From Muribaculum sp. (GTDB lineage Bacteria; Bacteroidota; Bacteroidia; Bacteroidales; Muribaculaceae), in the NCBI GenBank assembly GCA_023664085.1, contig JAMPGE010000004.1, forward strand, positions 1 through 64,000: a stretch of DNA of 64,000 nt. Reading direction: 5' to 3'. A program made the position numbers and the translations under genes. A model generated the notes under the pieces. It was given only the letters and a program-made list of their open reading frames with translations. It searched no databases and was not told the DNA's origin. Positions 1 to 64,000 of this stretch are shown here, piece after piece (within the stretch, counting starts at the first letter, position 1; each line of letters begins with the position of its first letter).

Positions 1-751
1 TTACACCGGCTACGCCGATGCCGATACCTTTACGATTGAAGTTGTAACTCAAATAATGATGCTTCTTAAAGACGTTCCAAAAGTATTCTTTTCGTTTGGT
101 CTCGAAGATTTCGATGTTGAGAGCGGGTCGATTTTTTTTTTGCGCTTCAGCGTCAAGCAACTGAAACGTCATATCGTCTGTGTTGAATACCCAATCAGGC
201 ATCAGCCAATCTTGTACGTCATAGTGACAAGTGACAGCGATGAACCGCTTCTTCTGTCTGCGTATTGCTTTCTGTATAGCAAGCGAAGACACGCGTGCGA
301 CATTGCGGTCAACGACTGAAGTAAATTCATCGAAGACAAACATATCACGCTTTTCAAGAATAGCGCGTGCGATGTCACAGCGCATCTTTTCACCGTTTGA
401 CAAGACTGCATACGGCTTCAGCCAAGACGGTGGCGAACTGAAGCCGACTGCGGTCAACGTTGCTGCGATGTCTTTGACTGATGCTTCTTTTGGCATATCG
501 TCAAGCAAATTGTCGTGCGACCACGTGAAGCCGTTGATGATGTCTGCATCGAACAGTTCGCGTGCGATAGTTGTCTTTCCTGACCCACTGCGCCCGACAA
601 TAAGACCGATGTTCCAATCTTCAGGCAAGTCGATGTTGCCGGTGAAGCGTTCCGTGACGTGCTGCTGTTGTAGGTCGTAAGTTCCGATGATAGATTGCAC
701 GCGAAAGCTATCTGTCGGCTGTGATTTTCTTACAATGTCAAAACTCGGCAT
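1..751 (-). CDS. ABC-type ATPase, COG2401-like (ATPase with likely C-terminal acetyltransferase), partial
   Basis: This reading frame is open from an ATG at 751 to the window edge, about 250 codons, so the C-terminus is missing. It has a Walker A GRSGSGKT (residues 53-60), an ABC signature LSNGE (117-121), a Walker B DMFVFDE (136-142) and a switch histidine in AVTCH (176). No membrane segment is present, so it is not a transporter part. The arrangement, and the region after the ATPase (around residues 210-240, with HHYLSYNFN), resemble COG2401 proteins, in which such an ATPase is fused to a GNAT-like domain. It overlaps the ParB-like gene by 22 bases, so the two are translated together. Its role in phages is not established; DNA binding or modification is a guess. 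Confidence 0.8.
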   Translation of the reverse strand, partial: MPSFDIVRKSQPTDSFRVQSIIGTYDLQQQHVTERFTGNIDLPEDWNIGLIVGRSGSGKTTIARELFDADIINGFTWSHDNLLDDMPKEASVKDIAATLTAVGFSSPPSWLKPYAVLSNGEKMRCDIARAILEKRDMFVFDEFTSVVDRNVARVSSLAIQKAIRRQKKRFIAVTCHYDVQDWLMPDWVFNTDDMTFQLLDAEAQKKNRPALNIEIFETKRKEYFWNVFKKHHYLSYNFNRKGIGIGVAGV

Positions 752-1299
752 TCGTACCCTTGGTCTTTAAGTTCGTTGTAAAGCATTTCTTGTTCACGTT
801 CGTCAGCACAGTCGATTTCTATCTTGTACGATGTGCCGATTTGTTCTGAAAGGTCTTTCTTGACTGTGTTACCTGATGTCGGTACGTCAAGACCCCAATC
901 GTCAAGCATATCGTCAGGCCATTCGTTGGCAAGCAAATCCCAATCCCAATCACCGAAGCCGTTGTTGTCGATGATAGTGTATGCTTGCAGTCGTTCGACT
1001 GATGTTTCTTTCGGTATGATGAACACCGGTGCGTCTGTGTGTCCGAGTTCTGACATTGCACGGTAGCGCATATTGCCACCGATGATGATGTAATGACCGT
1101 TGTCGAGCGGATACACAAGCAAACTGCGCATCGCAAGCATTTCAGGGTACGCTTCGATGTTCTTCTTCAGTTTTTCAAACTTCTGCTTCTTGATTGAACG
1201 AGGGTTCTTCGGCAGACCTTCAAGTTGACCGTCATTCAACTCAATCTGCGCGAGTGGAAGCATCGTCAGTTCTTTCGTAAAGTCGTTGTCTTTGTTCAT
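730..1299 (-). CDS. ParB/sulfiredoxin-fold nuclease-like protein
   Basis: This 189-residue protein carries a ParB N-terminal (ParB/Srx) domain at about residues 13-110, with KNPRS and the phosphate-binding stretch GGNMRYRA (74-81). Phage versions of this fold, unlike plasmid ParB, usually lack the central HTH, and none is visible here; family members are described as nucleases or CTPases. It is the first gene after a predicted promoter near 1400 and overlaps the COG2401-like ATPase downstream, a pairing I recall from other phages near the packaging genes. The start is the only ATG before the domain. The bases just before it (CAGCGCA) resemble a motif found before other starts in this element. 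Confidence 0.82.
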   Translation of the reverse strand: MNKDNDFTKELTMLPLAQIELNDGQLEGLPKNPRSIKKQKFEKLKKNIEAYPEMLAMRSLLVYPLDNGHYIIIGGNMRYRAMSELGHTDAPVFIIPKETSVERLQAYTIIDNNGFGDWDWDLLANEWPDDMLDDWGLDVPTSGNTVKKDLSEQIGTSYKIEIDCADEREQEMLYNELKDQGYECRVLTL

Positions 1300-1395
1300 T
1301 GCGCTGTCTGTGCTGATGATTGATTTTTATATGACTGCAAATAAATGAAGCCTGACACTTGCAATAATCTGACAGGTTGCATTTTTAGCATACTG

Positions 1396-1403
1396 CAAAG
1401 TTA
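1396..1403 (-). promoter_or_regulatory. Putative Bacteroidetes -7 promoter element for the parB-like operon
   Basis: The minus strand reads TAACTTTG, matching the Bacteroidetes -7 consensus TAnnTTTG, about 90 bases before the parB-like start and just beyond the terminator at 1409-1435. No good -33 TTTG is visible, so the call is moderate. It would begin a separate leftward transcription unit. Confidence 0.5.
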
Positions 1404-1408
1404 ATAAA

Positions 1409-1435
1409 AAAGAAGTGTTTGTTAAACACTTCTTT
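1409..1435 (-). terminator. Rho-independent terminator of the early leftward operon
   Basis: A perfect 12-bp stem (1409-1420 with 1424-1435) closes a 3-base loop. On the minus strand it is followed by a run of T. It lies 29 bases after the stop of the VRR-NUC gene and would end the long early transcript before the parB-like operon. Confidence 0.8.
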
Positions 1436-1463
1436 AGTGAAAAATAAAAAGTTGCGGTAAAAA

Positions 1464-1826
1464 TCAACTTTTACGGGTCGTATAAACGTAACTTTTGACA
1501 AGTTCGATGAACTCGTCAATGTCGCGCACGATAGCGTACTTGTAGCCTTGACGTTCGACTGCTTGCTGAAACAATTTCTGCGACTGTTGTTGTCTGCCAA
1601 TCTTTGTTTTGAACTCGATACACAAGCCGTGATATTCAGCGTTTGGGTACAAGAACAGCACATCAGCAACACCGGCAGTGACACCTTCCGCTTTCATAAT
1701 GCACGCTTCGATGCGTCTGCGACTGCCACCGTTAGGCACGGCGAACATCAGCGTTGCGAGGTCAGGAAACTGAAGACGAAACCACCTGAAGCACGACTGT
1801 TGTATTTGACTTTCGATGTGTCGCAT
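1464..1826 (-). CDS. VRR-NUC domain nuclease
   Basis: This 120-residue protein matches the VRR-NUC branch of the PD-(D/E)XK nuclease fold over its full length. Visible core residues are Asp55 in GVADVLF, Glu71 and Lys73 in EFKTK, and a following glutamine-rich helix (QQQSQ), with an N-terminal Glu5. Phage-encoded stand-alone VRR-NUC proteins are thought to act as structure-specific, Holliday-junction-type nucleases, which would suit replication intermediates or packaging. It begins 5 bases after the SSB stop codon, so the two are probably co-translated. It is the last gene before the terminator at 1409-1435. Confidence 0.85.
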   Translation of the reverse strand: MRHIESQIQQSCFRWFRLQFPDLATLMFAVPNGGSRRRIEACIMKAEGVTAGVADVLFLYPNAEYHGLCIEFKTKIGRQQQSQKLFQQAVERQGYKYAIVRDIDEFIELVKSYVYTTRKS

Positions 1827-1831
1827 AAGCG

Positions 1832-2302
1832 TCAGAACGGTAGGTCATGGTCTTTTTCAGTCTGCGGTGGGTAATAAGCACCACTGCCACCACTCTGTGT
1901 GCCATACATCGAAGTCGCGCTGTTGTTCGATGTCACGGTGTTGTTGTGTGTGTTTATACTTTCAGGCTTGCGGTCAAGAAGTTGAAAGTTGTCACCGATG
2001 ATTTCAGTGACGTAACGTTTCACACCGTCTTTGTCATCGTAGTTGCGAGTGCGAAGTTTACCTTGCACGAACAGTGATGAACCTTTGTGAACATACTTTG
2101 CGATGATTTCAGCCGGTTTGCCGAAGAAGACGATGTTGTGCCATTCGGTACGTTCTTCGACTTGTGAACCATCGGCACGTTGATAGCCGCGTTCTGTTGT
2201 CGCGATTGCGAAGCTCGTCATCGGTGTGTTGCTTTGCGTCTGAATGATGCGCGGTTCATCACCCACGAAACCGATGACTGTCGCTTGATTGAAAGTTGCC
2301 AT
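1832..2302 (-). CDS. ssb: Single-stranded DNA-binding protein
   Basis: The 156-residue product has the SSB OB-fold at residues 3-110, including the WHNIVFFGK and FVQGKLRTRNY segments typical of the family. A low-complexity Asn/Ser/Gly linker follows, ending in the acidic hydrophobic tip DHDLPF that recruits partner proteins. It would coat single-stranded DNA during phage replication and RecT-mediated annealing. A 120-base AT-rich gap precedes it (2303-2422), with a short GAGTA/TACTC hairpin but no clear promoter consensus. The VRR-NUC gene follows immediately. Confidence 0.95.
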   Translation of the reverse strand: MATFNQATVIGFVGDEPRIIQTQSNTPMTSFAIATTERGYQRADGSQVEERTEWHNIVFFGKPAEIIAKYVHKGSSLFVQGKLRTRNYDDKDGVKRYVTEIIGDNFQLLDRKPESINTHNNTVTSNNSATSMYGTQSGGSGAYYPPQTEKDHDLPF

Positions 2303-2422
2303 TTTTCGTTATTTACTGCTGTTATTCGATATAGAGTATTATATATTTACTCTTGTATTATATTATTATATAAATTCATGTTATCGTGTGCGTGCGCGTA
2401 TGCGCGAAGACGAAACACTCGT

Positions 2423-2905
2423 TCACTTTGACTGCGCGTATCGATGCGGTGTGAAATGTACGATGACACCGTTGAACACTGCATCTTCTTTGTGTCGCTG
2501 TTTAGCGAAGAACCAATCTTTGAAGTCATCGACAGTCGTACCGTCATTGAAAGCGAGTTGTTCGACTTCACTGTCTGTCATAGCGCGTTCTTCGACAGTG
2601 ACTGCGATGCTGTCATCATCGACACGGTATTGCATCGTGATACGCTCAACACCGATTGCTTCGTCAGTGTTATAGACTTCGCGCTGCTTTGACCTACGAG
2701 GTACGCCTGACCACTGCCGAACAGACAGAAGATAATTGCCTGACTGCATCTTTTCAGCATTGACAGCCCAAAGGTCGTAGTTCGTGCGTATCGTGTGAAG
2801 TTTCTGACCGTTGACGAGCTTCGATGCAAAATGTGTCGGTTCACCATGTCGCTTGTGAATTGTCGGGTACGCTTTCGCGATGACAATGTTGATTTTCTTT
2901 TTCAT
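2423..2905 (-). CDS. Conserved phage protein, possibly ASCH/PUA-like
   Basis: The 160-residue basic protein is not clearly assigned. The segment THFASKLVNGQKLHTIRTNY (residues 24-43) followed by a Trp, and the stretch SVRQWSGVPRRSKQ, resemble phage proteins with an ASCH or PUA-like RNA-binding fold; this comparison is from memory of the pattern. No membrane segment or signal is present. It sits between a small membrane protein gene and the SSB gene in the early leftward operon. Confidence 0.6.
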   Translation of the reverse strand: MKKKINIVIAKAYPTIHKRHGEPTHFASKLVNGQKLHTIRTNYDLWAVNAEKMQSGNYLLSVRQWSGVPRRSKQREVYNTDEAIGVERITMQYRVDDDSIAVTVEERAMTDSEVEQLAFNDGTTVDDFKDWFFAKQRHKEDAVFNGVIVHFTPHRYAQSK

Positions 2906-2932
2906 TGCTGAATGTGATTTTGATTGTGTTTA

Positions 2933-3277
2933 TCAGTTCACGCAATATGATGTCATCAGTCTTCGCTTCAACAGAAATTCACGCGTTGCACGGTCTTGCA
3001 CCTTGTCGATGTCAATGTCATCGAGCGAAAGTTTCAACGTGATTTCTGTATCGCTGTCACTGCTTGCGGTGATAAACAGTTCAGGTTGCTTCAGCGTCTG
3101 ACCGGTGCGCCGTGTGTGCCGGCGGTAGTCTTCAATCAACTGTTCGGTCGCTTCATCAAGTATCTGCGCTTGTTCGCACAGTTGCAGAAACTTTCGATGA
3201 TTGCGTCTTGCAGCGAGAATGTTGATGATGCCACCGGCACACAAACACACTATCGAAATGATGTGAAGAAAGTTCAT
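2933..3277 (-). CDS. Small single-pass membrane protein
   Basis: This 114-residue protein has one hydrophobic segment at residues 4-22, followed by a basic patch (RRNHRKF) and an acidic soluble region, which suggests an N-terminal inner-membrane anchor with the rest in the cytoplasm. I recognise no family. Its start overlaps the end of the upstream 76-residue gene by 4 bases (ATGA), so translation is probably coupled. Confidence 0.6.
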   Translation of the reverse strand: MNFLHIISIVCLCAGGIINILAARRNHRKFLQLCEQAQILDEATEQLIEDYRRHTRRTGQTLKQPELFITASSDSDTEITLKLSLDDIDIDKVQDRATREFLLKRRLMTSYCVN

Positions 3278-3504
3278 ATTTGCGATTTGCCGTTGTTTTC
3301 GTTGTTGAGATAGTCAAACATATTCGGTGACTTCTGAATTACGTCAGGAAGCGCGAGAATTGCTTCAACGCGTTTTATTTCTTCATCTACCTTGCTTTCA
3401 AGTATCTTGCTTGTCTGCAAGTCCGTCTTGCGCTTGTGCTTGAAGTATTCGCGCTGATGCGCTCGCATCTTCCTGACAAGTTCAAAGAATTGTCGAGCAT
3501 CCAT
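3274..3504 (-). CDS. Small conserved phage protein
   Basis: This 76-residue, charged and predicted helical protein begins MDARQFFELVRKMR and continues with a lysine-rich helix. Similar short proteins are common in Bacteroides phages and mobile elements, but no function is known to me. It overlaps the following membrane protein gene by 4 bases and starts 6 bases after the MazG-like stop codon. Confidence 0.6.
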   Translation of the reverse strand: MDARQFFELVRKMRAHQREYFKHKRKTDLQTSKILESKVDEEIKRVEAILALPDVIQKSPNMFDYLNNENNGKSQI

Positions 3505-3509
3505 GTGCT

Positions 3510-3836
3510 TCAGCGATTGTCACCACTGCCGCCCAACTTGCCGCGTTCAGCGCGTGAGCGTAGTTTGTAGATGTTCATCTGTGCGATTGCTTCAAGCGAG
3601 AAGTCCAAGTCGCGTGCAAGCGTTGCACAGTACCACAGCACGTCACCGATTTCGAGCGCGATTGCTTCTTTGCGTTCGTCATCGAAGCACTGATTGTTGT
3701 CGCGAATGACTTTCTTCACTTTGTCAGCAACTTCACCGGCTTCGCCACACATACCGAGTGCTGGATATATGATGCGCTTGTCTTCAGGATAGACAGCCGT
3801 CTTCAGTGCTTCTTTCTGATAGTCGTTCAATGTCAT
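3510..3836 (-). CDS. MazG-like nucleotide pyrophosphohydrolase
   Basis: The product is an all-alpha NTP pyrophosphatase of the MazG superfamily. The first metal-binding helix is GEAGEV and the second is EIGDVLWY. The longer reading frame from 3932 overlaps the upstream gene, so I choose the ATG at 3836 (MTLNDYQKEAL), which gives 108 residues, the usual size of phage MazG. It would hydrolyse non-canonical or excess NTPs to NMP and pyrophosphate; some phage homologues lower host ppGpp. The ThyX-like and Nmad1 genes lie just upstream in the same operon, pointing to a nucleotide-pool module. Confidence 0.85.
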   Translation of the reverse strand: MTLNDYQKEALKTAVYPEDKRIIYPALGMCGEAGEVADKVKKVIRDNNQCFDDERKEAIALEIGDVLWYCATLARDLDFSLEAIAQMNIYKLRSRAERGKLGGSGDNR

Positions 3837-3873
3837 TTTCTTTGCTTTTTGAAAAGTATTATTGATTTGATGT

Positions 3874-4527
3874 TCATTTTTCACTGTTTGTGAACAGTTC
3901 GAGATAATCAGTGAGTACGGTCTGACCGACACCGCTGTTTATCCACTGACACGACTTCGGTTCTGAACAGATGCCGCCACGAAAGACACACTGCGGTACA
4001 AGATGCGGTGCAAGTGCCGGGTCTGCGATTGCCACACCCAACGCGATTTGTGTCATCACGTCACGCGTTTCTTTCGATGCTTTCGCGCACAGACGTTTGT
4101 GCGCCATGTTGATGAGTGCTTCAGCATTGCAGATGAAAGCGATGTCGGTCGGTGCGTAGCGGTCGAAGTATTTCGGCAACATATTGACACGCGCTTCTGC
4201 TACACTCAGACGGTCAATGTCAGGTGTCGTGATGCCGTCATCAATCTGTTGTGCGATTTCAGTACATTCAAGCGCGAAGTCTGCACCGCCACGGTCGATG
4301 CGCTTGCTGCGCTGAAAGAACTGCACGCCAACGTGACTTCTGACAAGTTGCGATGCGACAAACAAAGGTATGTCTGTCAGTTCGACCCAAAACATCTGCG
4401 TGCGTATGGGCGAATGTCCGTAACGATACGCTGTTTCAAGCGTCATGTGACTGTCGTGACCGGTCGTGAAGCCGTTAGCACGCTGCAACAGCGACACATC
4501 GGTCAGTTTCTTGACTTCTGCTTTCAT
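3874..4527 (-). CDS. ThyX-related (flavin-dependent thymidylate synthase-like) protein
   Basis: The 217-residue protein resembles the ThyX family in size and layout. The segment around residues 58-76 (SQLVRSHVGVQFFQRSKR) sits where ThyX has its RHR-x7-8-S signature, and a long helix with NAEALINMAHKRLCAK follows. The canonical RHR and terminal Arg-Tyr are not intact, so activity as dUMP methylase is uncertain; a modified pyrimidine substrate is possible. It overlaps the DUF4494 gene by 4 bases. I am fairly confident of the family, less of the chemistry. Confidence 0.6.
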   Translation of the reverse strand: MKAEVKKLTDVSLLQRANGFTTGHDSHMTLETAYRYGHSPIRTQMFWVELTDIPLFVASQLVRSHVGVQFFQRSKRIDRGGADFALECTEIAQQIDDGITTPDIDRLSVAEARVNMLPKYFDRYAPTDIAFICNAEALINMAHKRLCAKASKETRDVMTQIALGVAIADPALAPHLVPQCVFRGGICSEPKSCQWINSGVGQTVLTDYLELFTNSEK

Positions 4528-4961
4528 TCTTCAGACAGTTTTGCTTTGAACACGTCAACGATGTTCGTTTCTGCGATTGATACGATTTCAAAGTCAGCCA
4601 TTGTGCCTTTCATGCCGTCAAGAAAGTTTTCAAGCGCGTTGTTGAAGTCGCACGCCTGAACCATGATGACAGACACGTTGCGCTTTTCTGCTGCTGTCTT
4701 TTCATCGATAGTGATGAAAGCAACTTTGACCTGATACCAACGGTCTGCGTTTTCGTTCCAAAAGATTTCAGCGATTTTCGACTTTGCGACTGCTGAAACT
4801 GTGAACTCGCCACTGATGTACGGTTTCACTTCTTCGATGATGCGTGCTTCGGCTTCTGTGAAACTCAAAGCATCGACAAGATACGATTGTGTTACGCGCT
4901 TCAGTGTGCCGTTGTCTTGCATCTTGTCGAAGCGCACCGATGTTTTAATCCATTGTGCCAT
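4524..4961 (-). CDS. DUF4494 family phage protein
   Basis: This 145-residue protein matches DUF4494, a family found in Bacteroidetes phages and mobile elements. The hallmark is the stretch SYLVDALSFTEAEARIIEE, followed by a beta-rich region with IFWNENADRWYQVKV. The biochemical function of the family is unknown. It overlaps the ThyX-like gene by 4 bases and follows a 90-residue hypothetical gene by 2 bases. Confidence 0.8.
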   Translation of the reverse strand: MAQWIKTSVRFDKMQDNGTLKRVTQSYLVDALSFTEAEARIIEEVKPYISGEFTVSAVAKSKIAEIFWNENADRWYQVKVAFITIDEKTAAEKRNVSVIMVQACDFNNALENFLDGMKGTMADFEIVSIAETNIVDVFKAKLSEE

Positions 4962-4963
4962 GA

Positions 4964-5236
4964 TTAGTTTAATAATGATTTTTGACTTGCTCCGAAGAAC
5001 TCTTCAGGGGTTTTGTCAATGATGTTTCTGATAATCTTCACGTCAGCATCAAGTGCTTTCAATGCTTCTGCTTTTGACGGTGCGTGCGTCAGCCACATTG
5101 CGAGATATGCGTTTGCTGCACCGATGATGCCGTTGATGTTGATTGCGCGATGTTCGCGAACAAACTTGTCTGTCGCGTTCTGCAACTTGTCGTTCAGCAT
5201 GAACGCAAGTTGATTTTGGTCGGGTTGCTGTTTCAT
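4964..5236 (-). CDS. Hypothetical phage protein
   Basis: This 90-residue, predicted helical protein has no recognised domain. It overlaps the upstream Nmad1 gene by 4 bases and precedes the DUF4494 gene by 2 bases, so it is part of a tightly coupled run of four genes. Confidence 0.6.
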   Translation of the reverse strand: MKQQPDQNQLAFMLNDKLQNATDKFVREHRAININGIIGAANAYLAMWLTHAPSKAEALKALDADVKIIRNIIDKTPEEFFGASQKSLLN

Positions 5237-5547
5237 TGTTTTGATTGGTCTGAAATTTCCATTGCGAGCATTATCGCATAGTTAGCCATGTCGAGAAGTG
5301 TGTCAACTGCGCTTTCGCTGTTGACTTGTGCGACTGCATCGTTCAGAAGAAGTTGCTTCGCACGATTGTATTTGTCACCGATGCGCACGATGCCGGCAAT
5401 CGCTCCGTGTTCAGCGAATGACTGACTGAAACTGTTGCCGTAGTCTGCGTTTTTGCGTCTGTATGTATCAGCCATTTCTTCAGTGATGCGCTTGAAGCGA
5501 AGCACATTCTGCGATGTTGACTGAATACGTTCTGTTGTTTCGTTCAT
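5233..5547 (-). CDS. Nmad1/DUF1599 (nucleotide modification associated domain) protein
   Basis: The protein matches the Nmad1 family, formerly DUF1599: RRKNADYGNSF is followed by IVRIGDKYNRAKQLL and a C-terminal DTLLDMANYAIM helix. The family is linked by gene context to phage DNA base modification and is thought to be related to the MazG-type all-alpha pyrophosphatases. A longer frame opens at 5607, but it would run through a strong hairpin; I choose ATG 5547 (MNETTERIQ), giving 104 residues. The ThyX-like and MazG genes lie immediately downstream. Confidence 0.75.
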   Translation of the reverse strand: MNETTERIQSTSQNVLRFKRITEEMADTYRRKNADYGNSFSQSFAEHGAIAGIVRIGDKYNRAKQLLLNDAVAQVNSESAVDTLLDMANYAIMLAMEISDQSKQ

Positions 5548-5571
5548 ATTGTCACTTGTTAGAAGTTGAAA

Positions 5572-5608
5572 GATGCACCGCCCACCGCGAATGTGCAAGC
5601 GGTGCATC
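5572..5608 (-). other. Hairpin upstream of the Nmad1 gene
   Basis: A 10-bp perfect stem (5572-5581 with 5599-5608) lies between the end of the histone-tailed gene and the Nmad1 start, 25 bases before the start codon. The minus strand contains GTGGGCGGTG, which recurs in the hairpin at 15547-15578. No T run follows, so it is more likely an RNA processing or translation-control structure than a terminator. Confidence 0.5.
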
Positions 5609-5627
5609 AGACTTGGTCGTTGTCAGA

Positions 5628-6665
5628 TTACTTCACGCTGTTCTTGCGATACGTCTTCATTAGTTTTTCGAGCTTCAGCGATGCTTTGCGTGCGCGTGTG
5701 CCGGCTGCTTTGTTGCCTTTGTTGACGTTCAGTTCTGCGTCTTTCTGAAACGCTGCGATTGTGGCGTTGATTTCAGCCACAAGACTTGTCATTTCTTCCA
5801 TAGTCATTTCTGTTTTTGTGGTTTGTGAATTATTTTGTTGTTTATCTTCATCGTTGATTTCAGTATCAGCGATGTATTTTGCAAGTTCTGTCGCTTGTTC
5901 TTGTTCGTACTTCGCGAAGTCTGCTTTATCAAGTGTCGTATCACCGGCAAATTCTTTGACAAGCACATACAGCCGCTTCAGTTCTTTCGGATAAAGCGTG
6001 TTGCCGATGCTGTAACCAAGTATCGATGTCACTATTTTTTCTTGTGCTGCACAGTAACGTTGCAGTGCTGTCATCACGATACGACAAGCGTATGATGCAC
6101 CGACAAGCAAGCGTGTGTGATATTCGATTTCACCGTACTTCGCTGTCAGATGTTCAACGACATACTTCTGTATGCCACCGAAGAAGTCTGAAAGCGTTTC
6201 TTGAAACATAATCATGTTTTCTGTTTCACTTGCACGCCACTTGTCGTTGATGATTTTGAAGCGTTCACGGTCGTACTCTCTGCGAAGATTTCTGATTTCA
6301 CGACACAACGGCTTCGTTTCACGCAAGCGCATCAGTGTCGCATAATCAAGAATACTGTCTGCATAGTCCCAAGCGACTTCTGCGATGACATACGGCACAT
6401 AAGTGATACTGAACTGCGCTTCTTCTGACAGTGTTTCGTGAAGCAACTTCTTGTCACGTTCTGCTTTTTCAGCGATAGCGCGAACGGCTGCTTCTTGCGC
6501 TGCTTGCTTTCTGCGCTGAAGTTCTTGCATCATCTGTTCGGGTGTCATCGCACGCTGCGGTGTCGGCATTGCGCTCGACCACTGCACGTTGTGAAGTTCA
6601 CCAAGACTGATGCGCTTGCCGGTCGCATCAATGAATGTGCCGTACATTTTTTCAGTTTTCATCAT
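5628..6665 (-). CDS. Phage protein with C-terminal Hc1-like histone tail
   Basis: The 345-residue product has a charged helical N-terminal part (around residues 40-75), a central region of unknown fold, and a Gln/Asn/Thr-rich linker at about 274-285. The final 59 residues (287-345) look like a Bacteroidetes Hc1-type histone H1-like protein, with NKGNKAAGTRARKASLKLEK and a terminal TYRKNSVK. That tail would bind DNA non-specifically. An internal ATG at 5807 could also make the tail as a separate small protein. The start is two adjacent ATG codons preceded directly by CAACGCA. Confidence 0.7.
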   Translation of the reverse strand: MMKTEKMYGTFIDATGKRISLGELHNVQWSSAMPTPQRAMTPEQMMQELQRRKQAAQEAAVRAIAEKAERDKKLLHETLSEEAQFSITYVPYVIAEVAWDYADSILDYATLMRLRETKPLCREIRNLRREYDRERFKIINDKWRASETENMIMFQETLSDFFGGIQKYVVEHLTAKYGEIEYHTRLLVGASYACRIVMTALQRYCAAQEKIVTSILGYSIGNTLYPKELKRLYVLVKEFAGDTTLDKADFAKYEQEQATELAKYIADTEINDEDKQQNNSQTTKTEMTMEEMTSLVAEINATIAAFQKDAELNVNKGNKAAGTRARKASLKLEKLMKTYRKNSVK

Positions 6666-6679
6666 TGCGTTGTAGTTTT

Positions 6680-6817
6680 TTAGCGATATGGGTTCATTTC
6701 GTCATCGTCTTCATCATCGCATTTGCCACCGTTGCATATCAGAAGCGCGAAGCCAAGCACGATGACTGCGATGAAAGCGAACAGCGCAAACATACCGTCT
6801 TTGATTTTGCGTATCAT
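6680..6817 (-). CDS. Small membrane protein (45 residues)
   Basis: I take the ATG at 6817 (MIRKIKDGMF), which overlaps the upstream gene by 4 bases, rather than the longer frame from 6958, which lies wholly inside that gene. The 45-residue product has a single hydrophobic segment (residues 8-28) followed by an acidic tail CDDEDDDEMNPYR. No family is recognised. Small single-pass proteins are frequent in phage early operons. Confidence 0.55.
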   Translation of the reverse strand: MIRKIKDGMFALFAFIAVIVLGFALLICNGGKCDDEDDDEMNPYR

Positions 6818-7068
6818 ACAGGGTTCGCGAGGTAGTTTGCAAACTTCACTGCCTGATTGCGTGACGGAAACGGGCCATACATCTGACAGTGCGAAAAACG
6901 CACGCGCCAAAACTGCCACTTCGGTATTCTGCACTGCTCGACTTTGATGACGCACCAACGTAAGCCGTCAAACTCAGTCGACCAACATAACTGCGCACGC
7001 ACACCGTTCGCAAGTGCGACTTCTGCATTGTCTTCCTGAAGAAGACGTTTGATTGATTTCTGTTTCAT
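6814..7068 (-). CDS. Hypothetical phage protein
   Basis: With the ATG at 7068 (MKQKSIKRLLQEDNAEVA), the product is 84 residues, tryptophan- and arginine-rich (RWCVIKVEQCR, WQFWRVRF). The frame could start at 7164, but that would overlap the zinc-ribbon gene by about 70 bases. The ending FPSRNQAVKFANYLANPV may be a short helix-turn-helix, but I do not assign a function. Confidence 0.55.
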   Translation of the reverse strand: MKQKSIKRLLQEDNAEVALANGVRAQLCWSTEFDGLRWCVIKVEQCRIPKWQFWRVRFSHCQMYGPFPSRNQAVKFANYLANPV

Positions 7069-7090
7069 ATCTGTGATGTTGATTGATGTT

Positions 7091-7309
7091 TCAGTCGTAG
7101 TCTTCTTCTGAAGCGTTGTCAAGTTCGATTTCGCCGGCTTCAAGACAAGCGTTGCAATAAACACGTTCAGTGTCTGTTTCTTGCCAATCTGCGTAGTTCA
7201 TCGCTTCTTCAGCATCTTCTTCAGACTCCCAAGCGGTCACACCGTCAAGTTCAAGACGTTCACCGCATTTGTCGCAAATAACTTCGTAATATGTTACTTC
7301 TTTAATCAT
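7091..7309 (-). CDS. Small zinc-ribbon protein
   Basis: This 72-residue acidic protein has two CxxC knuckles, CDKC at residues 12-15 and CNAC at about 52-55, which would bind one zinc ion. Between them lies an acidic helix (SEEDAEEAMNYADW). Such proteins often mediate protein-protein or nucleic-acid contacts, but this one is not assigned. Confidence 0.65.
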   Translation of the reverse strand: MIKEVTYYEVICDKCGERLELDGVTAWESEEDAEEAMNYADWQETDTERVYCNACLEAGEIELDNASEEDYD

Positions 7310-7337
7310 GTTGTTATTTCTGTGATGTGATTAGTTG

Positions 7338-7736
7338 TTAGATTTTAATTGTTATGTATGGCATACCGCCCGGAAAGCATTGCCACAGTTCGCGTTGCTT
7401 GATTGTGAACTCGACTGCTTCGATTGCAAGACCAAGACAGACAAGTTCATCGACTTTGTGATGAAAGTCAGTCCACTGTGTGGCGTTGTTGTCGATGCAC
7501 AGATTGAGAAAAGTCCACCCGCTACCGCCTGAAGCGTGAAATTCTGTCGGTGTCTGCGACAGCATCGCGATGATGTCTTCTTTGTGAGCTTCGACTTTCT
7601 GCTTGTCGAAAGCGGCAGACATATTGACACCTTTCACGACAAACGTCTTGTCGTTTGCAAGACAGTCTATGAAGACTGCTTCGACATTTTCCGATGTCAG
7701 TCGCATCGGCTCTTTCTTTGTGATTGCTGTTGTCAT
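7338..7736 (-). CDS. Conserved phage protein of unknown function
   Basis: This 132-residue protein has the pattern LSQTPTEFHASGGSGWTFLN followed by a Trp-rich helix and a C-terminal FPGGMPYI. I recognise the pattern from phages of Bacteroidetes and Firmicutes, where it is annotated as hypothetical. It overlaps the upstream gene by 4 bases. Confidence 0.65.
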   Translation of the reverse strand: MTTAITKKEPMRLTSENVEAVFIDCLANDKTFVVKGVNMSAAFDKQKVEAHKEDIIAMLSQTPTEFHASGGSGWTFLNLCIDNNATQWTDFHHKVDELVCLGLAIEAVEFTIKQRELWQCFPGGMPYITIKI

Positions 7737-8029
7737 TGTACTGTGTCGATTGGATGTTCAAGACCGTAGTTGATTGCTTCAGATGCGTATGCGACAAAGT
7801 TCAGTTCGCGTTCACGCTTTTCTTTTCGCGCCGTTCGCTTTGTGATGCTGCCGACAGACTGTTCAAGACGTTTCTTGCGCTTGTCGATGTCTGAAAGCAA
7901 CCATTCGGCACATTCACGCGATATTTCGATGCGTATCAGGTCAAGACGATGCTTGTCGCGATATTCGTCTGAAGTCAGTGTCAGATGCTCACGCACTGCG
8001 TCAAGATTGTTGATTGATACTTTCTTCAT
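7733..8029 (-). CDS. Hypothetical phage protein
   Basis: The ATG at 8029 (MKKVSINNLDAVREHLTL) gives 98 residues and limits the overlap with the upstream gene to 29 bases; a longer frame from 8131 would overlap by 131. The protein is strongly basic and helical in the middle (DKRKKRLEQSV). It may bind nucleic acid, but no domain is recognised. Confidence 0.55.
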   Translation of the reverse strand: MKKVSINNLDAVREHLTLTSDEYRDKHRLDLIRIEISRECAEWLLSDIDKRKKRLEQSVGSITKRTARKEKRERELNFVAYASEAINYGLEHPIDTVQ

Positions 8030-8315
8030 ATTCTTCTTTCGTGATTTCGTTGTTGTCGTTGTCGTAATAGTGTATGCCGTGACCGGGGCAACCGCGCTTG
8101 AAATAGTCGAAGTCAGGACATTCGTGTTCATCGCAAGCCGGCATCAGTACATGACCGAGCGCAAGATGTCGCTGAAGTTCTGCACGCACTTCTGCATCTG
8201 TCATTTTGCGACCGTCATCGTCAGTCATAAGACCTGACATTGAACGATGCTGATATTGCTTCAGAAAGCCGCGAATGTTGATTGCCATGTGTATCTTTTG
8301 AGTTGTCTTCTTCAT
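8001..8315 (-). CDS. Conserved phage protein with Cys/His cluster
   Basis: The protein is 104 residues if translation begins at 8315, or 95 from the ATG at 8288 (MAINIRGFLKQY). A cluster with CDEHECPDFDYFKRGCPGHG near residues 61-80 contains three cysteines and two histidines and may bind zinc. The N-terminal half has RGFLKQYQHRSMSGLM. The pattern is familiar from Bacteroides phages, but its function is unknown. A structured intergenic region lies just upstream. Confidence 0.6.
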   Translation of the reverse strand: MKKTTQKIHMAINIRGFLKQYQHRSMSGLMTDDDGRKMTDAEVRAELQRHLALGHVLMPACDEHECPDFDYFKRGCPGHGIHYYDNDNNEITKEEYEESINQQS

Positions 8316-8340
8316 TGTTCTGTTTTATTTGTCGGTTTTA

Positions 8341-8424
8341 GTGTCTGCGGTGCGATTTCCCGCGTTTCTTTGCGTCAGATGATAGTTTGCTTGTCTGCTT
8401 GCGCTGAAACGCGAGGAAAGACAC
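8341..8424 (-). other. Structured intergenic RNA region
   Basis: In the 118-base gap between the DnaC-like gene and the next gene, an extended inverted repeat pairs 8341-8346 with 8419-8424 and 8357-8368 with 8406-8418 (one extra base on one side). The inner arms contain CGCGTTTC/GAAACGCG. There is no T run, so it may be a processing site or a small RNA in the leftward transcript. Confidence 0.4.
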
Positions 8425-8433
8425 CGTTTTGCT

Positions 8434-9270
8434 TTATCTTCGACTTTCACCCTGAAGCGTGATGATGTTGTACGTCTTGAAGCGGTCTGTCAATCGACCG
8501 AACTCATCGCTGAAGACTTCGAGAAGTTTCTTCTGCGTCAGGTTCGTAGTCAGATGTGCAAACTTGCTTTGGTCGGGCGAATACACTGACTGTTGCCATA
8601 TTTCGTTGCGTGCGTGCAAGAAGTCACAGACGATTGTTCGCGTGTCGATACCGTAGAACGGTCTGTTTTCGACACCGATGTCATTCAGACAGACGTTGTG
8701 CGGTCTTCCCTCCCATGCTTTCGTGTCGGCTTCGTTGTAAGTGTAAAGGTCGATGTTGTTGTGCATCGTGAAGTAATTCGTCATCTGCGTGACTGATACA
8801 TTCTGAAATGCGTTCGGATTGTTCGTTGCGCGAAGATATTCAGCGAAGATTTGCATCATCAGCGTCTTGCCGGTGCCGGCCTTTCCCATGATGAGCAAGT
8901 TCTTGTGCAACTTGTAGTCTTTATCAGCGAAGACTTCTTCAGCAAGCGCACAGTTGTTGAAGTAGTACAGCAAGAAGCGAAGCACTTTGCTGTTGTGTTC
9001 ATCGACTTCGTATTTGCGATGTTGCGAAGCAAGACAGACGTTGTTCGCGATATACATCAGAAGTTGTGCGTGTGCCTGATAGACTGCTTCATTTGTCAGG
9101 TCATCGAATTTCTTCTTTGCCGTGCGCATACGCTGTGCGCACTTGTCGGCAACGAAATGTACTTTGTTCCAAGCTTCTTGTGCATCGCGCTTGCGCTTTG
9201 CTTCGACTTCTGCGATTTGTTCGTCAGTCAGACCGTCTTTGCGTGCTTGTATTTTTTCTTCTTCAGTCAT
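8434..9270 (-). CDS. DnaC-like helicase loader (AAA+ ATPase)
   Basis: The 278-residue protein has a charged helical N-terminal region and a C-terminal AAA+ core with Walker A GKAGTGKT (129-136), Walker B VCLNDIG (about 193-199) and a sensor motif HLTTNLT (about 244-250). This is the layout of DnaC/IstB-type loaders, which place the replicative helicase on phage DNA. No helicase is visible in the window, so the host DnaB may be used. The replisome-organizer gene lies directly upstream, a common pairing. CAACGCA precedes the start codon by 3 bases. Confidence 0.88.
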   Translation of the reverse strand: MTEEEKIQARKDGLTDEQIAEVEAKRKRDAQEAWNKVHFVADKCAQRMRTAKKKFDDLTNEAVYQAHAQLLMYIANNVCLASQHRKYEVDEHNSKVLRFLLYYFNNCALAEEVFADKDYKLHKNLLIMGKAGTGKTLMMQIFAEYLRATNNPNAFQNVSVTQMTNYFTMHNNIDLYTYNEADTKAWEGRPHNVCLNDIGVENRPFYGIDTRTIVCDFLHARNEIWQQSVYSPDQSKFAHLTTNLTQKKLLEVFSDEFGRLTDRFKTYNIITLQGESRR

Positions 9271-9285
9271 AATTGCGTTGAAATA

Positions 9286-10146
9286 TCAGTTCTTTGATTT
9301 GAAAGCATCAACTTCTTCTTCATAGTCATCGTCAGAAGTCGTTGTCGCTTGTGTTGCAGATTTTGCAACAGTTGAAGACTTCACTTGCGGCATTTCATCT
9401 TCCCAACGTGCCTGATACAGCCAAGTCGAAAGATTTGCGTATCGCGGTGCCCACCCTTCAGTGCGCTGCGCTTCTTCTGTGTAAGCAATCAGTCGTTCGA
9501 GTGCCGGCATCAGCAACGGCACGATTGAAGACCAATTTTTGTATTTGCGCTTGAACGCTTCAAGTTCTGTCTGAAGACCACGCTTGCGACCGGGGTACGC
9601 TTTGCGAAATTCTTCAAACAACTGTTCGAGCTTTGAAAATTCAGATTTCGCACAATGTTCTTTATTATCTATACTTCTTTTATTCTTATATTCTTCATAT
9701 TTGTTGTCATCAGCGTTGTCGGGAGCGTTGTCACCACCGTTTTCAGCACCGTTGTCAAGAACGTTGTCAGGCGTAAGCGTAATGTCTTGATATTTATTAA
9801 AGTTACATATTGTTATGAGCGTTGTCCGCTTCGGCAATGTTTCACAGTCAATTTTTATCATTTCATCAGCTTCGAGCATCTGCAAAAATTTCAAGATTGT
9901 GCGTTCGGTCGGCTTGACAGTTTTGCCGTTGTCATCTTTATATTGCCAACGGTCGCGAAGAAAACGAACCGATGCAACCAACTGACCGCGCCTGATGACA
10001 CACAGATTATTGCAAACATTTCGCTTGCTTGCATCGCGCCATTCAGCAAGCATCTGAATATCGAGCCACCACTTCAGGTATCGCGGCTGCTCCCATATCC
10101 AATGCTGCTGAATAGTCTGATATATTTTAATCCAACCTGCGGTCAT
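9286..10146 (-). CDS. Phage replisome organizer / replication initiator
   Basis: This 286-residue protein has an N-terminal winged-helix-like region (residues 1-115) beginning MTAGWIKIYQTIQQHWIWE, with VASVRFLRDRW and RTILKFLQMLEAD, as in phage replication initiation proteins. A low-complexity Asn/Asp linker (about 125-150) leads to a C-terminal helical domain (FRKAYPGRKRG) ending in an acidic tail. It would bind the phage origin and recruit the DnaC-like loader encoded 15 bases downstream. The Asn/Asp linker might overlie origin repeats, but I see no clear iterons there. Confidence 0.75.
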   Translation of the reverse strand: MTAGWIKIYQTIQQHWIWEQPRYLKWWLDIQMLAEWRDASKRNVCNNLCVIRRGQLVASVRFLRDRWQYKDDNGKTVKPTERTILKFLQMLEADEMIKIDCETLPKRTTLITICNFNKYQDITLTPDNVLDNGAENGGDNAPDNADDNKYEEYKNKRSIDNKEHCAKSEFSKLEQLFEEFRKAYPGRKRGLQTELEAFKRKYKNWSSIVPLLMPALERLIAYTEEAQRTEGWAPRYANLSTWLYQARWEDEMPQVKSSTVAKSATQATTTSDDDYEEEVDAFKSKN

Positions 10147-10161
10147 CGCGATGCTGCTGTT

Positions 10162-10797
10162 TTAGAAAAGAAAGTCACACCACAGTTCGATGAACTGCAC
10201 GCTTGCGTACAACGCTAATTCGCGGCTTTTGAAGGCGAGCCGAGAGCCGTTACTCGCGTCCGAGTACGATGATGCGTTGTACGCGTACGCATAGACGAGA
10301 CCGCCACCCGCGTACGCGTAGTGATACGAGCGGCCAACGACACGGCAACAGCGAAGTTTATCGTCTTCGTCAAGACGATTGTATTCTTCTTCAGTGTAAA
10401 GCCACAGCCACGGATAGAAGCGCGTTTCGTCTTCATCGAATGTCGGTTTCCACCCTTCGTTGAGTGCTTCAGTGATGATGCGCAACTTGAAGTATGCTGT
10501 CAGGTCGGTCATTTCTTCGATGTTACCGTTCATCTGTTCTTCGTACAGTTGCCATTGACGAACATACAGATTGTCTTCACCGAGTTCGCGAACAGCATCA
10601 GCGAACGATTTGATGCGCGTCTGTGCGTCACGCATATCTTCGATGTGTTCTGCTTCAGTGACGTATGTGTCACCGTGCGCATCGAATTTCACGGCATACA
10701 GATGCGGTTCTTTTGTTGTATCGACCACGTCAACGATTGTGCCGGTGAAGCCGAACACTTTGACTTTATCGTCAACGTCAAAATTTCTTCTTTTCAT
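10162..10797 (-). CDS. Widely conserved phage protein of unknown function
   Basis: The 211-residue product starts with a small beta-rich region (VDDKVKVFGFTGTIVDVVD) like an SH3/KOW barrel. The C-terminal part has YFKLRIITEALNEGW, YPWLWLYTEEEY, a repeated YAYA stretch and GSRLAFKSRELA. I recognise that C-terminal block as a very common phage and mobile-element protein that is usually annotated as hypothetical. It overlaps the end of the upstream 59-residue gene by 20 bases. Confidence 0.65.
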   Translation of the reverse strand: MKRRNFDVDDKVKVFGFTGTIVDVVDTTKEPHLYAVKFDAHGDTYVTEAEHIEDMRDAQTRIKSFADAVRELGEDNLYVRQWQLYEEQMNGNIEEMTDLTAYFKLRIITEALNEGWKPTFDEDETRFYPWLWLYTEEEYNRLDEDDKLRCCRVVGRSYHYAYAGGGLVYAYAYNASSYSDASNGSRLAFKSRELALYASVQFIELWCDFLF

Positions 10798-10957
10798 TGT
10801 TAATCTTCTTTAGTTTGGGTAAGATTTCGTGTTGTATTATTCTTTTTGCGTTTACCGCACGCAAACTGCGTCTGATTAGTTTCTCATCAACGCTGTCGAG
10901 AAGAAGCGGCAGACAGCGCACCAATGAAGCCACAACGTTATTCGGCACTTCTTTCAT
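10778..10957 (-). CDS. Small phage protein (59 residues)
   Basis: The frame runs from an ATG at 10957 to TGA at 10778 and encodes a basic 59-residue protein beginning MKEVPNNVVASLVRCLPLLL and ending in a lysine-rich helix. Its ATG overlaps the TGA of the metallo-hydrolase gene by one base, and it fills what would otherwise be the only sizeable gap in this part of the operon. It resembles short helical proteins I recall from Bacteroides phages. Its function is unknown. Confidence 0.55.
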   Translation of the reverse strand: MKEVPNNVVASLVRCLPLLLDSVDEKLIRRSLRAVNAKRIIQHEILPKLKKINNEKKKF

Positions 10958-11694
10958 CAGTATGGGTCTTTTGATACATCGACAGACACACCGCGTTTCG
11001 CTATCGTGACCGGCTTGCCGGTCTTCTGTTCGATGCGTTGCTTGAACTGCGCTGCATCGCTGTTGTCGTGCGACAGATGTATCAAGATGATGTTGTTGAC
11101 TGTATCAAGATTTGAAGAAAGCAAGATGCGTTCTGTTGTCTTGATTTCCATGTGTGAATGAAGCAAGCGAGGTTTCATTGCTGCCGGTGTGATGCCGTTT
11201 TCGATGTTGTAGTCAAGAATTTCGTCAGAATAGTTTGCTTCAATCATTATGTGCGACAAGTTCTGTATTCTGTATTCAAGCATCATCGTGTCTGTGACAA
11301 ACAGCATCTTTCCCATTTCTGCGTGTTCGATAACGAAACCGACACACGGCACATCATGCTCGACCGGCAAAGCGAAGACTTTGAATGTGCCGATGCGATA
11401 GCCGTGCATCGGTTCGATTTCTTTACAGAAGATGCGCTGCTTCAGTGTGTGCGCGTCAAAAACTTCTTTCAGCGCACACACACGAATTGCGCTTTTCAGA
11501 TATTCCGCGATGAATTTCGCATGGTCACCGTGCTGATGTGTCACGATAGCACCGGCAATCTTGCCAATCTTGAAGTTCAGTGCTTTCTTGACTTCGATGA
11601 GCGGAAGACCACATTCGATGACAAGCGCACAGTCAGATGCTTCAAGAATGTAACTGTTGCCTGATGATGATGAGCCAAGAACTGTCAATTTCAT
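10957..11694 (-). CDS. Metallo-beta-lactamase-fold hydrolase
   Basis: The 245-residue protein begins with the MBL-fold strand MKLTVLGSSSSGNSY and has the metal motif HQHGDH (residues 53-58). Further likely ligands are His in PVEHDVP, Asp in VTDTM and a late histidine near LHSHME. It is close in size to YycJ/PhnP-type phosphodiesterases and nucleases. In phages such a gene often lies next to RecT, as here (24 bases downstream), so it may supply a nuclease for recombination; that is inference. Confidence 0.85.
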   Translation of the reverse strand: MKLTVLGSSSSGNSYILEASDCALVIECGLPLIEVKKALNFKIGKIAGAIVTHQHGDHAKFIAEYLKSAIRVCALKEVFDAHTLKQRIFCKEIEPMHGYRIGTFKVFALPVEHDVPCVGFVIEHAEMGKMLFVTDTMMLEYRIQNLSHIMIEANYSDEILDYNIENGITPAAMKPRLLHSHMEIKTTERILLSSNLDTVNNIILIHLSHDNSDAAQFKQRIEQKTGKPVTIAKRGVSVDVSKDPY

Positions 11695-11718
11695 CGTGAA
11701 TTACTGCGTTGATGTGGG

Positions 11719-12702
11719 TTAATAGCCGGGCGTTTCTTCTTCAGTCTGCGACTGTGCCGTCTGCTGCGCGTCAGGTGCGCTTTTGGCTTGCTGTGTGACT
11801 TCGCCGGTTTCAGTGTCGATGACTTCTTCAAATTCAGTATCTGAAGCGTCAAGGTCGATTGTTTTCGCTTCTGCAAGTTGCAGTGTTTCGTCACGCGTCA
11901 GAAGTGCGTGCTGTGAAGCGTTGTCATCTGCTGCGATAGCGTTCTGCATCTTGATTGACAGATAGCCGTATTTCGACAGCACACGTCTGATGACGGTCTT
12001 CAGTGCCATGTCGTTGAAGTTGCCCTCCCAACCGACAGACTTCGACACTTCACCATTGTTCGCTTTCTTGATAAGGTCAGCGACTGTCGTTGCTTGCTTC
12101 ACGCTTGGCGAATATCGCTTTGCGTACTTCGCCATTTCTTCGACAGACATGAACAGCGTCTTGCTGTAGCCGTTCAGAAGCTCGAAGTAACAGAAGTAAC
12201 CGACAACTTTGTCTGATGTGCGCTTGCCGTCAAGTGCGATTTCGCCTGACAGACGGTTCACTGTGCGAAGTTCACCCTCATACACATAGTCTGCGTTGAT
12301 TGTCTTGTACTGACCGGTGCGCATAGCGAGTTGAATGTAACCCTTGTAGCCGGGTATGAATGTCGGTGTCGGCACTTTGACCCACTGTGTGCGACCGTTC
12401 GCGTCTGTGACTTTCTTCGTGTTGTTATACACAACGATGTACGCGAAGCCGAGCGAACGACTGATTGGCAAGTCAAGCACGGCTGCTTTCAGTGCTTCAG
12501 TCACGATTTGATTGGGGTTGCACTTCTGAAGCGAAGCATCGCCATTGTAAAGGTCGATGATGCTTGCGATGAACAAGTCTTTGTTCTCTGCGAGTGCGTT
12601 CTGAAACTGTTCTTTCACGCTGTCTGCGTTCAGAACTGCTTTCAACTTTGCGAGACCGCCACCGGCTTGTGTGGTCTGCGCGATTTGATTGTTTTCAGCC
12701 AT
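11719..12702 (-). CDS. recT: RecT family single-strand annealing recombinase
   Basis: The 327-residue protein matches RecT across residues 15-250, with NPNQIVTEALKAAVLDLPIS, FIPGYKGYIQLAMRTGQ and the region ending MALKTVIRRVLSKYGYLS. The C-terminal 70 residues are acidic and low in complexity. RecT anneals complementary single strands during phage recombination and replication. It lies between an SMC/SbcC-like ATPase gene and the MBL-fold gene, with no RecE exonuclease visible. The motif CAACGCA occurs 9 bases before its start. Confidence 0.95.
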   Translation of the reverse strand: MAENNQIAQTTQAGGGLAKLKAVLNADSVKEQFQNALAENKDLFIASIIDLYNGDASLQKCNPNQIVTEALKAAVLDLPISRSLGFAYIVVYNNTKKVTDANGRTQWVKVPTPTFIPGYKGYIQLAMRTGQYKTINADYVYEGELRTVNRLSGEIALDGKRTSDKVVGYFCYFELLNGYSKTLFMSVEEMAKYAKRYSPSVKQATTVADLIKKANNGEVSKSVGWEGNFNDMALKTVIRRVLSKYGYLSIKMQNAIAADDNASQHALLTRDETLQLAEAKTIDLDASDTEFEEVIDTETGEVTQQAKSAPDAQQTAQSQTEEETPGY

Positions 12703-12744
12703 TTTCTTTGCGTTGTTAAATGGGTTTGTGAATACTGTTATTTG

Positions 12745-14745
12745 TTATGCTTCAACGCGAAGTTTTTCATCGCGTGAAACGATTAGGTTGACGATTTGCG
12801 ACTTCATCGAAATGATGTCGTTGATGCTTTCTGCGTTGTCGATGAAGATTGGCGCACAGATGTCTTCAGACTTGCAGATTGCATTGATGATGTCAAGACC
12901 GGCTGTTATCTGTCCGGCATGATTGAGCGATGCGTAAGGCACACCGTTGATTGTCGCTTCGCACGTTTCGCTTTCTGCGCCATTGATAGCGACTTTCAGC
13001 CAACGAAAGCGAACGTACTTGAACAGGCCGTTAATGCGCTGTTCGATTGCTGCGCTGCGTGCTTTGCTGAACTCTGCGATGATGTATTCTTGGCGTTCAA
13101 GTTCTGCAAGTTCGATGTTCAGTGACTGCATTTCGCTTTCAAGTTCTTCGATGCGCTGTTGAATGTCTTTGACGTTCTTGCGTGATGCGAGCTTCGTGAT
13201 GAGTTCTTCGATTGCTGCTGTCAGCATTGCGCGACCGGTCTTCAGTTCGCTTGTGTCTTCTGTTTTGACTGCTGCTGCGTCATATCGCTTCTGTGCTTCA
13301 GCAATCTGCTGTTCGATGTTCTTCAGTTCAGTATCTTCAGCGATTGCGACTGATGCGTCAGGCTTCTGAAGCGTAACGTTGTAGTCAGCCGATGCTTCGA
13401 TGTCTGCGATTTGCTTCTTCAGTTCTTCGATGCACAGTTGTGCGTCTTCGATGCGCTTCTGATATATTGACTTGCGTTCGTTGTTGCGAAGACCACTTTC
13501 TTTGTTGCGTGCGATGCTTTCAGCGACACGCGCAAGACGTTTCTTGCGTTCTTCTTCAAAGTTCTGAAGCATCTGTGCTTCTTTCGCTTCGATGTCTGCG
13601 ACTTCAAGCGGTCTGTGACAGGTCGGGCAAACAAATTCTTCTTCGTTGAACTGAAGTTGTTCTTCGCTGATTTGCTTCTGTCGTGCGCTCAGTTCGCGCC
13701 ACTGTGCGATAAGTCGTTCACGATTGCCGTCACAGTCTTCGACTTCGCGCTGATTGTCTTCGACAGTCTTCTGCTGTGCCTGAATTTGAAACTTGATTGT
13801 TCTGATGCGCTGTTCAAGTTCTGTGCGCTTCTGCTGAACTGCGTAGTAGTCACACATCACGTCTGCTTCGATGCTGCTTCTGCGCTTGAACTGACTGTCG
13901 CGAAGACTGCTGATTTCGGTCGCGATTGCGCTGCGTGCGCTGTCTGTTGCGCGTGCTGCTTCGCTGATGTCATCGAGTTGCTTTTCTATCTGTGCGCGTG
14001 CTTCAGTCTTCTGCTTTAGTTCTTCTTCAAGCGAAGACCAATCTTCAGACTGTGCTTGTGCAAGGTCGCGCTTCTTTTCATCGATGCGACCGGGTTTGTC
14101 TATCAGTTCAGCATTGATGCGCTGCTTCTTTGCACCGATTTCTTTCTTGTATTCGACAAGTGTCTTGCCGGTGATTGTTTCAAGCAACTGTTCAAAGTCG
14201 CTGTTACCGGCTGCGACTTCAGCGTCTGTGATATTGCCGGCCATACGATGCAACATTGTCTTCTGCGCTTCTGCTTTCTGCGATGTGAACGCTGTCGGTG
14301 ACGTGATGAACTTGAAGATGTTTTCGCTGCAAATTTCAGCGATGTGTGCTTCATATTCAGACTTTGTGCAAGGCACATCGTTGAAGAAGCGTTCTTCTTT
14401 GTTGCCGTTGAACTCTTTGTCAATCTTGCCGGCACGCTTCACCCACTTTTCTGTGAAGCATCGCTTCAGACGTATTTCTTGACCGTTGACAGTGATGATT
14501 GCACTGACTTCGTGCGGCAGTTGTGGAATGATGTTGCCGTCTGCATCGAGCGTCTTCAAGTCAAATTCTTTGCGGTCACTGCTGTCTTTGCCGAACAGAA
14601 GCCACGCGAAAGCATCGAAGACTGTCGTTTTGCCTGAACCGTTGCGACCGAAGATGTTCGTCACTGACTGATTGAACGTGACAGTCAGTTCACGCACACC
14701 CTTGAAGTTTATCAGGCGCATTTCTTTGATGATGATTTCTTTCAT
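12745..14745 (-). CDS. SMC/SbcC/Rad50-like ATPase with zinc hook
   Basis: This 666-residue protein has an N-terminal ABC half with Walker A GRNGSGKT (33-40), long coiled coils, a central zinc-hook CPTC (about 374-377) and a C-terminal half with NHAGQITAGLDI and Walker B PIFIDNAESI. It is a short Rad50/SbcC-type DNA-repair ATPase. I choose the ATG at 14745 (MKEIIIKEMRL) over one at 14781, because it follows the upstream stop by 11 bases and is preceded directly by CAACGCA. No SbcD/Mre11 partner is visible; the MBL-fold protein downstream may be its nuclease. Confidence 0.9.
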   Translation of the reverse strand: MKEIIIKEMRLINFKGVRELTVTFNQSVTNIFGRNGSGKTTVFDAFAWLLFGKDSSDRKEFDLKTLDADGNIIPQLPHEVSAIITVNGQEIRLKRCFTEKWVKRAGKIDKEFNGNKEERFFNDVPCTKSEYEAHIAEICSENIFKFITSPTAFTSQKAEAQKTMLHRMAGNITDAEVAAGNSDFEQLLETITGKTLVEYKKEIGAKKQRINAELIDKPGRIDEKKRDLAQAQSEDWSSLEEELKQKTEARAQIEKQLDDISEAARATDSARSAIATEISSLRDSQFKRRSSIEADVMCDYYAVQQKRTELEQRIRTIKFQIQAQQKTVEDNQREVEDCDGNRERLIAQWRELSARQKQISEEQLQFNEEEFVCPTCHRPLEVADIEAKEAQMLQNFEEERKKRLARVAESIARNKESGLRNNERKSIYQKRIEDAQLCIEELKKQIADIEASADYNVTLQKPDASVAIAEDTELKNIEQQIAEAQKRYDAAAVKTEDTSELKTGRAMLTAAIEELITKLASRKNVKDIQQRIEELESEMQSLNIELAELERQEYIIAEFSKARSAAIEQRINGLFKYVRFRWLKVAINGAESETCEATINGVPYASLNHAGQITAGLDIINAICKSEDICAPIFIDNAESINDIISMKSQIVNLIVSRDEKLRVEA

Positions 14746-14756
14746 TGCGTTGTATT

Positions 14757-15041
14757 TTATTTCATTCTGCGCGTTACGCAATAAGTTGCTGCTTGTGATG
14801 CGAGTTCGTCACGCGATGCTGTGCGGTTCTGAAGTTTCCACGCTTCGATTTCTTCGCGCTTGAAGAACAGCGCACCGTTCTGTTTGTAACTTGGAATTAC
14901 TTGGTCGTTAGCCATGTGTCGCACGCGACTTTCACTGACACCGAGGTCAAGCGCGAGGTCTGCAACCGACCAAACTGATTTCATATACGTTCTGACTGTC
15001 TGCTTGATTTCAGCAAACATCGCTTTCAGTTCATCATTCAT
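14757..15041 (-). CDS. Excisionase-like helix-turn-helix protein
   Basis: This 94-residue protein has a MerR/HTH_17-type winged helix: WSVADLALDLGVSESRVRHM followed by a wing and FFKREEIEAWK (residues 24-69). This is the domain of Xis/excisionase and related DNA-binding proteins. It sits early in the leftward operon, where it may regulate early transcription or excision. It overlaps the membrane protein gene upstream by 4 bases. Confidence 0.75.
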   Translation of the reverse strand: MNDELKAMFAEIKQTVRTYMKSVWSVADLALDLGVSESRVRHMANDQVIPSYKQNGALFFKREEIEAWKLQNRTASRDELASQAATYCVTRRMK

Positions 15042-15280
15042 TTCTTGTCTGCTTTGCGAGCTTCGCGAAGTTCTTCAAGCGATGCGCGAAGCATCAGTTT
15101 ATAACCGACATAAGCCATTGCACTGAACAGCGCGACAAAGATGAAGTCTGTCTGCTGTATCATACAGCGTATTGCATAGGATACACCGAAAAGTATCACA
15201 CAGCACGAAAAGATGACTTGCGCCCACAGATAAGCACGCACTGTTTTGTAAAAGATTTTGTCGATAGTCGCTTCTTTCAT
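15038..15280 (-). CDS. Small two-pass membrane protein
   Basis: The 80-residue product has two hydrophobic segments (about residues 14-38 and 44-62) with charged ends, consistent with an inner-membrane hairpin. No family is recognised. It overlaps both neighbouring HTH genes by 4 bases. Confidence 0.6.
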   Translation of the reverse strand: MKEATIDKIFYKTVRAYLWAQVIFSCCVILFGVSYAIRCMIQQTDFIFVALFSAMAYVGYKLMLRASLEELREARKADKK

Positions 15281-15531
15281 AGTTCTTCTTCGTTTGCGTC
15301 ATCGAAATGACCGGGTGAAAATAATTTGTCTTCAGGCATCTGATAGTGTGCTGCAAGTAGTGCCATAGATGCTTTGTTCGGCTTCTGCTTACCTGACACC
15401 CACGCTCTTGCAGTCGCGACAGATGCACGACCGGCTGCTGCCATTTCTGCAAGTTGCGCTTGTGCCGGTGTAAGTGCTTCAAGCGCATCGTCATAGCGCA
15501 CGTCAAGCGGTTTCTTTCTGTTTTTTGTCAT
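15277..15531 (-). CDS. Cro-like helix-turn-helix protein
   Basis: The 84-residue protein has a helix-turn-helix-like stretch around residues 28-70, with MAAAGRASVATARAWVSGKQ followed by LAAHYQMPEDKLF. I choose the ATG at 15531 (MTKNRKKPLDV); the longer frame from 15576 passes through the hairpin at 15547-15578. As an early leftward gene facing the repressor, a Cro-type role is plausible. It overlaps the membrane protein gene by 4 bases. Confidence 0.65.
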   Translation of the reverse strand: MTKNRKKPLDVRYDDALEALTPAQAQLAEMAAAGRASVATARAWVSGKQKPNKASMALLAAHYQMPEDKLFSPGHFDDANEEEL

Positions 15532-15546
15532 GTATCTGATGTTTGT

Positions 15547-15578
15547 GTGTGGGCGATGCGCTGCGACACCGCCCACGC
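15547..15578 (-). other. Hairpin between the first two early leftward genes
   Basis: A stem of 7 perfect pairs (15549-15555 with 15570-15576), extendable by a wobble pair and one more, encloses a 14-base loop, 16 bases before the Cro-like start. The minus strand contains GTGGGCGGTG, as in the hairpin at 5572-5608. No T run follows. Confidence 0.45.
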
Positions 15579-15586
15579 GGTTCGAT

Positions 15587-15967
15587 TTAGATGTTTGTGA
15601 GATACTTGTTGAACCGTATCGACTCGCGAAGCACTTCGTTTATATGCACAGCGCGTTGTGTCAGTGCGAAGACTGTTTCAGCGATGTTGTCTGCACCGTG
15701 AAGTGCCTTATCAGTAAGACCGAAGCCAAGAAGCGTTGCGAAGTTCTTGATGTTGCGCTTGATAGCACGTTCTTTCAGCATCAGTGTTTCGTATGCCAAT
15801 TCATACCGTGCATAGTCGTTGTCATCAGCGACTTCACGTTCAACACCGTTGATGACTTGAACTGTGAACTTCATTGAATACTGCGCTTCGTTGCGTTCTT
15901 TCAGTGCTTGCAGATACTCGCTTTTCAGTTGGTCGAGTTCGTAAGCTTGTTCGATGATAGTTTTCAT
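15587..15967 (-). CDS. Hypothetical protein, first gene of the early leftward operon
   Basis: This 126-residue, predicted helical protein has no recognised domain. As the first gene after the leftward promoter at 16062-16093, it is expected to be expressed earliest on induction, a position often taken by small regulators or host-takeover proteins. CAACGCAAT lies directly before its ATG. Confidence 0.65.
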   Translation of the reverse strand: MKTIIEQAYELDQLKSEYLQALKERNEAQYSMKFTVQVINGVEREVADDNDYARYELAYETLMLKERAIKRNIKNFATLLGFGLTDKALHGADNIAETVFALTQRAVHINEVLRESIRFNKYLTNI

Positions 15968-15983
15968 ATTGCGTTGAAATTTG

Positions 15984-16014
15984 TTGTCTGTTAAACACTA
16001 ATTTTGTATCTTTG
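15984..16014 (+). promoter_or_regulatory. Rightward promoter of the lysogeny operon
   Basis: A TTG at 15984-15986 and TATCTTTG at 16007-16014 are separated by 20 bases, fitting the Bacteroidetes -33/-7 pattern. Transcription would start near 16021, inside the inverted repeat at 16016-16035, leaving a leader of about 135 bases before the repressor gene. Confidence 0.65.
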
Positions 16015-16015
16015 C

Positions 16016-16035
16016 ACGCTAACTTTTGTTAGCGT
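16016..16035. promoter_or_regulatory. Putative operator (inverted repeat)
   Basis: A perfect inverted repeat with 8-bp arms and a 4-base spacer (ACGCTAAC-TTTT-GTTAGCGT) lies immediately downstream of the rightward -7 box, at the expected start site. Related half-sites with TTTTGTTGG occur at 16076-16085 (inside the leftward promoter spacer) and, inverted, near 16110-16118. Together they look like a repressor operator cluster. Confidence 0.55.
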
Positions 16036-16061
16036 TGCACTCACTTTCGTGATTGACTCTG

Positions 16062-16093
16062 CAAAGATAAACACTTTTGTTGGTTCTCACAAA
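16062..16093 (-). promoter_or_regulatory. Leftward early promoter
   Basis: On the minus strand, TTTG (16093-16090) and TATCTTTG (16069-16062) are separated by exactly 20 bases, a full match to the Bacteroidetes consensus. Transcription would start near 16055 and read the early operon. The spacer contains the half-site AACACTTTTGTTGGT, so bound repressor would block it. Confidence 0.75.
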
Positions 16094-16158
16094 TTATTTT
16101 GATGATTTCCCAACAAAAAAATTGCCAAATTCTTTACCGCGTTAATTATCAGTGACTT

Positions 16159-16491
16159 ATGAAAGGACAAAAAATTAAAGAAATTTTACGCAACGAGGGC
16201 TTCACGCTGTCTGAAGTCGCTTCTCTGCTCGGTTTTGATAACGACCAACGACTGCACAGCGCATTGAAGTCAGACGATGTGAAAAGCGGCCTGATTGAAG
16301 ATATAGCACGCGTCACCAACAAAAGTGTTGGTTTCTTTTACGGTCTACCGGTCTGCATCAACGACCACGGAATACTTGACAGCGACAATGCAACGTACAA
16401 CGAAACCGAAATTTCTGTGCGTTTCATCGGTCTGCTTGAAAAGAAAGATGAACAGATTGACCGCCTGATTGGTCTGCTTGAAAGAAAATAA
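16159..16491 (+). CDS. Phage repressor (HTH protein)
   Basis: The 110-residue protein starts with a helix-turn-helix (residues 6-50: IKEILRNEGFTLSEVASLLG, then VTNKSVGFFYGLPV) and ends in a predicted coiled coil with the repeat IGLLEKK/IGLLERK, likely for oligomerisation. It is the first gene rightward of the operator region and faces the early operon, the position of a CI-type repressor. It lacks a LexA-like autoprotease domain, so induction would need another signal. A sequence matching an operator half-site lies within its own coding region at 16315-16332. Confidence 0.75.
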   Translation: MKGQKIKEILRNEGFTLSEVASLLGFDNDQRLHSALKSDDVKSGLIEDIARVTNKSVGFFYGLPVCINDHGILDSDNATYNETEISVRFIGLLEKKDEQIDRLIGLLERK

Positions 16492-16496
16492 CTGAT

Positions 16497-17000
16497 ATGA
16501 AAGTAAATGTTCAAGACTTCACCGCACGCTTCTGCGGTAGCGGTGAATACCGTCACGGTGTTTATGTGCCTGAAGACGTGCGTCTGCTTCTGATGCAATG
16601 TTCGCTGTCAGGTGATGAGTTCTGCGAAGTGTCTGATAACATCTTCGATGTGATTGAAGATGCGAAACGCACTGATGAACTGCGCACGATGCAGTATAAC
16701 AACATCAGCGAGCTTCGTCTTGCCGGTATGAAAGCCGAAAGTGATGATGATGATGACAGTGCGATTGAATTGTATGCCGAAGCAATCGAAATGGGCGAAG
16801 CATCACAGTTTGACTTGCTGCACGCGTATCGTCACGCATACGACCGCATCATCATATTATTGTCACGCACGCGTGCGTATGCGCGTGAAGCATCTTATAT
16901 CGAACGTCTGCTGAAGCATCAACTTCAGGATGCCGACCGTGAGCGTCTGACTGCGCGACTTGAAAAGACTTTGACAAAACTTAATAGATTACAGAAATGA
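16497..17000 (+). CDS. Hypothetical lysogeny-operon protein, possibly TPR-like
   Basis: This 167-residue protein has an acidic run (DDDDDS near residue 84) inside helices that resemble tetratricopeptide repeats (AIELYAEAIEMGEASQFDLL), and a basic helical C-terminus. It starts 5 bases after the repressor stop and overlaps the lipoprotein gene by 4 bases. As it should be expressed in the lysogen, roles in immunity or host benefit are possible. Confidence 0.6.
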   Translation: MKVNVQDFTARFCGSGEYRHGVYVPEDVRLLLMQCSLSGDEFCEVSDNIFDVIEDAKRTDELRTMQYNNISELRLAGMKAESDDDDDSAIELYAEAIEMGEASQFDLLHAYRHAYDRIIILLSRTRAYAREASYIERLLKHQLQDADRERLTARLEKTLTKLNRLQK

Positions 17001-17491
17001 AGAAATTACTGATGTGTTTGTTTGCCGCATTGTGTCTGACTGCGTGCGGTGACGATGATGAACCGAAGATTGAAGACAAACTTGATGCAGAAGCCGCAAG
17101 TATCGCTGCGCATCTGAACGGAACGTTTGAAGCATCATGGGAGTCGTTAGGCTCGACACAGCATGAAGAATTTGTGTTCACGCCATACGCGAAGCCACAG
17201 AAGACCGACATTACCATTCCGGGCGAATACGTCAACATCGACAAGACTGTCACTATCTTCGGCAGTTGTGTTCAAACGACATACTACAACGACCACTTGC
17301 TTGAAGTGTCGAAGAACTATCTTTACACGGTCACAGTGCCGTACACCGGTGCGACACCACGACTGACAGTTTACACACATACAGACGGCTTCATTTACGG
17401 CAATTACAGTGTTTACGACTTGCGCAACGTCACGTCTTCAGCATTTGAAATGTCGTATGACGGTAGTTACAGAAACTTTGTGAAGCGATGA
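16997..17491 (+). CDS. Lipoprotein expressed with the repressor
   Basis: The 164-residue product has a signal peptide with a lipobox (LTAC, Cys17) followed by an acidic CGDDDEP, a Bacteroidetes signal associated with surface export. The mature part is beta-rich, with WESLGSTQHEEFVFTPYAKP. It overlaps the genes on both sides by 4 bases. Phage lipoproteins made during lysogeny often block entry of related phages, so superinfection exclusion is the leading guess. Confidence 0.75.
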   Translation: MKKLLMCLFAALCLTACGDDDEPKIEDKLDAEAASIAAHLNGTFEASWESLGSTQHEEFVFTPYAKPQKTDITIPGEYVNIDKTVTIFGSCVQTTYYNDHLLEVSKNYLYTVTVPYTGATPRLTVYTHTDGFIYGNYSVYDLRNVTSSAFEMSYDGSYRNFVKR

Positions 17492-17757
17492 GCAAGACAC
17501 GCAATTACAGTCAAGACACACTTGATGTCATGGAGCGTTTCTTCGTTGCGCTTGAAGCGTGCAAAGAAAGCAAGGTCATCAATACAGTTGCTGAATACTG
17601 CGAACAGAACAACATCGCGTCTGATGCGCTGTATCGTCAACGTAAGCATCGCGAAAAGGGTTTGTTTGAAATAGGGTGGGCGGTGCCTCTGATACGCTCT
17701 TGCGGTGTGTCTGCGCGTTGGCTTCTGACAGGTGTCGGCTCGATGTTCGCCCAATAA
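17488..17757 (+). CDS. Helix-turn-helix protein, last gene of lysogeny operon
   Basis: The 89-residue protein has an HTH-like layout, with VAEYCEQNNIASDALYRQR and the ending VSARWLLTGVGSMF, which is typical of Bacteroides phage-type XRE regulators (compare SPEWLLTGEG). It overlaps the lipoprotein gene by 4 bases and converges on the integrase, separated by a bidirectional terminator. It may regulate the integrase or the early operon. Confidence 0.65.
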   Translation: MSKTRNYSQDTLDVMERFFVALEACKESKVINTVAEYCEQNNIASDALYRQRKHREKGLFEIGWAVPLIRSCGVSARWLLTGVGSMFAQ

Positions 17758-17762
17758 ACGAC

Positions 17763-17794
17763 AACAGCGTGACGATTGATTTCGCCACGCTGTT
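17763..17794. terminator. Bidirectional terminator between lysogeny operon and integrase
   Basis: A 9-bp perfect stem (17763-17771 with 17786-17794) sits between the convergent HTH and integrase genes and is followed by TTTTGTCTTC on the plus strand. It ends the rightward operon 6 bases after its last stop codon and probably also stops integrase transcription. Confidence 0.7.
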
Positions 17795-17813
17795 TTGTCT
17801 TCTGTCTGATGTG

Positions 17814-18992
17814 TCAGTCTTCTTTCTGTTCTGTGCTGTTGTCTGTGCTGAATACGTCAGGAATACGCGACACAGCCGCTTGCTTGTTCTTGTCAAGCAC
17901 TTTCGCGTATATCTGTGTCGTTGTCAGTTCACGATGTCCCAAAAGTTTTGAAACTGTGTATATGTCTGTGCCGAGATCAAGCATCAGAACTGCGAATGTG
18001 TGTCGACCACAGTGAAACGTGATGTTCTTGTCGATGCCGGCACGCAAGCACCACACCCTGATTGATTGATTTGTGTCACCGGGGTAGCGAATGTCACCAA
18101 AGACATGGTCTGTCGATTTGCCACGCGGTGTGTCGATGAGTGCTGCTGCTTGCGGACTGATGTCAAGATACTCCTGACCGCCGGTTTTTTTCTGCTTGAA
18201 GACAAGTCGCACATAATCGCCTTGTCGCTGAACTTCGCCCCACGTCAATTTGATGATGTCGCTTCTGCGCAAGCCGGTCAGACACGAAAACAGAAACGCA
18301 CGCTTGATTTCAGGAAAGTCACAGTCTGCTGCTGCAAGTTTGCGCACTTCTTCAAGCGTCAAGTATTGACGAGTGCCTTCTTCGGCTTTGAAGCCGGTGA
18401 TGCCGCGAATTGGGTTGTGAGCGATGATGCGGTCTTCATACGCTTGATTTAGACAAGCGCGAAGTTTGTTGAAGTATGACTGCTTCGAGTTCTGCGACAA
18501 CGGTCGCTTGTCTTTGCGCTTTCGCTTGTCTGTCGAAAATGCTTCTGCTTTCGTATCAAGATAGTTTCTGAAGCCTTCAACCCATTGTGGCGTGATGTCT
18601 GCGAATGTAATGTTGTGTCGCGGTTCGTACTTTTCAAGATGCTTCAGACACGACAGCCAATTTCCCCAATTACCGTGACTTTCTTTGCCACGTCTTTTTT
18701 CAGTCATTGCGCGATAATAGTCGAAGAACAGCGTCTGTTCGGCATAACTGTCTTTGAAGCCAAATTCGCCATTCTGAATTTCGACCATTCGCTGTGCTTT
18801 GATTGACTGTGCAAGTTGAAGCGTTGCACGGTTCTTGTCGCGGTCTTCTTTCGTGCGTTCCGGCACAAGATACAGTTTCAGATATTCATTCGTGCGCTTG
18901 TTGTTTCGGCAGATGTCAAGGTATAGCGCGATAAGACCATTGGCACGCTTTCGTTGTCGTAGATAGACAAATTCTTTAGTTACTTTCTTCAT
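17814..18992 (-). CDS. int: Tyrosine recombinase / phage integrase
   Basis: The 392-residue protein has an N-terminal arm-binding region, a SAM-like core-binding domain (about 105-210) and a catalytic domain with Arg in TGLRRSD (about 241), the HxxR box in FHCGRHTFA (about 330) and the nucleophile Tyr in TTTQIYAKV (about 361). It is of the Bacteroidetes integrase type used by phages and conjugative elements. It would integrate and excise this element at the site next to mnmE. CAACGCA directly precedes the start. The only GATC in the prophage segment (17975) lies in this gene. Confidence 0.95.
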   Translation of the reverse strand: MKKVTKEFVYLRQRKRANGLIALYLDICRNNKRTNEYLKLYLVPERTKEDRDKNRATLQLAQSIKAQRMVEIQNGEFGFKDSYAEQTLFFDYYRAMTEKRRGKESHGNWGNWLSCLKHLEKYEPRHNITFADITPQWVEGFRNYLDTKAEAFSTDKRKRKDKRPLSQNSKQSYFNKLRACLNQAYEDRIIAHNPIRGITGFKAEEGTRQYLTLEEVRKLAAADCDFPEIKRAFLFSCLTGLRRSDIIKLTWGEVQRQGDYVRLVFKQKKTGGQEYLDISPQAAALIDTPRGKSTDHVFGDIRYPGDTNQSIRVWCLRAGIDKNITFHCGRHTFAVLMLDLGTDIYTVSKLLGHRELTTTQIYAKVLDKNKQAAVSRIPDVFSTDNSTEQKED

Positions 18993-18999
18993 TGCGTTG

Positions 19000-19202
19000 C
19001 GGTGAATTTTGTTGCGTTTGGTGCGCGTCAGATTTTACGCACCAAAAACGCACCACAAAGATAGCATATATTTAGCACATAGACGCACACTCGCGCAACT
19101 TTTGTTATTTGCGCGTTTATTCATATCTGACTGATATACTTGTTATTTAAGTGCTCTCACGTGCTATCTGCGTGCGTTTTTATTTGCAGGCAAAATCGGC
19201 TC
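19000..19202. other. Likely attachment-site region (phage right end)
   Basis: This gap between the integrase start and the mnmE stop must hold the phage-host junction. It contains an inverted repeat TTTGGTGCG/CGCACCAAA (about 19028-19053), a second one CGCGCAA/TTGCGCG, and two inverted copies of AGATAGCA, as expected for integrase arm and core sites. A minus-strand TATCTTTG at 19056-19063 may be the integrase -7 box. The exact core cannot be set because the other junction is outside the window. Confidence 0.45.
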
Positions 19203-20642
19203 TTACTTTCCGATGCAGAAGCGGGAGAAGATGGTTTGAAGGAGGTCGGCGGTGGTGATTTGGCCGGTGATTTCCGATAGGTGGGAAATGGCTTGCCTTA
19301 CGTCCATGGCTATTAGGTCGGCCATGGTGCCTTGGGTGAGTTGGGCAGTGGCTCTCTCCAGGTCTTCTGCGGCTGCCTTGAGGGCTTTGTAATGACGTGC
19401 ATTGCTTATCACTATGTCGCGGCTCTCTGATGTAGATGCTGCCTTTTGGGCTATGGCTTGTTTTAGTTTCTTTATACTTTCAGGATCAGTGCTGCTTATG
19501 GCTATTGTTTCGGTGCGGTTTCCATTTTGCTGCGATCCGTTGTTATGGACGAGCTTATTCAGAAGGTCTGTTTTGTACTCTTGGTTGTCGGTTATGATAT
19601 CGGTCTTGGTGAAGACCGTGATGATTGGGGTATCATCGGCGATTTTTACTCCTATTTGTTGGAGGATATGCTCTTTTGCAGGCACTTCCTTAAATTGCGG
19701 ATCGGATATGTCTTCAAGCCATAAAATGACGGCGGCCTGAGCGATGCGACTGCGTGCCCGCCGGATGCCTTGGAGTTCGATGGTTTCGTCTGTGTGGTGC
19801 AGCCCGGCTGTGTCGCTGAATCGAAAACGAATTCCGTTGATTTCCGTTGTGGTTTCTATGATGTCTCTTGTGGTGCCCGGAATGTCGGATACGATGGCAA
19901 GCTCGTCTTCTGCGATTGCGTTGAGCAGTGTGGATTTGCCGGCGTTGGGTCTACCGGCAATCACTACGGGTACTCCTTCTTTAAACATTCTGCCTTCTCG
20001 GAACGAGTCGGCAAGACTGCACACCACGTCTCGTGCCTGCATGCACAGCCCAAGCAAGGCTTCGCGATTGGCGAATTCCACGTCTTCTTCCGAGAAATCG
20101 AGTTCGAGTTCAAGCATTGCGGCGAAGTCAATCATTTTTTGACGGATCTCTTCCAACCGGGAAGAAAACAGGCCTGAAGTCTGTGAGATGGCGAGCCGAT
20201 GTGCAGCTTTTGAATCCGCGGCAATAAGGTCGGCGATTCCTTCGGCCTGAGCAAGGTCAAGGCGTCCGTTGATGAATGCTCTTCGCGTGAATTCTCCCGC
20301 CTGGGCCGCTGTAGCTCCGGCATCAATAAGCCGATGGATTACAGTCTGCTGAAGCCAACGTCCTCCATGGATGGAAAATTCCACCACATCTTCGCCGGTA
20401 AATGAGTGCGGGGCAATGAATACCGTGGCGAGCGCTTGGTCAAGAACACTGCCGTCTTCATTTACTATGTTTCCGAGATGGGCCGTATGTGAGGCTACAT
20501 TCTTAAGCGAAACGCCTTTCCATACGGAATCGGCAATACCAAGGGCATTAGGGCCCGATATTCTCACCACAGCTATTCCGCCCTCTCCGGGCGCGGTGGC
20601 AATGGCTGCTATCGTGGGGGTTGAGTCTATTATCTGTCCCAT
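19203..20642 (-). CDS. mnmE: tRNA uridine-5-carboxymethylaminomethyl modification GTPase MnmE
   Basis: The 479-residue protein starts with the formyl-THF-binding N-domain (TIAAIATAPGEGGIAVVRIS), and its helical region is split by a Ras-like G domain with GRPNAGKST, switch II SDTAGL and TKTD. It ends in FCIGK, the invariant C-terminal cysteine motif. With MnmG it modifies U34 of certain tRNAs in the cytoplasm. It overlaps the secreted endonuclease gene upstream by 13 bases. It is intact, so phage integration beside its 3' end has not damaged it. miaA, another tRNA-modification gene, lies 2 kb away. Confidence 0.97.
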   Translation of the reverse strand: MGQIIDSTPTIAAIATAPGEGGIAVVRISGPNALGIADSVWKGVSLKNVASHTAHLGNIVNEDGSVLDQALATVFIAPHSFTGEDVVEFSIHGGRWLQQTVIHRLIDAGATAAQAGEFTRRAFINGRLDLAQAEGIADLIAADSKAAHRLAISQTSGLFSSRLEEIRQKMIDFAAMLELELDFSEEDVEFANREALLGLCMQARDVVCSLADSFREGRMFKEGVPVVIAGRPNAGKSTLLNAIAEDELAIVSDIPGTTRDIIETTTEINGIRFRFSDTAGLHHTDETIELQGIRRARSRIAQAAVILWLEDISDPQFKEVPAKEHILQQIGVKIADDTPIITVFTKTDIITDNQEYKTDLLNKLVHNNGSQQNGNRTETIAISSTDPESIKKLKQAIAQKAASTSESRDIVISNARHYKALKAAAEDLERATAQLTQGTMADLIAMDVRQAISHLSEITGQITTADLLQTIFSRFCIGK

Positions 20643-21448
20643 TCCTTAAACGAGGCTGTTTTTTCTATTTTGATTTCTATCTCATCGGGGAGATTCGGGA
20701 AGAAGTCGAAGCCGGTTAGTTCTTCGAGTTCGTCTACCGTCAACACGTATTGCTGCATATTTCCGGGGCTTGACATATTGGGGTAGACAAAAGCGATGGT
20801 CCGCGGCGGGTCCGCGTAGGGTGCACAGAAGGCTTTGAAGAATGCCGAAGGCACCCGGATCTTGTCGGCACCAATGGTTTTGGTGTCGGTGGGTTCGTAA
20901 ACAGGGCCGGCTACGATCACTATGGCTGAGTCTCGTTGTGCCCAGCGGCGTTCCCGCTTCTCCAAAGTCTGCCATGCTCCTCTGTTGAGGGCTCCGTTTT
21001 GAGGGCATATGTTGGCAAGCACAAAGCAGTCGGACATTGCCTGTTCGCTCCATTTCTGGTCTGCTGCCGGGCAGAGGTGCCCGCGGTCATATCCGGAATT
21101 TTTATAGCTTTCGGAAGCCGGACATCCCTTCAGGCTTTCGTCTTGCCAGAATACGTTCGAACGGCTCACGGGGCCGTCGGTCTCCGAGCCAAGCAATTCC
21201 CATCCCACCCAGTTGGGCGTATGATTCTCGGGATTGAACGATAGCCGGAATCCGGTATAGGTTTTAGGCAGGGATGGAACCGAGGGAGGGATATCCACTC
21301 TGTCGAGATCCTCATAATGCCGGTAATCGCTCCCGGTGGCGGGAATCTCGCCGACATTGGTCGCATTGTCATGTCCGCTGTCAAGGGCACGCACGGCGCA
21401 ACATGTCACGATTGCTATGACTACGAGTGCTATGAAGGTCTTTTTCAT
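20630..21448 (-). CDS. Secreted DNA/RNA non-specific endonuclease (NUC1 family)
   Basis: This 272-residue protein has an N-terminal signal segment and a NUC1/EndA-type His-Me finger nuclease domain, with the catalytic motif YDRGHLCPAAD (about residues 119-129) and the metal-binding helix ANICPQNGALNRGAWQTLE. It would cut DNA and RNA outside the cytoplasm, for scavenging or biofilm turnover. A cysteine pair near residue 17 might make it a lipoprotein, but the lipobox is poor. It starts the unit that continues into mnmE. Confidence 0.9.
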   Translation of the reverse strand: MKKTFIALVVIAIVTCCAVRALDSGHDNATNVGEIPATGSDYRHYEDLDRVDIPPSVPSLPKTYTGFRLSFNPENHTPNWVGWELLGSETDGPVSRSNVFWQDESLKGCPASESYKNSGYDRGHLCPAADQKWSEQAMSDCFVLANICPQNGALNRGAWQTLEKRERRWAQRDSAIVIVAGPVYEPTDTKTIGADKIRVPSAFFKAFCAPYADPPRTIAFVYPNMSSPGNMQQYVLTVDELEELTGFDFFPNLPDEIEIKIEKTASFKEWDR

Positions 21449-21534
21449 GTCTGTTTGTTATGTGCTTGGCGGTAGATTTCGTACAAAAATACAAAAAAAT
21501 CACGGTACAATGTGTCTTGTTTGACCAAATTTCT

Positions 21535-21542
21535 TAAATTTG
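21535..21542 (+). promoter_or_regulatory. Putative -7 promoter element for pepT
   Basis: TAAATTTG matches the Bacteroidetes -7 consensus 19 bases before the pepT ATG, which would leave a very short leader. The -33 region is not a clear match, so confidence is moderate. Confidence 0.45.
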
Positions 21543-21561
21543 CAAAAAATTATTCAATACC

Positions 21562-22785
21562 ATGACAGTAACAGATCGATTTCTGAAATTCGTGACCTTT
21601 GATACGCAAAGCGACGAACTGACAAATATGACTCCCTCCACTCCGGGTCAGATGGTTTTTGCCAAATATCTGAAGGAAGAGTTGGAGAAAATGGGCCTTT
21701 CGGAGATAACCCTTGATGACAACGGCTATCTGATGGCCACACTTCCTTCCAACAACGACAAGGATCTGCTGCCCACTGTAGGATTCATCGCCCATCTCGA
21801 CACTGCGCCCGACATGAGCGGCAAGCACGTGAATCCCCGCATAGTCAAAAACTATGACGGCAAGGATATCGTGCTCAATGAGCAGCAGCAGATCGTGTTG
21901 AGCCCCTCGGAATTCCCCGAGATGCTCAACTATCTCGGTCAGGACCTTATCGTCACCGACGGCACTACCCTGCTGGGTGCCGATGATAAAGCGGGCATTG
22001 CCGAAATCATCTCCGCAGTGGCATATCTTCAGGAGCATCCCGAAATCAAACACGGCAAAATCCGCATTGCCTTTAACCCCGATGAAGAAATCGGCAAAGG
22101 TGCCCACAAATTCAACGTGGAGCAATTCGGAGCCGATTTTGCCTATACGATGGACGGCGGCACCATAGGCCAGCTTGAGTTTGAAAATTTCAACGCCGCA
22201 GCCGCCAAGATCACCATCAAGGGCCGAAACGTGCATCCCGGCACCGCCAAACATAAGATGATCAACTCCATTCGTGTGGCCAACCAATTCGCTGCCATGC
22301 TTCCCCGCTGGGAGACTCCCGAGCACACCGAAGGATACGAAGGCTTCTATCATCTGGTGGGCATCAACGGCACCGTAGAGGAGACATCCCTTACCTACAT
22401 CATCCGCGACCATGACCGCGCCCGCTTTGAGAGCCGCAAGAAGGAAATCGAGCATCTCGTACGCAAGACCAACGAGGAATATCCCGGATGCTGCAGCGTT
22501 GAGATCACCGACCAATATTACAATATGCGCGAAAAGATCGAGCCCGTGATGCACATTATCACACTGGCCGAGGAGGCTATGCGCGAAGCAGGAGTGGAGC
22601 CCCTTGTGGATCCCATCCGCGGCGGTACGGACGGTGCTCAGCTCTCATTCAAAGGTCTGCCGTGTCCCAACATCTTTGCCGGAGGAGAAAACTTCCACGG
22701 CCGTTATGAATACGTACCCATCCCCTCTATGGAAAAAGCCATGGAAGTGATCGTAAACATATGTAAACTCATCGCTTCCAAGTGA
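21562..22785 (+). CDS. pepT: Peptidase T (tripeptide aminopeptidase)
   Basis: This 407-residue M20B metallopeptidase shows the zinc and catalytic residues expected for PepT: His and Asp in AHLDTAPD, Asp in GADDKAGIA, the Glu pair in DEEIGKG, and RNVHPGTAK in the lid domain. It removes N-terminal residues from tripeptides in the cytoplasm. The length equals that of the E. coli enzyme. Its stop overlaps the GTG start of miaA by 4 bases. Confidence 0.97.
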
Positions 22786-23654
22786 GCACGAAGCTTCTCA
22801 CCGAACGCGAACTTATAGTAATCACAGGGCCGACTGCCTCCGGGAAGTCGGCTCTGGCTATTGAGATGGCCCAACGGCTTGATACGGAGATTATTTCGGC
22901 CGACAGCCGCCAGATCTACCGCGATATCCCCATTGCCACCGCCCAGCCATCGGCAGCAGATTTGGCTCTGGTGCGTCATCACCTTATCGGCAGCCATCCT
23001 CTTGAGGCATATTTCAGCGCTTCCGAATTCGAACAGACTGCCCTTCGGATATGCGGGGAGCTTTGGCGGCAGGGACGCACCCCTATCGTATGCGGTGGCT
23101 CGATGATGTATGTCGACGCTCTTTGCTACGGTTTGGACGATATTCCCACCGTAAGCCAAAGGGTACGCTCCGAGCTGCAGGCGCTCCACCTTCGGCTTGG
23201 CGACGAATGGCTGCTATCGGAACTTCGCACACTCGATCCGGAATATTACGAACGTGTGGATCGAAGGAATCTTAAACGAGTGTTTCACGCCGTGGAAATA
23301 AGTATGGAAGCGGGAGCACCCTATTCATCTTTTCTAACAGGCACCCGGCGCGATCGGCCGTTTAAGATCCGCCGACACGAAATAAACCTTGACAGACAGG
23401 AGTTGTTCGCCCGCATTAACAGCCGCGTGGTGACGATGGTGGAAAGCGGATTGGTGGAGGAAGTGAAGAGAGTGGCCCATAAACGTCATCTCAATTCCAT
23501 GAACACTGTAGGAGTAAAGGAGATTCTGGACCATCTTGATGGCAAAATGAGTCTGGAGGAGGCAATAGCCAGAATCCAGAAAAACACCCGTGTCTTTGCC
23601 AAGAAACAACTCACATGGCTAAAAAAATCAGGTCTCGGACACTCCGAAACCTGA
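22782..23654 (+). CDS. miaA: tRNA dimethylallyltransferase MiaA
   Basis: The 290-residue protein has the P-loop GPTASGKS (residues 15-22), then [10 protein letters not shown] and an [10 protein letters not shown] region typical of MiaA, which transfers a dimethylallyl group to A37 of tRNAs reading UNN codons. Translation starts at a GTG that overlaps the pepT stop (GTGA), so it is translationally coupled. The stop codon lies inside the terminator hairpin at 23628-23654. The product is slightly shorter than the family mean but appears complete. Confidence 0.97.
23628..23654 (+). terminator. Terminator overlapping the miaA stop
   Basis: The arms TCAGGT/ACCTGA and TCGGA/TCCGA form a hairpin with a 3-base loop that includes the miaA stop codon. 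A T-rich stretch (TCATTTTGT) follows. Confidence 0.6.
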
Positions 23655-23729
23655 TCTGATTCATTTTGTAAAAAGGTTACGTATGCGGCAGCTGCCTCCT
23701 TCTTATTGGAAGGATCGGGACGTATATAG

Positions 23730-24440
23730 TCAGAAAATATATCCCACACTAAACACCCACTCCTTGTTGCGGCCGCCGAGTTCAGCTGGTTTCCAAGCTT
23801 TCAGACACCCGGCCAGATAATGTATGCCGAAGTTGTAATGCTGCCTGATCGTAAGGCCCGTGCCCATCTTAAAGCCGAAATCGAAAGCCTTGGTCTTTGC
23901 CGTGGCCACTCCGGCAAGCAGATGACCTTCACTGATGATCTGGGTAGGATAAATGGCTTTGTCGCTGAAAGTGTTTTTCAGGGAAAACTGCAGATACGGA
24001 CCCAGTTCGCAGTTCCATCTCACATCGTCGGATACGTTGAGGTGCACAGCCGCCAGAATAGGAATTGTGAAATTGTAGGAACGTCCGTGACCAAACTGAG
24101 TGATCTGCACCAATTCATTGTCGGCATCCACGGCGGAGTAGGCATAAGCATAGTTTCCGCTTCGCGATTCATAGAAGAATCCGGGCTGTATGGAGATCCA
24201 GTCGCGGAAATTTATATCCACAGTGGCTCCGGCGTCGATACCCGTGCCCCACGAATTGGAGTTCCATTCCTTAAACACGTCTTTGGCCAGAGTGCGATTG
24301 GAGGTGTTGATACCGAAATGCACGCCGATATTGAACGTTTCGTCCGGCTTCTCCGTAGAGAAGAAATCGGCCGCATGAGAGCAAAGAATGGAGCATGCCG
24401 CCACCGATAGAGAGAAAAAGAGTTTGGATATATACTTCAT
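23730..24440 (-). CDS. PorT-family outer membrane beta-barrel protein
   Basis: The 236-residue protein has a signal peptide ending near ALA-like SHAAD (residue 24) and alternating beta-strand patterns through to the C-terminal VFSVGYIF, as in PorT/OmpW-like eight-stranded barrels (PF13568 type). It should lie in the outer membrane. The specific role is unknown; PorT itself serves type IX secretion, but this family has many members without that role. It is divergent from the YitT-type gene. Confidence 0.8.
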   Translation of the reverse strand: MKYISKLFFSLSVAACSILCSHAADFFSTEKPDETFNIGVHFGINTSNRTLAKDVFKEWNSNSWGTGIDAGATVDINFRDWISIQPGFFYESRSGNYAYAYSAVDADNELVQITQFGHGRSYNFTIPILAAVHLNVSDDVRWNCELGPYLQFSLKNTFSDKAIYPTQIISEGHLLAGVATAKTKAFDFGFKMGTGLTIRQHYNFGIHYLAGCLKAWKPAELGGRNKEWVFSVGYIF

Positions 24441-24517
24441 ATTATCTTGTTTAATAAAACATTATACGAGGATGCCCGAAAAAACGCAGGGCGGAGCACA
24501 CAAAATTAAACAAAATC

Positions 24518-24549
24518 TTTGAAAAAGACGGCGGAATTATCTAATTTTG
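24518..24549 (+). promoter_or_regulatory. Promoter of the YitT-type gene
   Basis: TTTG (24518-24521) and TAATTTTG (24542-24549) are exactly 20 bases apart, a full Bacteroidetes consensus. The start would be near 24557, leaving an 80-base leader. A minus-strand TAATTTTG at 24508-24501 may serve the divergent PorT-like gene. Confidence 0.75.
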
Positions 24550-24636
24550 CGGCGAAATAACATATTAATGGGGAGCAAAATCATCTTTTCCCCTTTCAAC
24601 AACAACTAATAACCGGAAAAACATCGTCATTAAGTA

Positions 24637-25599
24637 ATGGCAAAGCACAAGTATGACAGTCTGATGCACAACGCACAGGACTATTTGATGATTATAGTAG
24701 GTCTGATTCTCTACGCCATCGGATTTACGATCTTTATTCTTCCCCACAACATCGTGATCGGAGGTATGGCCGGTCTTGGCACGCTGGTTTATTTCGCCAC
24801 CAATCGCCTTATCCCTGTAGCCGTTACAATGTACGGTGTCAATATCCTTCTCATCCTTGCCGGATGGAGAGTGTTGGGCAGAGCCTTCACCATGCGTACC
24901 ATCTTCGGAGCCACCGGCATCTCCATCTTCATCGGTCTGATTGAAGGATATTTCACAAGTCATCCCCCGTTGCTTGCCGACACGGCAATGAGTATCATAC
25001 TCGGAGCCATACTCTGCGGCCTTGGCATCGGCACGATTTATATTCACAACGGCACGTCCGGTGGCACCGACATCGTAGCCGCCATGGTCACAAAGGTATC
25101 CAACGTAAGTGTGGGCCGAATCATGATGATCTTCGACATGAGCATCGTGGCAGGTATCTTTTTTACTCCCTTCGACGGCAACCTTGAAGAACGCTTCCAG
25201 GTGATGGTGCCCCGCATCATTTACGGTCTGGTGATTATCTTCATCTACTCCAACATCACCGACATGCTCATCAACACCAACCGTCAGGCCACCCAATTCA
25301 TGATCTTCTCCACCAAATGGAAGGAAATCGCCGACCGTATCAATACGCAGGCGCATCGCGGAGTGACCGTGCTCGACGGCGAAGGATGGTATACCAAATC
25401 CAACGTAAAAATCCTCCTTGTATGGTGCAGAAAAATAGAATCCGTCACAATCTTCCGTATCATCAAAAGCATTGACCCCGATGCATTCGTATCGCAGGGT
25501 GCTGTCAACGGAGTATATGGCCGAGGATTCGACAAGGTGAAAATCAAAATGAAAAATAAAGAAGTGCCAAATCCGCAGGAAGAACCGGATGAGCAATAA
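24637..25599 (+). CDS. YitT family membrane protein (DUF161 + DUF2179)
   Basis: The 320-residue protein has five or six membrane segments (about residues 15-220), with the conserved GIGTIYIHNGTSGGTDIVA. A cytoplasmic DUF2179 domain follows (about 235-300, with RGVTVLDGEGWYT), ending in a charged tail. Members are widespread inner-membrane proteins whose transport substrate is unknown. It follows a strong promoter and is a single-gene unit. Confidence 0.9.
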   Translation: MAKHKYDSLMHNAQDYLMIIVGLILYAIGFTIFILPHNIVIGGMAGLGTLVYFATNRLIPVAVTMYGVNILLILAGWRVLGRAFTMRTIFGATGISIFIGLIEGYFTSHPPLLADTAMSIILGAILCGLGIGTIYIHNGTSGGTDIVAAMVTKVSNVSVGRIMMIFDMSIVAGIFFTPFDGNLEERFQVMVPRIIYGLVIIFIYSNITDMLINTNRQATQFMIFSTKWKEIADRINTQAHRGVTVLDGEGWYTKSNVKILLVWCRKIESVTIFRIIKSIDPDAFVSQGAVNGVYGRGFDKVKIKMKNKEVPNPQEEPDEQ

Positions 25600-25630
25600 T
25601 CCTTTATTAAAAAAATGTTAAATTTATGCA

Positions 25631-25666
25631 AAAGGTGTGAAAAATTAAAAAAAATTTCACACCTTT
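25631..25666. repeat. Strong inverted repeat before the TonB receptor
   Basis: A 12-bp perfect inverted repeat (25631-25642 with 25655-25666, arms AAAGGTGTGAAA) has an A-rich 12-base loop. Its right arm runs into CACCTTTG, close to a Bacteroidetes -7 box, about 100 bases before the receptor gene. It may be an operator over that promoter or the terminator of the YitT gene. The T run after it is poor. Confidence 0.5.
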
Positions 25667-25769
25667 GCATTTTAGAGCCCGGCTCATAAAAAATTCAACT
25701 TTAGGGGTCCGCTCCATCAATCATACACTAATACCTGAGACTATATAACTAACCCAACATCATACCCAT

Positions 25770-28478
25770 ATGAAGAGACTACTCTTTCTTGCCTCTGCAG
25801 TAAGCGTCTGTGCCGCATCGGCATGGGCCGACTATGTATGCACAGGCCAAGTTATCGATGAAAATGGCGAACCTTTGATCGGCGCCACCGTCTCCGTGCC
25901 CGGCACGCATCTTGGCGTAGCCGCAGACATTGACGGACGTTTCTCACTAAAAGTCCCCGACAGGACCAAAGAACTGCGTATCGACTACGTAGGCTACAAC
26001 CCCTTGACCCTGGCCGCAGGCAAAAACGTGGGCGTAGTCACACTCAAGCCCAATTCCACAATGCTTCAGGACGTGGTGGTGACCCAATCCATCGCCCGCA
26101 CCCGCGAGACTCCTATCGCAATGTCGGAAATCACCGCAGGCGAAATCGAAGCCAAACTCGGCAACAAGGAATTTCCCGAAGTGCTGAAGACTACTCCCGG
26201 TGTCTGGGCTACCCCTGAAGGCGGCGGCTACGGCGACGCCAAGATCAACATGCGCGGCTTCAAGGCTCCCAACGTGGCTGTGCTTATCAACGGTATCCCG
26301 ATGAACGACATGGAATGGGGCGGCATCTACTGGAGCAACTTCGCAGGCCTGAGCGCCGTGACTTCATCCATGCAGACTCAGCGCGGTCTGGGAGCTGCCA
26401 TCATCTCATCACCCTCCATCGGGGGCACAATCAATATCACCACCAAGGGACTCGACTCCAAAAAAGGCGGATCCATCTGGTACGGTATGGGCAACGACGG
26501 GCTCAACGACATAGGTTTCAGCCTCTCCACAGGCCTTATGAAAAACGGCTGGGCAATCACAGTGCTCGGCTCACGCAAATGGGGCGACGGCTACATTCAG
26601 GGCACTGAATTCGAAGCCTGGAACTATTTCGTAAACATCTCCAAAAAGATCGGCTCAAACCATCAGCTTTCACTCACCGCCTTCGGTGCTCCCCAATGGC
26701 ACAATCAGCGCAACACGTACTACAGCACCCTCGACATCATGGGATGGCAGGAAGCCAAAAACTATATGGACGGTGAAAGCATGTACCGATACAATGCCAA
26801 CTACGGTTTCGACAACGAAGGCCAGCGTCGCACTTCCTATCGCAACCAATATCACAAACCAGTGATCTCGCTCAACCACATCTGGCAGATCAACGAGAAA
26901 TCCTCTCTTTCATCCGCTCTCTACGTGTCGTTGGCAAGCGGTGGCGGCTACAGCGGACAAGGACGCACATCCGATTGGCGCAACAAATGGAGAGGCTCCT
27001 ACAACGGCCAGCTACTCTGGGACTTCCGCAATCCGGACGGCACATTTAACTATGGCGGAATCCAGGACGTGAACGCCGCTTCTCTCACAGGCTCCCAGAT
27101 GGCTATGGCCCAGAGCATCAACAACCACCAATGGTACGGTCTGGTATCAACCTACAAAAATGAAGTGCTTCCCAACCGCCTTACCCTCACCGGCGGTATC
27201 GACATCCGCTACTACGTAGGCGATCACCGCACCGAACTTATCGACCTCTACGGAGGCAAATACTTCATGGACGACTCTGACCGTACAAACGTTAAACCTG
27301 AAAACAACGCCGCAGCCGCCAATCCCTGGTGGAAATATCAGAAACTCGGTGTAGGTGACGTAGTTTACCGCAATTATATCGGCAACACGCATCAGGAAGG
27401 CATCTATGGTCAGGCAGAATACAAACTCCTCGACGGAGCAATCACCACACTGCTCGCCGGATCTCTCAACGTGACCGGATACCGCAAAATCGACAAGTTC
27501 TACTACGACAAGGAACACGGCACCACTCCCTGGAAATCATACCTCGGCGGTACAATCAAAGGCGGTGCCAACTGGAACATTGATCGCCACAACAACATCT
27601 TCATCAACGGCGGCTACATATCCAAGGCTCCCTTCTTCTCCCGCGGCGTATTCCTTAGCCCCGAGACAAGCAACGCCATCAACCCTAAATCAAAGAACGA
27701 AAAAATCGGCTCCATCGAAATCGGCTACGGTTTCCACTCACCCAAGTTCTCTCTTGAACTCAACGGATACTTCACCAAATGGATGGACCGCTGCGATCGC
27801 GACACTCAGAAACGCGGCGAAATGAGCAACGGCGACTACTACACCCTCAACCTTGAAAACGTTAGCGCCCAGCACATGGGAGTTGAACTCAACTTCACAT
27901 ACGAGCCCGTAAGATGGATGGAGATCAACGGTATGGTATCCATGGGCAACTGGGAATGGTGCAACAACCCCAAAGGCTACTACTACAACGAGCAGGGACA
28001 GCCTCTGGCCGACCTCAAGGGCACTCTCGCTTCAAGCGTTGGCGCCGCCGACCATGCCTGGGGCATCATCGAGCAGAAAGGCCACAAAGTGCTCGGTTCG
28101 GCTCAAACCACAGGTGCTCTCGGAATCGAATTCAAACCTTTCAAAGGATTCCGTATCGGAGCCGACTGGACCTTCAGCGCCCGCAACTACGCCGACTACT
28201 ATCTGGATGCTTCCGCCCTCAGCGTAAACAGCACCCTTACCCTCGCCGAACCCTGGGAGATTCCATGGGGCAATGAATTTGACCTCAACTGCAGCTACAA
28301 ATTCAAACTCGGCGGCCTTGACGCCACAATCTACGGCAACGTTTACAACCTCTTCAACTACTACTACGTCAAAGACGCCCAGACTCCCTATAGCGTGAAC
28401 GGCACCTGGAGCAACGCCACTTATGCAATCTACTCCTTCGGCCGCACATTCTCCCTGCGTCTGAAAGTTAACTTCTAA
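25770..28478 (+). CDS. TonB-dependent outer membrane receptor
   Basis: This 902-residue protein has a signal peptide (1-20), a CarboxypepD_reg-like domain (about 22-95, GQVIDENGEPLIGATVSVPG), a plug domain (about 100-220, TTPGVWATPEGGGYG and RGF) and a long beta-barrel ending in aromatic-terminated LRLKVNF. It imports a large or scarce ligand across the outer membrane using TonB energy. It is paired with a lipoprotein gene 25 bases downstream. No SusD is present, so the substrate may be a metal complex or cofactor rather than a glycan; the convergent FecBCD-type importer supports this. Confidence 0.93.
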   Translation: MKRLLFLASAVSVCAASAWADYVCTGQVIDENGEPLIGATVSVPGTHLGVAADIDGRFSLKVPDRTKELRIDYVGYNPLTLAAGKNVGVVTLKPNSTMLQDVVVTQSIARTRETPIAMSEITAGEIEAKLGNKEFPEVLKTTPGVWATPEGGGYGDAKINMRGFKAPNVAVLINGIPMNDMEWGGIYWSNFAGLSAVTSSMQTQRGLGAAIISSPSIGGTINITTKGLDSKKGGSIWYGMGNDGLNDIGFSLSTGLMKNGWAITVLGSRKWGDGYIQGTEFEAWNYFVNISKKIGSNHQLSLTAFGAPQWHNQRNTYYSTLDIMGWQEAKNYMDGESMYRYNANYGFDNEGQRRTSYRNQYHKPVISLNHIWQINEKSSLSSALYVSLASGGGYSGQGRTSDWRNKWRGSYNGQLLWDFRNPDGTFNYGGIQDVNAASLTGSQMAMAQSINNHQWYGLVSTYKNEVLPNRLTLTGGIDIRYYVGDHRTELIDLYGGKYFMDDSDRTNVKPENNAAAANPWWKYQKLGVGDVVYRNYIGNTHQEGIYGQAEYKLLDGAITTLLAGSLNVTGYRKIDKFYYDKEHGTTPWKSYLGGTIKGGANWNIDRHNNIFINGGYISKAPFFSRGVFLSPETSNAINPKSKNEKIGSIEIGYGFHSPKFSLELNGYFTKWMDRCDRDTQKRGEMSNGDYYTLNLENVSAQHMGVELNFTYEPVRWMEINGMVSMGNWEWCNNPKGYYYNEQGQPLADLKGTLASSVGAADHAWGIIEQKGHKVLGSAQTTGALGIEFKPFKGFRIGADWTFSARNYADYYLDASALSVNSTLTLAEPWEIPWGNEFDLNCSYKFKLGGLDATIYGNVYNLFNYYYVKDAQTPYSVNGTWSNATYAIYSFGRTFSLRLKVNF

Positions 28479-28503
28479 GAGGTCAATCTAATTAAAAATC
28501 ACA

Positions 28504-30570
28504 ATGAAAACAATAAAGAAACACTTACTTATCGGTACGGGCGTGCTCCTCGCAGCCACTTCCTGCAGTGAAAACGCATGGAACGATCATCTCGACGGTT
28601 TTGAGACTCCCGCCATCGGTGCCGGCACGGTGACCACCGACTACGTGCTCACTCCGGCCGACTACAAGACCATTGCCTCTCTCGACGCCAACAAGGCAAT
28701 CGCCGAAGAGAAAGGCCTCACCGAAGAACTCGCCGCCATCGGCACCAACGGATGTTTCGCCACTGAAGAAGAAGCACAATACTTTGTGCCCGCCCTTCTT
28801 GAGACAACCAATAAGGGACTCCCCTACTACGCCTACGACAATGGCAGCAACGTGAATGTGGGAGTCGACGTGAGCGCGGACCTTCCCGAGGTAGTGAGAA
28901 ACTTCAACGCTTCTCCCCTATACTATAAGGTGACCGACGAAGACTACGCCGGAGTATGGGGAAGCGCCACAGATTATGAGGAAGCCTTCTCTCCTTCCCA
29001 TCCCGCCGCCGGCAGCCTCCCCGCCATCCTCGGCAACAATCTTACAGCCAAGGCTGGTCAATACGCCGTGGTTTCCTACAACTACACCACCACTGAGCCC
29101 GGCAGCGGCGACACTCCCTCCACTCCCGTAAAGAAATGGGAAGAGACTGCCATTGCAGGCACCGCCACCTCCGGTGATGTTGAAATCAACGGCTACGTCA
29201 CCGCCATCAATTCCCGCGGATTCATCGTCACAGACAAGTCCGGCTCCATCCTTTGCTATCAGTCAAGCGGTTTTGACCTTAACAGCGTCCAGATAGCCGA
29301 CAAGGTGACCGTATCAGGCACTGTAAGCACCTACAACCAAGGCTACCAGATTGCCATCACTTCCGACAGCTACACCGTGGAAGGCTCCGGAGAATACACT
29401 TATCCCCAGCCCAAAGTGGTAACCGGTCCAGACATGGACGCAGCCATAGCTTCCTCCGACAATTTCCATCCCCAGTATGTATCCTTCACCGGTAAAGTCT
29501 CCATCTCCGGCAATTACTACAATATTACCGTAGACGGTGCACAGACTGCCATCGGCTCTCTCTACATGACCCCGGACTTCATCAAATCCCAGCTTGAAAA
29601 CGGTGGCACTTACACCTTCACAGGCTACTATATGGCCATCTCCGGCGGAAAATACTACAATCTTACCTGCACCGCAGTGTCCGCTCCCGGCAAACGTGCA
29701 GTGCGCCGTGCAGCTCCCGCAGCCGCTCAGGAAGAACTGGCGGTATACCGCTACGATGGTTCCACCTGGACTGCCGTCAACGACCTGATCATTCTTCAGC
29801 CCGATGCCTACAAGGGTGTGCTCGGTCTTAGCTACGCCAACCTTTCCGGTTCACAACCCGACCAGTATCTGCCCGTTTATCTCAAGCAGAGCTTCCCCTA
29901 CGCTCAGGAAGGAGACGCCAAGACAATGGTATACTACTACTATACCTCCAACGGCTCTTTCTATCAGGCACGTCAGTACGTACTCACCGACGGCACCTGG
30001 ACCCCTGCTCTGGGACGCACTTCACTCAAGTATACCCGCAACGACGACAAGTGGGCCTACAACCCCTCGGTGGAAATCACCCTCCCCTATTCACGCAATA
30101 CGGATCCCAGCTATACATATTATATGGCCTGCGTAAACTGGGTGCTCGACAACATCGTGAAGCCCGAAAATCCCGCGGCTACTCTTACCACTGCCACTCC
30201 TCTTATCGACTATCGCGGCAACGCTGAGTTCTACTCAGGCGCATCCGCTTATTACGGCAACGTCGACGTTCGCGCATCCACCGCTCTCAACAACTGCCCC
30301 GACGGTTATTATGACGGCCTGACCGACGCTGAAATCACAGCCCTCGTCAAGAAGCGTTTCTGCCTTGAGACAATGCGCGGCGCCATCGAGCAGATCCATG
30401 CTGATATGAAACCCGTGGAAGGTATGGACGTGACTGTAACCGTCAAGTTTACAGCCTATGCCCCCGCCACAAGCGTTGAAACCTTGGTTTACACCGTAGT
30501 CGGTCCCGGCAAGTTCAAATACAAGAGCTGCACCTGGTACACAAACGGTGAAGACGCCGGATGGGAATAA
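28504..30570 (+). CDS. Surface lipoprotein paired with the TonB receptor
   Basis: The 688-residue protein has a lipobox (ATSC, Cys21). Its N-terminal region contains the pattern VLTPADYKTIASLDANKA, seen in other Bacteroidales lipoproteins. Two consecutive OB-fold-like regions may follow (about 215-310 and 310-395, the first with NGYVTAINSRGFIVTDKSG). A beta-rich C-terminal half ends without a sorting tail. It is the second gene of the receptor operon, followed by a strong terminator. It probably captures the receptor's ligand at the cell surface; the ligand is unknown. Confidence 0.75.
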   Translation: MKTIKKHLLIGTGVLLAATSCSENAWNDHLDGFETPAIGAGTVTTDYVLTPADYKTIASLDANKAIAEEKGLTEELAAIGTNGCFATEEEAQYFVPALLETTNKGLPYYAYDNGSNVNVGVDVSADLPEVVRNFNASPLYYKVTDEDYAGVWGSATDYEEAFSPSHPAAGSLPAILGNNLTAKAGQYAVVSYNYTTTEPGSGDTPSTPVKKWEETAIAGTATSGDVEINGYVTAINSRGFIVTDKSGSILCYQSSGFDLNSVQIADKVTVSGTVSTYNQGYQIAITSDSYTVEGSGEYTYPQPKVVTGPDMDAAIASSDNFHPQYVSFTGKVSISGNYYNITVDGAQTAIGSLYMTPDFIKSQLENGGTYTFTGYYMAISGGKYYNLTCTAVSAPGKRAVRRAAPAAAQEELAVYRYDGSTWTAVNDLIILQPDAYKGVLGLSYANLSGSQPDQYLPVYLKQSFPYAQEGDAKTMVYYYYTSNGSFYQARQYVLTDGTWTPALGRTSLKYTRNDDKWAYNPSVEITLPYSRNTDPSYTYYMACVNWVLDNIVKPENPAATLTTATPLIDYRGNAEFYSGASAYYGNVDVRASTALNNCPDGYYDGLTDAEITALVKKRFCLETMRGAIEQIHADMKPVEGMDVTVTVKFTAYAPATSVETLVYTVVGPGKFKYKSCTWYTNGEDAGWE

Positions 30571-30600
30571 TCACCCCGAAGAATTAAAACTTAATCATAA

Positions 30601-30632
30601 AAGAAGACTCCGCCGGAAAGCGGAGTCTTCTT
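30601..30632 (+). terminator. Terminator of the TonB receptor operon
   Basis: A 13-bp perfect stem (30601-30613 with 30620-30632) with a 6-base loop is followed by TTTT, 30 bases after the lipoprotein stop. The remaining gap to 30848 is AT-rich with no gene seen. Confidence 0.85.
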
Positions 30633-30848
30633 TTGTCGTATTCCTCAATACAGTCTTTGCTTGCCTAAAAGGAGGTGTATTATAAATTGTAAATTTTATA
30701 ATATAATGAAATTGCGCCGCTGAATATCAGCATTCTACGAATATAATTTTCTCAAAAGTCGATTTACTATGAACCCCTATTTCTTTTGGGGGGGGATAGC
30801 CGACGATGAGATTTGAGATGGCTGATGATGACAGTGGCGGATTTTCCC

Positions 30849-31649
30849 TCAAGAATGGATGATGAAGCGACGGGCGCTGCTGTCGAATGAAAGGTTCGGT
30901 GAAGAAAAGTACCGTGAGATGCTGCCATCGGCCGAAAGCATTGCTGTGGTGCCTGTGGTGAGTCCCTCCTTGCGAGACATGAGCCAGAGCCTGTCGGCAA
31001 TCTGCAGCGCTATCTCAAGATCATGAGTGGAGAGAAACACCGTCTTCCCCTGCTCATGACACAAACGTCCCAGAAGCTGCATTATCTCCACTTTGCCGGG
31101 ATAATCGAGAAAGGCGGTGGGTTCATCAAGAAAAATCACCGGAGTGGATTGTGCGAGTGCTTTCGCTATCATCATCTTTTGGCGCTCCCCGTCACTAAGT
31201 GTGACAGCGTTCCTGTCCTTCATATCCATTATTCCGGTGAGGAGCATCGCCTCCTCTGTTATTTCCATATCTTTGGAAGAGAGACGTCCGAAAAATCCGG
31301 TGTACGGACTGCGTCCCAAGGCCACAACCTGCTCTACGCTCATATTTTCCACAGAAAGGCGCTCCGTGAGGACTACACTGAGTAATTGCGACATCAACTT
31401 CCCTTTCAACTGCGAAAGACTCTTACCGCATATCTGCACTGTGCCGGATATGGGAGGCAAAAATCCCGACAGGGTCTTAAGCAAGGTGGATTTCCCGGCG
31501 CCGTTCGGGCCGAGAAGGCATGTAAGTTCTCCAGCCATGAGACACTCGGAAATATCGGTGGTTATCACCGCGGAATCGTGTCTGTGGCGATAACCTATCG
31601 AAAGGTCATTCGTCTGAAGACTTATTGAATCAGGAATAAGACTTGGCAT
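30849..31649 (-). CDS. ABC importer ATP-binding protein (FecE/BtuD type)
   Basis: The 266-residue ATPase has Walker A GPNGAGKST, a signature variant LSDGERQK, Walker B VIFLDEPTAFLD and the switch histidine in STHDLE. Its closest types are iron-siderophore and cobalamin importers. The start overlaps the permease gene by 20 bases. It is the last gene of a four-gene unit. Confidence 0.92.
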   Translation of the reverse strand: MPSLIPDSISLQTNDLSIGYRHRHDSAVITTDISECLMAGELTCLLGPNGAGKSTLLKTLSGFLPPISGTVQICGKSLSQLKGKLMSQLLSVVLTERLSVENMSVEQVVALGRSPYTGFFGRLSSKDMEITEEAMLLTGIMDMKDRNAVTLSDGERQKMMIAKALAQSTPVIFLDEPTAFLDYPGKVEIMQLLGRLCHEQGKTVFLSTHDLEIALQIADRLWLMSRKEGLTTGTTAMLSADGSISRYFSSPNLSFDSSARRFIIHS

Positions 31650-32655
31650 GGCTCACAATCACGTAAATTATCACCGGAGCTCCGATCAAGGGAGTCACCG
31701 TATTCAGAGGAAGTATGCCGACATCAGAGGGAATAACGCAGATGAGATTGCAAAGTAATCCTATCACCCCTCCCCAGGCAAGCGTGGCAGGCATGAGCAC
31801 GGCATGATTGTCGGTGCGGACAGTAAGTCGTGCGATATGGGGCACTGCCAGACCTATAAAAGCAATGGGTCCGCAATAGGCCGTGACCACTGCCGTGAGC
31901 CAGCCTGTGATGAGAAGCAGATAATTACGCACTTTCACAGGGCTTACCCCAAGATTAATTGCATAATTATCTCCCAGAAGCATGATATTCAGAGGTTTTA
32001 TCAGCAGCATCGATGCACCCACACCCACAACGCATCCGGCTGTGAAAAATGGAAGCTGACTTAGCGTGACGGACGAAAACGTGCCAAGCCCCCATACCAT
32101 ATAGCTCTGCACACTCTGGGCTCCGGCAAAAAAATTGAGCAAAGATATTGCCGAAGAAGTAAGGTAACCTATCATAATGCCTACGATAAGCAATAATACA
32201 TTGCTCCTCAATGTAAGCGAAATTGCCATAATTATACCCATCACCACCATTGCTCCTGCAAAGGCGGCTACTGTGACTCCCAGAAATCCTCCCCATCCGG
32301 AATACATACCCATGGTGGCTCCTGGCAAAAGCATTACCAAGGCCACTCCAAGCGAAGCACCACTGCTCACTCCGAAAATACCGGGACCGGCCAATGAATT
32401 TCGAAATGCCGTCTGAAGCATCAATCCGGTCACTGCAAGAGAACCTCCGCCCAAAAGGGCTGTGATCGCCTGAGGCAATCGGTTTTCCATCACTATATAC
32501 CTGCGCGATTCGCGGCCACCGTCACCGCCGCAGAGAATATTCCACACATCTGCTGCGGGAATGCTCACCGAGCCCAGAAAAAGGGTCAGCAAGAAGAGTG
32601 TCAGAATCAAAAAGAGCACTCCAGATGAGAACAGCCATACCTTCCGGCGATTCAT
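31630..32655 (-). CDS. ABC importer permease (FecCD/BtuC family)
   Basis: The 341-residue protein has about ten hydrophobic segments and FecCD family signatures such as LPQAITALLGGGSLAVTGLM and GPGIFGVSSGASLGVA, plus GPIAFIGLAVPHIAR near the C-terminus. A homodimer would form the inner-membrane channel for a siderophore, haem or cobamide. It overlaps the binding-protein gene by 4 bases and the ATPase gene by 20 bases. Confidence 0.94.
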   Translation of the reverse strand: MNRRKVWLFSSGVLFLILTLFLLTLFLGSVSIPAADVWNILCGGDGGRESRRYIVMENRLPQAITALLGGGSLAVTGLMLQTAFRNSLAGPGIFGVSSGASLGVALVMLLPGATMGMYSGWGGFLGVTVAAFAGAMVVMGIIMAISLTLRSNVLLLIVGIMIGYLTSSAISLLNFFAGAQSVQSYMVWGLGTFSSVTLSQLPFFTAGCVVGVGASMLLIKPLNIMLLGDNYAINLGVSPVKVRNYLLLITGWLTAVVTAYCGPIAFIGLAVPHIARLTVRTDNHAVLMPATLAWGGVIGLLCNLICVIPSDVGILPLNTVTPLIGAPVIIYVIVSHAKSYS

Positions 32656-33809
32656 TCCGACAGGGGTTTAAAATAAGTGAGAGTTTCGTCTGTCAGCCCG
32701 GGGTGCGACATGATAATAAAGTCGTGAAGAAGTCGGTCGGGATGAAATGGGGTTTCCTCATAATAAAGAGTGCCGTTGGTGTTGCACCCGTAGATATTTC
32801 GTTCCTTAAAAGCTCTAAATTGGCTATAGCGGGGATTTTCCTTAAGAAGCCCTTCATACGTAAGATCTGAAGGTGAATTATATGTTATGATCCAAAGAGG
32901 GGCATCTCCAGCCTTATCCAACACGGTCTCGTACGGCAATGCGATGGCTCCTTCCTGTTTCGTGTCGCTCCATGCATATGATGAGTTGGCATCGCTTATG
33001 AGCATTCCTATCGTACTGTTTCCAGCCGGTATATACCATGTGGATTCCATCATCTTATTTGCGAGGACATCGCCGGATTTCGGAGCGGCGTCAACGATTG
33101 CCTTTAGATTATTATAGCGTTCGGCTGTCTTGGAGAATATGCTGTCGGCCTTCTGGGCAGCGCCAAACAAACGTCCGTAAAACTTCACCCATTCCGCACG
33201 GGCAAGCGGTCCGGCTTCCATATAATCCGCAAGCTGAATGATTGGTATACCAAGGTTACCTGTTTTACCGAAGCTGCCGGAAGTCTCATATGGCGATAGC
33301 AAAACAGCATCGGGCTGCAGATCCATAATTGCTTCTATATCGGGACTCATACTTGATCCGCAGTTGATCAGGCTTCCATTTGCCACTCTTTTCTTCAGGT
33401 CCGGCTGGTTTATATAGTCCACATCGCAAATCCCGGCAATGGCGCCATCAGCTCCCAATTCATACAGAAGGGATGCATGCACCGTAGTGCCGAGTACGGC
33501 ACGGCTCAAAGGGGTTCGCACCACTACTCCTTCCGGAAGATTCCCGGGTAATTCCGCATCCTTATCCACCAAAAGATAAGTCTGAAGAATTTTGCCCTCA
33601 TGCCATGGATCAGCCAGCGTCACCTTGGTGAAACCGTCATATTCCTCAATTTTAAGGTTGCTGGCGTATTCTATTTTTACTGTATCGCTGCCCGAAGCTG
33701 CTGAAGAATCGCCTTTACCACTGCTGCAAGAGGCATTAAGCAGCAACAAGATCGTCATCATCAGCAGGACTGAAAACAACGATCTATTAAGTATCTTTCT
33801 GTTAGGCAT
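32652..33809 (-). CDS. ABC importer substrate-binding lipoprotein (BtuF/FecB type)
   Basis: The 385-residue protein has a lipobox (NASC, about residue 28) and a type III periplasmic binding fold: RAVLGTTVHASLLYELGADG, IEAIMDLQPDAVLLSPYET and a C-terminal ERNIYGCNTNGTLYYEETPF. It would deliver ligand to the permease encoded downstream. The ligand cannot be read from the sequence; no cobalamin riboswitch is seen before the operon. Confidence 0.9.
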   Translation of the reverse strand: MPNRKILNRSLFSVLLMMTILLLLNASCSSGKGDSSAASGSDTVKIEYASNLKIEEYDGFTKVTLADPWHEGKILQTYLLVDKDAELPGNLPEGVVVRTPLSRAVLGTTVHASLLYELGADGAIAGICDVDYINQPDLKKRVANGSLINCGSSMSPDIEAIMDLQPDAVLLSPYETSGSFGKTGNLGIPIIQLADYMEAGPLARAEWVKFYGRLFGAAQKADSIFSKTAERYNNLKAIVDAAPKSGDVLANKMMESTWYIPAGNSTIGMLISDANSSYAWSDTKQEGAIALPYETVLDKAGDAPLWIITYNSPSDLTYEGLLKENPRYSQFRAFKERNIYGCNTNGTLYYEETPFHPDRLLHDFIIMSHPGLTDETLTYFKPLSE

Positions 33810-33842
33810 ACCTTATAAATGGAGTATACGAGTCTTGGAGTC

Positions 33843-34526
33843 TTAAAGAGATTCCTTCATTCGTTTATAAATAAATACTTTGCCGCGGCTCATAGCGTTA
33901 GGGGCAGGGGGAGCCACGCTCGTGAAATCAAGGTCGGTATGTGAAGGTATCCATTCCATCACAGTGTCTATCCATTTGCATATGCCTGCTTTGGAAGGAT
34001 GAGGATTGGTCTTGCTCTGACGTGAAAGTTGCAGTTCTGAAGAGTTGAAATAATGCGACTTACCCAAACTTTTTTCAAGCCATTCATTCAGCTTCTCTCC
34101 TTTGGATTTTCCGGGCCACGACGGAGGTCCGATCCAAAGATAAGGCGTATTGCCGAGCGCGGTCTTGATTTTGCTTAGGGATGCACCTAAAGAAGCCTCC
34201 GGATTCCTCTCAAACAATTCATTAAGTCCCAGACTTATAAACACCACATCCGGATCCTGCTCCCTTATAATGGTAGAAAGTTTGCCTGAGTTGGCCCACT
34301 TTTTGATAGTGGATCCGTCCCAAATTACGGTGGCTACGGTGAAGCCGTCTTTCTGTCCGAAAGCGTTAAGACGTTCAGCCATCCATCCGGTCATTGAGTC
34401 ACCGAAAAATAGTACCTTCTTAATCGGAGATTCCACCTCTGCAGCCTGCGCCTCATGAAACGGACATATCATCGAAAGAAGCACCGGGAGAACCAACAAC
34501 AATCTTAATATCTTACTCATCAGCAA
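33843..34526 (-). CDS. SGNH/GDSL-type hydrolase, secreted
   Basis: The 227-residue protein has a signal peptide (ending near QAAE, residue 30) and an SGNH fold with block I GDSMTGW, block III GLNELF and a final NPHPS where a DxxH pair is usual. The Asp is not obvious, so activity may be altered. It is the first gene of the unit that continues into the ABC importer, 33 bases upstream of the binding protein, which suggests it acts on the imported ligand or its ester. That link is inference. Confidence 0.75.
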   Translation of the reverse strand: MLMSKILRLLLVLPVLLSMICPFHEAQAAEVESPIKKVLFFGDSMTGWMAERLNAFGQKDGFTVATVIWDGSTIKKWANSGKLSTIIREQDPDVVFISLGLNELFERNPEASLGASLSKIKTALGNTPYLWIGPPSWPGKSKGEKLNEWLEKSLGKSHYFNSSELQLSRQSKTNPHPSKAGICKWIDTVMEWIPSHTDLDFTSVAPPAPNAMSRGKVFIYKRMKESL

Positions 34527-34688
34527 ATGGAGAATTTAAAATAAAAACTACGTAAGTATATATCTGCAGTATATTCTGATTAAGCAAAAACTTTATGGTA
34601 TTGAGTCTGTATTATAATTTGGCGATTGCTTACTCATAAATCCGCAGTCTTACTATGGGAAAACAATGCAAGCTGAATCATTGTTCGA

Positions 34689-35291
34689 TCACGGGATACC
34701 CAGAAAACGATGAAGCTGAACAGAAAGCGTCCACCTCGGATCGGAAAGCACACGGCTTACCGTGCGCAATCTGTTGGCTTCGCAAACCTCTGGATCCGGA
34801 TCCCAGCACGGCTGAAGATACATTAACGTATCTGCTTGCCTGCATGGCAAGCAGAAATAGGGCTCCAAATCCTGCCCAAGATCGATCACTTTGAGTTCGT
34901 CGGCCCTGCTCACCACGATATCCATGTCTAGTTTGGCACCGGAGATACCGGTCTTTGGCGATACGGTGATCCAGTCGATCCCATCGGGCAATGGTATTGT
35001 GCCGTTGGTCTCGATTGCTATTTTTTTACCTGTAGCCTTCTTAAGCAATCTTACAAATTCACTGTCGATGTGCAATGCCGGCTCTCCCCCGGTGAGCACA
35101 ATCCATCCTGCCGTGTAGAGATTCACGGCATGAATGACGTCATCATCGGTCATCATCACACCGTCTTCGTGGCGAGTGTCGCAAAACGGACATTTAAGGT
35201 TGCAGCCACTTAAGCGTATAAACACAGAAGGGTATCCCGTATGATGGCCCTCACCCTGAAGTGAATAGAATATCTCGTTGATTTTTCTCAA
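34689..35291 (-). CDS. queE: 7-carboxy-7-deazaguanine synthase QueE
   Basis: This 200-residue radical-SAM protein has the cluster motif CNLKCPFC (Cys at about 30, 34 and 37), FYSLQGEGHHTG at the N-terminus, and VLTGGEPALH for SAM binding. It rearranges 6-carboxytetrahydropterin to 7-carboxy-7-deazaguanine in queuosine synthesis. It is the last of four que genes in one direction, with a 57-base gap after queD. Confidence 0.95.
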   Translation of the reverse strand: MRKINEIFYSLQGEGHHTGYPSVFIRLSGCNLKCPFCDTRHEDGVMMTDDDVIHAVNLYTAGWIVLTGGEPALHIDSEFVRLLKKATGKKIAIETNGTIPLPDGIDWITVSPKTGISGAKLDMDIVVSRADELKVIDLGQDLEPYFCLPCRQADTLMYLQPCWDPDPEVCEANRLRTVSRVLSDPRWTLSVQLHRFLGIP

Positions 35292-35348
35292 TTTGAAATG
35301 TCTTTTTTTTTACAATCTTGGAATCTCTTGGTGACGAATGATTGTCGC

Positions 35349-35681
35349 TTAATCCAGTTCGAAGATTGCACTGTTGCCTTCGCTTTCCTGCACTTCGCAA
35401 CGAAAACAATTATCTACGTTGTCTACTATCCAGCGTGCTATGTTTTCGGCAGTGGGCTGTTTCGGTATCACATCATTAAGCAGCTGATGGTCAAGCCCAT
35501 GCATAATGATTTGCTTTATATTGGTAAAGTCGGTGACCATACCCTGCGGATTCAGTTCCTTTGCACGGCATTCCACAGTGATGATCCAGTTATGGCCGTG
35601 AATGCGGGTGCACTTGCTTTCGTAAGGAAGATCAAGTCTGTGGGCAGCACTGATTTCCAGTCTTTTTTTAACGTAATACAT
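35349..35681 (-). CDS. queD: 6-carboxytetrahydropterin synthase QueD
   Basis: The 110-residue protein has the PTPS/QueD zinc ligands in SAAHRL and RIHGHNW, and LDHQLLND with TAENIARW near the C-terminus. It converts dihydroneopterin triphosphate to 6-carboxytetrahydropterin. Its start overlaps the queC stop by one base. Confidence 0.95.
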   Translation of the reverse strand: MYYVKKRLEISAAHRLDLPYESKCTRIHGHNWIITVECRAKELNPQGMVTDFTNIKQIIMHGLDHQLLNDVIPKQPTAENIARWIVDNVDNCFRCEVQESEGNSAIFELD

Positions 35682-36349
35682 TAGCCTTCGGGATTATGGT
35701 CATAAACAGTGGGATCTTCAATTCCGGCATCGCGCAATGCTTCATGGCGCTCTCTACAAGTGCCGCAACGACCGCAATGATGCTCTCCTCCTTTGTAACA
35801 ACTGTAGGTGTTGGAGTAGTCCAGACCCAAACGTTTGCCGATACGGGCTATGTCTGTTTTGGTGATTTCGGTATACGGAGCCAATATGTCGATATTCTCA
35901 AAAGTGCCGTAGCTCATGGCCCTGCTCATGGATTCTATAAACTCAGGCCTGCAGTCGGGATAAATGGTATGGTCACCGCCGTGATTAGCTATCAATACAT
36001 GTCTGAGACCATTGCTGGCAGCGATGCCGCATGCCACCGAAAGCATCACTCCGTTGCGGAAAGGCACCACCGTCGACTTCATGTTTGAATCGTCATAATT
36101 GCCTTCCGGGATAAATTCCGCACCGTCAAGAAGCGAGCTCTTGAAATACAAATGCATGAATCCCAATGGAATCAAGGCAAATTCTATGCCGAGTTCCTTG
36201 CAATGCTGCTGCGCACACATTGCTTCACGCCGATTATGGTTCGAACCATAGTCAAACGTCACTGCCATTGCAATACGATCCTTATAGTCGTGAAGCAGCG
36301 TCACGCTATCCAGACCGCCTGAAAGTACTATTATTGAATCCTTTGTCAT
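35681..36349 (-). CDS. queC: 7-cyano-7-deazaguanine synthase QueC
   Basis: The 222-residue N-type ATP pyrophosphatase has the PP-loop SGGLDSVT (residues 10-17) and a C-terminal zinc site of four cysteines in CYKGGEHHCGRCGTC. It turns 7-carboxy-7-deazaguanine into preQ0 using ATP and ammonia. It lies between queF and queD. Confidence 0.96.
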   Translation of the reverse strand: MTKDSIIVLSGGLDSVTLLHDYKDRIAMAVTFDYGSNHNRREAMCAQQHCKELGIEFALIPLGFMHLYFKSSLLDGAEFIPEGNYDDSNMKSTVVPFRNGVMLSVACGIAASNGLRHVLIANHGGDHTIYPDCRPEFIESMSRAMSYGTFENIDILAPYTEITKTDIARIGKRLGLDYSNTYSCYKGGEHHCGRCGTCRERHEALRDAGIEDPTVYDHNPEG

Positions 36350-36378
36350 AGGAAATGGTTATTAGTTTCCGTTTCAGG

Positions 36379-36864
36379 TCATTTGAGAGCTGCTTTCTGC
36401 ATCTCGGAGATGGCCTGAATGCGACGTTGCTCTTCAAGGGCTTGATGATTCTTGTCGCCTCTGCATGCAAACGGATAAATGCTGATACCGCCGCGGGGCA
36501 TAAACAGGCCCTTCACTTCAATATATCGAGGGTGCATCAGATCCCATAGATCATTAAGGATGATGTTCACACAATCCTCATGGAAGTCACCGTGATTTCG
36601 AAATGAAAAAAGATACAGCTTCAGACTTTTGCTCTCCACCATTTTTTCGGCCGGGATATAACTGATGAGAATATGGCCGAAATCCGGCTGCCCGGTTTTG
36701 GGGCATAAGGTAGTAAACTCCGGGCAATCAAACGTCACCACGTATTCCCTGTCGGGATGTTTGTTTACAAAAGTCTCGAGCATTTCCGGGGCATAGTCCG
36801 AAGGATAAACAGTCCCCTGGTTTCCCAGGAGACTTACACCGTTGAGTTCTTCAGCCGTACGCAT
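36379..36864 (-). CDS. queF: NADPH-dependent preQ0 reductase QueF (short type)
   Basis: The ATG at 36864 ([13 protein letters not shown]) overlaps the stop of the zinc-ribbon gene by one base and gives 161 residues, the usual size of type I QueF; the longer frame from 36981 lies within that gene and is rejected. The active-site Cys is in [13 protein letters not shown], and the QueF motif [16 protein letters not shown] follows. It reduces preQ0 to preQ1 before insertion into tRNA. Confidence 0.95.
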
Positions 36865-37685
36865 TATTCCGCTGTCTTTGAGGAGCGTTTGCGAGGAGTC
36901 TTCTTCTGCGGTTCTTCCTGTGTGGGCTCTTCGATACCGGCAAGGGCGGCATCGATCATAATGCGTCCGCAGTATTCGCATACGATCACCTTCTTATGCA
37001 TTTTGATTTCAAGCTGGCGCTGGGGAGGAATACGATTGAAGCATCCGCCGCATGCATTGCGTTGCACCGTGACGATACCCAAACCGTTGTGGGCATTTTT
37101 GCGGATTCGCTTGAAGGCAGCCAGAGTGTAATCGTCGATAAGCGGCTCAAGTGCCTTGGCCTGCGTGCGGATATTTTCTTCCTCCTGACGGGTCTCGGAT
37201 ACGATCTCTGCAAGTTCGCTCTTCTTCTCCTCAAGGATATGCTCATGATCAGAGAGCTCCTCACGAGTACGGTCAATATTGAGTTGCTTGGCTTCCTGCT
37301 TCTCAAGAGCCTCACGGATATTTTTCTCCGCGAGTTCTATCTCAAGGCTTTCAAACTCCTTTTCTTTTTCAAGGAAAGCGTATTCGCGGTTGTTGCGTAC
37401 ATGATTGATCTGGTCTTCATATTTCGCAATCTTGGCCTTACGCTCTTCGATCTGCTCCTTCTTTACGCTTACGAACTCCTTGAGGTCCGATATTTCATCG
37501 GTATACTTCTGTATACGGGTCTGATAACGCACTATGTCGTCCTCAAGATCCTTCACCTCATTGGGGAGTTCACCACGCAAAAACTTTATGCGGTCAATCT
37601 CCGAAAGGAGTGTCTGAAGCTGGTAGAGGGCTTTAAGACGTTCCTCTACCGAGAGTTCCTTGTCCGTTTTCTTTTCAGTTGCCAT
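36864..37685 (-). CDS. Coiled-coil protein with C4 zinc ribbon (COG1579 type)
   Basis: The 273-residue protein is a long coiled coil (about residues 12-190) followed by a zinc ribbon with CGGC and CEYC (about 212-240) and a basic tail. This layout fits COG1579/zf-RING_7 proteins, often found next to Nif3-family genes, as here. They are thought to bind nucleic acid, but the function is unsettled. It is translationally coupled to queF by TAATG overlap. Confidence 0.85.
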
Positions 37686-37789
37686 AAACTGTTGTAGTAA
37701 TGTATTTAAAGGCCGTGGATTCAGGCCGGTTTATATTTATTTTGATTGAAAATTCCAAGTGGTTTCCTTATAAAGATTTTTACGGATGT

Positions 37790-38578
37790 TCAGAGAAACT
37801 TTATGGGATTTGACTCTGATTCCGACATGTAGACCACTGCCTCGGGGAAGGCTTCCACAAGGATACGCTGAAAAAGCTCCCGACAGCATAGTTCACCCTC
37901 GTAATGTCCGATATCGGCCAAAACGATATCGTCGGCATACGTGGTGAAGTCGTGGTATTTCACGTCACCGGTGATGTATACGTCTGCACCGGCCGCCACT
38001 GCATCCTTGATAAATGAGGCGCCGGAGCCGCCGCAGATGGCCACGTTTCTTACCACCAGACCCTTTGACTGGGCTGAGTAGCGCAGGCTTTTCACTCCGA
38101 AAGCATCCTTTACCTTACGCAGAAACTCAAGCTTGGGGGTGGGTGAAGAGGTGGCTCCGATCACTCCCAGCCCCACAGACGGATCGCTTTCAGAAATCAC
38201 CAGAGGCGACAGATCTTTTAGTCCGAGTTTATGGGCCATCTCATAACTCACTCCTTGATAAGCGATATCAAGATTGGTGTGGGCCGAATAAATGGAGATT
38301 CCTTTGGAGAGCGCCTCCATCACAATTCGCTGTGTCTGATCGGCTCCCGTAAGGTTTTTCAGCCCTCGGAATATCAAGGGATGATGACTTACAATCATAT
38401 TGCACTCCCGCTTGAGAGCTTCGCGCAATATCTCTTCGGTGACATCGAGACAGAGCAGGATAGCGCTGACCTGATGCTCGGGGTTGCCAACCTGCAGACC
38501 TGCGTTGTCATATGATTCCTGCAGCCGCAGCGGAGCATAGGTCTCAATGGCTGCGGCTATGTCGCGAACTTTCAACAT
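37790..38578 (-). CDS. Nif3-like dinuclear metal centre protein (YbgI type)
   Basis: The 262-residue protein has the Nif3 metal ligands: IVSHHPLIFRG, SAHTNLD and DIGHYEGE. It lacks the extra central domain found in longer Bacteroidetes and Firmicutes homologues and so is the short YbgI form. Members form toroidal hexamers; they are annotated as GTP cyclohydrolase I type 2 homologues, though the activity is unclear. It is followed after 104 bases by the zinc-ribbon gene and lies 14 bases after the aspS stop. Confidence 0.93.
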   Translation of the reverse strand: MLKVRDIAAAIETYAPLRLQESYDNAGLQVGNPEHQVSAILLCLDVTEEILREALKRECNMIVSHHPLIFRGLKNLTGADQTQRIVMEALSKGISIYSAHTNLDIAYQGVSYEMAHKLGLKDLSPLVISESDPSVGLGVIGATSSPTPKLEFLRKVKDAFGVKSLRYSAQSKGLVVRNVAICGGSGASFIKDAVAAGADVYITGDVKYHDFTTYADDIVLADIGHYEGELCCRELFQRILVEAFPEAVVYMSESESNPIKFL

Positions 38579-38592
38579 ATGGAATTTTCTGT

Positions 38593-40350
38593 TTACTTTT
38601 CTTCGGGGGTAAGGTCAAGCTTGAGTCTCAACTCTTCAAGCTGTGCTTCATCGATGGGTGAGGGTGACTCATTCATCACGTCGCGTCCGGAATTGTTTTT
38701 CGGGAATGCGATGGTGTCGCGGATGGTATCAAGTCCGGCAAGGATAGACACAAAACGGTCGAAGCCCAAAGCCAAACCGCCGTGAGGAGGCGCTCCATAC
38801 TGGAAGGCATCCATCAGGAAGCCAAACTGCTCGTGGGCTCTTTCGGGGGTAAAGCCCAGCAGTTCAAACATTGTATCCTGCAGTTCGGCATCATGAATCC
38901 TTATTGATCCGCCTCCAAGTTCGGTTCCGTTTACCACAATGTCGTAGGCAGTGGCACGTACCTTGCCGGTGTCGGTCTTCAGCAGCGGGATATCTTCCGG
39001 ATTTGGAGAGGTGAAGGGATGGTGCATGGCGTAATAGCGCTGAGTCTCTTCATCCCATTCAAACAAGGGGAAGTCCACCACCCACAGAGGAGCGAACGTA
39101 TCTTTATCACGCAGTCCGAGGCGATTTCCCATTTCCAGACGGAGTTCGCACAATTGCTTGCGGGTCTTCATGGCTTCTCCGCTCATCACCAGAAGCAAGT
39201 CGCCGGGCTTGGCACCGGAGCGTTCGCCCCAGGCGCGCAGATCTTCTTCGGAGTAGAACTTGCCTACGGAGCTCTTCACACTTCCGTCGGCTTCAAACTT
39301 CACCCACATCAGGCCTTTTGCACCTACCTGCGGACGCTTCACGAAGTCGGTGAGCTGGTCGATTTGCTTGCGGGTATAGGAAGCACAACCGAGGGCGCAG
39401 ATCCCTACCGTCAGTTCGGCATCGTCCACCACGCTGAAATCATGACCCTTGGCAAGATCCGTAAGATCTACAAACTTCATACCGAAACGAAGGTCAGGCT
39501 TATCCGATCCATACTGCTCCATTGCGTCTTGCCAGGTCATTCTGAGGAATGGCTCGGTAAAGTCAATACCCTTTACGTACTTGAAGATATGCTTTACAAG
39601 GCCTTCAAACATCTCGATTACGTCATCCTGCTCCACAAAGCTCATTTCGCAGTCCACCTGAGTAAATTCAGGCTGACGGTCGGCGCGTAAATCCTCATCA
39701 CGGAAGCACTTGGCAATCTGGAAATAACGATCAAATCCGCTGACCATGAGAAGTTGTTTGAACAGCTGCGGACTCTGCGGAAGAGCGTAAAATTCTCCGG
39801 GATTCATTCGTGAAGGCACCACGAAATCGCGGGCACCTTCCGGAGTGGATTTCACCAAGATCGGAGTCTCCACTTCGAGGAAATGGTTGGCGTCGAGATA
39901 TCTGCGGATCTCGAAAGCCATTTTGTGGCGCAATTCGAGATTCTTTTTCACACAAGAGCGACGAAGGTCAAGATAACGGTATTTCATTCGGAGATCATCG
40001 CCGCCATCGGTATTGTCTTCTATCGTGAAGGGAGGTATTTTAGACTTATTGAGCACCTTCAGACCCGAGGCAAGAATCTCGATATCTCCGGTGGGAAGAT
40101 TGGCATTCTTGCTGGCTCGTTCGGCTACTTTGCCTTCTATCTGCACTACAAATTCACGTCCCAGATTATTGCCTTCTTCGAAAAGATCGTTGTCGGAGTC
40201 AAACACTACCTGAGTTATGCCATATCTGTCGCGGATATCGACAAAGGTCATACCTCCCATCTTGCGTACTCTTTGAACCCAGCCGGCAATTTTCACTTTC
40301 TTGCCTGCATCTGTGATGCGGAGCTCGCCGCACGTTGTGTCTCTAAACAT
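38593..40350 (-). CDS. aspS: Aspartate-tRNA ligase
   Basis: The 585-residue bacterial-type enzyme has an N-terminal OB anticodon-binding domain (residues 1-105), class II motif 2 [16 protein letters not shown], an inserted GAD domain (about 285-410) and motif 3 [10 protein letters not shown]. It charges tRNA-Asp. A consensus promoter lies about 100 bases upstream. The unit continues into the Nif3 gene. Confidence 0.98.
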
Positions 40351-40459
40351 TTTTCAAGTTATGATTTGTCTTTGAACCATAAGTAATTGAAGCGAAAAGG
40401 CTCCTTCCTTACGCTCCAAATTATGCCCGCATGCTTACTCCACGGGTCAACTTAACGTG

Positions 40460-40491
40460 CAAAATTAACTTTTTTTCGGTTAAAATCCAAA
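40460..40491 (-). promoter_or_regulatory. Promoter of aspS
   Basis: On the minus strand, TTTG (40491-40488) and TAATTTTG (40467-40460) are exactly 20 bases apart. The start would be near 40453, with a leader of about 100 bases to aspS. Confidence 0.75.
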
Positions 40492-40562
40492 AAAATCTCA
40501 TACTAATTAGCTTAGAGAATTACCTGTTGCGCCAAATTGTATGTCACGTTAAATCCCATTGT

Positions 40563-40799
40563 TTACTGTTCGGCATAGGATCTTACCGTCGGACTCTCCA
40601 CGTCCACTCCATATTCTTTGGCAAATCGCAATATGGCCCTCGCCAACTTTGGCTTCAATTCTTCCGGACAGTAACGGAAATATGCCTCGGCTGCCCTTAC
40701 ATGCACCGCGTCAGGCATCGGGTATTCTCTTCTTTCGGGTAGTCCGAACACGCTGTCGGGCAGGTCTTTCCTTTCTTCCGTATCAAGTCGATCGTTCAT
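40563..40799 (-). CDS. Small conserved hypothetical protein
   Basis: This 78-residue protein has the pattern LPDSVFGLPERREYPMPDAVH followed by an alanine-rich helix (VRAAEAYFRYC). Similar small proteins occur in Bacteroidetes and Firmicutes and in phages (DUF6582-like), without known function. It stands alone between aspS and the S41 peptidase gene. Confidence 0.65.
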   Translation of the reverse strand: MNDRLDTEERKDLPDSVFGLPERREYPMPDAVHVRAAEAYFRYCPEELKPKLARAILRFAKEYGVDVESPTVRSYAEQ

Positions 40800-40888
40800 A
40801 ATAATTTGTTTTTCAGTTTACTTTTTATCGGCAAACTCATTCTACTTCATTATTACAACAATCAATTCCTTCGTTGGGTTGCCTACCC

Positions 40889-41917
40889 TCAGTGATTCAG
40901 GGCGAATTCGAGTATTTCATCTTTTCCCTCGGCCAGAGCCTCTTCGCTGCTGTGGCATTCGCAACCTTCACTCGGATCTATTCCGAATTCGGTGGGGCTC
41001 CCGTCGGGTGCGCTCACCGGACTTGCAGAGAATCTTATCGCCCAGCCGTTGGGCAATTCGGATGTAAAGGGAAGTCCTCCTCCGCCACCGGTGCGTGATC
41101 CGGCTATCTTCACCTGCGGAAGCGACTTCATTACAGCCACAAAATTGTTGGCCGCACTGTAGCATTGCCGATTGGTAAGTACAATGACGTCTTTATCCCA
41201 CATAACGTGTCCTTGTCTGGCCGGACTATACGTGATGCGGTACGGCTCCGAAAAATCATCGTGGCCCGGTCCGGTCTTGTGGCGTATGAAGCCCCCTGTG
41301 ATATCCGACGTTATAAACCTGCCCACAAAGGTGTCGACGTTCGTCAGAAGTCCTCCTCCGTTATTGCGTATATCTATTATCAATCTTTTGCATTCGTTGA
41401 CTTCAAACCATGCCAACACATAATCCAGAGCCGTGGCCGACACTGTGGTGGAAAACGACGGATAGTAGATGTATCCTATTTTTTCTCCTCTGCCGTTGGT
41501 CATCACCTTGTAATTCATTCCGGAAATGCTTCGGTAATCAAATTTAAGGTAATATTCCTGAAGGGTGCGTAGATTGAAGTCCTGCGGATAATCGCTCCAC
41601 CATTTGCGGTAATAACTCACGTCGAATCTGGAGTAAAGATTCACATGCCCGTCTTTCAACTCGTAGAGCATGCGCGAGCATACGTCGAAGAGTTCCATAT
41701 GCTTCATATCGCTCCTTAGCTGATTTCGATAGCGCGAGGATATCTCCTGCCAATCAATCTGCTTTTCGTAGAGATAGCAATACTTGGTATCGATTATTTC
41801 CACAAGTGCGTCGAAATTGCCATAGACATCATCCTTGTATTCCGGGGCTTCATCACACCCTGCGATGATCAGGCTCATCAAGACCGAAAGCATGATCGCA
41901 AGCGTAGTATTCTTCAT
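40889..41917 (-). CDS. S41 family peptidase, lipoprotein
   Basis: The 342-residue protein has a lipobox (IAGC, Cys21) and a tail-specific protease core: LIIDIRNNGGG, then the nucleophile Ser in RQCYSAANNF. No PDZ domain is evident, so it is a short C-terminal-processing-like peptidase anchored in the envelope. Its ATG overlaps the stop of the DUF3316 gene by one base. Confidence 0.88.
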   Translation of the reverse strand: MKNTTLAIMLSVLMSLIIAGCDEAPEYKDDVYGNFDALVEIIDTKYCYLYEKQIDWQEISSRYRNQLRSDMKHMELFDVCSRMLYELKDGHVNLYSRFDVSYYRKWWSDYPQDFNLRTLQEYYLKFDYRSISGMNYKVMTNGRGEKIGYIYYPSFSTTVSATALDYVLAWFEVNECKRLIIDIRNNGGGLLTNVDTFVGRFITSDITGGFIRHKTGPGHDDFSEPYRITYSPARQGHVMWDKDVIVLTNRQCYSAANNFVAVMKSLPQVKIAGSRTGGGGGLPFTSELPNGWAIRFSASPVSAPDGSPTEFGIDPSEGCECHSSEEALAEGKDEILEFALNH

Positions 41918-42762
41918 CAGTAAATGCTTAGAACTTTATGCGGGTCTTTGTTTTTCAGATTTATACCGTGTGGTACCACTCCCACCACCAGCGAATGGCA
42001 CCACTGCCGGGTAATGAGTGAGCAGGCCTGACGGTTCATAAATTGCAGTCGGTAACCGATCTGCATGGCAGTCCTCCCGAAATCAAGAGTAGCGCTCAGC
42101 AGATTGTCTACGGCAAAATAGTTGCCTGGCCAGCCGCAGTGAATCAATCCTTTTCTGTTGCCCAGATAGATTTCCCAGAAGGTCTCGCCGTAGGCCGGAG
42201 AGAAGAACGCCCCTATAAGAGGGGTGCTAACCCTCTCGGCAAGAAGTACCGGTAGCCTTCCGATCCGCAACGGATACGACAAGCCTATTCTTGCTCCTAT
42301 GTCGGTATGGGCCAGTACTTCCACAGGATTATTACTGTTTCTTATGAGCCACATGGCTCCTACGGAAAAGCCGTAGTATCCTCCCAAAGATATCTGCAGT
42401 CTTTCGCAGAGATAGGAGCGCCAGTCCATCCCGAATTTGAAATCGGCCCCCAAATTAATCATTGAGGCCGTGCCCGCCGGATTCAGCATGTCGGAGAAAT
42501 ATACCGATGCATCAAAGGCCATCGACATACGGGCAGGATTGAACGGCATCACTTTGGTCCACAATCCCGATAATGCATAGTCGGTGGCCTGATAATGTAC
42601 GGGAGAAAGATAGGTGGCAAGAGTGCGACGTGATCCCACCTCGAGGTTATAAAAGGACGTCACCACGCGGGATGTATCTGCAACTTCGGCATCTGCCCTC
42701 ACCACAGATAGCATCATCAGCAGAGCCACTAACACTCCTCGGGCCACTCTCTGCATACGCAT
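41917..42762 (-). CDS. DUF3316 family outer membrane protein
   Basis: The 281-residue protein has a signal peptide (ending near RADA, residue 25) and beta-barrel-like strands throughout, matching DUF3316 proteins of Bacteroidales. The function is unknown. It starts 10 bases after the parC stop and is coupled to the S41 peptidase gene. Confidence 0.78.
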   Translation of the reverse strand: MRMQRVARGVLVALLMMLSVVRADAEVADTSRVVTSFYNLEVGSRRTLATYLSPVHYQATDYALSGLWTKVMPFNPARMSMAFDASVYFSDMLNPAGTASMINLGADFKFGMDWRSYLCERLQISLGGYYGFSVGAMWLIRNSNNPVEVLAHTDIGARIGLSYPLRIGRLPVLLAERVSTPLIGAFFSPAYGETFWEIYLGNRKGLIHCGWPGNYFAVDNLLSATLDFGRTAMQIGYRLQFMNRQACSLITRQWCHSLVVGVVPHGINLKNKDPHKVLSIY

Positions 42763-42772
42763 TTTTCTTTAC

Positions 42773-45580
42773 CTACTCCGGCTTGGAGGGTGAGTCTTCT
42801 TCAAAATCAAACAGTTCTCCCACCACAGCCTGCGGTCCCCGCACCTCCGGGGAGGAATCTCCGTCGGCAGGGACCTCTTCTTCGCCGGAATCTGTCACGG
42901 TCGGATCGTCCAAGGGTTCGGGCTGCCGCAGAGGCTCCAGCTCCTCAAAGGATTTCACCTCATAGGTAGTGATTCGTTTTCCTTTGGCTTTCAGGCCTTT
43001 CACCGTGATGAATTCATCGGCATCTATTATCAGGGCAGGGCGTACGGAGTCGTGTCCTCCAAAAGTTACCTGCAGGCGTGCATAGGGAGTGTCGGTGAGC
43101 AGATCGATCTTACCTCCCTCATCGCCACCGACAAACCTCTGGGGCTTTGCAGAGGGCACAAACTGAAAACGTTTAAGATAGTGATATCCCAAGGCGTTGT
43201 CAAAGAGAGCGAGGGTCCACACCTTGTGAGGGTCAAACTTCTCGATACGAAGTATATTGTCGTCGTAATGATTGGAATCAGCGTAAGTAGTGGTGTAGTA
43301 TTCTCCGTTTTTGGTAATCACCAGAATCATATCGTCACCCTGAAACAGTCCGAGACTTCGGCCTCTACCGTCATAGTTGAGACGCAATACGTCGGAGTCA
43401 AACCATACCTCCCTGCCCTGCAGGGTGCTTATTCCCTTCTTATCCAGCGATATGCTTTTAATTTCATATTTCGTCACCAGATTTCCAAGCGATTCCTTTC
43501 CCTTCCGGGCAATGTCGGAGAAGTCTACAAGCATCTCGCGGTAGCGCGGATACCTGCCGTTTACGTCAGGCTTCCCGGTTAGGGTCACCTTTACCGTCTC
43601 TGCCTCCCCGTTGGGGTTGACGGTGAGCCATTCTATCTTTGAGCCGGGCAGACCCTTTGTCATGTCATATTCCTTCACTCTGGTTATGCCGGTGATCGGG
43701 AAACGCTTCTTATAATAGAATCCGTCTTTTCCGTTACGGTATATGAGGTTATAAGTGGTACGGTCATCTCCTTTCTTAAACAAGCCCACATACTGCACTT
43801 TTTTTCCGATATACACCTTATCCTGTACTCTTGCGAGTTTGTATTTACCGTCGCGGTAAATAATCAGTATATCGTCCAGATCCGAACACAGAAACAGGAA
43901 TTCAGCATCCTTCAGGCCGGTGCCGATAAATCCGCCGGATTTATCAAAGTAGAACCGTTTGTTGGCCTCCGCCACTTTGGTGGCTTGAATGGAGTCAAAG
44001 CCGCGGATTACAGTGCGGCGGGGGAAACGGGACCCGTATTTCTCCTTCAGATGCCTGAACCATTCTACGGTATATTCCGTGATATGCTCACTGTTGTATT
44101 CGAGCTTCTCGATCTCATCGTTAAGGCGCGCTATCTTCTCGTCGGCTTTATCAGAATTGAATTTGAGAATTCTGCCCATCCGTATTTCCCAAAGACGCAT
44201 ATAGTCATCTTCGGTGAGCGGGCGATAGAATAGCTTCTTGTATTTTTCGAAAAGCTCGTCGAGTCGAGCCAGCGCATCCTCCATACTTTCGCTTTGCTCT
44301 ATGGCCTTGTCTTTATACATCCGCTTCTCTATAAAGATCTTTTCGAGGCTTGCAAAGAGTTGTGTCTCACGGGTCTCCGCGAGTTTTATCTCAAGTTCCC
44401 GCAGGAGCATGGCCCGGGTATGATCCACGTTGTGGCGAAGCACGTCGCTTACCGACAGGAATCGCGGTTTGTTGTCTTCAATCACACAGCAATTGGGCGA
44501 TATGCTCACTTCGCAGTCGGTGAAGGTATAAAGTGCATCGATGGCTTTGTCGGAGGAGGTTCCGGCCTGAAGATGCACAAGGATCTGAGCAGTGGCGGAT
44601 GTATTGTCGTCGACTTTCCTTATTTTTATTTTTCCTTTTTCCTGAGCTGAGAGGATAGAAGAAATGAGTGTGGTAGTGGTTTTGCCATACGGTATTTCAG
44701 TGATGGCAAGTGTCTTATTATCTACTTTTTCTATTTTTGCCCTAACCTTCACGCTACCGCCGCGCGCCCCGTCGTTGTATCTCGAGGCATCAAGCAGTCC
44801 ACCGGTCTGGAAATCGGGCAATAACCTGAATTCCTCCTCATGAAGGTAAGCTATGGCGGCATCCAGGATTTCATTGAAGTTATGCGGCAGGATTTTGGAT
44901 GACAAGCCTACAGCGATTCCCTCCACACCCTGGGCAAGCAGCAACGGAAATTTCACGGGAAGAGTCACCGGCTCTTTCTTTCGTCCGTCGTAACTGGGAG
45001 TCCATTCCGTTATCTTGGGACTGAACACCGTCTCCAGGGCAAATTCCGACAGGCGGGCCTCTATGTAACGTGGCGCGGCAGCTGAGTCTCCGGTGAGTAT
45101 ATTGCCCCAGTTGCCTTGGGTATCGATCAGAAGTTCTTTCTGGCCCAGCTGCACAAGGGCATCGCCGATAGACGCATCGCCATGGGGGTGATACTGCATG
45201 GTATTACCCACTACGTTGGCCACCTTATTGAAGCGTCCGTCGTCGAGTGTCTGCATTGAATGCAGAATTCTGCGTTGCACAGGCTTCAGACCGTCATCAA
45301 TGTGAGGTACGGCTCGTTCGAGCACCACGTATGACGCATACTGCAGATACCAGTCGCGAAACATACCGGAGAGTATCGTGCGCCGGTCAGTGACAGCCGG
45401 ATCCGAGTGGCTCCGGGAGATGTCCTCTGATCCCTCATCCTGCCGGATGTTATCGATATTGTCGATATCCATGTCGTAGCCGAGGTCTACATCAAGATCC
45501 GTATCTTTGTTCATGACGCTGTCTGCGTCATTGTCCATGCCGTTGTCAATGTTGTTGTCGATGTCCTTGTCGTTGTCCAT
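42773..45580 (-). CDS. parC: DNA topoisomerase IV subunit A
   Basis: The 935-residue protein has the type IIA topoisomerase breakage-reunion domain, with GLKPVQRRILH, the YHPHGDAS region and the catalytic Tyr172 in APRYIEARL, then a C-terminal region (about 520-900) that should form the DNA-wrapping beta-pinwheel. It decatenates chromosomes with ParE, which is not in the window. The first 60 residues are an Asp/Asn-rich low-complexity extension, longer than the bacterial norm, although acidic N-terminal tails occur in Bacteroidetes ParC. A later start is possible, but the first clean alternative would be Met72. Confidence 0.93.
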   Translation of the reverse strand: MDNDKDIDNNIDNGMDNDADSVMNKDTDLDVDLGYDMDIDNIDNIRQDEGSEDISRSHSDPAVTDRRTILSGMFRDWYLQYASYVVLERAVPHIDDGLKPVQRRILHSMQTLDDGRFNKVANVVGNTMQYHPHGDASIGDALVQLGQKELLIDTQGNWGNILTGDSAAAPRYIEARLSEFALETVFSPKITEWTPSYDGRKKEPVTLPVKFPLLLAQGVEGIAVGLSSKILPHNFNEILDAAIAYLHEEEFRLLPDFQTGGLLDASRYNDGARGGSVKVRAKIEKVDNKTLAITEIPYGKTTTTLISSILSAQEKGKIKIRKVDDNTSATAQILVHLQAGTSSDKAIDALYTFTDCEVSISPNCCVIEDNKPRFLSVSDVLRHNVDHTRAMLLRELEIKLAETRETQLFASLEKIFIEKRMYKDKAIEQSESMEDALARLDELFEKYKKLFYRPLTEDDYMRLWEIRMGRILKFNSDKADEKIARLNDEIEKLEYNSEHITEYTVEWFRHLKEKYGSRFPRRTVIRGFDSIQATKVAEANKRFYFDKSGGFIGTGLKDAEFLFLCSDLDDILIIYRDGKYKLARVQDKVYIGKKVQYVGLFKKGDDRTTYNLIYRNGKDGFYYKKRFPITGITRVKEYDMTKGLPGSKIEWLTVNPNGEAETVKVTLTGKPDVNGRYPRYREMLVDFSDIARKGKESLGNLVTKYEIKSISLDKKGISTLQGREVWFDSDVLRLNYDGRGRSLGLFQGDDMILVITKNGEYYTTTYADSNHYDDNILRIEKFDPHKVWTLALFDNALGYHYLKRFQFVPSAKPQRFVGGDEGGKIDLLTDTPYARLQVTFGGHDSVRPALIIDADEFITVKGLKAKGKRITTYEVKSFEELEPLRQPEPLDDPTVTDSGEEEVPADGDSSPEVRGPQAVVGELFDFEEDSPSKPE

Positions 45581-45692
45581 TTACTGCTGCTTTCCTGATT
45601 TATAAGCCGGCCCCTTTACCCTTCAGTGGCTTATGGGCAAAAGGATTACGGAGATTTTTGTAAAATTAGTATTTTTTTTGGATGTGTGCAAA

Positions 45693-45724
45693 TTTGCAGT
45701 TTCAAGATTTTATTCATACCTTTG
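45693..45724 (+). promoter_or_regulatory. Promoter of tRNA-Leu
   Basis: TTTG (45693-45696) and TACCTTTG (45717-45724) are exactly 20 bases apart, so transcription should begin a few bases before the mature tRNA. Confidence 0.75.
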
Positions 45725-45735
45725 CAAAAGATTTG

Positions 45736-45817
45736 GCGCTCGTGGCGTAATTGGTAGCCGCGCCAGACTTAGGATCTGGTGTCGTGAGACGTAGGGGTTC
45801 GAGTCCCCTCGAGCGCA
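45736..45817 (+). tRNA. tRNA-Leu (anticodon UAG)
   Basis: The cloverleaf is complete: acceptor GCGCTCG/CGAGCGC, a D-loop with TTGGTAGC, anticodon stem CCAGA/TCTGG with loop CTTAGGA (anticodon TAG), a long class II variable arm (TGTC/GACG) and T-loop TTCGAGT. The discriminator base is A. The CCA end is not encoded in full. Confidence 0.97.
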
Positions 45818-45868
45818 CCTTCGTTTACTTTCTATCCATTTTACGGAACTTGGTTTATTAAGTAAACT

Positions 45869-45919
45869 TTAAAGGCGACAGGGCCATTCAATTATTTCGA
45901 ATGGCCCTGTCGCCTTTAA
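45869..45919. terminator. Terminator after tRNA-Leu, bidirectional
   Basis: A perfect 21-bp stem (45869-45889 with 45899-45919) has a 9-base loop. It sits between the tRNA and the convergent lipoprotein gene and would stop transcription from both sides. Confidence 0.8.
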
Positions 45920-45966
45920 TTTCCATGTATCTGCGAAAATAAGGTTTCAACGTTTTTCGGTAGGCA

Positions 45967-46452
45967 TCAGTCGGCCTTCTGCTGTCCTTGCATTTGGTCG
46001 TTGATTACGCCCAATGCCGGTGCTCCTTCTGGTAGATCTTTCTCTGAGGCCACCACCGTGACATAGTAGTTCAACCATACCGTGGCTAAACTCTTATCTA
46101 CCTGAAGCACATTCGATCGCATCTGGAGAAGATGATTGCCCACGGGCAGACTGTTGGTATTGAATGTGCACGTATAGGGCGACACATTAGTCACTGCAGT
46201 CAGATAATGATCCATATAATATTCCACAGTGGTCAAAGCGGAGTTTTTGCCGTTGAGTGATGTCACCGTAATTGAATTTACTTGAAATTCCTTACCTTGT
46301 ACCACGTATATTATGCCGTTGTATTCACTTACCTCCTGCATTTGCACCGTGATGTTCACATCCGGCAAATCATTGTCGTCGCTACAGGCACTGAGGGCAA
46401 AAAGTCCCGTCAATGCCATCATCATTAGTAAAACTTTCTGTTTCATAATCAT
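45967..46452 (-). CDS. Lipoprotein of unknown function
   Basis: The 161-residue protein has a signal peptide and lipobox (LSAC, Cys23) followed by SDDND, consistent with surface export. The mature part is beta-rich and Ig-like (VEYYMDHYLTAVTNVSPYTC with SLPVGNHLLQMRSNV). The start could also be the Met at 46446. No family is assigned. Confidence 0.75.
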   Translation of the reverse strand: MIMKQKVLLMMMALTGLFALSACSDDNDLPDVNITVQMQEVSEYNGIIYVVQGKEFQVNSITVTSLNGKNSALTTVEYYMDHYLTAVTNVSPYTCTFNTNSLPVGNHLLQMRSNVLQVDKSLATVWLNYYVTVVASEKDLPEGAPALGVINDQMQGQQKAD

Positions 46453-46631
46453 TACCTTTTAATTTATTCTATGATTTCTTAACAATTTCAACACTTGTAT
46501 TGTTGATGCAGCACAGTATAAAACCCTCTGTAGCTACTGAGCATTACCACATTGATCGGACTGCTGAACTTTTCAGACATTCTTAGCGTTGTACCTGCAG
46601 ACAGAAACCAATACAATACCTATTAAATATT

Positions 46632-47165
46632 ATGGAATTCGTAAACTTAGGAGTGGAAGATTACCCCCAATTTCTAAAAATTTACAACGAGGCGTTTCCC
46701 CCGGATGAGCGTCGCGCTTATGATGATGAAAAAGACCTTGAAAGATTCATTGGCGGACATCATGCCAAATTCCACGGTTTCAGCGTGAAAGACGGCGATT
46801 TATATCTTGGTTTCCTTACCTATTGGACCTTTAAGGATTACGTTTACATAGAACACTTTGCCGTCTCCCCGGAGCATCGCGGTAAAAACATCGGACGCAA
46901 AATGCTTCATTATCTTTTTGAGGAGGTGAGCCCGGATGTACTGATTGAAGTAGAACGTCCCGACTCGGATGACGCACAACGCCGCATTCGCTTTTATGAA
47001 CAAAACGGATTTCGCGTCCGTGGTGGTTTCAATTATGTTCAGCCGCCTTATTCGGAAGGTAAGAATCCCGTGCCAATGCTTCTTATGACCCACGGAGATG
47101 TGAAACTAAAATCGAAGGCCGACATTAAAGAGATGCTTCGCGAGGTCTACAACTTAAACGAATAG
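46632..47165 (+). CDS. GNAT family N-acetyltransferase
   Basis: The 177-residue protein has the GNAT core, with strand 4 YIEHFAVSPEHRGKNIGRKM supplying the acetyl-CoA pyrophosphate-binding loop (RGKNIG) and RFYEQNGFRVRGG in motif B. The substrate is unknown. It forms a single-gene unit ended by the palindrome at 47264-47315. Confidence 0.9.
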   Translation: MEFVNLGVEDYPQFLKIYNEAFPPDERRAYDDEKDLERFIGGHHAKFHGFSVKDGDLYLGFLTYWTFKDYVYIEHFAVSPEHRGKNIGRKMLHYLFEEVSPDVLIEVERPDSDDAQRRIRFYEQNGFRVRGGFNYVQPPYSEGKNPVPMLLMTHGDVKLKSKADIKEMLREVYNLNE

Positions 47166-47263
47166 TTTGGTATGCTGATAGCTTCCTGCCCCTCCGGCCC
47201 GGCTTCACCTCTCCTTTCCAAACAATTATTTTGTCAATCTGTCAATTTGTCAGTTTGACATAT

Positions 47264-47315
47264 GAATCAGCCGAAGGCTATATGCAAATATTTGCATATA
47301 GCCTTCGGCTGATTC
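47264..47315. terminator. Perfect 52-base palindrome between convergent genes
   Basis: The 26-base arms are perfectly complementary, with no unpaired loop beyond what folding requires; the centre is AAAT/ATTT. It lies about 100 bases after the acetyltransferase and 48 bases after the minus-strand lipoprotein. It is probably a bidirectional terminator, although it lacks a typical T run. Confidence 0.6.
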
Positions 47316-47362
47316 TGTGATATAGCAGTCTTTTTCGGCACGATACGCGTCGGAAAAGTGTG

Positions 47363-47701
47363 TTATTTATAATGTTTCTGAAGCTGATCCGCAAGTTCGG
47401 GACGCACCGTGCGCATCGTGGATACGAAGGTGGAATCAAAGGCAGCCGCGCTTCTCGGTTTCTTATCAATGGTGTATTTGCTGGATTGAGCACGCACGTC
47501 GAGAAGCCGGCGTTGCAGTCCAAAGGTGTCCGACCACTGTTCGGTGACGAATTCTTTGGCGGCGTTGCGTCCGGCCATCATCGCAGCCTCGATTTCAGCG
47601 GCAGTTTCCTCACTCTCTTCTATCTGCTTTCCCGTCTTTGAAGAGCATCCGGTCCCTATCAGAGCCACGGACACCACCGTTAATATAAATAACTTTTTCA
47701 T
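47363..47701 (-). CDS. Small lipoprotein
   Basis: The 112-residue protein has a lipobox (GTGC, Cys19), then an acidic helix (IEESEETAAEIEAAMMAG) and a basic C-terminal half. No family is recognised. It lies 255 bases downstream of the S9 peptidase, with the repeat element at 47742-47940 between them. Confidence 0.7.
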   Translation of the reverse strand: MKKLFILTVVSVALIGTGCSSKTGKQIEESEETAAEIEAAMMAGRNAAKEFVTEQWSDTFGLQRRLLDVRAQSSKYTIDKKPRSAAAFDSTFVSTMRTVRPELADQLQKHYK

Positions 47702-47741
47702 CGCTTACTTTTCATAGAGAATAGCCGTGAGACTTCGATAC

Positions 47742-47940
47742 ATTGAAGTTGTCTAAACTTATTTTGTCGTTAAGATTTGGTAAGATTTCGGAGGGAATTT
47801 CCTTCATCGAAGAGGGAGCGATGCCTGCATCGTGACTGATGAGATGATGAAAATTCACCCGAAAGATTGCCAAAGATTAATGACAGGAAAGAATTTACAA
47901 CTGATTTTAACTTTCGTAAATAAGTTTTGACAACTTCATT
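47742..47940. repeat. Candidate non-autonomous element with terminal inverted repeats
   Basis: The ends 47742-47764 and 47918-47940 are inverted repeats matching at 21 of 23 positions, both with TGAAGTTGTC and AAACTTATTT. The 199-base interior has no gene. The outer 18 bases of the left end recur exactly at 60989-61006. No clear target duplication is visible. Confidence 0.5.
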
Positions 47941-47956
47941 GCCTCACCGGCTTTTT

Positions 47957-50548
47957 TCATTTTTTATACATTGAATTCCACCAGCGGGGATCATCCTGAA
48001 GATACTTGGCAAACCAAGCCATAATGGTAGCCTGCCAGAGTTTTCTTTTGTTGTAATCGGTGATGATATGGTTCTGACCCTCTACGGTGATGAATTCCAC
48101 GTCTCTGCCAAGTATCTTCAATGCGTTGAAGAGCTGGATGCTTTCACCGATGGGCACATTGGTGTCTTCGGTACCATGCAGCAAAAGGAGAGGTGTATGT
48201 ATCTTGTCGGCGTTAAAGAGGGAACCGCGCTTTGTGAAGAGTTCGGGATCGCTCCACGGATACGATTTGGCCGCGGCCACAGCATTGTAGGTATATCCCC
48301 AGAATCCTTCTCCCCAATAAGAAGTGACGTTGGAGATGCCGGCGTGGCTTACCGCTGCCGCGAAGATATCGGTCTTGGTCTGAAGCAACTGAGTCATGAA
48401 CCCGCCATAGCTGGCTCCGATGCATCCTATCTTTTTGGAATCGACAAAGGGATGCTCTTCGCAGAATTTCTTTACTCCCTCAATAATATCATCGGCGGTG
48501 TTTTCACCCCAGGCATTGACGTGACGTGCCGAGAATTCCTGCCCGTAGCCTATTGTGCCGGAGGGATTTATTACATATACCACGTAATCTCTGGAGGCAA
48601 ACAGTTGAGGTGTGTAGGGATGATGCGAAGTATAGGTGGAAGGAGTGGTTCCTCCATAGTAATATACTATGAGGGGATACTTCTTGGATGCATCGAAATC
48701 CGGGGGAAGGGTGATTGTGCCGTCTATCACGTCTCCGTTGCGTGAAGTAAATGTCCAGGTTTCGCTCTTGCCGAGATTCAGGGATTTGAATTCTTCATCC
48801 ATGGGATCGGCGAGCAGGGAGTTGCGCCCGTTGGATAGATTGAGCAGGTAGCCTGAGCCGTTGTGGGTATAACTCATGCCGCAATACGACAGCCACCGGG
48901 CTTCATTACGCCCGATAGAGAAGTTGCGGACATAATTGAGTTCCACCGGAAGCTTATTTATCTTTCCCGATTTGGGATTGAGCGAATATATTCTGGTGTA
49001 GAATCCGTCGGCGGCGGTAAAGTAGATATTGCCGTCTGCTTTGTTCCACACAGGAGTTCCCTCTATCGAAGGATCGAAATCTTTGGTGAGCGGTGTCACC
49101 TTGCGTGATCCCAAATCGAGTAGGAAGGCTTGGATATCAAAGTCGTTGGCAAGAGGATGATTCCCGGCGTTTTTTCCAACCCCGTCGAAATCATTGGGCC
49201 CGGCACACACGAGCAGTTGCTTGCCGTCGGGAGAATAAAGGGCTCCTGCCACTCCTCCTGCTCCGGCCACGACTGTATCGGTCTTAAGTGTATTCACATC
49301 CATCTCCACGAGCGAAATGGAATAAAACGGGTATTTGGAGGGTGTCTCGCGGTTCACCTGATAAAGCACCTTGCGGCTGTCGGGGCTTATATCCTGAAGA
49401 TAAGTACTTGGTCCTCCATAGGTAAGACGGGTGGATACTTTTGTTGTCAGGCTGTAGCTTGAGAGATAGTATCGGTTGCGGTTGCCGGGAATGCGGTCAT
49501 CGGGATTACTTACCCTCTTCATTACTCCTTCTTCGGCTGCACCTTTTTCCTCGGCATAGTAGGCAAACCAGGATGCGTCGGGAGCCCAGATCATTTCAGC
49601 GGCATCCACAGGCACGTTGGCCGCAGCGAGCACGGGACGCATAGTTGAGGCTTCCATCGTGAAGAGATCCTGAGAATTACCGTTGCGCTGGGTGTAGTAT
49701 AAAGTTGCTCCGGCGGGCATCCATGCAGCTCCCGCATGCAGCGAAGGGGTTATGGTGACGCCGTCGGCAACACGTCGCAATTCTGTCCATGAGCGAAGAT
49801 CGCCTTCTCCATATGTCTCGGAAAATTTCAGTATCACATATTTGCCGTCGGGCGACATTGACGTGGAGTTAAGTCGGCCGCCGAGTGTGGTGGTGCTGAT
49901 GGAGAAACGTCGGCTTACGGCCGGCCCCTCGGCTATCTCTACATCGTCAAAGCCACTGTCGGGCACAAATTTGAGTGAAAACTCCGGATTGTCGTTGCTT
50001 TCAGGCAGAGCGAGCAGGTGGATTTCTATTTCGGAAGCCACTTCCGGATCAAATGATATGGCCGCCCTTTCTTCAGCGGATACAGAGTCAGTCTTGGATT
50101 TCTTAAGTTTTGACTCTCCGTCTACGAATAGCTCTATCATGGCATCCGAGCTGGCTACAAGATTGCCCTTTACAAACCGTGAAGGACGAATCCTTGTGGC
50201 AAGCACGTAGAGCTCCGCACCGACGCGTTTTGAGTCGGATGCCTTCTGGCCGAGATTCTTCGGTGACAAATGGACTACTCCGGCTGTATCCGGCAAAATC
50301 GTGGTCCAGTCTTGCGATTCAAGTCTGTGAAACGTATCGGCTGCCTTGCGGGCTCCCAAAAGTGTGGATTTATCCAGATCAAGGTTGCCTGTTTCCGCGC
50401 TGTCGGCTCTTGCAGGCAAGGGGATTCTCACTGAAGGAATGGCCTTGAACGACGAGAAACGTATCTCTTTTGCATCTTTGGCCATGAAAGATGCCGGGAT
50501 AGCCGTCAAAGCTATGGCCGCGACTATGACTCCGTATTTGCTTTTCAT
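47957..50548 (-). CDS. S9 family peptidase (prolyl oligopeptidase superfamily)
   Basis: The 863-residue protein has a signal peptide, a beta-propeller region (about 210-590) and a C-terminal alpha/beta-hydrolase with the nucleophile Ser in GASYGGFM (about 713), Asp in HGTEDTNVP (about 793) and His in GQNHIITDY (about 828). It resembles the large S9 dipeptidyl- or glutamyl-peptidase-like enzymes of Bacteroidetes that act in the periplasm. It starts one base after the FKBP-like stop and is probably co-transcribed with it. Confidence 0.92.
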   Translation of the reverse strand: MKSKYGVIVAAIALTAIPASFMAKDAKEIRFSSFKAIPSVRIPLPARADSAETGNLDLDKSTLLGARKAADTFHRLESQDWTTILPDTAGVVHLSPKNLGQKASDSKRVGAELYVLATRIRPSRFVKGNLVASSDAMIELFVDGESKLKKSKTDSVSAEERAAISFDPEVASEIEIHLLALPESNDNPEFSLKFVPDSGFDDVEIAEGPAVSRRFSISTTTLGGRLNSTSMSPDGKYVILKFSETYGEGDLRSWTELRRVADGVTITPSLHAGAAWMPAGATLYYTQRNGNSQDLFTMEASTMRPVLAAANVPVDAAEMIWAPDASWFAYYAEEKGAAEEGVMKRVSNPDDRIPGNRNRYYLSSYSLTTKVSTRLTYGGPSTYLQDISPDSRKVLYQVNRETPSKYPFYSISLVEMDVNTLKTDTVVAGAGGVAGALYSPDGKQLLVCAGPNDFDGVGKNAGNHPLANDFDIQAFLLDLGSRKVTPLTKDFDPSIEGTPVWNKADGNIYFTAADGFYTRIYSLNPKSGKINKLPVELNYVRNFSIGRNEARWLSYCGMSYTHNGSGYLLNLSNGRNSLLADPMDEEFKSLNLGKSETWTFTSRNGDVIDGTITLPPDFDASKKYPLIVYYYGGTTPSTYTSHHPYTPQLFASRDYVVYVINPSGTIGYGQEFSARHVNAWGENTADDIIEGVKKFCEEHPFVDSKKIGCIGASYGGFMTQLLQTKTDIFAAAVSHAGISNVTSYWGEGFWGYTYNAVAAAKSYPWSDPELFTKRGSLFNADKIHTPLLLLHGTEDTNVPIGESIQLFNALKILGRDVEFITVEGQNHIITDYNKRKLWQATIMAWFAKYLQDDPRWWNSMYKK

Positions 50549-50549
50549 G

Positions 50550-51107
50550 TTATTTCTTTTCGTAATCTGGAATCGACACCAGTTTTAGATTGAATTTAAG
50601 GGTGGAGTATGGCTTGATAGAGCCGTAGAGTGAAGTGCCGTAGGCGGCGGTATACGGCATCACCAGCGTCACAGAATCCCCTACATGCATATTGGCGAGG
50701 GCCGCCCTCACTCCTGTTATCATTGAGGCCGGAGTGGTGCGGTATATGCTGTCGCCGTTGGCCGTCAAAGAGTAGGAACTGTTGATCACCTCCTCATTAA
50801 TGTTGATGGCGGCATATTTTATATCCACCGTGGAGTTGTCCATCGGCGTAAGGTTTTTCGACGTGGCCGATCTATCATTATGCCATTGGATCAGCGTATA
50901 GGTGGAGGATGCCCAGTCGGGCACTATTTTGGTATACAGAGGAGTGCCGTCGTCGGAAGTGGCGTTGAGGGCCTTGTCGAGATAAGCCTCATTCTCTTTG
51001 CGCCATTCGGTGTAGTCCTCTTCATTGTCGTTGCTGTCAAGACACGAACACAGTCCCGACATCATCAGGACTATGCTCATGTAGCTTGTTGTCTTCAGGA
51101 AATTCAT
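50550..51107 (-). CDS. FKBP-like peptidyl-prolyl isomerase lipoprotein
   Basis: This 185-residue protein has a lipobox (LCSC, about Cys22) and a C-terminal FKBP-type domain: VRAALANMHVGDSVTLVMPY, AYGTSLYGSIKPYSTLKFNL. The N-terminal half is helical and dimerisation-like. It should assist folding in the periplasm. It lies between lemA and the S9 peptidase in one direction. Confidence 0.85.
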   Translation of the reverse strand: MNFLKTTSYMSIVLMMSGLCSCLDSNDNEEDYTEWRKENEAYLDKALNATSDDGTPLYTKIVPDWASSTYTLIQWHNDRSATSKNLTPMDNSTVDIKYAAININEEVINSSYSLTANGDSIYRTTPASMITGVRAALANMHVGDSVTLVMPYTAAYGTSLYGSIKPYSTLKFNLKLVSIPDYEKK

Positions 51108-51138
51108 TTGCTATTTTTATGAGATAGACTCAATCTTG

Positions 51139-51729
51139 TCAGAAATTCACTTCCGGCGCCCTTTCCGCTCCGGCTGCAGCTTTAAACTGCGGCTTCTCTT
51201 TGAAGCCAAACCATCCGGCATAGATATTGGTGGGAAATTTCTGGATCGCAGTGTTGTATTCGCGCACCGCTTCCGTGTATCTTCTGCGCTCGGTGGATAT
51301 ACGATTTTCCGTACCCTCGAGTTGTGCCTGAAGCTGAAGGAAGTTTTCGTTGGCCTTTAGGTCGGGATAGGCTTCAGTGACTGCCAATAGTGATTTCAGA
51401 GCACCGGTGAGTTCGTTTTGAGCATCCTGATATTTTGCCAAAGTCTCCTCATTGAGGTCATTGGCATCGATGGTGACCGATGTGGCTTTGGCCCGGGCCT
51501 CCACCACTTTCGTGAGAGTCTGCTCTTCGTGTGTGGAATATCCCTTCACTGTATTCACCAGATTGGGAATCAGATCCGCGCGTCGCTGATACTGGTTTTC
51601 CACCTGGGCCCATGCCTGATCCACGTTTTGACGCTTCTCCACAAGCGAATTATAGTTGCAGGATGTGAGACCCGACATCATGGCCACAAGCATCATGGCC
51701 ATTGTGAGTTTTATCAAGATTCTTTTCAT
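51139..51729 (-). CDS. lemA: LemA family protein
   Basis: The ATG at 51729 (MKRILIKLTMAMMLVAMM) gives 196 residues with a lipobox (LTSC). The LemA signature QVENQYQRRADLIPNLVNTVKGY and the ending TNIYAGWFGFKEKPQF are clear. LemA proteins are membrane-anchored helical-bundle proteins of uncertain role in stress and envelope signalling. The frame extends to 51759, but without a signal peptide start. Confidence 0.92.
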   Translation of the reverse strand: MKRILIKLTMAMMLVAMMSGLTSCNYNSLVEKRQNVDQAWAQVENQYQRRADLIPNLVNTVKGYSTHEEQTLTKVVEARAKATSVTIDANDLNEETLAKYQDAQNELTGALKSLLAVTEAYPDLKANENFLQLQAQLEGTENRISTERRRYTEAVREYNTAIQKFPTNIYAGWFGFKEKPQFKAAAGAERAPEVNF

Positions 51730-51833
51730 CTTAGCGTGTATTGGGGGCTGAGATATCAACCCTGAATTGATATATCTTTTCAGACCTTCTTATCACAATA
51801 ATATGATAGGAAGTTTTATGGTCCGACTCGTGA

Positions 51834-53381
51834 TCAATCGGCAAGTTTCCTCAGTAAAGTATTGAGGCTTACTTGTTCCTTCAGCACTTTTTCGAGTTCG
51901 TCCACGCTCAGGCGCTGCTGCTCCATGCTGTCGCGGTGGCGCAGTGTCACACTGCCGTCTTCAAGGGTCTGATGGTCTACGGTGACACAATACGGAGTAC
52001 CCACGGCATCCTGACGGCGATAACGCTTGCCGATGGAGTCTTTTTCATCATAGCCGCATGTGAAGTCGAAGCGAAGTCGATGCTGGATTTCACGGGCCTT
52101 CTCGGGCAGTCCGTCTTTTTTCACCAAAGGAAGCACACAGCACTTCACCGGAGCCAGAGGGGCGGGGAAATGGAGCACCACTCGGTGGTCGCCGCCGCCA
52201 AGATCCTGATCTTCGTAGCAACTGCATAATACGCTTAGGAACATGCGGTCCACACCTATGGATGTCTCTATGACGTAGGGCACGTAGCTTTCATTGAGCT
52301 CAGGATCGAAATATTGAATTTTCTTGCCGGAGAACTTCTCGTGCTGGCTGAGGTCGAAGTTTGTACGTGAATGTATACCCTCCACTTCCTTGAAGCCAAA
52401 CGGCATGCGGAATTCAATATCGGTGGCTGCATTGGCATAATGGGCGAGTTTCTCATGGTCGTGGAAGCGATATTTGTCATCGCCAAGTCCCAGTGTCTTG
52501 TGCCATTTCAAGCGTGTCTGACGCCAGAAATCAAACCATTTCAGTTCTTCGCCGGGACGTACGAAAAACTGCATCTCCATCTGCTCGAATTCGCGCATAC
52601 GGAATATAAACTGACGGGCCACGATCTCGTTGCGGAAGGCCTTGCCGATCTGTGCTATACCGAAGGGCAACTTCATTCGACCGGTCTTCTGCACGTTAAG
52701 ATAGTTCACGAAAATGCCCTGAGCGGTCTCCGGACGCAGATACACTTCCATGGCACCGTCGGCCGTAGAGCCCATCTCCGTCTTGAACATCAGGTTAAAC
52801 TGGCGCACATCGGTCCAGTTTCGTGTGCCGCTGATGGGGCACACGATGCCGCAATCAAGGATTATCTGTCGTAATTCCTCAAGGTTGTTGGCATTCATCG
52901 CATCCGAAAAACGCTGGTGAAGTGCGTCGCGCTTCTTCTGATGCTCGATCACGCGGGGATTGGTCTGACGAAACATTGCTTCGTCGAAGCTGTCGCCGAA
53001 TCTTTTGGCCGCCTTGGCCACCTCCTTGTTTATCTTTTCGTCTATCTTGGCTATTTCATCTTCGATGAGCACATCGGCGCGATAACGCTTCTTGGAGTCT
53101 TTGTTGTCGATCAACGGATCGTTGAATGCATCCACGTGGCCCGAAGCCTTCCAGATGGTGGGATGCATGAAGATTGCGGAGTCTATGCCCACGATGTTGT
53201 CGTGAAGCATGGTCATAGCCTCCCACCAATAGCGTTTGATATTGTTTTTGAGTTCCACGCCGTTCTGTCCGTAGTCATATACAGCCGACAGGCCATCGTA
53301 GATCTCAGATGATTGAAACACAAACCCATATTCCTTGGCATGGGCGATTATAGTCTTGAAGACGTCTTCTTGTTTTGCCAT
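51834..53381 (-). CDS. glyQS: Glycine-tRNA ligase (dimeric type)
   Basis: The 515-residue class II synthetase is the single-chain alpha2 type, with RPETAQGIFVNYL, FRNEIVAR (motif 2), SIGVDRMFL (motif 3) and a C-terminal anticodon-binding domain starting APVKCCVLPL. It charges tRNA-Gly. It lies between valS upstream and lemA downstream in the same orientation. Confidence 0.97.
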   Translation of the reverse strand: MAKQEDVFKTIIAHAKEYGFVFQSSEIYDGLSAVYDYGQNGVELKNNIKRYWWEAMTMLHDNIVGIDSAIFMHPTIWKASGHVDAFNDPLIDNKDSKKRYRADVLIEDEIAKIDEKINKEVAKAAKRFGDSFDEAMFRQTNPRVIEHQKKRDALHQRFSDAMNANNLEELRQIILDCGIVCPISGTRNWTDVRQFNLMFKTEMGSTADGAMEVYLRPETAQGIFVNYLNVQKTGRMKLPFGIAQIGKAFRNEIVARQFIFRMREFEQMEMQFFVRPGEELKWFDFWRQTRLKWHKTLGLGDDKYRFHDHEKLAHYANAATDIEFRMPFGFKEVEGIHSRTNFDLSQHEKFSGKKIQYFDPELNESYVPYVIETSIGVDRMFLSVLCSCYEDQDLGGGDHRVVLHFPAPLAPVKCCVLPLVKKDGLPEKAREIQHRLRFDFTCGYDEKDSIGKRYRRQDAVGTPYCVTVDHQTLEDGSVTLRHRDSMEQQRLSVDELEKVLKEQVSLNTLLRKLAD

Positions 53382-53484
53382 TGTAGTATGCCCGATCCCG
53401 CATTGTCTTCCGCAGGGATTTCACGGGTGTATTATTTGTTATTTACTTTTTTACAGTTGAAGCTGGTTGACTTCGATGCCGGAA

Positions 53485-56115
53485 TCACTTGAATGCCTTG
53501 AGACTTTCTTCTATGGCTGCGAGTTTCTCCAGCGCGTCGGCTTCTTTCTTACGCTCAAGTGCCACTACCTTCTCCGGAGCATTGGCCACGAAGCGCTCGT
53601 TGGAAAGCTTCTTGCGCACGGTCTGCAGGAAGCCTTCGTAGTGAGCTTTGTCCTTTTCAAGTTTGCGGATCTCTTCCTCTACGTTTACGTTGCCCTCCAG
53701 AGGGATGCAGTATTCTACGGCCCCTACTCTAAAGGAGGCTGAGCCTGCGGGCTTTTCGTCTACCAGATCTATCATGTCAAGATTGCCCATCTTTTCGAGA
53801 ATGGCGTCGAGCATGCCGCTGTGGGGTCCCTTGATGAAAAGTTTGAGCGGCTCTTTTTGCGGTATCTGCTTCTGTTTGCGTACCGTACGTATGCCTGCCA
53901 CCACTTCCTTAAGATGCTCAAAGCCGGCCAGCACGGCATCATCGTATTCGCTGGCAAAAGGTAGCTGGGCATACATTATGCTTTCTCCTTCCTTGCGGTC
54001 TCTAAGATGCTGCCACAGTTCTTCCGTGATAAACGGCATAAAGGGATGCAGCATTCGCAGCAAAAGGTCGAAATAGTTTTGCACGGCATCATACGTAGCC
54101 TTATCCATAGGCTGCCCGTAGGCCGGCTTCACCACTTCCAGCAGCCAGCTGGAGAATTCGTCCCAGAAGAGTTTGTAGACCGTCATCAATGCCTCCGATA
54201 TACGGAATTTCTCCATCAGGTCGTTCATCTCGGCCAGTGCATTGTTAAGTTTGTCGCCAAACCATTCCAGACCAAGCTTGGCGCTTTCCGGCTGATAGAG
54301 GGTGGAGTCTACCTGCCATCCTTTCATGAGTCTGAAGGCGTTCCAGATCTTATTGCAGAAGTTGCGGCCCTGTTCACACAGTGAATCATCATACATGATA
54401 TCGTGGCCGGCAGGGGCGGCAAGCATCAGCCCCATCCTCACGCCGTCTGCCCCGTATTTCCCGATAAGTTCGAGAGGATCCGGGGAGTTGCCGAGACTTT
54501 TCGACATCTTGCGTCCGATTTTGTCTCTCACAATGCCTGTGAAATATACGTTGCCAAAGGGCTTGTCGCCGGCGAATTCATATCCGGCCATAATCATGCG
54601 GGCCACCCAGAAGAAGATGATGTCCGGAGCGGTGACAAGATCTGTGGTGGGATAATAATATTTGAATTCCTCGTTGTCGGGATCAAGTATGCCGTTAAAC
54701 AGCGACATCGGCCAGAGCCAGGAGCTGAACCATGTGTCAAGACAGTCTGGGTCCTGCACGAGCTTGTCTACTGTCAGACTCCTGTCGCCACTCTTTTCGA
54801 TGGCCTTAAGCAGGGCCTCTTCGGCATCGTGAGCCACCACAAAGCTGCCGTCGGGAAGAAACCATGCCGGTATACGATGGCCCCACCATAGCTGCCGGGA
54901 AATGCACCAGTCCTTGATGTTGGTCATCCAGTGGCGGTAGATATTCTTAAACTTCGAGGGCACAAATTTAATATCGTCGCTCTCCACTGCCTTCAGCGCT
55001 TCTTTGGCCATGCCGTCCATCTTCACGAACCATTGGGTGGACAGTTTGGGCTCTATCACTTCATCGGTACGCTCGGAGTGGCCCACTTTGTTGTCGTAAT
55101 CTTCAATTTTCTCAACGAGACCGGCCTCACGAAGATCTTCCATGATCTGTTTGCGCACTTCAAAACGGTCCATACCTACGTATAGGCGTCCGTTGTCGGA
55201 GATGGTGCCGTTGTCGTTGAATATATCGATGGATTCAAGATGGTATTTTTCGCCAAGCATGTAGTCGTTGACGTCATGGGCAGGAGTGACTTTCAGGCAT
55301 CCCGTGCCGAATTCCATCTCCACATACTCGTCCATGATTACGGGCACTTCCCTCCCTACGATGGGCACCGTAACTTTTTTTCCTTTGAGCCAGGTGTAGC
55401 GCTCGTCGTTGGGGTTTACACACACGGCCGTGTCGCCAAGTATAGTCTCCGGACGGGTGGTGGCCACTATGATGTATCTTCCATCCGGATCGTCCGCTAC
55501 CTTGTAACGCAGATAGAAGAGCTTGCTTTTCTCCTCCTTGTAGATCACTTCTTCATCGCTCAATGCAGTGAGGGCTTTGGGATCCCAGTTCACCATACGC
55601 ACGCCGCGGTAGATCAATCCTTTTTCATACAGGCGGCAGAACACTTCGATTACGCTCTTCGAACGGATTTCGTCCATAGTGAAGGCTGTACGCTCCCAGT
55701 CGCACGAGGCCCCCAGTTTGCGCAGTTGCTGCAGAATTATGCCACCGTATTTGTTGGTCCAGTCCCAGGCGTGGTTCAAAAACTCCTCGCGGCTGAGGTC
55801 GGACTTCTTCACTCCCTCCTGAGCAAGTTTGGCCACGACCTTGGCTTCCGTGGAGATAGCCGCATGGTCGGTGCCGGGCACCCACAGTGCGTTCTTGCCC
55901 ATCATGCGGGCCCTGCGAACCAGAATGTCCTGTATGGTGTTGTTCAACATGTGGCCCATATGGAGCACTCCGGTCACATTCGGGGGCGGAATCACGATGC
56001 AAAACGGTTCTCTCTCATCGGGTACGGAATGAAACAGGCCGTGTTCCATCCAATAATTATACCATTTGTCTTCTACGGCAGAAGGGTTATATTTGGTGGC
56101 TAATTCTTCACTCAT
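53485..56115 (-). CDS. valS: Valine-tRNA ligase
   Basis: The ATG at 56115 ([19 protein letters not shown]) is chosen over one at 56151 because it fits the family start; the product is 876 residues. The class I motifs are HMGHMLNN (HIGH) and KMSKS, with [13 protein letters not shown] before the first, an editing domain in between, and a C-terminal coiled-coil arm. It charges tRNA-Val. Confidence 0.98.
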
Positions 56116-56279
56116 TGTCAAATCTAATTTGAGAAGTTTCTTTGGTTTCAATCCACAAAATTAGCAAAATTTGTCTAATTTTGCATCCTATTCGCGACTA
56201 AGTTGCATTCTTTGCACGTTTTTTTGTTGTTCACAGCTCTTATAGAAGTTGTTCTGAACCGCTCCATAATAAAATATAT

Positions 56280-57785
56280 ATGAAACTCTTTAAATATTTC
56301 CTTTCCCTTCTTCTTCTCTCGGCCGTGTATTTGTGCCCGCTCGCCCAGAATCCCAAACGTGAATTCCGGGGGGCATGGCTCCACGTTATAGGACAGAGCC
56401 AATGGCAAAACAAGTCCACAGAGCAGGCACAGGCATATATCCGCGATCAGTTTGACAAACTGCAGGCCGCCGGTTGCAATGCGGTAATATTTCAGGTGCG
56501 GCCCACTGCCGACGCGGTCTATAAATCAGATTATGAGCCCTGGTCAGCCTGGCTCACCGGCAAAAGGGGAAAAGCCCCCTCCCCCATGTGGGACCCTATG
56601 GAATATGCCATTCAAGAGGCCCACAAACGCGGTATGGAATTTCATGCATGGCTTAATCCTTACCGCGTCACGTCTTCGGCCAAGGAAGTGCTCCCCGCCG
56701 ATCACCCTTCCCGCAAGGAGCCCCATAGATTTGTAAAATACAATGGCCAGGTGCTCTTTGACCCCGCCTATCAGGAAAACCGCGATTTTATTTGCCTTAT
56801 CGTAGAAGACATTATGAAGCGCTACGATGTAGACGCTATCCATATAGATGACTATTTCTACCCTTATCCCGCTGCCGGACAGAAGTTTCCCGATGATGCC
56901 AGCTACGCCAAATTCGGCAACGGCATCAACCGAAACGACTGGCGACGCCACAACGTCAACCTCCTCATTGAGCAACTCCATTCCACCATCAAACGAACCA
57001 AGCCATGGGTGAGATTCGGCATCAGTCCCTTCGGGATCTGGCGCAACAAACGCACCGATCCCAAAGGCTCCAACTCCACCGGACTTCAGAATTACGATGA
57101 CCTTTACGCCGACATTCTGCTTTGGGATAAGGAAGGTTGGGTGGATTATCTGGTGCCTCAGTTGTATTGGAGTCTCGACACCAAAGCCGCTCCAAGCCGT
57201 CATCTTGCCAAATGGTGGAACGACAATATTCACAATTCCGACCTGTATATCGGTCAAGACACAAAACGGACCATGGACAGTGCCGATCCCGGAAATCACG
57301 ATAAAAATGAACTGGACACCAAGGTAACGCTTTCGCGCGTACTCCCGAAAGTGGGGGGTAACGTATGGTGGCACGGCTATTGGGTCACCGATAACTATAA
57401 AGGAGTGGCCGACTCACTGGCTCTTAAATATCAATCCACAATCGCTCTTCCGCCTGCCTACGGCAGTCTTTCAAAACGTCCGGATCCCGTGAAAAATCTT
57501 CAGATCAACCGCGAAAGCGGAAAGACTTTCCTTACCTGGACTCCTCCCGCTCTCTCCGGCAAACCTTCGGAGACTGATGCCGTGAAGTTTGTGGTATATG
57601 AGTTTTACCCCGGTGAGGACAGCGATGATCTTGAAGATTCCCAGACCATTATTGCCATGACTCCCTACAACCGTGTGCTCATTGCCGATGACGCCGACCC
57701 AAAATCCGTGAAGGGACTGACATTCGCCGTGACATCCCTCGACAGAATGAACCGCGAGTCTGCCCCCGCAAAACTAAAACTTTAA
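56280..57785 (+). CDS. Family 10-like glycosylhydrolase (GHL10/YngK type), secreted
   Basis: The 501-residue protein has a signal peptide (1-23) and a TIM-barrel GHL10 domain (about 25-370): REFRGAWLHV, NAVIFQVRPTADAVY, the DAIHIDDYFYPYP acid motif and VPQLYWSL. A fibronectin-like C-terminal domain (about 400-501) follows. Members are predicted to act on cell-wall or dietary glycans. It is followed after 4 bases by the TIGR02757 gene. Confidence 0.9.
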   Translation: MKLFKYFLSLLLLSAVYLCPLAQNPKREFRGAWLHVIGQSQWQNKSTEQAQAYIRDQFDKLQAAGCNAVIFQVRPTADAVYKSDYEPWSAWLTGKRGKAPSPMWDPMEYAIQEAHKRGMEFHAWLNPYRVTSSAKEVLPADHPSRKEPHRFVKYNGQVLFDPAYQENRDFICLIVEDIMKRYDVDAIHIDDYFYPYPAAGQKFPDDASYAKFGNGINRNDWRRHNVNLLIEQLHSTIKRTKPWVRFGISPFGIWRNKRTDPKGSNSTGLQNYDDLYADILLWDKEGWVDYLVPQLYWSLDTKAAPSRHLAKWWNDNIHNSDLYIGQDTKRTMDSADPGNHDKNELDTKVTLSRVLPKVGGNVWWHGYWVTDNYKGVADSLALKYQSTIALPPAYGSLSKRPDPVKNLQINRESGKTFLTWTPPALSGKPSETDAVKFVVYEFYPGEDSDDLEDSQTIIAMTPYNRVLIADDADPKSVKGLTFAVTSLDRMNRESAPAKLKL

Positions 57786-57789
57786 GGTA

Positions 57790-58548
57790 ATGGACAAAGA
57801 TATTGTGGATCTGCTCGATTCAGAGGCTCGCAGGATAAATCGCCCGGAGTTTATCGTCAACGATCCGGTGCAGTTTCCCCGCAGGTTTTCCCGTATCGAA
57901 GATATTGAAATCACCGCTTTTCTGGCGGCCACCTTGGCTTGGGGCAACCGCAAAATGATATGCCGCGACATTGACCGGATGCTCTTTCTGATGGATCATC
58001 AGCCATATCAATACGTGCTTGAGGAGGGCTACGAAGATCTCGACCCTAGTCTCAACATCCATCGCACTTTCTTCGCACGCAATCTGCAATATTATCTGAG
58101 AGGACTTCGCAGAATTTATCTTGACTACGGCTCTATCGATAATCTTTGCCGCGCAAGCGGCGCCAATCTCTCAGAGGCCCCTGCCTGGGCTCTTGTGGAG
58201 AGAATGCTTGGAATTTTGGCAGATGCCAACAGCGGCGCTGCCGACAACAGATGTCTCCCTTTCAATTTGAGACAGACTGCCCTCAAGCGTATCAATATGG
58301 CTCTGCGATGGCTTGTGCGCGATGACGGGATCGTAGACATGGGCATATGGGAAAGCCTTGACAAAAGCCAACTGTATATTCCTCTTGATGTGCACGTGGG
58401 CAATACTGCCCGCGACCTTGGACTACTTTCCCGCAAGGCCAACGATCGCCGGAGTGTGGAACTTCTCACAGCCCGGCTGCGCAATCTCCGTCCGCAGGAT
58501 CCGGTGTATTACGATTATGCCCTTTTCGGCATTGGCGTGGGCGAGTGA
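57790..58548 (+). CDS. TIGR02757/DUF2400 family protein
   Basis: The 252-residue protein matches TIGR02757, with DIEITAFLAATLAWGNRKMI near residues 37-56 and IPLDVHVGNTARDLGLL near 200-217. The family is conserved in Bacteroidetes and resembles helix-hairpin-helix DNA glycosylases, but its activity is not established. It starts 4 bases after the glycosylhydrolase stop and is presumably co-transcribed. Confidence 0.9.
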   Translation: MDKDIVDLLDSEARRINRPEFIVNDPVQFPRRFSRIEDIEITAFLAATLAWGNRKMICRDIDRMLFLMDHQPYQYVLEEGYEDLDPSLNIHRTFFARNLQYYLRGLRRIYLDYGSIDNLCRASGANLSEAPAWALVERMLGILADANSGAADNRCLPFNLRQTALKRINMALRWLVRDDGIVDMGIWESLDKSQLYIPLDVHVGNTARDLGLLSRKANDRRSVELLTARLRNLRPQDPVYYDYALFGIGVGE

Positions 58549-58582
58549 ATTTGGTTGATGGTTGATAGTTGATGGCGCGGTA

Positions 58583-59809
58583 TTAGAAAAAGGCGTAGGC
58601 TATCGCCACCGCGGCTATTGCTCCCACCACATCGGCCAGAAGAGCGTAGCCTGCCGCATAACGGGTCTTGCTCACTCCCACTGATCCGAAATACACGGCC
58701 AATATATAGAATGTAGTGTCGGTGCTTCCCCTTACGCATGCAGCGAGTTTGCTCACGAAGGCGTCCGGACCGCTCGTCTTCATCACATCAAGCATCATAG
58801 CGCAGCTGCCGCTGCCGCTCAAAGGCTTCATAAGCATTGTGGGCAATGCACCTACCCATTGCGTGTCAGCTCCGGTAAGTCCTACCAGCCATTCCACGCC
58901 ACCCGTAAGCATCTCCAATGCTCCCGAAGCCCGAAACATCCCTATACCCACCAGAATAGCCACCAGATACGGGATGATCATCACCGCTGTCTTGAATCCT
59001 TCCTTCGCTCCTTCTATAAAGGTGTCGTAGACCCGTATCTTTTTTCGTATGCCGGCCCCAAGAAAGGATATGATCACGCTGAAAAGTATGAAATTCGCAC
59101 CAAAAGTGGAATACTCCTGCACCTTATCCGCCGGCAGCGATGCAAAAAACCACGTCACCAGACCTACGGCCAGTGCTATACCTCCAAACCAACATGCCAA
59201 AGTGCGGTCAAAACGTATTCGCTGCTTGATACACAAGGCCGTAAGCCCTACAAGCGTAGCTATGGCCGTGGCGATGAGTATGGGTATGAAGACGTCGGTG
59301 GGATTGGCGGCTCCCCCCTGTGCCCTATACATCATGATGCTTATCGGGATCAGACACAGTCCAGAACTATTTAGCACAAGAAACATTATCATGGCATCCG
59401 TGGCCGTGTCCTTTCGCGGATTCAGACTCTGCATCTCCTGCATAGCCTTTAGCCCCATGGGGGTGGCCGCGTTGTCCAGTCCGAGCATATTGGCCGATAT
59501 GTTCATAAAGATGGCACCGTAGGCCGGATGGCCCTTGGGAATGCCCGGAAACAATCTTGAGAAAAACGGACTGATAATTCTGCTGAAAAACTCCGTGACT
59601 CCTCCCCGCTCCCCTATCTTCATTATTCCCAACCATAGAGTGAGCACTCCGGTCAGTCCAAGCGACACTTCAAAAGCAAAGGCCGCCTGATCAAAAGAAG
59701 CGTTCATAATGGATGACCATATCTGCATGTCGCCCGCAAATAGCGTTCGGCACAGTGCCACTGCGAAGGCAATGACAAAGAAGGCTATCCATATCCAGTT
59801 GAGTACCAT
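58583..59809 (-). CDS. SpmA-SpmB fusion membrane protein (nucleoside-recognition/Gate domains)
   Basis: The 408-residue protein has two Gate domains: the first with NISANMLGLDNAATPMGLKA (SpmA-like) and the second with KEGFKTAVMIIPYLVAIL and SGSGSCAMMLDVMKTSGPDA (SpmB-like). In endospore formers the two are separate genes for spore maturation; Bacteroidetes encode them as one protein that cannot have that role, and transport of a small molecule is likely. It lies 21 bases downstream of trpS. Confidence 0.9.
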   Translation of the reverse strand: MVLNWIWIAFFVIAFAVALCRTLFAGDMQIWSSIMNASFDQAAFAFEVSLGLTGVLTLWLGIMKIGERGGVTEFFSRIISPFFSRLFPGIPKGHPAYGAIFMNISANMLGLDNAATPMGLKAMQEMQSLNPRKDTATDAMIMFLVLNSSGLCLIPISIMMYRAQGGAANPTDVFIPILIATAIATLVGLTALCIKQRIRFDRTLACWFGGIALAVGLVTWFFASLPADKVQEYSTFGANFILFSVIISFLGAGIRKKIRVYDTFIEGAKEGFKTAVMIIPYLVAILVGIGMFRASGALEMLTGGVEWLVGLTGADTQWVGALPTMLMKPLSGSGSCAMMLDVMKTSGPDAFVSKLAACVRGSTDTTFYILAVYFGSVGVSKTRYAAGYALLADVVGAIAAVAIAYAFF

Positions 59810-59830
59810 GAAGCGAAAGCCGAAGCGGAA

Positions 59831-60913
59831 TCAAATCTTTCGGATTCCCATGATTTCACGCACGTCGCGCAGAGTGTCGGCTGCCACTGCCCGTGCATTC
59901 TCGGCGCCCTGCTTCACCACGCGGCTCAGGTATTCTTCGTTGCTGCGGATGTCAAGTATGCGTTCCCGGATGGGAAGTGTAATCTTAAGCATATCCTCTG
60001 CCAATTGCTTTTTCATGTCGCCGTAGCGTATGGAGCAGTCGGCGTATTTGCCGCGATAGAAGTCGCCCGCCTCTTTGCCGCTTACAAGATCCAGTAAAGT
60101 AAACAGGTTGGCCACAGGCTGGCTCGGTGTCTGCCCGGGCTCCTTAGGTCCTTCGTCGGTGACGGCGCGCATCACTTTCTTGCGCAGTGTCTTCTCATCA
60201 TCGATCAAGTAGATGCAGTTGCCTTCGCTTTTGCCCATTTTGCCGCTGCCGTCGAGTCCGGGTACCTTGATGGCTTCTCCACCGAAATTGAAGTTGACGG
60301 GTTCTCCGAAGTATTCCACGCCGTAGAATGAATTGAAGCGGCGGGCAAACCGTCTTGTGAGTTCCAGATGCTGCTCCTGATCCTTGCCTACCGGCACATA
60401 ATCGGCTTTCTGAATGAGAATATCCACTGCCATAAGCGTAGGATAGGTCAGCAATCCGGCGTTGACCCGCTGATTGGTCTGGTTGCCGATTATTTCTTTT
60501 TCAATCTCATCGCTTTCGCTCTTTATGCCCAAGGCCTTGCGTGCCTTGTCTTTAAAGGATGCCGTACGCATCAATTCCCCTATTCCCACGTGCATATTCA
60601 TCAAAAGATACATCTCTGAGAGTTCGGGCACATCGCTCTGCACGAAGATAGTGTTCTTATCCGGATCAAGACCTGCCGCCAGATATTCGGCGAGTATATC
60701 CTTCACGCTGTCGTGGAGAGATTTAGGATCCGGATGGGTGGTCAGTGCATGCAGGTCGGCCACAAAATATCTGCAGTCGAAGTCATCCTGCATTCTCACG
60801 AATTTGGAGAGGGCTCCGAAGTAATTGCCGAGATGTAGGTTGCCGGTGGAGCGAATGCCACTGAGTACTATCTTTCTTCCTTCTTTTCCTGTATCCTTTG
60901 TATTGTCTGCCAT
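59831..60913 (-). CDS. trpS: Tryptophan-tRNA ligase
   Basis: The 360-residue class I synthetase has GNLHLGNYFGA (HIGH type) near residue 24 and KMGKSEGN (KMSKS type). It charges tRNA-Trp. A minus-strand TAAATTTG at 60967-60960 may be its -7 box. The upstream region holds the repeat motif at 60989-61126. Confidence 0.97.
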   Translation of the reverse strand: MADNTKDTGKEGRKIVLSGIRSTGNLHLGNYFGALSKFVRMQDDFDCRYFVADLHALTTHPDPKSLHDSVKDILAEYLAAGLDPDKNTIFVQSDVPELSEMYLLMNMHVGIGELMRTASFKDKARKALGIKSESDEIEKEIIGNQTNQRVNAGLLTYPTLMAVDILIQKADYVPVGKDQEQHLELTRRFARRFNSFYGVEYFGEPVNFNFGGEAIKVPGLDGSGKMGKSEGNCIYLIDDEKTLRKKVMRAVTDEGPKEPGQTPSQPVANLFTLLDLVSGKEAGDFYRGKYADCSIRYGDMKKQLAEDMLKITLPIRERILDIRSNEEYLSRVVKQGAENARAVAADTLRDVREIMGIRKI

Positions 60914-60988
60914 ATTTGATGTGTATACTGGGTTTTGTATTCGTTTCTTATTTATCCTGCAAATTTAACAAATTTTACGAAATATATG

Positions 60989-61126
60989 TTGAAGTTGTCT
61001 AAACTTCAATATATGTTTTCTCATTTCAAAATAAAAATTTTTTCCGAATCCAGTGTTATCTCCATAAATTATTTCAAATTTTTTGGTCTATTTGGAATAT
61101 TTCTTGTATTTTTGTGACAACTTCAT
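60989..61126. repeat. Repeat pair resembling the ends at 47742-47940
   Basis: The 18-base motif at 60989-61006 is identical to that at 47743-47760 and is followed by AAACTTCAA, making a short hairpin. An inverted partner GACAACTTCA lies at 61116-61125. The interior is AT-rich with no gene. The right end falls at the predicted start site of the amylase. Confidence 0.4.
61082..61114 (+). promoter_or_regulatory. Promoter of the amylase gene
   Basis: TTTG (61082-61085) and TATTTTTG (61107-61114) are 21 bases apart, within the Bacteroidetes range. The start would be near 61122 with a 75-base leader. Confidence 0.6.
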
Positions 61127-61195
61127 GGAATTTTTAGGTCATTTTTCAGACCTCGCTTAACTATTTTTTTCTTACACAATTAATTAACTTAAATC

Positions 61196-63964
61196 ATGAA
61201 ACACTTGGGAAAACTACTCCTTGCGTCCGCTCTGACGCTGGGCGCCGTTTCCGTTTCGGCTCAAACCTGGGTGGGCGACAGAGATGATTTCAGAGATGAA
61301 ACGATCTATTTCGCCATGACCACCCGTTTCTACGATGGCGATCCCACCAACAATGTATGCGGTTGGGACCATCAGGATGTGCAGATCGCAAACAATGACC
61401 CCGACTGGCGCGGCGACTTCAAGGGCCTTATCGACAAGCTTGACTACATCAAGGCTCTCGGCTTCACAGCCATCTGGATCACCCCCGTGACCCAAAACTG
61501 CTCCGGCACTGACTTCCACGGATACCATTCCATGGATTTCTCTTCAGTCGACCTCCGGTATGAAAGCCGCAAGGAATGGGGCGCCAATGAAGACGTCTCT
61601 TTTCAGAGCCTGATCGATGCCGCCCACGCCAAAGGTATTAAAGTGGTGCTCGATATAGTGCTCAACCACACCGGCAACTTCGGCGAGGCCCACTTCGCCC
61701 CCCTCTTTAAAAGAAGTCCCGACATCCGCAATCAGGCAAGCGTCTCCGCTTCCCTCATCCCCGACCCGGATCTTCTCGGAGCCGATTACAACGATGTATC
61801 CGGCACCGAACAGTTCAACCGTCGTTTCAAATATCTGAAAAACACCAACGGCCAAAATCTCGATACCCACAATTATTGGCATCATGTCGGCACCGGATGG
61901 AACTGGGACTATCCCAACCGTTGGTGGGGACAGATCGCCGGAGACTGTGTGGACCTCAACACCGAGAACCCCGCCGTGTCTAAGTACCTTGTGGAGTGCT
62001 ACGGCAAATTCATCGAAATGGGTGTGGACGGTTTCCGAATCGACACCACCGGCCACATAGCCCGACTCACTTTCAACAAGTCTTTCATACCGCAGTTTTT
62101 GGCGCTGGGCGAGAAGTACAAAGACCGTCGCCTCAACCAGACTCCTTTCTTTATGTTCGGAGAATGCTGTGCCCGCTACAGCGAACCCACTTACCGCGAC
62201 CAACATAACCTCTCAAGTTATTTCTACACCTGGAAATCCTCCGAGGATATGCTTGCCAAATGGAACGACGATGCCTCATGGTGGGATTCGCAAGTGATCT
62301 ATGAAGGCAACGATAAAGCCGTGGGCAACATGCAGCTGTGTCTTGACGAACCCTCCACGGCTCCCACTTCCGAAAACGTGTTTATGAAAAACGGACAGTG
62401 GCATCAGCCTGATTATTCCAAATATTCGGGTTTCAGTATCATTGACTTCCCGATGCATTACAATTTCAACAACGCCGCCGCTGCCGTAGACATCGCCAGG
62501 AAAGGCGACAAATACTATAACGATGCTTCCTACAACGTGGTATACGTTGACAGCCACGACTATTGCCCCGGTCCCAACGACGGCACCCGCTTCAACGGCG
62601 GCACCGACCAGTGGGCCGAAAACCTCTCCCTTATGTTCACTTTCCGTGGCATCCCCTGCATTTACTATGGCTCCGAAGTAGAGTTTCAGAAAGGCAAAAA
62701 AGTTGACGCCGGAGGCACCGACATGCCCGTAAAGGACAGCGGACGTGCTTATTTCGGCAATTATCTTGAAGGAACCGTCACCGCCACCGACTTTGCTCAG
62801 TGGACAGCCTCGGGCAACGTGGCCAAGACACTCAACGCCGATCTGGCCCGCCACATCCAGCGTCTGAATCAAATCCGGGCCGCCGTGCCGGCTCTCCGCA
62901 AAGGCCAATATACCTGGGACGGCTGCTCCGCTTCGGGCGGCTGGGCCTTCAAACGCGCATATAAAGACAGCTATGCTCTTGTGGCTATAAACGGCGGCGC
63001 CACTTTCAGCAACGTCCCAAGCGGTGTGTATACCGACCTCATCACCGGCGAAAAATTCCAGGGAGGAGGCTCCATCACCGTAAAGGCTCCCTCCAATAAA
63101 GGCCAGCTCCGCGTGATCGTTAAAGACTGGGACGGCGGTATCGTTGGTGAAGACGGCAAGTTTATCTACGCATCCTCTCCAGTAAGTCACGGAGGGTCTG
63201 TAACCTTCTCCGATCCCGGCACCACTTCTTATTATACCGCCGATGACGCCATTGGCGCTCCCGGAATAATTTTCTCCCGGGCCGGCGGTGCTTTCTCCAC
63301 CGAAACCCTCACCGTGACTGTAAGCCTTAACGACGCCGCCATATCGGGTTCGTATACTGTAGAAGGCAAATCATCTGTATCTCTCTCAAAAGGTCAGAGT
63401 TCATCTTTCACCATCGGTGCAGACATGGCCTTTGGCGACAATTGCTCGGTTAAATGGACCGCAACAGGTGAAGACAATTCCGAAAATTCGGGCACAATCA
63501 CCTTCACAAAGAAAGACCCCAATCAACTCACCGTGGTTTATTACGACAATTCACTCACCAAATGGTCTACTGTTAAAATCCATCACTGGACTGTAGAAGA
63601 AACCGCCTGGCCCGGTGTAGACATGGTGCCGGTGGAAGAAAATATCTGGAAATATGAATTGCCCTTGGGCACGGAAGGCGTAGTATTCAACGGCGGAGGC
63701 AACGGCTCGCTTCAGACTTCCGACCTCTCGGGAAGCGCCCTCATCGACGGCCATCTCTATCAAGGCATTCCTTCCGGAGGCGGTGTGTGCGGTATCAATG
63801 ATCTCGGTGAGTATCAGCCCGGCAACTCCGCAGTCAATACCATTGAGGCTCCCGCTTCCGAAGCCGTGTATTTCGACCTGCAGGGCAGACGTGTCCTTAA
63901 CCCAACCACCGGAATCTATCTGAAAGCCGCCGGCAATAAAGTCAGCAAAGTAGTGATTCGCTGA
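61196..63964 (+). CDS. Secreted GH13 alpha-amylase with starch-binding domain and sorting tail
   Basis: The 922-residue protein has a signal peptide (1-22) and a GH13 barrel (about 30-560) with VVLDIVLNHTGN, the nucleophile Asp in GFRIDTTGH (about 281), the acid Glu in FGECC (about 322) and the third Asp in VDSHD (about 455). A CBM26-like starch-binding region lies at about 775-840 (WSTVKIHHW, WPGVDMV). The end (889-922, VYFDLQGRRV with GIYL) resembles a type IX secretion sorting domain. It degrades starch-like glucans at the cell surface or outside. Confidence 0.93.
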   Translation: MKHLGKLLLASALTLGAVSVSAQTWVGDRDDFRDETIYFAMTTRFYDGDPTNNVCGWDHQDVQIANNDPDWRGDFKGLIDKLDYIKALGFTAIWITPVTQNCSGTDFHGYHSMDFSSVDLRYESRKEWGANEDVSFQSLIDAAHAKGIKVVLDIVLNHTGNFGEAHFAPLFKRSPDIRNQASVSASLIPDPDLLGADYNDVSGTEQFNRRFKYLKNTNGQNLDTHNYWHHVGTGWNWDYPNRWWGQIAGDCVDLNTENPAVSKYLVECYGKFIEMGVDGFRIDTTGHIARLTFNKSFIPQFLALGEKYKDRRLNQTPFFMFGECCARYSEPTYRDQHNLSSYFYTWKSSEDMLAKWNDDASWWDSQVIYEGNDKAVGNMQLCLDEPSTAPTSENVFMKNGQWHQPDYSKYSGFSIIDFPMHYNFNNAAAAVDIARKGDKYYNDASYNVVYVDSHDYCPGPNDGTRFNGGTDQWAENLSLMFTFRGIPCIYYGSEVEFQKGKKVDAGGTDMPVKDSGRAYFGNYLEGTVTATDFAQWTASGNVAKTLNADLARHIQRLNQIRAAVPALRKGQYTWDGCSASGGWAFKRAYKDSYALVAINGGATFSNVPSGVYTDLITGEKFQGGGSITVKAPSNKGQLRVIVKDWDGGIVGEDGKFIYASSPVSHGGSVTFSDPGTTSYYTADDAIGAPGIIFSRAGGAFSTETLTVTVSLNDAAISGSYTVEGKSSVSLSKGQSSSFTIGADMAFGDNCSVKWTATGEDNSENSGTITFTKKDPNQLTVVYYDNSLTKWSTVKIHHWTVEETAWPGVDMVPVEENIWKYELPLGTEGVVFNGGGNGSLQTSDLSGSALIDGHLYQGIPSGGGVCGINDLGEYQPGNSAVNTIEAPASEAVYFDLQGRRVLNPTTGIYLKAAGNKVSKVVIR

Positions 63965-64000
63965 CCAATTCACTGGCCATCCATCTGTCACAAGTGTTAA

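Follow-up and report, generated by a model that had tools for sequence, protein, structure and literature searches.

The DNA analyzed here (the window) is a 64,000-nucleotide stretch from the gut bacterium Muribaculum sp. that includes a prophage, which is incomplete here since the contig end falls inside it. Five minus-strand genes of the prophage lie within 2.04 kb (3510 to 5547) and follow one another in the direction of transcription as DUF1599, a 90-amino-acid (aa) open reading frame (ORF), DUF4494, a ThyX-like gene, and the MazG gene (Table 1). An earlier note had placed the DUF1599, ThyX-like, DUF4494, and MazG genes within 2 kb in overlapping order, and all four were recovered there on the minus strand. 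The overlapping order stands in part: two 4-bp overlaps are present, between DUF1599 and the 90-aa ORF (5233 to 5236) and between DUF4494 and the ThyX-like gene (4524 to 4527), but 2 bp separate the 90-aa ORF from DUF4494, and MazG starts 37 bp past the end of the ThyX-like gene, assuming an ATG start at 3836. The 90-aa ORF, a fifth gene absent from the earlier note's list, had no Pfam match at an E value of ≤1 and PHROG matches only at E values of ≥0.019. The MazG protein also matches PHROG 229 (E value, 2.7e-40).

Table 1. Genes of the 2.04-kb prophage segment and their Pfam matches
Gene product	Position (strand)	Length (aa)	Basis	Bits	Cut-off	E value
DUF1599 (Nmad1)	5233..5547 (-)	104	PF07659	34.3	25	3e-8
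90-aa ORF	4964..5236 (-)	90	ORF call; family match absent			
DUF4494	4524..4961 (-)	145	PF14902	181.5	27	9.7e-54
ThyX-family protein	3874..4527 (-)		PF02511	33.5	24.8	4.6e-8
MazG-domain nucleotide pyrophosphohydrolase	3510..3836 (-)	108	PF03819	38.1	22	1.9e-9

DUF1599, DUF4494, and MazG proteins

The Pfam name of PF07659 is "Nucleotide modification associated domain 1," and the DUF1599 protein had been taken as a sign of DNA base modification. The chromosome of the same bacterium carries a tandem DUF1599 gene, whose neighbor was identified by eye as DoxX-like, and a DUF4494 paralog that is 61% identical to the prophage copy; thus, DUF1599 and DUF4494 alone give no base modification signal. The phage copy has the DUF1599 domain in common with Nmad1-type base modification contexts, but no modification enzyme was recognized near it.

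The AlphaFold model of the DUF1599 protein (pLDDT, 87.9) is all alpha, with four helices. Its best VIA-align match is AF_0060 (2p06_B; Z score, 9.2; 85 of 88 residues; rmsd, 3.0), at a score under that recommended by the tool for helical models; we take AF_0060 to be a member of the all-alpha NTP pyrophosphatase superfamily. HisE (1y6x; Z score, 5.3) and YpjD (2gta; Z score, 5.0) are also among the matches, as are many unrelated helical proteins with Z scores of 5 to 7, and Foldseek returned no match at an E value of ≤0.001. Homology to MazG was not borne out by profile comparison, as there was no match to the MazG set. Twelve residues (K32, N33, S39, F40, G48, K59, R62, E78, D82, T83, D86, and Y90) are invariant in 20 DUF1599 sequences, and the protein is a candidate NTP-pyrophosphatase-like hydrolase. 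In MazG, residues E32, E35, E62, and D65 are invariant in nine of nine sequences and fit ExxE...ExxD, the acidic metal-binding pattern of MazG.

The ThyX-family protein and its clade

Structure prediction, which the earlier note had proposed as a check, gave a ThyX fold with a pLDDT of 97.3 (input, the window sequence and 98 of 126 others). The VIA-align matches included 3ah5 (Z score, 14.4; 167 residues aligned; rmsd, 4.1) and 3n3y (Z score, 14.2; 160 residues aligned; rmsd, 4.1), and the fold is common to the PF02511 structures 3n3y, 3ah5, and 1o26 over 160 to 167 residues with Z scores of 13.2 to 14.4. Among the 50 matches listed, 47 belong to ThyX or to PolB, a ThyX-like UMP/dUMP methylase (Z scores of 10.2 to 14.4; 13 to 19% identity to the window protein), and unrelated proteins start at a Z score of 5.3 and fall from there. 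The window protein scored 20.4 bits against the NCBI thyX equivalog model TIGR02170, far under its cut-off of 87.9, and no PHROG matches it, although PHROG 85 weakly matches two of seven clade relatives. Two of the fold matches, the corynebacterial ThyX structures 3ge9 and 3fnn, carry titles stating that the protein is not required for thymidylate synthesis; thus, the ThyX fold by itself is no proof of the reaction.

Relatives of the ThyX-like gene were found in the Crassvirales phage cr116_1, Bacteroides phage BS-TP1, and more than 150 IMG/VR loci, as well as in bacterial genomes whose titles name Muribaculaceae, Bacteroides, Prevotella, and other taxa. The 183 stretches collected, some of which were one place fetched twice, yielded 127 nonredundant loci, of which 122, the window's among them, were aligned (five sequences outside 130 to 300 aa were dropped). 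A tree was built from 37 of 99 clade sequences, 13 canonical ThyX sequences, and 8 other ThyX sequences, leaving out that of Microbacterium phage AnnaSerena. One in-frame TAG had been reported for three relatives; recoding of stops was rejected, as the TAG of L006 is a plain terminator and L005 and L007 align identically.

RHR is a canonical FAD-site motif and RHRX7S is the ThyX signature, which is present in the 30 best-scoring ThyX loci of the phylum (L058 among them). The window protein has R63-S64-H65 at this place, as positioned by a profile alignment to 13 canonical ThyX proteins that covers window residues 5 to 65 only (probability, 50; E value, 1.6e-4). R63 falls on the first Arg of RHR in this alignment, and in a separate comparison H38 aligns to the His of the canonical His-Thr/Ser-Thr/Ser-Pro-Phe-Glu. 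The degraded RHR motif described earlier is therefore real, but it is not a product of decay, since the deviation is common to all 122 aligned sequences: exact RHR occurs in none of them, all carry R-H/S-x, and R63 is kept in 121. H38, S39, R76, R145, and E189 and four cysteines (C147, C180, C187, and C193) are invariant in all 122, although some of these sequences are only 25% identical to that of the window. To judge from this alignment, the altered motif characterizes the clade and is strongly constrained. The clade-wide loss of exact RHR would suit a ThyX-derived protein that binds a nucleotide or flavin, or acts as a regulator, without catalysis. A catalytic site fits the nine invariant residues better than a relaxed fold does, given identities down to 25%, and we consider a noncatalytic role very improbable.

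One IMG/VR scan was biased for Cys180 and Cys187, since both lay inside its search pattern; all four cysteines were nevertheless present in 65 of 65 sequences found by patterns holding none of them. They are not private to the clade. Among proteins annotated as thymidylate synthase in other phages and viruses, several are likewise without exact RHR: those of Pbunavirus PA6 and Bas101 have the motif RTR and those of Gordonia phage Erutan, Mycobacterium phage Visconti, and Microbacterium phage AnnaSerena have RQR, whereas that of Acidianus ATSV has RHR. Five of these six share Arg-Leu-Cys with the window clade, and those of Erutan, Visconti, Bas101, and PA6 have a similar C-terminal Cys...Gly-x-Cys pattern, whereas that of AnnaSerena has neither cysteine feature. 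In an unannotated phage ORF (L266; motif, RHV), Arg-Lys-Cys occurs together with the complete Cys...Cys...Cys pattern. The five aligned phage and virus ThyX proteins retain Arg as the last residue of the motif, with N/D-x-R at position 136; L266 keeps only the latter, and the window clade has neither.

Positions 42 and 136, assigned by sequence alignment alone, also differ between the clade and most of the ThyX proteins compared. Position 42 is Arg in 113 and Lys in 9 of the 122 sequences and is Glu or Asp in all 13 canonical and seven of the eight other ThyX proteins. Position 136 is Gln (n = 109) or Glu (n = 13); in seven of the eight other ThyX proteins it aligns to the Arg of Asn-x-Arg. 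The suggestion that the clade had lost a universal Asn-x-Arg arginine was narrowed, since position 136 is His in all 13 canonical proteins of the phylum and Gln in an Enterococcus hirae plasmid protein. The latter, annotated as an FAD-dependent thymidylate synthase and encoded beside dfrE, is also without RHR and has Arg at position 42.

The changes at these two positions and in the RHR motif are consistent with a clade whose product is another C5-substituted pyrimidine nucleotide (5-hydroxymethyl-dUMP, for instance): the methylene unit on the flavin would be released to water rather than reduced, and MazG and DUF1599 would clear the canonical competitor. PolB offers a parallel, as it is related to ThyX but differs in its nucleotide specificity (PMC5954106). 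We nevertheless regard such a product as improbable. The E. hirae protein indicates that changes of this kind are also found in a protein interpreted as producing dTMP, the His of the canonical proteins weakens the case made from position 136, and the neighboring genes in relatives encode RNR and dUTPase (see below). No modifying enzyme was recognized in the scanned prophage ORFs, and the 5-hmdU DNA kinase helical domain (HMUDK_hel) was found in 0 of 50 relative contigs, a weak negative since the control was silent too. It is more doubtful still that the four cysteines form a metal or Fe-S center in a rebuilt active site that makes a C5-modified nucleotide such as 5-hydroxymethyl-dUMP, while DUF1599 and MazG clean the pool; if true, this would be a flavin-based path to phage base modification.

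Gene neighborhoods in related phages

Within 6.5 kb of the ThyX-like gene in the 127 nonredundant loci, the three largest gene clusters were NrdG-like (n = 25), dUTPase-like (n = 23), and NrdD-like (n = 21), with further clusters for a second RNR type (n = 15), DUF1599-like (n = 12), and MazG-like (n = 9) proteins; tail and other clusters had at most 16 members. These counts are lower bounds. They come from greedy ORF calling and BLAST clustering, and each cluster received its name by inspection of a single member sequence. Whole contigs were scanned with Pfam for 50 viral records of at least 40 kb, many of them possibly fragments. NrdD (anaerobic ribonucleotide reductase) was found in 18 contigs, dUTPase in 29 (28 above the cut-off), and ThyA in none, although absences in this set are weak since no record was rated 90% complete.

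As the control set around the window's SSB gene comprised only five loci, linkage was assessed by random placement within contigs, with related contigs counted as independent and positions transcribed by hand; where a dUTPase match was split (G697, G700, G703, and G740), its second piece was excluded, and where an NrdD match was split (G724, G734, and G739), it was taken as one stretch. NrdD lies within 6 kb of the ThyX-like gene in 12 of 18 contigs, against 2.24 expected, a count reached in 0 of 20,000 random placements. For dUTPase, the gene is within 6 kb in 9 of 29 contigs (expected, 4.12; fraction, 0.015) and beyond 6 kb in the other 20. The frequent closeness of NrdD, the presence of dUTPase in 29 of 50 contigs, and the absence of ThyA from all 50 point to deoxynucleotide supply.

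The genes of the window recur together in some relatives. The order MazG-ThyX-DUF1599 is found in a set of phages related to one another (L072, L075, L086, L088, L089, and L155), and ThyX-DUF1599-DUF4494 is found in L071. In bajarodcaudo virus 1 (PQ006092.1), one stretch holds dUTPase, DUF1599, and TRX genes upstream of a ThyX gene whose product is 30% identical to the window protein, aligns in its clade, and has the clade-invariant residues; MazG and DUF4494 were not found in that stretch. The recurrences in the L072-type phages and L071, together with the two 4-bp overlaps, which suggest cotranslation, argue against the four proteins being independent members of a phage early region, where small metabolic genes gather. 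For such independence speak the differences in gene order among the window, L071, and the L072-type phages, the small numbers of ThyX-like loci with DUF1599 (11 of 126) or MazG (8 of 126) nearby, and L082 and L084, whose ThyX proteins are 55 to 59% identical to that of the window and whose available stretches hold none of its other proteins. On balance, the lack of any joint pathway is unlikely but deserves to be taken seriously.

Nucleotide supply and DNA base modification

The earlier view of the segment as a nucleotide metabolism module holds, given the ThyX fold, MazG, and the RNR and dUTPase genes near the ThyX-like gene of relatives. Its extension to DNA base modification did not gain support: DUF1599 and DUF4494 are also chromosomal, the RHR change is clade-wide, and no base-modifying or nucleotide-hydroxymethylating enzyme was recognized in 21 ORFs at positions 2 to 14781 (19 scanned with Pfam and 20 with PHROGs). 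A ParB-like gene matches PHROG 498 ("DNA methyltransferase"; E value, 8e-14) over profile positions 42 to 171 of 633 only, beside many ParB PHROGs. ThyA-type enzymes, the class that includes the known phage hydroxymethylases, were likewise found in none of the 50 relative contigs, many of which may be fragments. A literature search found no paper on phage ThyX and the RHR motif, on RHRX7S, on a flavin-dependent thymidylate synthase with modified DNA, or on ThyX in crAss-like phages. Base modification is not thereby refuted, because the contig ends in the prophage, residues in the region of the expected substrate site differ, and at least nine ORFs of the prophage arm lay outside the family scans (including those starting at 2933, 6814, 7733, 14757, 15587, 16159, 16497, 16997, and 17814).

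We favor, at a probability of roughly 55%, a prophage early-gene cassette built around a divergent ThyX, with dTMP supply and sanitation of the nucleotide pool for ordinary phage DNA synthesis as its function. The ThyX-family enzyme would most likely make dTMP by passing a one-carbon unit from methylene-tetrahydrofolate via FAD to dUMP, at C5. (d)NTPs would be converted to monophosphates by MazG and probably also by DUF1599, with the conversion of dUTP to dUMP or the removal of unwanted nucleotides as the likely roles; DUF4494 and the 90-aa ORF are given no part in this proposed pathway. The analysis establishes the fold, family, conservation, and gene neighborhood, and it is by inference that we assign the reaction with its cofactors and substrates and place the genes in one pathway. 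Several observations were counted against dTMP supply: the absence of RHR from the clade, the low TIGR02170 score, and Gln/Glu at position 136, the last weakened by the His and Gln found there in the canonical phylum proteins and the E. hirae protein, respectively. Also counted were the host bacterium's own ThyA, the minority of loci with DUF1599 or MazG nearby, and the distance of most dUTPase genes.

Recognizing the clade would annotate a probable thymidylate step in phages that have their own RNR and dUTPase and are without a recognized ThyA. Its invariant residues provide a short list of sites at which to ask whether ThyX can work without RHR or whether its product has changed.

Prophage arm and probable nucleotide-supply cassette

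The window covers bases 1 to 64,000 of a contig that is 64,204 bases long, in a genome of 2.16 Mb. From gene content and an integrase-like ORF, its beginning was judged to be a truncated prophage arm. The four genes named in the earlier note (DUF1599, DUF4494, ThyX-like, and MazG) are indeed clustered, each scoring above its Pfam cutoff, but a 90-aa ORF among them had been overlooked.

Features of the prophage arm in the window
Feature	Position	Strand	Description
Prophage arm	1 to about 19,000		Truncated
ABC-ATPase gene	2-751	minus	PHROG 11143; follows the ParB-like gene; cut by contig end
ParB-like gene	730-1299	minus	
Cassette	3510-5547	minus	Transcription order DUF1599, 90-aa ORF, DUF4494, ThyX-like, MazG
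ThyX-like gene	3874-4527	minus	Within the cassette
Hc1-like gene	5628-6665	minus	345-aa phage protein; C-terminal 50 residues similar to histone H1-like Hc1 (PF07432, E 8.5e-20)
Integrase-like ORF	17814-18992		Integrase by eye reading

Collection scans and database matches gave 183 stretches, including the window, of which 127 were nonredundant and 122 were aligned. Neighbors up to 6.5 kb away from the ThyX-like gene at the 127 loci fall into clusters, the three largest being NrdG-like (25), dUTPase-like (23), and NrdD-like (21), with further clusters of another RNR (15), DUF1599 (12), and MazG (9); all names were assigned by eye from sequence. Whole-contig Pfam searches of 50 records identified NrdD in 18 and dUTPase in 29. 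The distance to the ThyX-like gene was at most 6 kb for NrdD in 12 of the 18 contigs (2.24 expected under random placement) and for dUTPase in 9 of the 29 (4.12 expected), figures that are only indicative because the contigs are partly related. The order MazG-ThyX-DUF1599 recurs in stretches L072, L075, L086, L088, L089, and L155 from relatives, and L071, which lies in a MAG named Bacteroides sp. and is either a prophage or what remains of one, has the order histone-like protein-ThyX-zinc-ribbon-like ORF-DUF1599-DUF4494. In the family of the window genome, 9 of 297 genomes drawn had a match, its own genome among them. The RNR and dUTPase neighbors in relatives and the recurring gene orders support the nucleotide-metabolism module proposed earlier: the cassette is real and recurs among phages, its probable role is nucleotide supply, and its ThyX is divergent.

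A number of other arrangements were observed. In L071, a relative of the 345-aa Hc1-like protein sits just upstream of ThyX. A DUF4494 relative (34% identical; L083:5501-5926, a viral contig) is directly upstream of a ThyX-like gene, so that the two genes are paired and ordered like those of the window. Among L012, L023, L024, and L025, Bacteroides phage BS-TP1 has an annotated RNR large subunit directly downstream of its ThyX-like gene, and three related loci have this same arrangement by eye. In the G054 prophage, ORF 14297-16915 of joined L018-L020 encodes 872 aa reading ...LPTGC and then HAKGEKVLIWNDEP..., which by eye looks like an intein within a helicase Walker A motif. The window ABC-ATPase has a full-length relative in L039 with a C-terminal GNAT domain. 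Streptococcus phages MismyG and Javan141 share the order ParB-like, ABC-ATPase, a few genes, and terminase; GNAT is a separate gene in MismyG, and the ParB-like gene of Javan141 is annotated "DNA modification methylase." This order marks an uncharacterized phage module that recurs ahead of terminase.

DUF1599, DUF4494, and base modification

On its chromosome, the genome of the window also has a gene carrying two DUF1599 domains beside one that is DoxX-like, and a DUF4494 gene beside one that is YggS-like (neighbors named by eye); among 14 control genomes, both families were detected only in Bacteroides ihuae. Both families therefore belong to the host lineage as well, and the label Nmad1, previously taken as a pointer to base modification, is no evidence of it here. 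The AlphaFold model of DUF1599 (pLDDT 87.9) aligned best in VIA-align with AF_0060 (Z 9.2, 85/88 residues), with HisE and YpjD at about Z 5, where helical proteins of no relation also score. This alignment and the conservation of the acidic residues E78, D82, and D86 suggest a possible NTP-pyrophosphatase-like role; a profile comparison of DUF1599 with MazG gave no match.

Among the 21 window ORFs scanned between 2 and 14781, the families recognized were replication, recombination, ParB-like, VRR-NUC, and ABC-ATPase, besides unknown ones, and no base-modifying enzyme was recognized. One match allows another reading, that of the ParB-like protein to a PHROG called DNA methyltransferase, but it spans positions 42 to 171 of 633 only, and many ParB PHROGs match the protein too. 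In the 50 relative contigs, none rated 90% complete, the whole-contig Pfam model found no ThyA, and the 5-hmdU kinase helical domain was not found, with the control also silent. With neither a modifying enzyme in the scanned ORFs nor ThyA in these contigs, the suggested base modification is unproven and less likely.

Fold and conserved residues of the ThyX-like protein

The ThyX-like protein matches PF02511 at 33.5 bits and scores 20.4 bits against the NCBI thyX equivalog, versus 87.9 needed; no PHROG matched at an E value of ≤1. Its AlphaFold model (99 sequences) has a mean pLDDT of 97.3, and all 50 Foldseek matches listed from the PDB are ThyX. VIA-align gave Z 14.4 to Helicobacter pylori ThyX with FAD and dUMP and 10.2 to 10.6 to PolB, a UMP/dUMP methylase.

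H38, S39, R76, R145, C147, C180, C187, E189, and C193 are invariant in all 122 sequences, with R63 in 121 and H64 in 116 (S64 in the window and three others). Profile alignment to 13 same-phylum canonical ThyX proteins, covering residues 5 to 65 only (probability 50, E 1.6e-4), placed R63-S64-H65 on RHR. The degraded RHR noted earlier stands insofar as the exact motif is absent (RSH in the window; 0/122 in the clade), but this does not mark a decaying copy. By conservation, alignment, and structure, the protein has the ThyX fold and is tightly constrained.

In a joint alignment, two further positions set the clade apart. At position 42 it has Arg (113) or Lys (9), against Glu in 13/13 canonical ThyX proteins and Glu/Asp in 7/8 others; at position 136 it has Gln (109) or Glu (13), against His in the 13 canonical proteins and Arg in 7/8 others. 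The sole exception at both positions, with Arg and Gln and no RHR, is an Enterococcus hirae protein annotated as FAD-dependent thymidylate synthase, possibly a parallel rebuild of the ThyX site. Its gene adjoins dfrE on plasmid pHDC14-2.133K (L267). In a FastTree phylogeny (37 clade members, 13 canonical, 8 others), the window clade stays together with a support of 0.63.

From their sequence pattern, the four invariant Cys residues could be metal ligands. Among 29 canonical ThyX proteins of the phylum, not counting L058, whose row was in a wrong frame, there are 0 or 1 Cys between 60 residues before RHR and the protein end. The pattern is neither private to the clade nor universal, as several other phage ThyX proteins have it in part, while Microbacterium phage AnnaSerena and two plasmid ThyX proteins lack it.

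We infer that dTMP synthesis is retained. The host genome has its own ThyA, so during infection the phage gene would either supplement the dTMP synthesis of the host or take its place; PMC9894754 describes archaeal-virus ThyX as likely to boost thymidine synthesis. The interesting point is the chemistry: how a ThyX without RHR works, and to what product.
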